Virus record (IMG/VR): IMGVR_UViG_3300023109_000157
Location: 1 to 22,668 of that record
DNA: 22,668 nt
Source: a virus
Direction: 5' to 3' (one strand)
Both the position numbers and the translations under genes were made by a program. This document shows positions 1 through 22,668 of the stretch, in pieces (position 1 is the stretch's first letter; each line of letters opens with the position of its first letter). The notes beneath the pieces were generated by a model. It did no database searches, had not been told where the DNA came from, and worked only from the letters and a program-made list of their open reading frames with translations.

Positions 1-1
1 T

Positions 2-313
2 AACTACGAGTGGACTTTCTGTTATGCTCACGCACTCGCAGAAGAATACAGGTACAGGTATGGAAAAGAGCACAAATCTTTCTGGCAGGTTGTTAACAAA
101 CTACCTGACCCAACACGACTTGAGAGGGTGGGGCTTACACCCTTTGCAATGGCAATGCCCGATGTACTCAAGGACGAGACTGACCCTATTCAGTCTTATC
201 GTAATTACTATATGCTTGACAAGGCTACTTTTGCCAGTTGGACAGGCAGAGACAAACCCTCCTGGTGGGACGAGGATTTGGCAGACTACGAGCAACGGAT
301 AACTAGACAATGA
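2..313 (+). CDS. Conserved phage protein, 3' part only
   Basis: The frame is open at the left window edge and gives the last 103 residues of a longer protein. The fragment is rich in aromatic residues, with a RYGKEHKSFW stretch near residue 20, TPFAMAMPD near 50, SYRNYYMLDKA near 65 and a final PSWW. From memory this pattern matches the C-terminal half of a protein widespread in marine phages whose N-terminal half carries a CDKHVVKM-like motif. I know of no assigned function and the N-terminal half is outside the window. The stop overlaps the ATG of the EcoRV-like gene by four bases (ATGA), so the two are probably cotranslated. It is clearly more G+C-rich than the gene after it. The coding call is firm; the family assignment rests on recall. 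Confidence 0.75.
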   Translation, partial: NYEWTFCYAHALAEEYRYRYGKEHKSFWQVVNKLPDPTRLERVGLTPFAMAMPDVLKDETDPIQSYRNYYMLDKATFASWTGRDKPSWWDEDLADYEQRITRQ

Positions 314-903
314 GTTTAGTAGAGCAGGCGAAAAAGTTACTGGAAGATGAAGTATTTGATTTTGAAATACTAGGATTTATTTCTAGTAGTGGAAAAATAT
401 ATAAATTAAAAACAGACACAAAGGTACTGTCTGCTCTTTTTGAAATGCTTTCAGAGGACTTTGTAGATAAACTAAGTAATGGACATGAAGTAGTGCAGCC
501 TGAGAAGCAAAACTACTACCCAGACTTTACTATAAAGACTCCCGAAGGCAATATAGCGATAGACGTAAAGACTACTTATAAACAAAGAACCAACGGGTTC
601 ACATTAGGTAGTTATACTTCTTTTATAAGAAGCAATACAAAAAACATTGTATACCCCTATGATACATATACTAAACATTATGTACTAGGATTTATATACG
701 AGCGTGACCCTAGTGGTAGTACTCCGTATAAGAATGTAGACGTGTTTTTTCAAGAGAAATGGAAGATTGCAGGTAAACGCCCTGGATCTGGAAATACAAA
801 AAATATAGGAAGTATAAAAGGAAACATAGACACTTTTATAAATCCTGAGCCAGTTTTTAACTCTCATGAAGAGTTCGAAGATTATTGGAGAAACTATGAG
901 TAA
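310..903 (+). CDS. EcoRV-like type II restriction endonuclease
   Basis: A 197-residue homologue of EcoRV, which cuts GATATC bluntly in the middle. Similarity to remembered EcoRV runs nearly end to end: SSGKIYKLKTDTKVL (26-40), YYPDFT (69-74), IAIDVKTTYK (82-91), SYTSFIRSNTKNIVYPYD (101-118), SGNTKNIGSI (160-169) and the final DYWRNYE. The catalytic triad is kept: D72, D85 and K87 match EcoRV D74, D90, K92. E45 and Q67 match E45 and Q69, and the recognition loop (about 159-165) is almost unchanged, so the same target is likely. EcoRV continues about 28 residues beyond DYWRNYER; here the frame stops and thyX begins inside the last codons. No methyltransferase gene is nearby. Isoleucine codons are 11 ATA, 3 ATT, 0 ATC, against 1 ATA and 11 ATT in thyX, suggesting separate origin. 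The likely role is cutting host or rival phage DNA (inference). Confidence 0.93.
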   Translation: MSLVEQAKKLLEDEVFDFEILGFISSSGKIYKLKTDTKVLSALFEMLSEDFVDKLSNGHEVVQPEKQNYYPDFTIKTPEGNIAIDVKTTYKQRTNGFTLGSYTSFIRSNTKNIVYPYDTYTKHYVLGFIYERDPSGSTPYKNVDVFFQEKWKIAGKRPGSGNTKNIGSIKGNIDTFINPEPVFNSHEEFEDYWRNYE

Positions 904-1585
904 TGTTAATTTAGTAGGGCTAACAAAGCCTAGCGGTATTACAGGGTGTAACACAGCAGAAGATTTAGTAGCATATGCTGCACGAGTAAGTAACCCAGAC
1001 AATCAAAACCACCCAGAAAGCGCACCACGACTGCTTAAATATCTTATTAAGCATGGACATTGGTCTCCTTTCGAGATGGTAAATATTACTATGGAGATTC
1101 GCACAACTCGAGATATTGCTCGACAAATTCTGCGACACCGTAGTTTTAGCTTTCAAGAGTTTAGTCAGCGCTATGCTGTAGTAGAGGATTTCTACTACCG
1201 TGAAGCACGTCTGCAAGACACTAAGAATCGGCAGAATAGTATTGAGCTAGAAGGTATTGAAGAGTTTGGTAAGGGAGGCAATAAGACCCCCAACGAACGA
1301 CTTTATGAAGACTGGAATATGAAACAGGCAAAGGTACTAGATGCTTCAAAGAAAGCCTATAAATGGGCTCTTGATAATGGTATTGCTAAAGAGCAGGCAC
1401 GAGCTGTGCTGCCTGAAGGCAACGCAGTGTCTACGCTATATATGGCGGGGAACTTACGATCTTGGATTCACTATTGTGAATTGCGGCGGGGTCATGGCAC
1501 TCAGAAAGAACATATGGTAGTAGCAGACCAGTGCTGGGAAATTATAAGACAGCATTTTCCTAGTGTAGCAGAGGCTGTGGAATGA
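896..1585 (+). CDS. thyX: Flavin-dependent thymidylate synthase ThyX
   Basis: ThyX makes dTMP from dUMP using methylene-tetrahydrofolate and FAD/NADPH. The 229-residue protein has the usual family length. It carries the ThyX signature RHR-x2-S-x4-S-x-R at residues 80-92 (RHRSFSFQEFSQR), the upstream HWSPFE (55-60), and the C-terminal block around LPEGNAVSTLYMAGNLRSW and LRRGHGTQKE that builds the substrate pocket. The usual Asn of the signature is Gln here (SFQEFS). I chose ATG 896 because GGAGA lies at 886-890 and this is where similarity begins; the frame is open ten codons further upstream. The start overlaps the end of the EcoRV-like gene and the stop overlaps the next start (ATGA). It serves thymidine supply with the RNR genes at the right end of the window. 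Confidence 0.95.
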   Translation: MSNVNLVGLTKPSGITGCNTAEDLVAYAARVSNPDNQNHPESAPRLLKYLIKHGHWSPFEMVNITMEIRTTRDIARQILRHRSFSFQEFSQRYAVVEDFYYREARLQDTKNRQNSIELEGIEEFGKGGNKTPNERLYEDWNMKQAKVLDASKKAYKWALDNGIAKEQARAVLPEGNAVSTLYMAGNLRSWIHYCELRRGHGTQKEHMVVADQCWEIIRQHFPSVAEAVE

Positions 1586-1830
1586 GTGGAATAAAAACAC
1601 ATGACCCAGTAAATAGTCCTTTACATTACAAGCGTGAGGGCATAGAATGTATTGATGCGATGATGCAGACCGCAGCGTCTGAAGACGCATTTCAAGAATA
1701 CTGTCGCCTTAACGCTTTTAAATATTTGTGGCGTTGCCATAATAAAGATAATCGTAAGCAAGATTTACGAAAGGCTATCTGGTACTTACAGATGGCTATA
1801 GGAGAGGATCCTCGTGAGCAAGGGCAGTAA
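1582..1830 (+). CDS. DUF3310 protein (T7 gp1.7-like)
   Basis: An 82-residue protein with the DUF3310 pattern: DPVNSPLHYKREGIECIDAM near the start, then FKYLWRCHNKDN and LRKAIWYLQMAI. From memory, T7 gp1.7, a nucleotide kinase acting on dTMP and dGMP, belongs to this family, though most members are uncharacterised. A kinase role beside ThyX would be logical but is inference. The start overlaps the thyX stop by ATGA and the end overlaps the next gene by 17 bases; the GGAGAGG near its own end (1801-1807) is the ribosome site of that next gene. Confidence 0.85.
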   Translation: MSGIKTHDPVNSPLHYKREGIECIDAMMQTAASEDAFQEYCRLNAFKYLWRCHNKDNRKQDLRKAIWYLQMAIGEDPREQGQ

Positions 1831-2041
1831 GCAGAGACCTACAGATAAAAGTAAGTTTGATACTAATTGGGAGAAAATTTTTGGCAAGAGTAAAGAAGAA
1901 AGATTACGAGAATCTGACATCGACCAACATCGAGAAGGTGATAGCTCACCTGACTGCGGATCAGCCGATCTCCAAGAAAGAAGCCTGTGGAATGCTGAAC
2001 ATAGCATACAACACGGCACGACTTCAGAGAATAATAGATGA
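1814..2041 (+). CDS. Small basic phage protein, tail overlapped by next gene
   Basis: GTG start with GGAGAGG at 1801-1807. Residues 1-30 (MSKGSKQRPTDKSKFDTNW then EKIFGKSKEER) match the N-terminus of small basic proteins that I recall from many phages, usually 40-60 residues and without known function. After about residue 30 the sequence (SPDCGSADLQERS and on) no longer looks like a natural protein; it is the other reading of the next gene, which starts out of frame at 1881. This leaves a 161-base overlap. The true product may be this 75-residue protein, or the first 30 residues joined to the next frame by a +1 shift. The start is well supported; the end is uncertain. Confidence 0.6.
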   Translation: MSKGSKQRPTDKSKFDTNWEKIFGKSKEERLRESDIDQHREGDSSPDCGSADLQERSLWNAEHSIQHGTTSENNR

Positions 2042-2570
2042 TCACGAAGATAAAAAACTGTATCGTGCAAAACGTAAGGCGCAGAATAAAGGAAGAGCAG
2101 CTTCAAGCGCAGAAATTGCTGAAGCAGTTCAACAGTTTCTTGGAGGAGACTCCATTACCGAAATCGCAAAAGGAATGTACAGATCCTCTGGATTCGTCAA
2201 AGCAATCATCCAAAGAGTAGGCGTTCCTCAAAAAACAGATCAAGTAATAGACTACTTGCCAGAAGAGTGTATTGCAGAAGACTTTGCTCCTGGAGAGCTA
2301 GTGTGGTCTGCTCGCTATCATGCTCCTGCTATTATTGAACGCGAAATATCTATAGACTATCAGGCGGAGAAGCCGGGGTTTATAGATACTGACTACGAAA
2401 AGAAGTATAGCAGCAAGTGCTACTCTATTTACGTAGTTCAAAAAATACGAGATGAGAGCGAAGTATGGGCTAACGTAGGTACTGGAGGTTTCAGTGCTTA
2501 TCAGCTTGCTTATGATTTAGGAAAACTCGAACACCTAAAACAATATGGCGTAGATTTATCACGTATTTAA
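1881..2570 (+). CDS. Phage protein with helix-turn-helix-like region
   Basis: A 229-residue product if started at TTG 1881, chosen because GGGAGA (1869-1874) stands six bases ahead and because similarity I recall in phage homologues begins just after it, at DYENLTSTNIEKVIAHLTAD. The first 55 residues (SKKEACGMLNIAYNTARLQRI) and the segment 70-120 (AEIAEAVQQFLGGDSITEIAK then YRSSGFVKAIIQRVGVP) both look like helix-turn-helix units, so DNA or RNA binding is likely. The C-terminal 100 residues hold a beta-rich part (GELVWSARYHAPAI, YSIYVVQKI, VWANVGTGGFSAYQLAYDLG) of unknown role. An upstream TTG at 1857 is also in frame but lacks a ribosome site. No precise function can be given. A promoter follows at once. 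Confidence 0.75.
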   Translation: MARVKKKDYENLTSTNIEKVIAHLTADQPISKKEACGMLNIAYNTARLQRIIDDHEDKKLYRAKRKAQNKGRAASSAEIAEAVQQFLGGDSITEIAKGMYRSSGFVKAIIQRVGVPQKTDQVIDYLPEECIAEDFAPGELVWSARYHAPAIIEREISIDYQAEKPGFIDTDYEKKYSSKCYSIYVVQKIRDESEVWANVGTGGFSAYQLAYDLGKLEHLKQYGVDLSRI

Positions 2571-2579
2571 AAATACTTC

Positions 2580-2608
2580 TTGACTTCTTTTGCTTAGTCT
2601 ACTATAAT
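2580..2608 (+). promoter_or_regulatory. Sigma-70 promoter P1
   Basis: TTGACT at 2580-2585 and TATAAT at 2603-2608 with a 17-bp spacer, preceded by AAAAATACTTC, the block shared with the other window promoters. It starts three codons' length after the stop at 2570 and drives the 31-residue membrane peptide and the DNA-binding gene after it. Confidence 0.88.
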
Positions 2609-2635
2609 ATATAGTATGGAAATGAGGGAAACAAC

Positions 2636-2731
2636 ATGGGTACAGTATTAATCGGGCTATTCACCTTAGGTGTATGTTTTGTTATTCTAGGCGCATACCT
2701 AACAATAGTAGAAACACACTTTGGGCGATAG
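2636..2731 (+). CDS. 31-residue single-span membrane peptide
   Basis: ATG 2636 has GAGGG at 2624-2628, seven bases ahead, and follows promoter P1 with a short leader. The product is almost entirely hydrophobic: residues 3-23 (VLIGLFTLGVCFVILGAYLTI) form one membrane helix, followed by a short polar tail VETHFGR. There is no similarity that I recognise. A promoter-proximal position and good ribosome site support real translation. It might act on the host membrane early in infection, or be a leader peptide for the next gene; both are guesses. Confidence 0.65.
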   Translation: MGTVLIGLFTLGVCFVILGAYLTIVETHFGR

Positions 2732-2750
2732 ATTTTATTATCAACAAATA

Positions 2751-2774
2751 GCCGCTACGGGCACGTGCCCCGGC
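2751..2774 (+). other. G+C-rich palindrome/hairpin in leader of DNA-binding gene
   Basis: GGGCACGTGCCC (2759-2770) is a perfect 12-bp palindrome, flanked by GCCG (2751-2754) and CGGC (2771-2774) that can extend an RNA hairpin past a CTAC bulge. No T-run follows, so it is not a standard terminator. It lies 28 bases ahead of the start at 2802. Possible roles are operator or translational control element. Confidence 0.45.
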
Positions 2775-2801
2775 GGTCCAATAAACAAAAGGAAACGTAA
2801 A

Positions 2802-3158
2802 ATGGCGTGGACAGACGAGAAAAAAGCAGAGGTTATCGAGGCATATGAGTCCGCTAACCCAACTCCAGAAAATAGTATGGAAATCGTCGCAGAAATTGCA
2901 GAAGAGCATGACGAGTCACCTAACGGTGTACGTATGGTTCTTACAAAAGCAGGTGTGTATGTAAAGAAAGCACCAGCAGCTAAATCATCTTCTGGTGGTA
3001 GTACTGGAGGCACTCGCGTCTCTAAAGCTGCCGCTATCGAATCTCTAACAGCAGCTATCTCTGATGCAGGTCAAGAAGTTGATGAAGAGATCGTCAGCAA
3101 GTTGACTGGTAAAGCAGCAATGTACTTTGCGGGATTAATTTCAGCTGTAAATAGTTAA
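2802..3158 (+). CDS. One-unit winged/Myb-like DNA-binding protein
   Basis: A 118-residue protein. I chose ATG 2802 because AAAGGAAA lies about seven bases ahead and MAWTDEK matches the start of the larger paralogue at 5645 (WTDER). Residues 1-54 form a helix-turn-helix-like unit: WTDEKKAEVIEAY, then MEIVAEIAEEHDESPNGVRMVLTKAG. A Ser/Gly/Ala/Lys linker follows (about 55-72), then a C-terminal helical part (TRVSKAAAIESLTAAISDAG and KLTGKAAMYFAGLISAVNS). Codons are unlike the A+T-rich neighbours, with many GCT, GCA and CGT, as in highly expressed genes. It is probably a DNA-binding regulator or chromosome-coating protein; no target is visible, although the palindrome in its own leader is a candidate. 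Transcribed from P1. Confidence 0.8.
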   Translation: MAWTDEKKAEVIEAYESANPTPENSMEIVAEIAEEHDESPNGVRMVLTKAGVYVKKAPAAKSSSGGSTGGTRVSKAAAIESLTAAISDAGQEVDEEIVSKLTGKAAMYFAGLISAVNS

Positions 3159-3166
3159 TTCTTATA

Positions 3167-3200
3167 GCGGGGTAGGTTAGGCCTTTGGCGTCCTCCCCGC
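3167..3200 (+). other. G+C-rich hairpin without T-run
   Basis: GCGGGG (3167-3172) pairs with CCCCGC (3195-3200), with AGG/CCT able to continue the stem past a bulged T. It follows the stop at 3158 by nine bases. The bases after it (GATTCACATT) contain no uridine tract, so it may be a 3' end-protecting structure rather than a full intrinsic terminator. Confidence 0.45.
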
Positions 3201-3266
3201 GATTCACATTCCTAAATAAGACGGTACGACAGAAGATTCTGCCAACCCGCTTCACTAGGAGCATAT

Positions 3267-3533
3267 GTGAAAAAAGAAGAACTAGCACAGCTCGTAAATG
3301 AGTATGGCGATGCTGTTATCACCTATCGTAGTGAAAACAGTAATAAGTTGAAATACAATGTTTGTACGTTGGACTTCAGCACGCCCTATATTCAACAAAA
3401 GAAAAACAGAGCAAAAGAGTCTACTCAAACTTTGTTAATGTTTTGTTGGGATACTGACTCCTTTCGACTTCTTAAACCTGCTAACGTGACAAGTGTAGTT
3501 CCGTTATCTTCCATTCTAAAAAATGGGCGGTAA
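3267..3533 (+). CDS. Conserved small phage protein, possible SH3-like barrel
   Basis: 88 residues from GTG 3267, with AGGAG at 3257-3261; the ATG two bases earlier runs straight into TGA. The sequence is beta-rich and compact: GDAVITYRSENSNKLKYNV, then LLMFCWDTDSFRLLKPANV and TSVVPLSSIL. From memory similar proteins occur in many phages and some are annotated as SH3-like barrel proteins, but I cannot confirm the family. The stop is followed after one base by the PC4-like start, so the two are one transcription unit. No promoter of the P1 type stands before it, and it is probably read from P1 through the hairpin. Confidence 0.75.
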   Translation: MKKEELAQLVNEYGDAVITYRSENSNKLKYNVCTLDFSTPYIQQKKNRAKESTQTLLMFCWDTDSFRLLKPANVTSVVPLSSILKNGR

Positions 3534-3534
3534 A

Positions 3535-3837
3535 ATGGAATTGTATAACGCACCCGAAGTGTATGAGAGAGTTGTACACTACGACAGGGAAAAAGAAGTA
3601 CAGATAAGGTTAACGATAAATAATTTTAGAGGTATAGAATATCTGCACCTTCGAAAGTATTATCTTGACTTTACTGAAGAATGGAAGCCCAGTAATGAGG
3701 GGATTGCCATGCCTCTTGATTTTAACAATTCAAGAGAACTATTTAGCGGGCTAGTCGAAATTTTATCTTTGGCTGAAAGTAAGGACATAATAGAGGAACA
3801 TTTCTCTGATATGATTAAGGACGTTTATACAAAATAG
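3535..3837 (+). CDS. PC4/Sub1-like single-stranded DNA-binding protein
   Basis: A 100-residue protein. ATG 3535 is preferred to ATG 3523 because GGGCGG lies just ahead and the upstream gene ends at 3533. Residues 21-77 have the PC4 coactivator pattern: IRLTINNFRGIEYLHLRKYY, then EWKPSNEGIAMPLDF and a final helix RELFSGLVEIL. In the known family, a four-stranded sheet plus helix dimerises and binds single-stranded or unwound DNA. It may act at promoter openings or replication forks of this phage. The stop TAG lies within the conserved AAAATAG upstream block of promoter P2. The domain call is from pattern recognition without alignment. Confidence 0.72.
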   Translation: MELYNAPEVYERVVHYDREKEVQIRLTINNFRGIEYLHLRKYYLDFTEEWKPSNEGIAMPLDFNNSRELFSGLVEILSLAESKDIIEEHFSDMIKDVYTK

Positions 3838-3840
3838 TTC

Positions 3841-3869
3841 TTGACTTTCCTTCTTGAATCCAGTATAAT
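3841..3869 (+). promoter_or_regulatory. Sigma-70 promoter P2
   Basis: TTGACT 3841-3846, 17-bp spacer, TATAAT 3864-3869, with AAAATAGTTC directly ahead. It drives the first ligase gene. Its upstream block contains the stop codon of the PC4-like gene. Confidence 0.9.
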
Positions 3870-3893
3870 ATCTGTTAATAAGTGAGGGAATCT

Positions 3894-4838
3894 ATGTATT
3901 CATTTTTAGAAAAAGCAGCGGCTATGTACTACTCAGGCACTCCGATAGTCTCGGATGCTGAGTTTGATAGTCTAGCCTCGCAGTACAATTATGATAGTGT
4001 GGGACATACCGTTACTAACGGCATTCCTCATCTATTTCGTATGTACTCGTTGCGAAAAGTTTTTGATTTAAATGAGGTAGAATTTGTAAGTGCAGAGTAT
4101 GTACGTACACCTAAGCTAGACGGCGCGGCGGTGTCTTTAACTTATGTTAATGGACACTTAGCCCAAGCTCTAACTCGTGGAGACGGTAATCTCGGAAGAG
4201 ATATTACGTTAAAACTAGAAGAGATAGTGCCCGTTACAGTCGGTATCAAACCTACGGTTCAGATTACCGGCGAAGTTGTTGCACCAAGCAACATACCAAA
4301 TGCTCGTAACTATGCAGCAGGTTCTTTGAATCTGAAAGATATGTCTGAGTTTCGATCTCGTGCCAAGGATTTACGCTTTGTAGCGTATGACATCCAGGGC
4401 AGAGGGGATTCCAGCTTTCGCAGTGCTATGAAGTGTTTAGCCTATCAAGGGTTTAATGTTATCACGGACTTCGATGCGTCTGATTATCCTACGGATGGAG
4501 ACGTATTTCGTATAGATAGCTATGACTCTTTTAACAAGATGGGATATACAGCTCATCATCCTCGCGGTGCTTTTGCTCTTAAAGAGCAGAAAGAGGGTGT
4601 ATATACAGTATTACTTGATGTTGTGTGGCAAGTAGGTAAGTCAGGGGTGGTAAGCCCAGTGGCAATCTTACAGCCTGTCGAAGTAGGAGATGCGCTTGTG
4701 AGCCGTGCAACTCTACATAACATTGAGTATATACGCTCCCTTAACCTAGAAATAGGTTGCGGGGTTGAAATTATACGAAGTGGGGAAATCATTCCACGAA
4801 TCGTTAGACGAGTGGACATCGAGAAAAATACTTCTTGA
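3894..4838 (+). CDS. ligA: NAD+-dependent DNA ligase, adenylation/OB subunit
   Basis: The N-terminal half of a LigA-type ligase, which seals nicks through a lysine-AMP intermediate made from NAD+. I start it at ATG 3894 (GAGG at 3884-3887; the in-frame GTG 3882 overlaps the ribosome site and lies close to the expected transcript start), giving 314 residues. Domain Ia, which binds NMN, is visible as YYSGTPIVSDAEFD (12-25). The nucleotidyl-transfer lysine is K74 in KLDG. TRGDGNLGRD (94-103) and NARNYAAGSLNLKD follow. An OB fold comes last, with VVWQVGKSGVVSPV and SRATLHNIEYI then IIRSGEIIPRIV. It stops before the zinc finger, which is coded by the next gene. It is shorter than the same part of E. 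coli LigA. Its stop TGA lies inside the -35 box of promoter P3. Confidence 0.95.
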   Translation: MYSFLEKAAAMYYSGTPIVSDAEFDSLASQYNYDSVGHTVTNGIPHLFRMYSLRKVFDLNEVEFVSAEYVRTPKLDGAAVSLTYVNGHLAQALTRGDGNLGRDITLKLEEIVPVTVGIKPTVQITGEVVAPSNIPNARNYAAGSLNLKDMSEFRSRAKDLRFVAYDIQGRGDSSFRSAMKCLAYQGFNVITDFDASDYPTDGDVFRIDSYDSFNKMGYTAHHPRGAFALKEQKEGVYTVLLDVVWQVGKSGVVSPVAILQPVEVGDALVSRATLHNIEYIRSLNLEIGCGVEIIRSGEIIPRIVRRVDIEKNTS

Positions 4839-4863
4839 CTTTTAGCTCAACTTCTCGTATAAT
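4835..4863 (+). promoter_or_regulatory. Sigma-70 promoter P3 between ligase halves
   Basis: TTGACT 4835-4840, 17-bp spacer, TATAAT 4858-4863, preceded by AAAAATACTTC. The TGA stop of the first ligase gene (4836-4838) is part of the -35 hexamer, and the shared upstream block codes for the last residues (NTS) of that protein. It drives the second ligase gene and the four-unit DNA-binding gene. Confidence 0.9.
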
Positions 4864-4889
4864 ATCTTTTCACTAAATCGGAGTAGTTC

Positions 4890-5642
4890 ATGTTTCAAGA
4901 AATCTTACCTCCTACACATTGTCCTTCTTGTGATAATGCGTTAGATTGGGTCAATGATTCTTTGTACTGTAATAACAGTCTGTGCCCTGCACAGAACAGC
5001 AAAGCAGTGGAACATTTTGCTAAAACAATGAAGATCAAGGGCCTTGGCCCTGCTTCTATTAGCAAACTGAAATGGCAATGCCCTTCTGATATTTACACTA
5101 CAGAACGTAGTAGTATCTTAGCATCATTAGGCTCCGAGTTAGTGACAAATAAACTGCAGGGGGAAATTATGAATTCTCGTAACGCACCCCTGGAGTTTCT
5201 TTTACCTGCCTTTGGTATACCCTTGATTGGAAACACGGCAACACGGAAGTTGTCTGAGACTATTAATTCTATATTTGACCTCAATGCAGACACTTGTGAA
5301 CGTGCAGGATTGGGTCCGAAGGCTACTAGTAATTTACTCGACTGGTGCGAACAGGAGTTGCCTTACTTCTTAGAAGTAATGCCTCATTACTGGGAGTTCT
5401 CAGAAAATGCAATGCCCGCGAGTAGAAGTACAGTATGTATTAGTGGTAGATTGAAGAGTTTCAAAAGCAAAGCTGATGCTACTAATGCTTTGAATGCGGC
5501 TGGTTATGAAGTAAAAACTAGTCTTACAAAACAGGTAGACTTCCTCATCAATGAAGGTGGGACAGAGTCTGCTAAAACACGACAAGCCAGAGACACTGGC
5601 GTTACTATAGTAACTGATCTTAGATCATTTTTGGAGAATTAA
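4890..5642 (+). CDS. NAD+-dependent DNA ligase, zinc finger/HhH/BRCT subunit
   Basis: A 250-residue protein equal to the C-terminal half of LigA. The Cys4 zinc finger is C11, C14, C27, C32 (CPSCDNALDW then LYCNNSLCPAQ). Helix-hairpin-helix repeats follow: MKIKGLGPASISKL near 47-60, then LPAFGIPLIGNTATRKL near 106-122. The BRCT domain is about 177-250 (STVCISGRLKSFKSKADATN through VTIVTDLRSFLEN). It has its own promoter P3 and ATG with CGGAG about seven bases ahead, so it is a real separate gene, not the product of a recent frameshift. It should pair with the adenylation subunit to form one working ligase. From memory phage T5 also has a two-gene NAD+ ligase, so the split has precedent. Confidence 0.93.
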   Translation: MFQEILPPTHCPSCDNALDWVNDSLYCNNSLCPAQNSKAVEHFAKTMKIKGLGPASISKLKWQCPSDIYTTERSSILASLGSELVTNKLQGEIMNSRNAPLEFLLPAFGIPLIGNTATRKLSETINSIFDLNADTCERAGLGPKATSNLLDWCEQELPYFLEVMPHYWEFSENAMPASRSTVCISGRLKSFKSKADATNALNAAGYEVKTSLTKQVDFLINEGGTESAKTRQARDTGVTIVTDLRSFLEN

Positions 5643-5644
5643 AT

Positions 5645-6367
5645 ATGGCACTTCCTAAGTGGACAGACGAGCGCACCGACGCTCTCACAACTTTCGTAGG
5701 CGACGAATCGCCTGTATCTCAAGCTACTGTTGCAGAAGCAGCAGATCAACTTGAAACCTCTACTCGTTCTATCTCTAGCAAACTGCGAAAGATGGGCTTT
5801 GATGTAGAGCTAGCTTCTTCTGCTGGTGGCAAGTCCTTCAGCGACTCACAAGAAGCTACCCTAAACGCTTTCGTTACTGACAACAGCGGTCAGTACACGT
5901 ATGCTCAAATTGCAGAGCATTTCGAAGGCGGGTCTTTCTCACCTAAGTCTATCCAAGGCAAGATTTTGTCTATGGAATTGACTGAGCACGTTGCACCTGC
6001 TCCTAAGGTTGAGTCTGTACGAACTTACTCAGAAGCTGAAGAAGTTACTTTTATTGGCATGGTAAACGACGGTGCGTTCGTTGAAGCTATTGCTGCTGAA
6101 CTCGACCGCTCAGTAAACTCTGTTCGTGGTAAAGCACTTTCATTGCTCCGTTCGGGCGATATTGCTGCAATTCCACGTCAAGAGACTACTAAAGGTTCTT
6201 CTAACGTAGATCCTTTGGCAGAAGTTGATGTTGCTGCTATGACTGTAGAAGCTATTGCCGATTCTATTGGCAAGACTGCTCGTGGTGTGAAGACTATGTT
6301 GACACGTCGCGGTTTGACTGCAGCTGACTATGATGGTGCCGCTAAGGCAGCTAAGACAGCTCAGTAA
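5645..6367 (+). CDS. Four-unit winged/Myb-like DNA-binding protein
   Basis: A 240-residue protein built of about four related helix-turn-helix-like units of 40-55 residues. Unit 1 (about 5-57) starts WTDERTDAL and ends SSKLRKMGFDVE; unit 2 (about 63-115) starts FSDSQEATLNAFV and ends IQGKILSMEL; unit 3 (about 126-172) starts YSEAEEVTFIGMV and ends VRGKALSLLRSG; unit 4 (about 193-230) has MTVEAIADSIGKTARGVKTM. Each has a W/F/Y-[TS]-[DE] opening and a final basic helix like a recognition helix. The protein at 2802 has one such unit. Codon choice (GCT, CGT, TCT) is of the highly expressed kind. A strong terminator follows. Array of units plus strong expression suggest a DNA-coating or transcription factor role, but this is inference. 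Confidence 0.82.
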   Translation: MALPKWTDERTDALTTFVGDESPVSQATVAEAADQLETSTRSISSKLRKMGFDVELASSAGGKSFSDSQEATLNAFVTDNSGQYTYAQIAEHFEGGSFSPKSIQGKILSMELTEHVAPAPKVESVRTYSEAEEVTFIGMVNDGAFVEAIAAELDRSVNSVRGKALSLLRSGDIAAIPRQETTKGSSNVDPLAEVDVAAMTVEAIADSIGKTARGVKTMLTRRGLTAADYDGAAKAAKTAQ

Positions 6368-6386
6368 TTACACTTCTGTGTAGGTG

Positions 6387-6418
6387 GGCTGGCTAGGGTC
6401 TTTCTGGTCAGCCTTTTT
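6387..6418 (+). terminator. Rho-independent terminator
   Basis: GGCTGGCTAGG (6387-6397) pairs with TCTGGTCAGCC (6403-6413), 11 pairs including some G-U, around a five-base loop, followed by TTTTT. It lies 20 bases after the four-unit DNA-binding gene and ends the P3 unit. Confidence 0.9.
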
Positions 6419-6435
6419 AATGTTCGGGGGAACGA

Positions 6436-7785
6436 TTGAATATTTCAAGTGCTTTAATGAAGCAGTGTATCATGCTGCAAGATTTTGAAACGTGGAGTTA
6501 TCTACGCAAAGAATACTTGCCTGCAGAATATCATCTGCTATTTAATCATATTGATAAGCACTGCGAAAGTTTTCATGAGTTCCCTACGTTCGATGATCTC
6601 AAGCTAGGCGTTCGACACGGAGCTACTAGAGACAAAGTCTTCGCTATAGAAGCTGTCGATGTAGATATTGATGCCGGAACCTTACTTGAGTATCTCAAAA
6701 ACGAATATACTCAGAAAGAGATATTAAATTCTCTTGATAAGTATATTGATAATTCTGTATTGTTTGCAAGTGCAGAAGAGTCAGTTCAAGAACTTCATCA
6801 GATTGTTCTTGATGTGGAGGACAAGGTTGACCTTGAAGTACCCACAGAAAGTATGCAACGTATTGAATTGTTTGAACCTGAAGAAGAGATTAGCAAATAT
6901 GTTGGTCTTGGACTTAATGCTGATTACGATCACGAGATCAAGTTCTCCCCCCGAGACTTGGTACTTGTGGGAGGCAAGCGCGGTTCTGGTAAGTCTTTAA
7001 CGTGTGCTAATATTGCAAATAATGTATTTCAGTCTGGCCGTTCTGCTATCTACTTCACTATTGAAATGGATAGTCGTTCAATATTGCAACGATGTTGTTC
7101 GATTGCAACTGAAGTGCCATATTCTCGACTTCGCACACAGAATCTTTCTGTTGTAGAGTGGGAGAAGGTGGCCGGCTGGTGGGCAAGTCGCTTCCAGCAA
7201 GGTCAGGACAGGTTGAAAGAATACAGAGAGCGCCGAGACTTCTCTGACTTTCATCATAAATTAACAACTCAGCATGAGCTTCTCCCGACTCAACAGCTAG
7301 ATGTAATTTATGATCCAAGTTTAACTCTTGCTAAAATACGTGCAGAGTTAGATAAGAAAGTCAATAAGATAGAAGCAGGAGTGATCATTGTAGACTATAT
7401 CAACCAAGTAAAACGTTCGGCCGTTCCCTCTCGGGGAGGGCAGTATGATTGGACGGAACAGATTGAAGTATCCAAGGCTCTCAAGGCTATGGCACAGGAG
7501 TATGAATGCACTGTATTCTCTCCGTATCAAACCGATGCTACTGGCGAAGCCAGGTTTGCAAAAGGTATTCTTGACGCCGCTGACGCAGCTTACGCGCTAG
7601 AAACTTGGGATCAAGAAGATGCTTGTATTACATTTAATTGTGTAAAAATGCGAGCAGCTAGTATGAAATCTTTTAGTTCTACTATGGACTGGGAGAGTTT
7701 AAAGATTGGTCCTGAGACAACTTTGACACCAAAGGAGCGTGAAGCTAGCTCTCACAAAACGGATGAAGATATAGACGATCTCTAA
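6436..7785 (+). CDS. DnaB-like replicative helicase
   Basis: A 449-residue RecA-fold helicase that should unwind the fork ahead of the polymerase as a hexameric ring. TTG 6436 is chosen because GGGGG (6426-6430) stands five bases ahead; the next ATG (6457) has no good ribosome site. An N-terminal helical region (about 1-150) precedes the ATPase domain. Walker A is GGKRGSGKS (179-187), then YFTIEMDSRSI (H1a-like, catalytic Glu), and Walker B is VIIVDYINQVK with D320. Later VFSPYQTDATGEARFAKGIL fits the DnaB loop region. The C-terminus is acidic. Priming is supplied separately by the gene at 8990. No P-type promoter is visible between the terminator at 6418 and the start, so it depends on readthrough or on a promoter I cannot see. 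Confidence 0.9.
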   Translation: MNISSALMKQCIMLQDFETWSYLRKEYLPAEYHLLFNHIDKHCESFHEFPTFDDLKLGVRHGATRDKVFAIEAVDVDIDAGTLLEYLKNEYTQKEILNSLDKYIDNSVLFASAEESVQELHQIVLDVEDKVDLEVPTESMQRIELFEPEEEISKYVGLGLNADYDHEIKFSPRDLVLVGGKRGSGKSLTCANIANNVFQSGRSAIYFTIEMDSRSILQRCCSIATEVPYSRLRTQNLSVVEWEKVAGWWASRFQQGQDRLKEYRERRDFSDFHHKLTTQHELLPTQQLDVIYDPSLTLAKIRAELDKKVNKIEAGVIIVDYINQVKRSAVPSRGGQYDWTEQIEVSKALKAMAQEYECTVFSPYQTDATGEARFAKGILDAADAAYALETWDQEDACITFNCVKMRAASMKSFSSTMDWESLKIGPETTLTPKEREASSHKTDEDIDDL

Positions 7786-7792
7786 TATTTTC

Positions 7793-7822
7793 TTGACATT
7801 TGTAGCCCTCTTCGTGTATAAT
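7793..7822 (+). promoter_or_regulatory. Sigma-70 promoter P4, overlapping a terminator
   Basis: TTGACA 7793-7798, 18-bp spacer, TATAAT 7817-7822. The upstream block (AATATTTTC) is the most divergent of the six. The -10 box forms the loop of the terminator at 7806-7842. Confidence 0.85.
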
Positions 7823-7842
7823 AGCGTGAAGAGGGTTTTTTT
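7806..7842 (+). terminator. Rho-independent terminator with promoter -10 in its loop
   Basis: CCCTCTTCGTG (7806-7816) pairs with CGTGAAGAGGG (7825-7835), 11 pairs with two G-U, followed by seven T (7836-7842). The loop is TATAATAG (7817-7824). It ends transcripts coming from the helicase gene. Transcripts begun at P4 (expected start near 7829) lack the 5' arm and should escape it. Confidence 0.9.
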
Positions 7843-7866
7843 ATAACTAATAAAAGAGATAAAATT

Positions 7867-8148
7867 ATGCAAAGTAGTACCTATTACACAAATCGTTATG
7901 GAGATCAATACTTTTGGCACCCTATAAACGAGAATACCTACGAGTTTAAAACGGTTGGAAATTTTACGGAGCACTGTCGTATGGGTTTCAAGGTTTCTGA
8001 CGAAGAAAGAGTCGACTATACAGACTTATTGTTTTTTGACCCTAGTGGTGGTCCTTTTGTGGACTATGCTACAGTAATAGACAACAGAAAAGTGTGCCAT
8101 ATTGAGTGGCATAGTGGGGCTTTCTATGTAGAAGTATGTGACGAATAG
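7867..8148 (+). CDS. Hypothetical protein, 93 residues
   Basis: First gene after P4; ATG 7867 has AAGAGA nine bases ahead. The protein is aromatic and acidic, with two likely beta-rich parts (QYFWHPINENTYEFKTVGNF and VCHIEWHSGAFYVEVCDE) and no membrane segment or signal peptide. I recognise no family. It seems to be the only gene between P4 and P5, so P4 may serve mainly this product, or run on through P5. Confidence 0.75.
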   Translation: MQSSTYYTNRYGDQYFWHPINENTYEFKTVGNFTEHCRMGFKVSDEERVDYTDLLFFDPSGGPFVDYATVIDNRKVCHIEWHSGAFYVEVCDE

Positions 8149-8175
8149 TACCCCCATACTTTCTAAAAATAGTTC

Positions 8176-8204
8176 TTGACTTTTTCTGTTAAATCAAGTA
8201 TAAT
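8176..8204 (+). promoter_or_regulatory. Sigma-70 promoter P5
   Basis: TTGACT 8176-8181, 17-bp spacer, TATAAT 8199-8204, with AAAAATAGTTC ahead. It is the likely origin of the long unit that includes primase, polymerase, phoH and the SF2 helicase. Confidence 0.9.
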
Positions 8205-8232
8205 ATATGCTTATTCGAATGGAGACTTATGT

Positions 8233-8544
8233 ATGGGAATGTTTTACGGTAGTCTAAACCACACCCCTTCAGGACGCAAGAAGAAAAGGAGACCCAGTGT
8301 TAAAAAGAGCACATCTAAGACGTTTACAGATTTCACAACAAGCACGAAGACGTATGCAGATGTTAGACGAGAGTCCGACGTTTATTACCCCTCGAGGGAT
8401 GACACAACTGGTTCTACCCCTCGTAGAGAGTCCCCAAGATACACCGGAACACTCATCCGAGGAATCGCAACAATGCACAAATCAAACGCAGTCCCTGTGA
8501 CTAGTAACCAACAGGCTGTAGACATATCGAGAATGGCAAAATGA
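8233..8544 (+). CDS. Basic conserved phage protein
   Basis: 103 residues from ATG 8233, with GGAGA at 8221-8225. The ATG at 8229 is in another frame and gives only seven codons. The N-terminus MGMFYGSLNHTPSGRKKKRRP is short, aromatic and very basic; the middle is Ser/Thr-rich and probably disordered; the C-terminal block YTGTLIRGIATMHKSNAVPV looks like the conserved core that I recall from other phage genomes. Function unknown. The charge suggests nucleic acid contact. It overlaps the next start by ATGA. Confidence 0.75.
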   Translation: MGMFYGSLNHTPSGRKKKRRPSVKKSTSKTFTDFTTSTKTYADVRRESDVYYPSRDDTTGSTPRRESPRYTGTLIRGIATMHKSNAVPVTSNQQAVDISRMAK

Positions 8545-8828
8545 CTTTAAAAAACAAAAGATTAGCACCTAAAATTACTGAGCTATTTGATAGCTTAGAA
8601 GCAAGTATGTCTTCAGAAGACTACGAACACGCGGATGTTATTCTTGCACGTTTGTCTAAGTATTTTCATGTATTTGATGATGAGCATACAGATTACTATC
8701 AATACGTACAGCATGAAGTAGAGTTGCGTATTCATGGATTAGATGTAGAAGATTATGAGGAGCCTTTGTTCGACTGGGATGGAGATGCTTTGGCATCCGC
8801 AGGTTTCGGAACCGATGAAGATTATTAA
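8541..8828 (+). CDS. Hypothetical acidic protein
   Basis: 95 residues, strongly acidic, with no membrane segment. The first half is helical (ITELFDSLEASMSSEDYEHA), and the end is DWDGDALASAGFGTDEDY. It begins in the stop of the previous gene (ATGA) and its end overlaps the next gene by 14 bases, so it sits in the P5 operon. I recognise no family or motif that would give a function. Confidence 0.7.
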   Translation: MTLKNKRLAPKITELFDSLEASMSSEDYEHADVILARLSKYFHVFDDEHTDYYQYVQHEVELRIHGLDVEDYEEPLFDWDGDALASAGFGTDEDY

Positions 8829-8985
8829 TAAGATATGGCGTATATGGAAGTACTCTATAGGTAGTTTTTCAGATGAGCAAACTGCGGAGTATGATAATGC
8901 AGTAGCTGTAACAAGAAGTTTTATTGTGTTAATAAATGTGATATGTGCCTGTCTTATTATGCTAAATATCCTAAAAAACTGGTGA
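8815..8985 (+). CDS. Small phage membrane protein
   Basis: 56 residues from ATG 8815; the longer open frame upstream only shadows the previous gene. The N-terminus is basic and amphipathic (MKIINKIWRIWKYSIGS), the middle is acidic (DEQTAEYDN), and the C-terminal half is one membrane span (SFIVLINVICACLIMLNIL) ending KNW. From memory small proteins of this layout recur beside phage replication genes, but no role is known. Its place directly ahead of primase could mean a link between replication and membrane; that is a guess. Confidence 0.7.
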   Translation: MKIINKIWRIWKYSIGSFSDEQTAEYDNAVAVTRSFIVLINVICACLIMLNILKNW

Positions 8986-8989
8986 TTAA

Positions 8990-9823
8990 GTGAACGTAGA
9001 AGACCTACTCAGATCAAAAGATATTCCTTACATTCCTAAAGGCGGTGACTTTGTTGTTAGTTGTCTTAACCCTGAGCACGCGGATAGAAATCCTAGTATG
9101 CGTATAGATCAAGTAACTGGTATCTTCAATTGTTTTTCTTGTGAGTACAAAGGTAATTTGTTTACTCATTATGGTGAAAAAGCCAATAAAATGGAGATTA
9201 AGAGACAGCTTCTTAAAAAGAAGATTGATGAAGTAAGATCTGAGAGTATTGGCCTACAAATGCCTGAAGGTTACCTACCTTATGTGGGAAGCTGGAGAAA
9301 TATAGCAGGAGCTACATATAAAGACTTCGGAGCCTTTATTCATGCTGGAAAAGACTTTGTAGGTAGAATATGTTTTCCGGTTCGAGACCGCTCAGGTAGA
9401 ATAGTAGCATTTCAATCCAGAGCAACAGGCGATCAACAGCCTAAGTATTTAAATACGCCTCCAGGTGCAAAGCTACCTTTATTTCCTACAGTTACTCCTA
9501 TTCAAGGGAGAGTTATAATGGTAGAGGGAATATTCGATGTACTTAACCTACACGATAAAGGACTTACAAATGCTGTATGTTGTTTTGGTGTAAAGAATGT
9601 AAATGAAGAAAAACTACAGGTGCTCTCTGTATCAGGAGTAGACGGAGTAGATGTTTTCTTAGATAATGATGATGCCGGCCAGTCCGGGTCTGTAAAATTA
9701 AGGGAGTTGTGCGAGACAGTGGGTCTCGATACTCGTAACATTGCTTTTGGGAACAAAAACATGGATGCGGGTGCATTAACTGAATCTCAAGTAATTAAAT
9801 TAAAGAGTAAATTATATGCCTAA
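8990..9823 (+). CDS. DNA primase (zinc finger plus TOPRIM)
   Basis: 277 residues from GTG 8990, with GGTG at 8981-8984. It makes RNA primers for replication. The zinc-binding part is C25, H30, C48, C51 (CLNPEHADRNPS then FNCFSCEYKG), as in T7 gp4 and DnaG primases. The TOPRIM domain has VEGIFD with catalytic E179 and D183, and DNDD (225-228) for metal binding. SRATGDQQPKYLNTPPGAKL near 140-160 fits the catalytic core. It lacks a helicase domain; the ring helicase is coded at 6436. Its end overlaps the polymerase start by eight bases, so polymerase translation is coupled to it. Confidence 0.93.
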   Translation: MNVEDLLRSKDIPYIPKGGDFVVSCLNPEHADRNPSMRIDQVTGIFNCFSCEYKGNLFTHYGEKANKMEIKRQLLKKKIDEVRSESIGLQMPEGYLPYVGSWRNIAGATYKDFGAFIHAGKDFVGRICFPVRDRSGRIVAFQSRATGDQQPKYLNTPPGAKLPLFPTVTPIQGRVIMVEGIFDVLNLHDKGLTNAVCCFGVKNVNEEKLQVLSVSGVDGVDVFLDNDDAGQSGSVKLRELCETVGLDTRNIAFGNKNMDAGALTESQVIKLKSKLYA

Positions 9824-12083
9824 AGTTGCATTAGTAGAAACTAAACCAAGTAGAACTAATTTCAAATCAGAGTTCGATTTTGACTTCGATCAATTTCAAC
9901 TTTGCTCAGATGCCAGTCTTAAAAAAGTTTTAAAGCGAGACTGCGACATTGACATGAATCCAGACGACTATGAGTGGATTGTACTCGTAGGTTCGGATGC
10001 CATGAAATATTATACCAAACTCAGCTCTGTAACCGAATATTCTGGAAAAAAGGTAGAGGGCAAATTTTTGCCTGTAATCAATCCTGCCATGCTAGCATTC
10101 AAACCCGAAGCAAAAAAGACCTGGGAAGAAAGTGTCAAAAGCATTCATGCGTATGTTGCTGGAGAAGTAGAAGATGTAATTATTGATTCTAGTATTGCTT
10201 TTGGTATACAAGATACGGAACAAGCCAATGAATTTATTGAAGCAGCTATACAGTATGATAGTGACTACATTGCACTCGACTCTGAAACAACTGGCCTTTA
10301 TCCTAGGGATGGTTATATGTTGGGCATTAGCCTTAGCTATGATGGTAAGCGCGGCGCTTACATTGATACTGATTGTTTTAGTAGTAGAACTGAGCAACTT
10401 TTACAACAACTTTTCGATAAGAAAACAGTAGTATTTCATAATGCAAAGTTTGACATGGCATTCTTTGAGTACCACTTTCACTTTAAATTTCCTCAATTTG
10501 AGGATACTATGTTGCTCCATTACCTCATAGACGAGAATCCTGGAGGGCACGGGCTTAAGCAACTAACAATGAAGTTTACTCCTTACGGAGACTATGAAAA
10601 GCCTATGTACGATTGGATAGACCAGTATAGAAAAGAACACGGCATTCTCAAAGACCAGTTCAATTGGGGGGATATTCCTTTTGATGTAATGAAAACATAC
10701 GCAGGTATGGATGCCTTGTGTACTCTTCTTATTTATGAGAAGTTTATTAAAATTAAGCAAAACAAAAAACTAAAATGGGTATATGATAATATACTTATTC
10801 CCGGTACTCGCTTTCTAATAGACACCCAAGATAATGGTGTTCCGTTTGATAAAAAGCGTTTATATGTAGGACAAGATGCAATGCAAACTGATATAGATGA
10901 AGCTATTGCTGCTTTGTATAAAAATGATAATATACAAAGATTCGAGGAACTTAATGGAAAGCCTTTTAATCCCAATTCTACTGTTCAACTTCGTAGTTTG
11001 TTATTTGACTTCTTGGGCCTTAGACCTACAGGAAAGAAAACAGGAACGGGTGCGGACTCTACTGATGCGGAAGTGCTCAACGAACTTAGCCTTCAAAGCG
11101 ATGTACCTAAGCGGATCTTGGATATACGACAAAAATCTAAAATCAAGAATACTTATCTTGACAAGATCATACCTCAACTCGACCGAGATTCTCGTCTCCG
11201 TACTGGGTTCAATCTACATGGTACAACTAGTGGTAGGCTTAGTTCTAGTGGTAAACTTAATATGCAACAGTTGCCTAGAGACAACCCCACTGTGAAAGGC
11301 TGTATTAAAGCATCCGAAGGGCATAAGATCGTAGCTATGGATTTAACAACAGCAGAAGTATATGTTGCTGCGATACTTGCAAAAGATAATGCTCTGATGG
11401 ATGTATTCAAGTCTGGAGGCAACTTTCATAGTACGATTGCTCATAAAGTATTTAGACTTCCGTGTGAACCCGAACAAGTGGCAGAGCTATACCCAGATCG
11501 ACGACAGGCTGCAAAAGCTGTTACCTTTGGAATTATGTATGGTGCAGGTCCTGCAAAGATTAGTGAGCAAGTAACAAAAGATAGTGGAAAATATTTTTCA
11601 AAACATGAAGCTACAGAAGTTATTAATGATTACTTTGGTGCGTTTCACAAACTAAAGGCATGGATTGATGATAATCAAAAATTTATTGAACAAAATGGCT
11701 TCGTTTATTCTTTCTTTGGTAGGAAGAGGAGGCTTCCGAACGTTGCGTCCACCGATGCGGGCATCAGGAGTCATAGCATTCGTTCTGGTCTTAATTTTTT
11801 GGTTCAGTCCGCTGCTTCTGATATTAATCTACTTGGCGCAATAGACATGGGCGAATACATAAAAGCGAACAATATGAAGGCTAGAATCTTTGCGCTTGTA
11901 CACGACTCTATTCTTGCAGAAGTTCCAGAGGATGAAATTGAACACTATAACGAAAAGCTGTTACAGTTTATACAAATGGATAGAGGACTATCTATTCCGG
12001 GAGCCCCGGTTGGATGCGACTTCGATGTTGCAGAAGACTACTCCCTCGGAAAATTCTCAAAAATGTATGGTGATACAATATAA
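9816..12083 (+). CDS. polA: Family A DNA polymerase with 3'-5' exonuclease
   Basis: 755 residues, no 5' nuclease domain (that is coded separately at 19610). The proofreading domain shows DSETTGLYP (Exo I), FHNAKFDMAFF (Exo II) and YAGMDALCT (Exo III). Polymerase motif A is MDLTTAEVYVAA with D509 in place of the usual DYSQIELR, motif B is RRQAAKAVTFGIMYG, and motif C is LVHDSILAE with D697, where the usual Glu after the Asp is Ser698. The residue matching E. coli Pol I F762 is F571, the wild-type Phe form found in many virulent phages. The N-terminal 140 residues show no known domain. ATG 9816 overlaps primase, and the end overlaps the next gene by 17 bases. The function is secure. Confidence 0.96.
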   Translation: MPKVALVETKPSRTNFKSEFDFDFDQFQLCSDASLKKVLKRDCDIDMNPDDYEWIVLVGSDAMKYYTKLSSVTEYSGKKVEGKFLPVINPAMLAFKPEAKKTWEESVKSIHAYVAGEVEDVIIDSSIAFGIQDTEQANEFIEAAIQYDSDYIALDSETTGLYPRDGYMLGISLSYDGKRGAYIDTDCFSSRTEQLLQQLFDKKTVVFHNAKFDMAFFEYHFHFKFPQFEDTMLLHYLIDENPGGHGLKQLTMKFTPYGDYEKPMYDWIDQYRKEHGILKDQFNWGDIPFDVMKTYAGMDALCTLLIYEKFIKIKQNKKLKWVYDNILIPGTRFLIDTQDNGVPFDKKRLYVGQDAMQTDIDEAIAALYKNDNIQRFEELNGKPFNPNSTVQLRSLLFDFLGLRPTGKKTGTGADSTDAEVLNELSLQSDVPKRILDIRQKSKIKNTYLDKIIPQLDRDSRLRTGFNLHGTTSGRLSSSGKLNMQQLPRDNPTVKGCIKASEGHKIVAMDLTTAEVYVAAILAKDNALMDVFKSGGNFHSTIAHKVFRLPCEPEQVAELYPDRRQAAKAVTFGIMYGAGPAKISEQVTKDSGKYFSKHEATEVINDYFGAFHKLKAWIDDNQKFIEQNGFVYSFFGRKRRLPNVASTDAGIRSHSIRSGLNFLVQSAASDINLLGAIDMGEYIKANNMKARIFALVHDSILAEVPEDEIEHYNEKLLQFIQMDRGLSIPGAPVGCDFDVAEDYSLGKFSKMYGDTI

Positions 12084-12561
12084 TACAATTAGTAAGATTC
12101 GATTTCCTGTCTATATTATGCCTAGTGGTAACTGGGATAGGCAGGATGGACTCTTGTTTCTAGAAGGACAGATTATAGATGATAAGAATATGTCCGGAGA
12201 TACACTAGGAATTAGACGTGTGCAAACACCTCATAAGAATCTGTACCCTTTAAAACACCAGATAGAAAACTTTAGAGGGTTATTGAAGTCTAAAGTAAAT
12301 ACTTTTATAGATACTAATGGATTTCCATTTATCTATGAAAAAACTGAGTTCTGTAAACTAAAATACTATAGAATTCAGGCTGTACAGCAAAAAGATACTG
12401 CTTCTGTGCTTACGCTTCATGGAGTAAAGAATCGTTTTGTTATACCTCGTCCTCCTGCTACTGAAATGCGGTATGCAGGAGTCCTACACTACGGAAAAGT
12501 TCCGTGGATTTTATACGAGTATTCCGAAGAACTCTTAAAGGACACTCGAAGGAAAGTATGA
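12067..12561 (+). CDS. Conserved hypothetical phage protein
   Basis: 164 residues from ATG 12067, inside the end of the polymerase gene; the same frame stays open upstream but reads as polymerase shadow. The protein is basic and aromatic with many short strands: IRFPVYIMPSGNWDRQDG, RRVQTPHKNLYPLKHQIEN, EFCKLKYYRIQAV, VIPRPPATEMRYAG and PWILYEYSEELLKDTRRKV. From memory similar proteins lie near replication genes of other phages, without known role. Close coupling to polymerase suggests a replication accessory function, but I see no motif that would prove it. Confidence 0.75.
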   Translation: MVIQYNTISKIRFPVYIMPSGNWDRQDGLLFLEGQIIDDKNMSGDTLGIRRVQTPHKNLYPLKHQIENFRGLLKSKVNTFIDTNGFPFIYEKTEFCKLKYYRIQAVQQKDTASVLTLHGVKNRFVIPRPPATEMRYAGVLHYGKVPWILYEYSEELLKDTRRKV

Positions 12562-12567
12562 TATTAT

Positions 12568-13227
12568 ATGGGTAAACGATCTAAAACACTACAAGGCGCA
12601 AACTTAGATTTGCAAGAAATTGAACCTCTCACTAAAAACCAATTATTAGCTTTTGAAAGCGATAAAAACATGGTTTTACATGGAGTAGCAGGTACAGGAA
12701 AAACATTTATTTCTTGTTACCTCGCCTTTGATGATATGATTAAAGGCACCTACGATAAATTAGTACTTATTCGTAGTGCAGTACCTACAAGAGATATAGG
12801 ATTCTTGCCAGGAAACGAAAAAGAGAAAGCATCTGTTTATGAAGAGCCGTACAAAGATATTTGTATTGAGTTATTTCAACGAGGGGACGCCTACCAAATT
12901 TTAAAAACAAAAGGTCTAGTACATTTTATGACAACATCTTTTATTCGTGGTGTTACACTAAGAAATGCCACAATTATTGTAGATGAGTGTCAGAATATGT
13001 CATTTCACGAATTAGACTCTATCATTACTCGTGTGGGGCAAGAGTGTAGAGTTATATTTTGTGGGGACTTTCGTCAAGCCGATTTATCTAAGAATGGTTT
13101 ACGAGATTTCATCCGTGTATTAAAAGCTATGGAGTGCTTTGATATTGTTGACTTTGAAATCAATGATATTGTAAGAAGTGACTTCGTAAAAGAATACATC
13201 ATAGCAAAGGACCGTCTAGGATTATAA
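12568..13227 (+). CDS. phoH: PhoH-like P-loop ATPase
   Basis: 219 residues. Walker A is GVAGTGKT (39-46) and Walker B is IIVDECQNM with D139 and E140, then a sensor-like VIFCGDFRQADL; all fit the PhoH family, ATPases related to helicase domain 1. The N-terminal PhoH feature, LTKNQLLAFESDKNMVLHGV, is also there. phoH is common in marine phages, but its function in infection is still unsettled; RNA-related work has been proposed. No phosphate-dependent regulatory site is visible here. The ATG stands 13 bases after GAAGGAAAG, a weak ribosome site, and the stop shares its A with the next ATG (TAATG). Confidence 0.93.
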   Translation: MGKRSKTLQGANLDLQEIEPLTKNQLLAFESDKNMVLHGVAGTGKTFISCYLAFDDMIKGTYDKLVLIRSAVPTRDIGFLPGNEKEKASVYEEPYKDICIELFQRGDAYQILKTKGLVHFMTTSFIRGVTLRNATIIVDECQNMSFHELDSIITRVGQECRVIFCGDFRQADLSKNGLRDFIRVLKAMECFDIVDFEINDIVRSDFVKEYIIAKDRLGL

Positions 13228-14510
13228 TGAAAGCTGTATTAAGTAATCGTATTTTTATGGAGTGTACGCCCGAGCTGAGAAAAACTCTTTCAGAGGCTTT
13301 GACATACAAAGTTCCGCCACAAAACCCTAATGATCCTCCACAGATTATTAAGAATCTGCAGCGGGTGCGCGAAAATCTGGTATCTATACCAATTGGACGT
13401 ATTGACTTAATACCAAGCGGTTACGAGGTTGTGGATAAAAGACTAAACATTCCTGCTGATTTTCCTGAATTCAAGTTTGAGTTACGACAAAGTCAGCAGG
13501 ATGTTTATAACAGTTTGGAAGATAATTCTATTATTAATGCTTGGGTAAGCTGGGGTAAAACCTTTACAGGTCTTGCTATTGCTGGTAAGCTAGGACAAAA
13601 AACACTTGTGGTAACCCACACAGTCCCTTTGCGTAATCAATGGGCAAAGGAAGTAGAGAAAGTCTATGGAATTGAACCTGGAATTATTGGAAGTGGTAGG
13701 TTTGATACCGATAGCCCTGTGGTTATTGGTAATACTCAAACATTGTATCGTAACATTGACAAAATCAGGAAAGAGTTCGGAACTATAATACTTGACGAGA
13801 TGCATCATGTGTCTTCGCCCACTTTTGCTAAAATTATTGATGCTAGCCATGCTCGATATAAAATTGGGCTTTCTGGTACAATTGAGCGTAAAGATGGAAA
13901 ACATGTGGTATTTCGTGACTATTTTAGCCCAAATGTATTTAAACCCCCAAAAGAAAATTTTATGACACCTACTATACATATTTATAGGTCGGAAGTAAGA
14001 TTTCCAGATGGCGCAAACATACCTTGGGCCAAAAGAGTCAACACTCTTGTAAATAATGACGAGTATAGGCACTCAGTTGCCATGATGGCGTCGGCATATG
14101 CGGCCAGAGGCCACAAAGTGTTGGTGGTGTCAGATAGAGTTCACTTCTTGAAAAGCTGCGCCGAACTGACTGGTGAGAAATCTGTTTGTGTTACGGGTGA
14201 GGTTGCTCATGAGGACAGAGAAAAACTCGTGGATGAAATACTATACGGTGACAAGGAGATACTATACGGAACTCAAGCAATTTTTTCGGAAGGTATCTCT
14301 GTAAACACATTAAGTTGTTTAATACTTGCTACTCCAATAAATAATGATCCTTTACTTACTCAGCTTATTGGTAGAGTTATACGAAAGCTAGAAGGTAAGA
14401 GAGACCCGGTAGTAATTGACATTCATCTGAAAGGGAAAACAGCTCAGAGACAAGCGTCAAACAGAATGGGGTATTATATGAAGCAAGGTTATCAGATTAA
14501 GCAGCTTTGA
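13227..14510 (+). CDS. SF2 DNA helicase, UvsW/XPB-like
   Basis: 427 residues with superfamily 2 motifs in order: a Q-like LRQSQQDVY (86-94), motif I AWVSWGKT (105-112), motif II DEMH (190-193), motif III SGT (216-218), and motif VI QLIGRVIRK (379-387). The layout matches T4 UvsW and ResIII/XPB-type helicases, which branch-migrate and rewind recombination intermediates. Motif I is odd: the usual T-G-S/A before GKT is V-S-W here, though the GKT is intact. Translation is coupled to phoH by TAATG. With gp46/gp47, SSB and the resolvase, it supports T4-like recombination-linked replication. Promoter P6 begins 18 bases after its stop. Confidence 0.9.
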   Translation: MKAVLSNRIFMECTPELRKTLSEALTYKVPPQNPNDPPQIIKNLQRVRENLVSIPIGRIDLIPSGYEVVDKRLNIPADFPEFKFELRQSQQDVYNSLEDNSIINAWVSWGKTFTGLAIAGKLGQKTLVVTHTVPLRNQWAKEVEKVYGIEPGIIGSGRFDTDSPVVIGNTQTLYRNIDKIRKEFGTIILDEMHHVSSPTFAKIIDASHARYKIGLSGTIERKDGKHVVFRDYFSPNVFKPPKENFMTPTIHIYRSEVRFPDGANIPWAKRVNTLVNNDEYRHSVAMMASAYAARGHKVLVVSDRVHFLKSCAELTGEKSVCVTGEVAHEDREKLVDEILYGDKEILYGTQAIFSEGISVNTLSCLILATPINNDPLLTQLIGRVIRKLEGKRDPVVIDIHLKGKTAQRQASNRMGYYMKQGYQIKQL

Positions 14511-14528
14511 ACCTAGAAAAAATACTTC

Positions 14529-14557
14529 TTGACAAATACTTCAGATGAGTGTATAAT
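14529..14557 (+). promoter_or_regulatory. Sigma-70 promoter P6
   Basis: TTGACA 14529-14534, 17-bp spacer, TATAAT 14552-14557, preceded by AAAAAATACTTC. The following gene's first ATG begins at the base after the -10 box. It is the only strong promoter seen for the right-hand unit (SSB to nrdB). Confidence 0.88.
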
Positions 14558-14959
14558 ATGTTGTTATATAATTGGAATAAGATATTTAAGACAGCCGAAG
14601 GAAGCCCTTTTGCTATCTTTTTAATCTTCAAAATGATGACTACGGCAGCAATACCGAGAAATAAATATGACAGACTTTATAAGTATACTAATATTAGCTT
14701 TTCTGGCGAATCCTTTTTGGTACACCCAGACGTTCTATTGTTTAATGCTTATAAATACGAATATAGCGAGATAGCCCAGTATCTTGCTCTAGCTTCAATG
14801 CGTCCCTATGCGGACTATTTAGCAACTGGGAAAACCACACTGGACTCAATTCTTTGCGAACTGGCTCCAGAATTATTTAATGAAAATAGACTACTCTATG
14901 CGGAAGGTGGTGACATCCATTTTTTGTACGAAGAAGTCAATAAGGAGAAATTACACTAA
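14558..14959 (+). CDS. Conserved hypothetical phage protein
   Basis: 133 residues if started at ATG 14558. This start is kept because MLLYNWNKIF and AEGSPFAIFLIFKM look like part of the protein family I recall from other phages; the next in-frame ATG (14633) would remove them. No ribosome site stands before either one. Main blocks are IPRNKYDRLYKYTNISFSGE, SFLVHPDVLLFNAYKYEYSE and LALASMRPYADYLATGKTTL; the protein is helical and soluble. Function is unknown. The stop shares its A with the SSB start (TAATG), so it is cotranslated with SSB. Confidence 0.7.
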   Translation: MLLYNWNKIFKTAEGSPFAIFLIFKMMTTAAIPRNKYDRLYKYTNISFSGESFLVHPDVLLFNAYKYEYSEIAQYLALASMRPYADYLATGKTTLDSILCELAPELFNENRLLYAEGGDIHFLYEEVNKEKLH

Positions 14960-15585
14960 TGGCACTATCATTTAACAAAACAGCAGGCGGCAACAAAAAA
15001 TCATCAATTACCTCTTACTCTTATCGTGACGGAGACAATGAAATTCGTCTAGTTGGAGATGTACTAGCACGATATGTATATTGGCTAGAAGGTAAGAACG
15101 GTAAGAACATTCCTTTTGAGTGTTTGTCTTTTGACCGCAACGAAGAGCGTTTTAACAACAAAGAAAAAGATTGGATTCGTGAATATTATCCAGATCTTAA
15201 GTGTGGCTGGAGCTACGCTATGCAGTGTCTTGATAACGGCGAAGTAAAAATTGTCAACCTCAAGAAGAAGCTTTTTGAAGCTATCTTAACTGCTGCAGAA
15301 GACTTGGGTGATCCTACAGACCCAAGCACAGGCTGGGATGTAAAATTCAAGCGTGTAAAGACTGGACCTTTGCCCTACAATGTAGAGTATCAGTTACAAG
15401 TACTAAAGTGCAAGCAACGTGCTCTCAGTGAGAACGAGATGGCCGCTGTTGCAGAACTGAAGTCTATGGATGATGTAATGCCTCGTCCTACTCCAGATGC
15501 ACAAAAAGCACTCCTTGACGAAATCCGTGAAGATAGTGCTGGTGATATTGACGAAACTTTAGAAGATGAATTCAACGTATCATGA
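14959..15585 (+). CDS. Single-stranded DNA-binding protein, gp32-like
   Basis: 208 residues. The central part (about 15-145) fits a phage SSB core I recall: ITSYSYRDGDNEIRLVGDVL, PFECLSFDRNEERFNNKEKD, WDVKFKRVKTGPLPYNVEYQ. The C-terminal tail (about 180-208) is strongly acidic (LDEIREDSAGDIDETLEDEF), as in SSB and T4 gp32, where it binds partner replication proteins. No zinc motif of the gp32 kind is visible. Codon use is of the highly expressed type, as expected for an SSB that must coat forks. It is coupled to its neighbours on both sides (TAATG upstream, four-base overlap downstream). Homology is from recall, so the SSB call is likely rather than certain. Confidence 0.75.
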   Translation: MALSFNKTAGGNKKSSITSYSYRDGDNEIRLVGDVLARYVYWLEGKNGKNIPFECLSFDRNEERFNNKEKDWIREYYPDLKCGWSYAMQCLDNGEVKIVNLKKKLFEAILTAAEDLGDPTDPSTGWDVKFKRVKTGPLPYNVEYQLQVLKCKQRALSENEMAAVAELKSMDDVMPRPTPDAQKALLDEIREDSAGDIDETLEDEFNVS

Positions 15586-16541
15586 TTTTATTTACGGCAG
15601 ACTGGCACATCAAGCTAGGACAAAAGAATGTTCCACGCGAGTGGGCTTTAAATAGGTACAAACTGTTTTTCGATCAGATTCATACCTTAGAAAAGCAGTG
15701 TACTTCCCATATTATAGGAGGAGACTTATTTGACCGTCTGCCGAACATGGAAGAGTTGGAGCTTTATTTTTCGTTTATTCGTAATATAACTATTCCAACT
15801 ATCATCTATGACGGTAATCATGAAGCTACAAAGAAAAATAAAACTTTCTTTACTCAGTTGAGACAAGTTTCACGAGATATTAACCCTTTGGTACACATTG
15901 TAGACATTTCTTATATAGACCCCGGCTTAGGGTATGGAATATTACCCTATGCCGATCTACATCGAAAGGACAGTATTGAGAAGTTTGATAAAACCAAGCC
16001 TCTCTTTACTCATGTTCGAGGAGAGATACCCCCGCACGTAAAGCCTGAGGTAGACCTGGAGAGGTTTGAAGATTTTCCTGTTGTATTTGCAGGGGACTTG
16101 CATGCACATAGCAATACTCAAAGAAACATAGTATACCCAGGTAGTCCCATGACTACTTCATTTCATAGAAACGAAGTACAGACAGGGTACCTTTTAATTA
16201 ATCCACAAAATTGGTCGTGGATGTGGGACTCATTTGAACTGCCACAACTTATACGGAAAACCGTTTCAAGTACAGATGAAATGATACCTACAGATTACCA
16301 CCATACAATTTATGAGATTGAAGGAGATATACAAGAGCTAGCTAACATTAAGAATAGTGATCTTCTTGATAAGAAAGTTGTAAAACGAAGTAGCGAAGCT
16401 ACTCTTGTCATGCACAAAGAAATGAGTATTCAAGAAGAGCTAGTAGAGTATTTAACCTATATTCTAGAAATATCAGAATCTAGAATACCGCAAATAGTAG
16501 GGATATTTAATGATTACGCTACAAAAATTGAAATGGAGTAA
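15582..16541 (+). CDS. Recombination nuclease, gp47/Mre11/SbcD-like
   Basis: 319 residues of the calcineurin-like phosphoesterase family. Metal motifs in order are DWH (D7, H9), GGDLFD (D48), GNHE (78-81), H144 in FTHVRGE, and GDLHAH (H174, H176), then YPGSP near 185. Together with the next gene it makes the gp46/gp47 complex, which resects DNA ends and, in T4, also breaks down host DNA. A cap domain fills the C-terminal third. The overlap with SSB is four bases and with gp46 is 32 bases, so the two subunits are made together. Confidence 0.94.
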   Translation: MILFTADWHIKLGQKNVPREWALNRYKLFFDQIHTLEKQCTSHIIGGDLFDRLPNMEELELYFSFIRNITIPTIIYDGNHEATKKNKTFFTQLRQVSRDINPLVHIVDISYIDPGLGYGILPYADLHRKDSIEKFDKTKPLFTHVRGEIPPHVKPEVDLERFEDFPVVFAGDLHAHSNTQRNIVYPGSPMTTSFHRNEVQTGYLLINPQNWSWMWDSFELPQLIRKTVSSTDEMIPTDYHHTIYEIEGDIQELANIKNSDLLDKKVVKRSSEATLVMHKEMSIQEELVEYLTYILEISESRIPQIVGIFNDYATKIEME

Positions 16542-18306
16542 TTGTTTCAGCTATGGCGCGGATAACGAGTTGGACCTTAGTAGTAATACTGTAACTCAGC
16601 TTGTTGGTACTAATGGTATGGGCAAGTCGTCCATACCGTTAATTATCGAAGAAGCGTTATATAACAAAAACTCAAAAGGCATTAAAAAAGCCGATATACC
16701 TAACAGGTACGTGAATTCTGGCTATAATATTCAGCTAGATTTTACAAAAGATGACAAAAGATACGAGGTAGTAATAGATAGAAAATCTAGTATTAAACTC
16801 AAGTTGTTAGAAAATGGCGAAGATATTAGCTCACATACAGCGACTAATACATATAAAACTTTGCAAGAGATAATTGGAATTGATTTCAAAACTTTCTCTC
16901 AGTTAGTTTACCAGAATACTAATAGTAGTTTGCAATTCTTAACTGCAACAGATACAAATAGAAAAAAGTTTCTAATAGATCTGCTTCACTTAGAACACTA
17001 CATTGAATTATTCGAGCTGTTTAAAGAAGAGTCCCGACAGACTTCGATTGTACTAACAGGCATAGAGTCAAAGACTGCAACCATCGAAAAATGGTTGTCT
17101 GATAATAAATTGAGTGATACGAATATACTTCCTCTGTCTGAAATTTCAATTGAGACGGAAGACGATGAGAAAGAACTCGCCAGTCTTATGATTGAAATTG
17201 AAAATATCTCTGAGAAAAATAAAAAGATTTCTCAGAATAATACTTATAAAAGTATGCTAAGTAAGATAGATATTGATTCTGCCAGAAACTGTAATGTAGA
17301 TAGCGTACAATCGTATGATGACCTTCAAGCCGAGGGTGGAAGTCTATCACAGGCAGTAGCGGGGTCAAAGAAACTTTTAGATAAATTGAGCAAATTAGGA
17401 GATAAATGCCCTACTTGTGAACAAGATGTAGACTCTACTTTTATAGAGTCTCTACTTTCTTTAGAGACTAATAAAATTATGTCTGCAAAGGAACGACAAA
17501 ATGAAATTGAACGAAGAATATCAGAAATTAAACAAAACAATGCAGAGTTTCGAACTTCCCAAAAAACTCAAAAAGATTGGGAAGATTTGTACAGGAGCAT
17601 TGACAACAGCCTACCGTCATCTCCGCTGGATAAACAGGAGCTTGGTAGTCGCGCTAACGACATTCAGACTAGAATATCGGATGCAAAGACAGAACTGGTT
17701 AGGGTTGCACGAGAAAATGAACGAGTCACTAAAAGAAACACGCGGATACAAGTAATACTTGAGCAAACAGAGGAATTTCAATCACAACTAAATGGGCACC
17801 AAGAACTCTTGAATAAAGAAAGAGAAATCTCCAGTAATTTAGAAGTATTGAAAAAAGCTTTTAGCACTAACGGTCTGTTAGCTTATAAGATAGAAAATTT
17901 AGTAAAAGAACTAGAAGAATTAACAAATCACTATCTTGCAGAGCTTTCAGACGGTCGCTTTACACTTGAATTTGTAGTGTCTAACGATAAGTTAAATGTA
18001 CAAATAACAGACAATGGTAACATAGTGGATATTCTAGCTCTCTCTTCGGGAGAACTAGCAAGAGTAAATACAGCCACACTTATCGCCATTCGTAAATTGA
18101 TGAGCAGTATATCAAAGTCTAGAATTAACATTCTATTTCTTGATGAAGTTATCAATGTATTAGACGATACTGGGCGAGAAAAGTTAGTGGAAGTTTTACT
18201 TGGAGAAGACCTTAACACTTATGTTGTTAGTCACGGGTGGACTCACCCTTTATTAGATAAAGTAGAAGTAGTAAAATCAGGCAACATAAGTAAATTGGAG
18301 CACTAA
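16510..18306 (+). CDS. Recombination ATPase, gp46/Rad50/SbcC-like
   Basis: 598 residues with the SMC-like plan. Walker A is GTNGMGKS (33-40), the zinc hook is CPTC (300-303) at the coiled-coil tip, the ABC signature is LSSGE (511-515), and Walker B is ILFLDE with D545 and E546. Two coiled-coil arms flank the hook (about 170-290 and 310-460), shorter than in cellular Rad50 but usual for phage. It powers the gp47 nuclease in end resection. ATG 16510 lies 32 bases inside the gp47 gene, and the protein starts with the expected strand MITLQKLKWSNCFSYG. The stop overlaps the next ATG (TAATG). Confidence 0.95.
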   Translation: MITLQKLKWSNCFSYGADNELDLSSNTVTQLVGTNGMGKSSIPLIIEEALYNKNSKGIKKADIPNRYVNSGYNIQLDFTKDDKRYEVVIDRKSSIKLKLLENGEDISSHTATNTYKTLQEIIGIDFKTFSQLVYQNTNSSLQFLTATDTNRKKFLIDLLHLEHYIELFELFKEESRQTSIVLTGIESKTATIEKWLSDNKLSDTNILPLSEISIETEDDEKELASLMIEIENISEKNKKISQNNTYKSMLSKIDIDSARNCNVDSVQSYDDLQAEGGSLSQAVAGSKKLLDKLSKLGDKCPTCEQDVDSTFIESLLSLETNKIMSAKERQNEIERRISEIKQNNAEFRTSQKTQKDWEDLYRSIDNSLPSSPLDKQELGSRANDIQTRISDAKTELVRVARENERVTKRNTRIQVILEQTEEFQSQLNGHQELLNKEREISSNLEVLKKAFSTNGLLAYKIENLVKELEELTNHYLAELSDGRFTLEFVVSNDKLNVQITDNGNIVDILALSSGELARVNTATLIAIRKLMSSISKSRINILFLDEVINVLDDTGREKLVEVLLGEDLNTYVVSHGWTHPLLDKVEVVKSGNISKLEH

Positions 18307-18953
18307 TGTTTAATTTAAAAGAGTTCATTGAATCCTATAATATTCCTATTAAAACAGTATATGATATAGGAGCTTGTGTAGGAGCCTGGACAAAATCTAT
18401 GCGTACCGTGCTACCAGAGGCAGAGTTCTACTTATTCGAAGCCAATGCAAACTGTGAGAATTCTCTACAAGGAGAACGCTACTATATAGAAGTATTATCA
18501 AGTAGAAAACAAGAAGTTACTTTTTATTCGAACGGGGGCATAGATACTGGAGAATCTTATTATCTAGAAAACACTCTTCATTACTCAAACCCTATGTGTA
18601 CTAGTGTAGAGACAGTGACCTTAGACGACTCTGTACTCGCAAAAAATATACCTGCACCTGACTTTGTAAAAATTGATACTCAAGGGTCAGAGTTAGATAT
18701 TATTTTAGGAGGACAAAACTCTCTTAAAAATACTACATTTATACAATTAGAAATGCCCATAATCAACTATAACAGAGGAGGCGCTAGTTTTGACAGCCTT
18801 ACTAAAGTACTCTCCTCCAAAGGATTTTATGCAGTAGGTATTTTGGAACATCTATATTCAGATAACTATTTAGTTCAAGCAGATGTATTATTTATGCACA
18901 AAGACAAAAAAGAGTTATATGTATCAGAGACCCCTTATCTAATACTGCCTTAA
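18306..18953 (+). CDS. FkbM-type SAM-dependent methyltransferase
   Basis: 215 residues. VYDIGACVGAWT (18-29) is the SAM-binding glycine loop, FYLFEANANC (41-50) is the acidic strand end, DFVKIDTQGSELDIILGG (119-136) is the FkbM signature, and FIQLEMPIINYN (145-156) follows. FkbM proteins O-methylate sugars and small molecules; FkbM-like genes are found in many marine phages with unknown targets. The gene is coupled to gp46 by TAATG and sits inside the recombination operon, where a sugar methyltransferase is unexpected. It is A+T-rich, with mixed ATA and ATT codons. It is not a recognisable DNA cytosine or adenine methylase, so I do not take it as partner of the EcoRV-like enzyme. Confidence 0.85.
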   Translation: MFNLKEFIESYNIPIKTVYDIGACVGAWTKSMRTVLPEAEFYLFEANANCENSLQGERYYIEVLSSRKQEVTFYSNGGIDTGESYYLENTLHYSNPMCTSVETVTLDDSVLAKNIPAPDFVKIDTQGSELDIILGGQNSLKNTTFIQLEMPIINYNRGGASFDSLTKVLSSKGFYAVGILEHLYSDNYLVQADVLFMHKDKKELYVSETPYLILP

Positions 18954-18965
18954 CAGGACTTAGAA

Positions 18966-19181
18966 ATGAAAACAAAAAATATTATAGCAGAAGGCATGGC
19001 CTCGTATCTTCTAGGAAAAGTACAATACCACAAAGCAAATGTGCGTATGTATTTAGAGCATCCTGCAGGTATTGGGGAACACCCTGATATTATGGCAGCA
19101 ATTGAAGAAGAAATAGCAAAAGCAGCTGAGTGTAAAGAAAAGCTGGAGATGCTTGAGGAGATTTGTAGAGAGCATGGTTGA
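18966..19181 (+). CDS. Small helical phage protein
   Basis: 71 residues, ATG 18966 with AGGA eight bases ahead. It looks all-helical: KNIIAEGMASYLLGKVQYHK, VRMYLEHPAGIGEHPD, then a long acidic helix AAIEEEIAKAAECKEKLEML. Proteins with the same plan, Y-H-K then P-x-G/A-I-x-x-H then IxxEL, are common in marine phages as I recall, always without function. It overlaps the resolvase-like gene by eight bases. Confidence 0.75.
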   Translation: MKTKNIIAEGMASYLLGKVQYHKANVRMYLEHPAGIGEHPDIMAAIEEEIAKAAECKEKLEMLEEICREHG

Positions 19182-19620
19182 TAGTAGAGCTAAGGGAGCT
19201 AGAGGCGAATACTTAGTTCGAGATATGCTCAGAGATGCTACCGATCTTCAGTTTGAGAGAGTTCCTGCTTCAGGCGCTCTCGAATACTTAAAAGGAGACT
19301 TGTATGTTCCTCACGCAAAGAATCGCTTCTGTATAGAAGTAAAAAACTATGAAAGTTCTCCTTTATCGGATAAAATTTTTACGGCAAAAAAGACAAATAA
19401 CTTAATACGTTGGTGGGTAAAACTCTTACAACAGGCGGCAGGTGGTAACCAAGAGCCTTTGTTGTTCTTCAAGTATAATCGATCGCCAGTATTTGTAGTT
19501 ACAAACTTATTGCCTGAAGAGACAAACGAGTGGCTACGTATCGAATGGTTAGACTGTTACGTCTTACTAGCAGAAACGTGGCTTAAACAAGAAAATACGA
19601 GGTTTGTAGATGGCTTTTAA
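19174..19620 (+). CDS. PD-(D/E)XK nuclease, Holliday junction resolvase-like
   Basis: 148 residues from ATG 19174 (GAGAG ahead; the frame is open further left but only shadows the previous gene). The active site plan is that of archaeal Hjc-like resolvases: GARGEYLVRDML with E12, the R-x3-SG pattern (RVPASG, 29-34), D42 in GDLYVP, and E55 and K57 in IEVKNY. A likely role is to cut branched recombination intermediates before packaging, working with UvsW-like helicase and gp46/gp47. It could also be a less specific nuclease of the same fold. It overlaps the 5' exonuclease start by 11 bases. Confidence 0.82.
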   Translation: MVDSRAKGARGEYLVRDMLRDATDLQFERVPASGALEYLKGDLYVPHAKNRFCIEVKNYESSPLSDKIFTAKKTNNLIRWWVKLLQQAAGGNQEPLLFFKYNRSPVFVVTNLLPEETNEWLRIEWLDCYVLLAETWLKQENTRFVDGF

Positions 19621-20455
19621 TTTAACAGACAAGATGATAAATAAAAACGCAAACTCTACATTAGTAGTGGATGCGTTAAACTTGGCGTTTCGTTGGAAAC
19701 ATCAAGGCCGTACAGATTTTCGTTACGATTATCAAGATACGGTAAAAAGTCTAGCAAAGTCATATGATTGTAACAACATCATTATTACTGCGGATTGGGG
19801 TTCTTCTACATATAGAAAAGGCATAGCGCCTGAGTATAAACAGAACCGAAAAGAAAAGTTTGCAGAGCAGACAGAGGCAGAGAGACTTGCTTTCGAAGAG
19901 TTCTTTGAAGAATTCGAAGCGAGCTTAGAAGTTCTCGCAGAAGATTACCCAATACTTAGGTACAAAGGAGTAGAGGCAGACGACATTGCAGCGCACTTAG
20001 TAAAGCACAAAGATAAATACGACTTAGAGTATATGTGGCTTATATCAAGTGACCGAGACTGGGATTTGCTTATACAAGAAAAAGTAGGGCGTTTCTCCTA
20101 TGTAACAAGAAAAGAAGTAAGATTGGACAACTGGAAAGAGCATTACGAAGTTAGGCCAGAAGACTACATATCTATGAAATGTCTTACTGGGGATAAAGGC
20201 GATAATGTGCCAGGAATTCCCGGCATTGGACCAAAGAGAGCCGTAGATCTTATACGAGACTACGGGACTGCTTTTGATATTTATACTGCTTGTCCTCTTG
20301 AGAGTAGATATAAATATATTCAGTCACTCAATGAAAATGCAGAACAACTACTCGTTAACTACGAGTTAATGGATCTAATCACGTATTGTGATGATGCGAT
20401 TGGTCAAGACAATATTGAAAATATTGGAAGTGTATTAAATGAATATAAAAATTGA
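19610..20455 (+). CDS. 5'-3' exonuclease / flap endonuclease
   Basis: 281 residues of the FEN/T4 RNase H/Pol I 5' nuclease family. Metal-binding acids occur in LVVDALNLAF (D21), ITADWGS near 60, EADDIAAHL near 125, SSDRDWDLL near 148, and the helix-hairpin-helix GDKGDNVPGIPGIGPKRA near 197-214 clamps DNA. It removes RNA primers and flaps at the lagging strand, a task the polymerase here lacks since it has no 5' nuclease domain. It overlaps both neighbours, by 11 bases upstream and 17 downstream. The two split ligase subunits should seal the nicks it leaves. Confidence 0.93.
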   Translation: MAFNLTDKMINKNANSTLVVDALNLAFRWKHQGRTDFRYDYQDTVKSLAKSYDCNNIIITADWGSSTYRKGIAPEYKQNRKEKFAEQTEAERLAFEEFFEEFEASLEVLAEDYPILRYKGVEADDIAAHLVKHKDKYDLEYMWLISSDRDWDLLIQEKVGRFSYVTRKEVRLDNWKEHYEVRPEDYISMKCLTGDKGDNVPGIPGIGPKRAVDLIRDYGTAFDIYTACPLESRYKYIQSLNENAEQLLVNYELMDLITYCDDAIGQDNIENIGSVLNEYKN

Positions 20456-22214
20456 TTTTAAAAGAGACCGCTATCTCTCAGAGTTTAGCATCAAAACTCT
20501 ACAAGATAGATACTTAGTAAATGGGGAGACTTCCCCACAACAAGCCTTTGCTAGAGCAGCAAAAGCATTTGCAGACGATGAGGCGCATGCTCAGCGCTTA
20601 TACGATTATGCTAGTAAGCTGTGGTTTATGTTTTCAACTCCTATTTTGTCTAACGGAGGAACAACTCGTGGATTACCTATTTCATGTTTTCTTAACTATG
20701 TAGACGATAGTAGGGCTGGTATTACAGGCCATTATACAGAAAATGCGTTTCTTTCCTCTGTTGGGGGAGGTGTTGGTGGTTATTGGGGCGATGTACGTTC
20801 AGTAGGTTCTACAACCTCAGCGGGGTCAGAGTCGACTGGAGTAATTCCTTTCCTTAAAGTAGTTGATGCAGAAATGCTCGCTTTTTCTCAGGGGGTTACT
20901 CGTAGAGGAAGCTACGCAGCTTACTTGCCTATGAATCATCCCGAGATAGAGGAGTTTTTAGATGTTCGTAAGCCTACTGGGGGAGATATTAATCGCAAGT
21001 CTACTAATTTGCATCACGGCGTGGTTGTTCCAGACAGTTTCATGGAACTTATCGAAGGCGCCACTATCTCCAAAGGCTTTGACGATAGTTGGGATCTTAT
21101 TGATCCTCATTCAGGAATTGTAACTAAAACTGTGTCGGCTAAAACACTTTGGGTGAAATTGATACAAAATCGTGTTGAAACAGGCGAGCCTTACATTATG
21201 TTTGGCGACACCGTACAAGAAGCACTCCCTGATTGTCAAAAAGACCTAGGCTTAGAAGTACACCAGTCTAATTTGTGTAGTGAAATCACATTGCCCACTA
21301 ATGAAGAGAGAACGGCAGTATGTTGCTTGTCGAGTGTAAACTTGGAAGAATTTGATGAATGGAGTAATGATATACACTTTATTCCTGATCTAGTACGAAT
21401 GCTAGACAATGTTATTACTCATTTTATTCGTAATGCGCCCGATGAGCTAGAAAAAGCAAGATTTAGCGCAGAGAGAGAAAGAAGCATTGGTTTAGGAGCG
21501 ATGGGGTTTCATGCCTACTTACAAAGACACAATATTCCGTTTGAATCAGCGATGGCGAAAGGACGTAATATGTCTATATTCTGGCACATTAAATCTCTCG
21601 CAGAAACTGCTAGTCGACAGCTTGCGTTGGAGCGAGGAGATGCGCCTGATGCACATGGCACAGGTATGCGTAATTGTCATTTACTGGCTGTTGCTCCAAA
21701 TGCTTCATCTAGTATTATCTGTGGTAACACGAGTCCTAGTATTGAGCCTTACCGTGCTAATGCATATGCACAAAAAACTAAAAGCGGTACCTCTTTACAA
21801 AAGAACGAATATTTGGAAGATTTACTCCGAGATCTAGGAATGGACACGGAGGAAGTTTGGAAGGATATTGTTACAAATGGTGGATCAGTACAACATCTTG
21901 ATTTTCTGGATGACTGGACAAAGGATGTATTTAAAACAGCTGTAGAGATAGATCAGCGATGGGTTATAGATATGGCATCAGATAGACAAAAACATATTTG
22001 TCAGAGTCAGTCTCTAAACGTGTTCTTTCCCGCAGATGTATCGAAAATGGAACTTCATGCTATACATATGCAGGCGTGGAAAAAGAAAGTAAAAACTCTA
22101 TACTATCTACGAAGCGAAGCATATAAGCGAGCAGAGAAAGTATCAGACGAAGCACTACGACAACGTATTTTTGAGTCTATAGACGAAGATGCTTGTCTAG
22201 CATGTGAGGGGTAG
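20439..22214 (+). CDS. nrdA: Class I ribonucleotide reductase, alpha subunit
   Basis: 591 residues; reduces NDPs to dNDPs. Active-site residues are all there: C83 (PISCF) and C295 (AVCCLSS) form the redox pair, N278, C280 and E282 (NLCSE) are the radical site, Y555 and Y556 (LYYLRSE) carry the radical from the beta subunit, and C586 and C589 in the C-terminal CLACEG take electrons from glutaredoxin. The first catalytic cysteine is at 83, against 225 in E. coli NrdA, so the N-terminal ATP cone is missing and overall dATP inhibition is probably lost. There is no intein or intron. The ribosome site of the next gene (GAGGGG) lies in its last codons. Confidence 0.96.
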   Translation: MNIKIDFKRDRYLSEFSIKTLQDRYLVNGETSPQQAFARAAKAFADDEAHAQRLYDYASKLWFMFSTPILSNGGTTRGLPISCFLNYVDDSRAGITGHYTENAFLSSVGGGVGGYWGDVRSVGSTTSAGSESTGVIPFLKVVDAEMLAFSQGVTRRGSYAAYLPMNHPEIEEFLDVRKPTGGDINRKSTNLHHGVVVPDSFMELIEGATISKGFDDSWDLIDPHSGIVTKTVSAKTLWVKLIQNRVETGEPYIMFGDTVQEALPDCQKDLGLEVHQSNLCSEITLPTNEERTAVCCLSSVNLEEFDEWSNDIHFIPDLVRMLDNVITHFIRNAPDELEKARFSAERERSIGLGAMGFHAYLQRHNIPFESAMAKGRNMSIFWHIKSLAETASRQLALERGDAPDAHGTGMRNCHLLAVAPNASSSIICGNTSPSIEPYRANAYAQKTKSGTSLQKNEYLEDLLRDLGMDTEEVWKDIVTNGGSVQHLDFLDDWTKDVFKTAVEIDQRWVIDMASDRQKHICQSQSLNVFFPADVSKMELHAIHMQAWKKKVKTLYYLRSEAYKRAEKVSDEALRQRIFESIDEDACLACEG

Positions 22215-22216
22215 AA

Positions 22217-22438
22217 ATGGATATAGAAATTTATGGAGCAGATGGGTGTGGATTCTGTGAAAAAGCAGTAGAGCTTGCAGAGGAACTATGCTTGGACTAT
22301 ACATATATTGATAGCAACCGCTCAGTACAAGAATTTAGTAGATTATTTCCCGGTGCCAAAACCGTTCCTCAAATAAGAGTAAACGGTGAATGGGTCGGAG
22401 GATACAGCGACTTCGAAGAAGTCATGGAGAGCTTTTAA
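22217..22438 (+). CDS. Glutaredoxin
   Basis: 73 residues. The redox site is CGFC (11-14) rather than the usual CPYC, followed by the cis-proline TVPQI (49-53) and the glutathione-binding GGYSDF (61-66). It should reduce the C-terminal cysteines of NrdA, with which it sits between nrdA and nrdB. GAGGGG at 22206-22211 is a strong ribosome site, and the stop overlaps the nrdB start (TAATG). Confidence 0.93.
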   Translation: MDIEIYGADGCGFCEKAVELAEELCLDYTYIDSNRSVQEFSRLFPGAKTVPQIRVNGEWVGGYSDFEEVMESF

Positions 22439-22668
22439 TGAATCTTCTCACAGAAAGAGAATACTATAAACCGTTCAACTACCCTTGGGCTTTTGAACAC
22501 TATAAGTCACAACAGCATATGCATTGGTTGCCAGATGAAGTTAACCTTGCGGATGACTTGCGGGACTATCGGGAGAAACTGACAGAAGGAAATAAATTAT
22601 TGCTTACGCAAATATTTCGTTTCTTCACTCAGGCAGACGTAGACGTATGTTGCGGCTATGCAAAGCAC
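22438..22668 (+). CDS. nrdB: Class I ribonucleotide reductase, beta subunit, 5' part
   Basis: The first 77 residues are inside the window; the rest runs off the right edge. MHWLPDEVNLADDL (near 25-38) and QIFRFFTQADVDVCCGYAKH (57-76) match the start of phage NrdB proteins, with the Asp of TQAD in the place of the first metal ligand. This subunit makes and holds the tyrosyl radical used by NrdA; the radical tyrosine and most metal ligands lie beyond the edge and cannot be checked. It starts in the glutaredoxin stop (TAATG). Confidence 0.92.
   Translation, partial: MNLLTEREYYKPFNYPWAFEHYKSQQHMHWLPDEVNLADDLRDYREKLTEGNKLLLTQIFRFFTQADVDVCCGYAKH

Follow-up and report, generated by a model that had tools for sequence, protein, structure and literature searches.

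What use would a phage have for a restriction endonuclease gene with no methyltransferase gene beside it? The question is raised by a gene in the window (the whole stretch of DNA analysed here, a virus record of 22.7 kb), which an earlier note had read as a homologue of EcoRV serving the phage as a solitary, site-specific restriction enzyme. EcoRV itself (R.EcoRV) belongs to a Type IIP restriction–modification (R-M) system of an E. coli plasmid. The record is probably a genome fragment, and the remainder of the phage genome therefore lies outside the window.

The gene encodes a real EcoRV-family restriction endonuclease. Its protein matches PF09233 (Endonuc-EcoRV) with an E-value of 1.2e-42 and 146.5 bits, against a cut-off of 25, and EcoRV chains in the PDB match residues 8–197 at E about 1e-54; identity to EcoRV is about 50%. 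In an alignment of 19 phage, bacterial and viral homologues (alignment A2), E45, D72, D85 and K87 are invariant, and both the PD...D-x-K active site and the recognition loop of the EcoRV family are present in the phage protein (Table 1), which bears out the homology, with D72, D85, K87 and the loop, that had been claimed. Structure prediction and alignment to EcoRV, proposed earlier as a check, gave the same answer: the alignment-based model (used here; the single-sequence fold was poor, at pLDDT 36) has a pLDDT of 84.5 and is predicted to adopt the EcoRV fold, its best 39 PDB matches being EcoRV structures with TM-scores of about 0.86–0.90. The protein ends at YWRNYE, without the C-terminal tail of EcoRV (about 25 residues of a 245-residue chain) and without one internal segment, and so represents a shortened version of EcoRV, not a full-length one. 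Among the PDB matches of the model is 2GE5, a C-terminal deletion mutant of EcoRV bound to GATATC, which matters because EcoRV runs on beyond the point where the phage protein stops.

Table 1. Features of the window around the EcoRV-family gene
Feature	Position	Strand	Basis or remark
GATATC absent	1..22668	.	0 observed vs 4.3–5.6 expected in the window
Upstream operon gene, phrog_624, DNA-binding, cut by the window start	2..313	+	Stop overlaps EcoRV start (ATGA)
Solitary EcoRV-family restriction endonuclease, short form, 197 aa	310..903	+	Pfam, PDB, alignment, model, dN/dS
Q-loop Q67-N68 and catalytic Y70-P71-D72 (PD motif)	508..525	+	Alignment A2: Y70, P71, D72 invariant; Q67 at least 90%
Catalytic D85-x-K87 motif	562..570	+	D85, K87 invariant in alignment A2
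Recognition loop GSGNTKN, residues 159–165	784..804	+	G159, S160, T163, N165 invariant; G161, N162 at least 90%
thyX	896..1585	+	Probable start 896 overlaps EcoRV stop (ATGAGTAA)
DUF3310 protein, 82 aa	1582..1830	+	PF11753 E=7.7e-16; PHROG labels

ATGA overlaps tie the gene to its neighbours at both ends, the phrog_624 gene upstream and thyX downstream; the listed thyX reading frame opens at 866, and the ATG at 896 fits the overlap. An operon with thyX and a possible nucleotide kinase had been proposed, of which the link to thyX stands and the kinase is doubtful, as the next gene encodes the DUF3310 protein, for which the kinase name comes from PHROG labels only. The replication module of the window is T5-like, with a polymerase about 44% identical to those of T5-like Aeromonas and Vibrio phages, and Pfam also places a DNA ligase, a DnaB-type helicase, a primase, PhoH and a ribonucleotide reductase in the window. 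In relatives, the slot at the position of the EcoRV gene is empty or filled by other genes, and the gene therefore sits in a cargo position of the replication operon. Inspected by eye in translation, a relative without the gene (L042) has at about 0.9–2.0 kb, between the phrog_624 gene and the DUF3310 gene, an isocitrate lyase-like reading frame, an unusual metabolic gene for a phage. Also by eye, reading frames at 5707–7879 of L010, upstream of its EcoRV gene, resemble Hsp20, an IscU/NifU-like iron–sulphur scaffold, a phage lysozyme and a peroxiredoxin.

Copies 92–100% identical were found in twelve IMG/VR records and one contig of a metagenome-assembled genome (MAG), and the carriers belong to a T5-like marine phage group, in which they form four or more lineages. 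The MAG is labelled ‘Halieaceae’, and its contig could be a piece of phage DNA that was binned with it. Comparisons of diverged lineages give dN/dS values of 0.02–0.05, with dS of up to 0.85, and the highest ratio, 0.07, comes from one very close pair of carriers. These ratios indicate that strong purifying selection maintains the protein in the window clade.

The absence of a partner methylase, the other main claim of the earlier note, was borne out in the window and in the other carrier records searched. A Pfam scan of the 29 window proteins returned no DNA methyltransferase among the matches listed (families for 25 of the 29), and nor did searches with PF02086, PF01555, PF00145 and PF05869. 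The sole methyltransferase in the window (18306–18953, inside the replication module) is FkbM-type (PF05050) and was rejected as a DNA methylase. In the window-clade carrier records, where the sequence searched covers about 24–35 kb per lineage, searches for methylases of the D12, N6/N4, C5 and Dam families found none. By comparison of positions, all 11 bacterial contigs have a D12 methylase no more than about 200 bp away from the EcoRV gene, and one also adjoins a long-form homologue in nine viral records (G039–G042 and G046–G050); a tenth long-form viral record, G051, stops just past the EcoRV gene. Neither hallmark of a Type II R-M system is seen in the window-clade records: no cognate methyltransferase is linked to the gene, and the sequenced carrier DNA has no GATATC whose methylation could protect it.

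The GATATC count of the window is by itself too small to serve as evidence (Table 1). In the pooled window-clade carriers, GATATC is the only absent hexamer among the 1,764 with an adequate expectation, and it is the most reduced of 2,024 hexamers in carriers relative to gene-less relatives. Since these ranks compare hexamers inside the same redundant pool, contig overlap alone does not create them. With overlaps collapsed to four lineages, about 85% identical to the window at the DNA level, GATATC occurs 0 times in 111 kb, where the rate seen in relatives with the slot covered and the gene absent would give 17.7, though the site counts are not fully independent because the lineages share ancestry. 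Where those gene-less relatives have GATATC, the aligned carriers mostly differ by one to three changes (GATATT, GATATA). In the same carrier pool ATCGAT and AAGCTT are strongly depleted as well, at observed/expected ratios of 0.09 and 0.11 (0.27 and 0.37 in gene-less relatives), and host restriction may be the cause.

A second solitary short form, of 212 aa and also ending in YWRNYE, was found by alignment search in G043 (66 kb), G044 and G045, a group unrelated to the window clade and equipped with a family-B polymerase. In the 66 kb of G043, GATATC occurs 0 times against 24 expected; of 896 hexamers no other is absent. Gene-less sisters of G043, with polymerases about 88–92% identical, carry 0.40–0.44 GATATC per kb (24 and 13 sites in whole records), and from this rate 33 sites would be expected in the 84 kb of the second group, where there are none. 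No D12 methylase was found in the 66 kb of G043, and its one methylase-like gene was rejected as a partner, as the gene-less sisters have that gene too. The long-form records with both enzyme and methylase retain GATATC, at 13, 3, 8, 4 and 18 sites. Carriers of the solitary gene in both groups have lost GATATC whereas carriers of the full R-M pair keep it, a pattern that the earlier note had not described. In the tree, the window clade branches close to EcoRV and the second group separately; the two may nevertheless share a single origin. Further viral scans returned no more members of the second group or of the related gene of the haloarchaeal virus HGTV-1.

Based on these observations, we favour, at a probability of roughly 0.78, an active GATATC-specific endonuclease that is safe for its carrier through a purged genome and is used against host or competitor DNA. 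The specificity for GATATC is read from the loss of sites in carriers. The EcoRV-type enzyme would be made during infection, alongside the products of the replication and nucleotide genes, in a T5-like marine phage that has no cognate methylase. Any new GATATC in the phage DNA would be self-damaging, selection would strip out every one, and the phage would be immune because none is left. The enzyme would then cut whatever other DNA in the cell contains GATATC without protection, whether from the host chromosome, a plasmid or a co-infecting phage, gene-less sister phages with remaining sites included. Cleavage products could be recycled into dNTPs, and breakdown of host DNA for nucleotide supply would fit the thyX and ribonucleotide reductase neighbours; for activity, expression, target and recycling alike, this is what we infer. 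Weighing against this reading are the missing C-terminal tail and the shortfall of GATATC already present in gene-less T5-like relatives. The solitary restriction enzyme used by a phage that the earlier note had proposed is well supported by the lack of a methylase in the carrier records, the selection on the protein and the gene-linked loss of exactly GATATC in two groups, and its interpretation as a whole is supported in part.

Other explanations for the missing sites start from the host or from the sequence itself. Phages commonly avoid host restriction sites, and gene-less T5-like relatives are already below expectation for GATATC (observed/expected 0.39–0.45), so that hosts with EcoRV-like R-M systems could have driven the avoidance while the phage gene is incidental, either a captured fragment or a decoy subunit poisoning host EcoRV dimers. 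We regard this as unlikely, though the strongest of the competitors: total loss follows the gene and not the phage group, as the site-bearing sisters of G043 illustrate, the catalytic residues are retained under strong purifying selection, and a decoy would make the purging of sites unnecessary. Chance or base composition would have some purchase on the window alone, where so low a count is expected and several other palindromes are missing too, but it hardly enters into consideration once GATATC proves the sole missing hexamer in two groups and is present in gene-less sister genomes.

Two further explanations concern how the gene itself is kept. A cognate methylase might be encoded elsewhere in the phage genome or supplied by the host, the separated pair protecting as a normal system does; the window-clade genomes are incomplete, and bacteria are known to have R-M pairs whose genes are not linked (PMC3488263). 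A methylase would, however, make purging needless, the long-form viral homologues that have one retain their sites, and in G043 neither the D12 search nor the shared methylase-like gene supplies a candidate, all of which makes this quite improbable. Marginally less probable again is a selfish gene of the homing type, which would bring the phage no benefit and would spread through cuts made in gene-less relatives at the slot or close to it. This reading would suit the variable cargo slot and the sites present in gene-less relatives, but GATATC, as a 6-bp palindrome, is common and scattered over the genome, unlike a long target at the slot, and whole-genome purging fits a general cutter.

If the enzyme is indeed a GATATC cutter made safe by a purged genome, there are wider consequences. 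The textbook restriction enzyme comes as a nuclease with its methylase, whereas the window phage seems to use the nuclease by itself and to rely on its own genome sequence for the antidote. As a purged hexamer can reveal the specificity of an enzyme from sequence alone, scans of this kind could uncover further solitary restriction enzymes of phages, each with its site. Site content would also predict which competing phages are vulnerable, so that phage–phage warfare by restriction becomes directly testable. With less confidence than in the reading for this locus, we lean towards a general one, in which lytic phages have on more than one occasion acquired the nuclease of a Type II R-M system, trimmed it and become immune by erasing one hexamer from their genomes, so that a bacterial defence enzyme serves as a methylase-free attack on host and competitor DNA.

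We found no report in the open-access papers searched of a phage solitary Type IIP enzyme with matching site loss, and on phage-encoded solitary restriction enzymes nothing direct beyond bacterial solitary enzymes and R-M genes of haloarchaeal viruses. The window gene is not the first viral EcoRV homologue: gene 181 of HGTV-1, a haloarchaeal tailed virus, precedes it and is annotated as EcoRV in GenBank. Like the window gene, it is viral, of the short form (197 aa) and without a D12 methylase in the whole genome, but it is 32% identical and its recognition loop is altered (GSGTT). In the whole HGTV-1 genome (KC292026.1), GATC and CTAG are absent, AGCT nearly so, and many 6-bp palindromes are missing; its zero count of GATATC is for that reason uninformative, and we rejected it as a test of site purging.

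Among better-known systems, PacI, with an 8-bp site, resembles the phage enzyme in having no methylase and differs in being bacterial and unrelated. Solitary bacterial enzymes of this kind are tolerated because sites are lacking, and the host strain of PacI is reported to be site-free (PMC3488263). Viral R-M systems, in chloroviruses and haloarchaeal tailed viruses, are proposed to break down the DNA of hosts or competitors (PMC8651126), but they pair the nuclease with a methylase, whereas in the window phage the antidote would be the absence of sites. The intron endonuclease of PhiPA3 serves interference competition (PMC11620839); it too is a phage nuclease that harms co-infecting phage, but of the homing type and in an intron, whereas the window enzyme is of a Type IIP family and its putative site is short and common. 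With EcoRV the window enzyme shares its sequence family and fold, the catalytic residues, the recognition loop and, judging from the site loss, GATATC specificity, and it differs from EcoRV in being phage-borne, in having neither the C-terminal tail, the internal segment nor a linked D12 methylase, and in having a site-free carrier.
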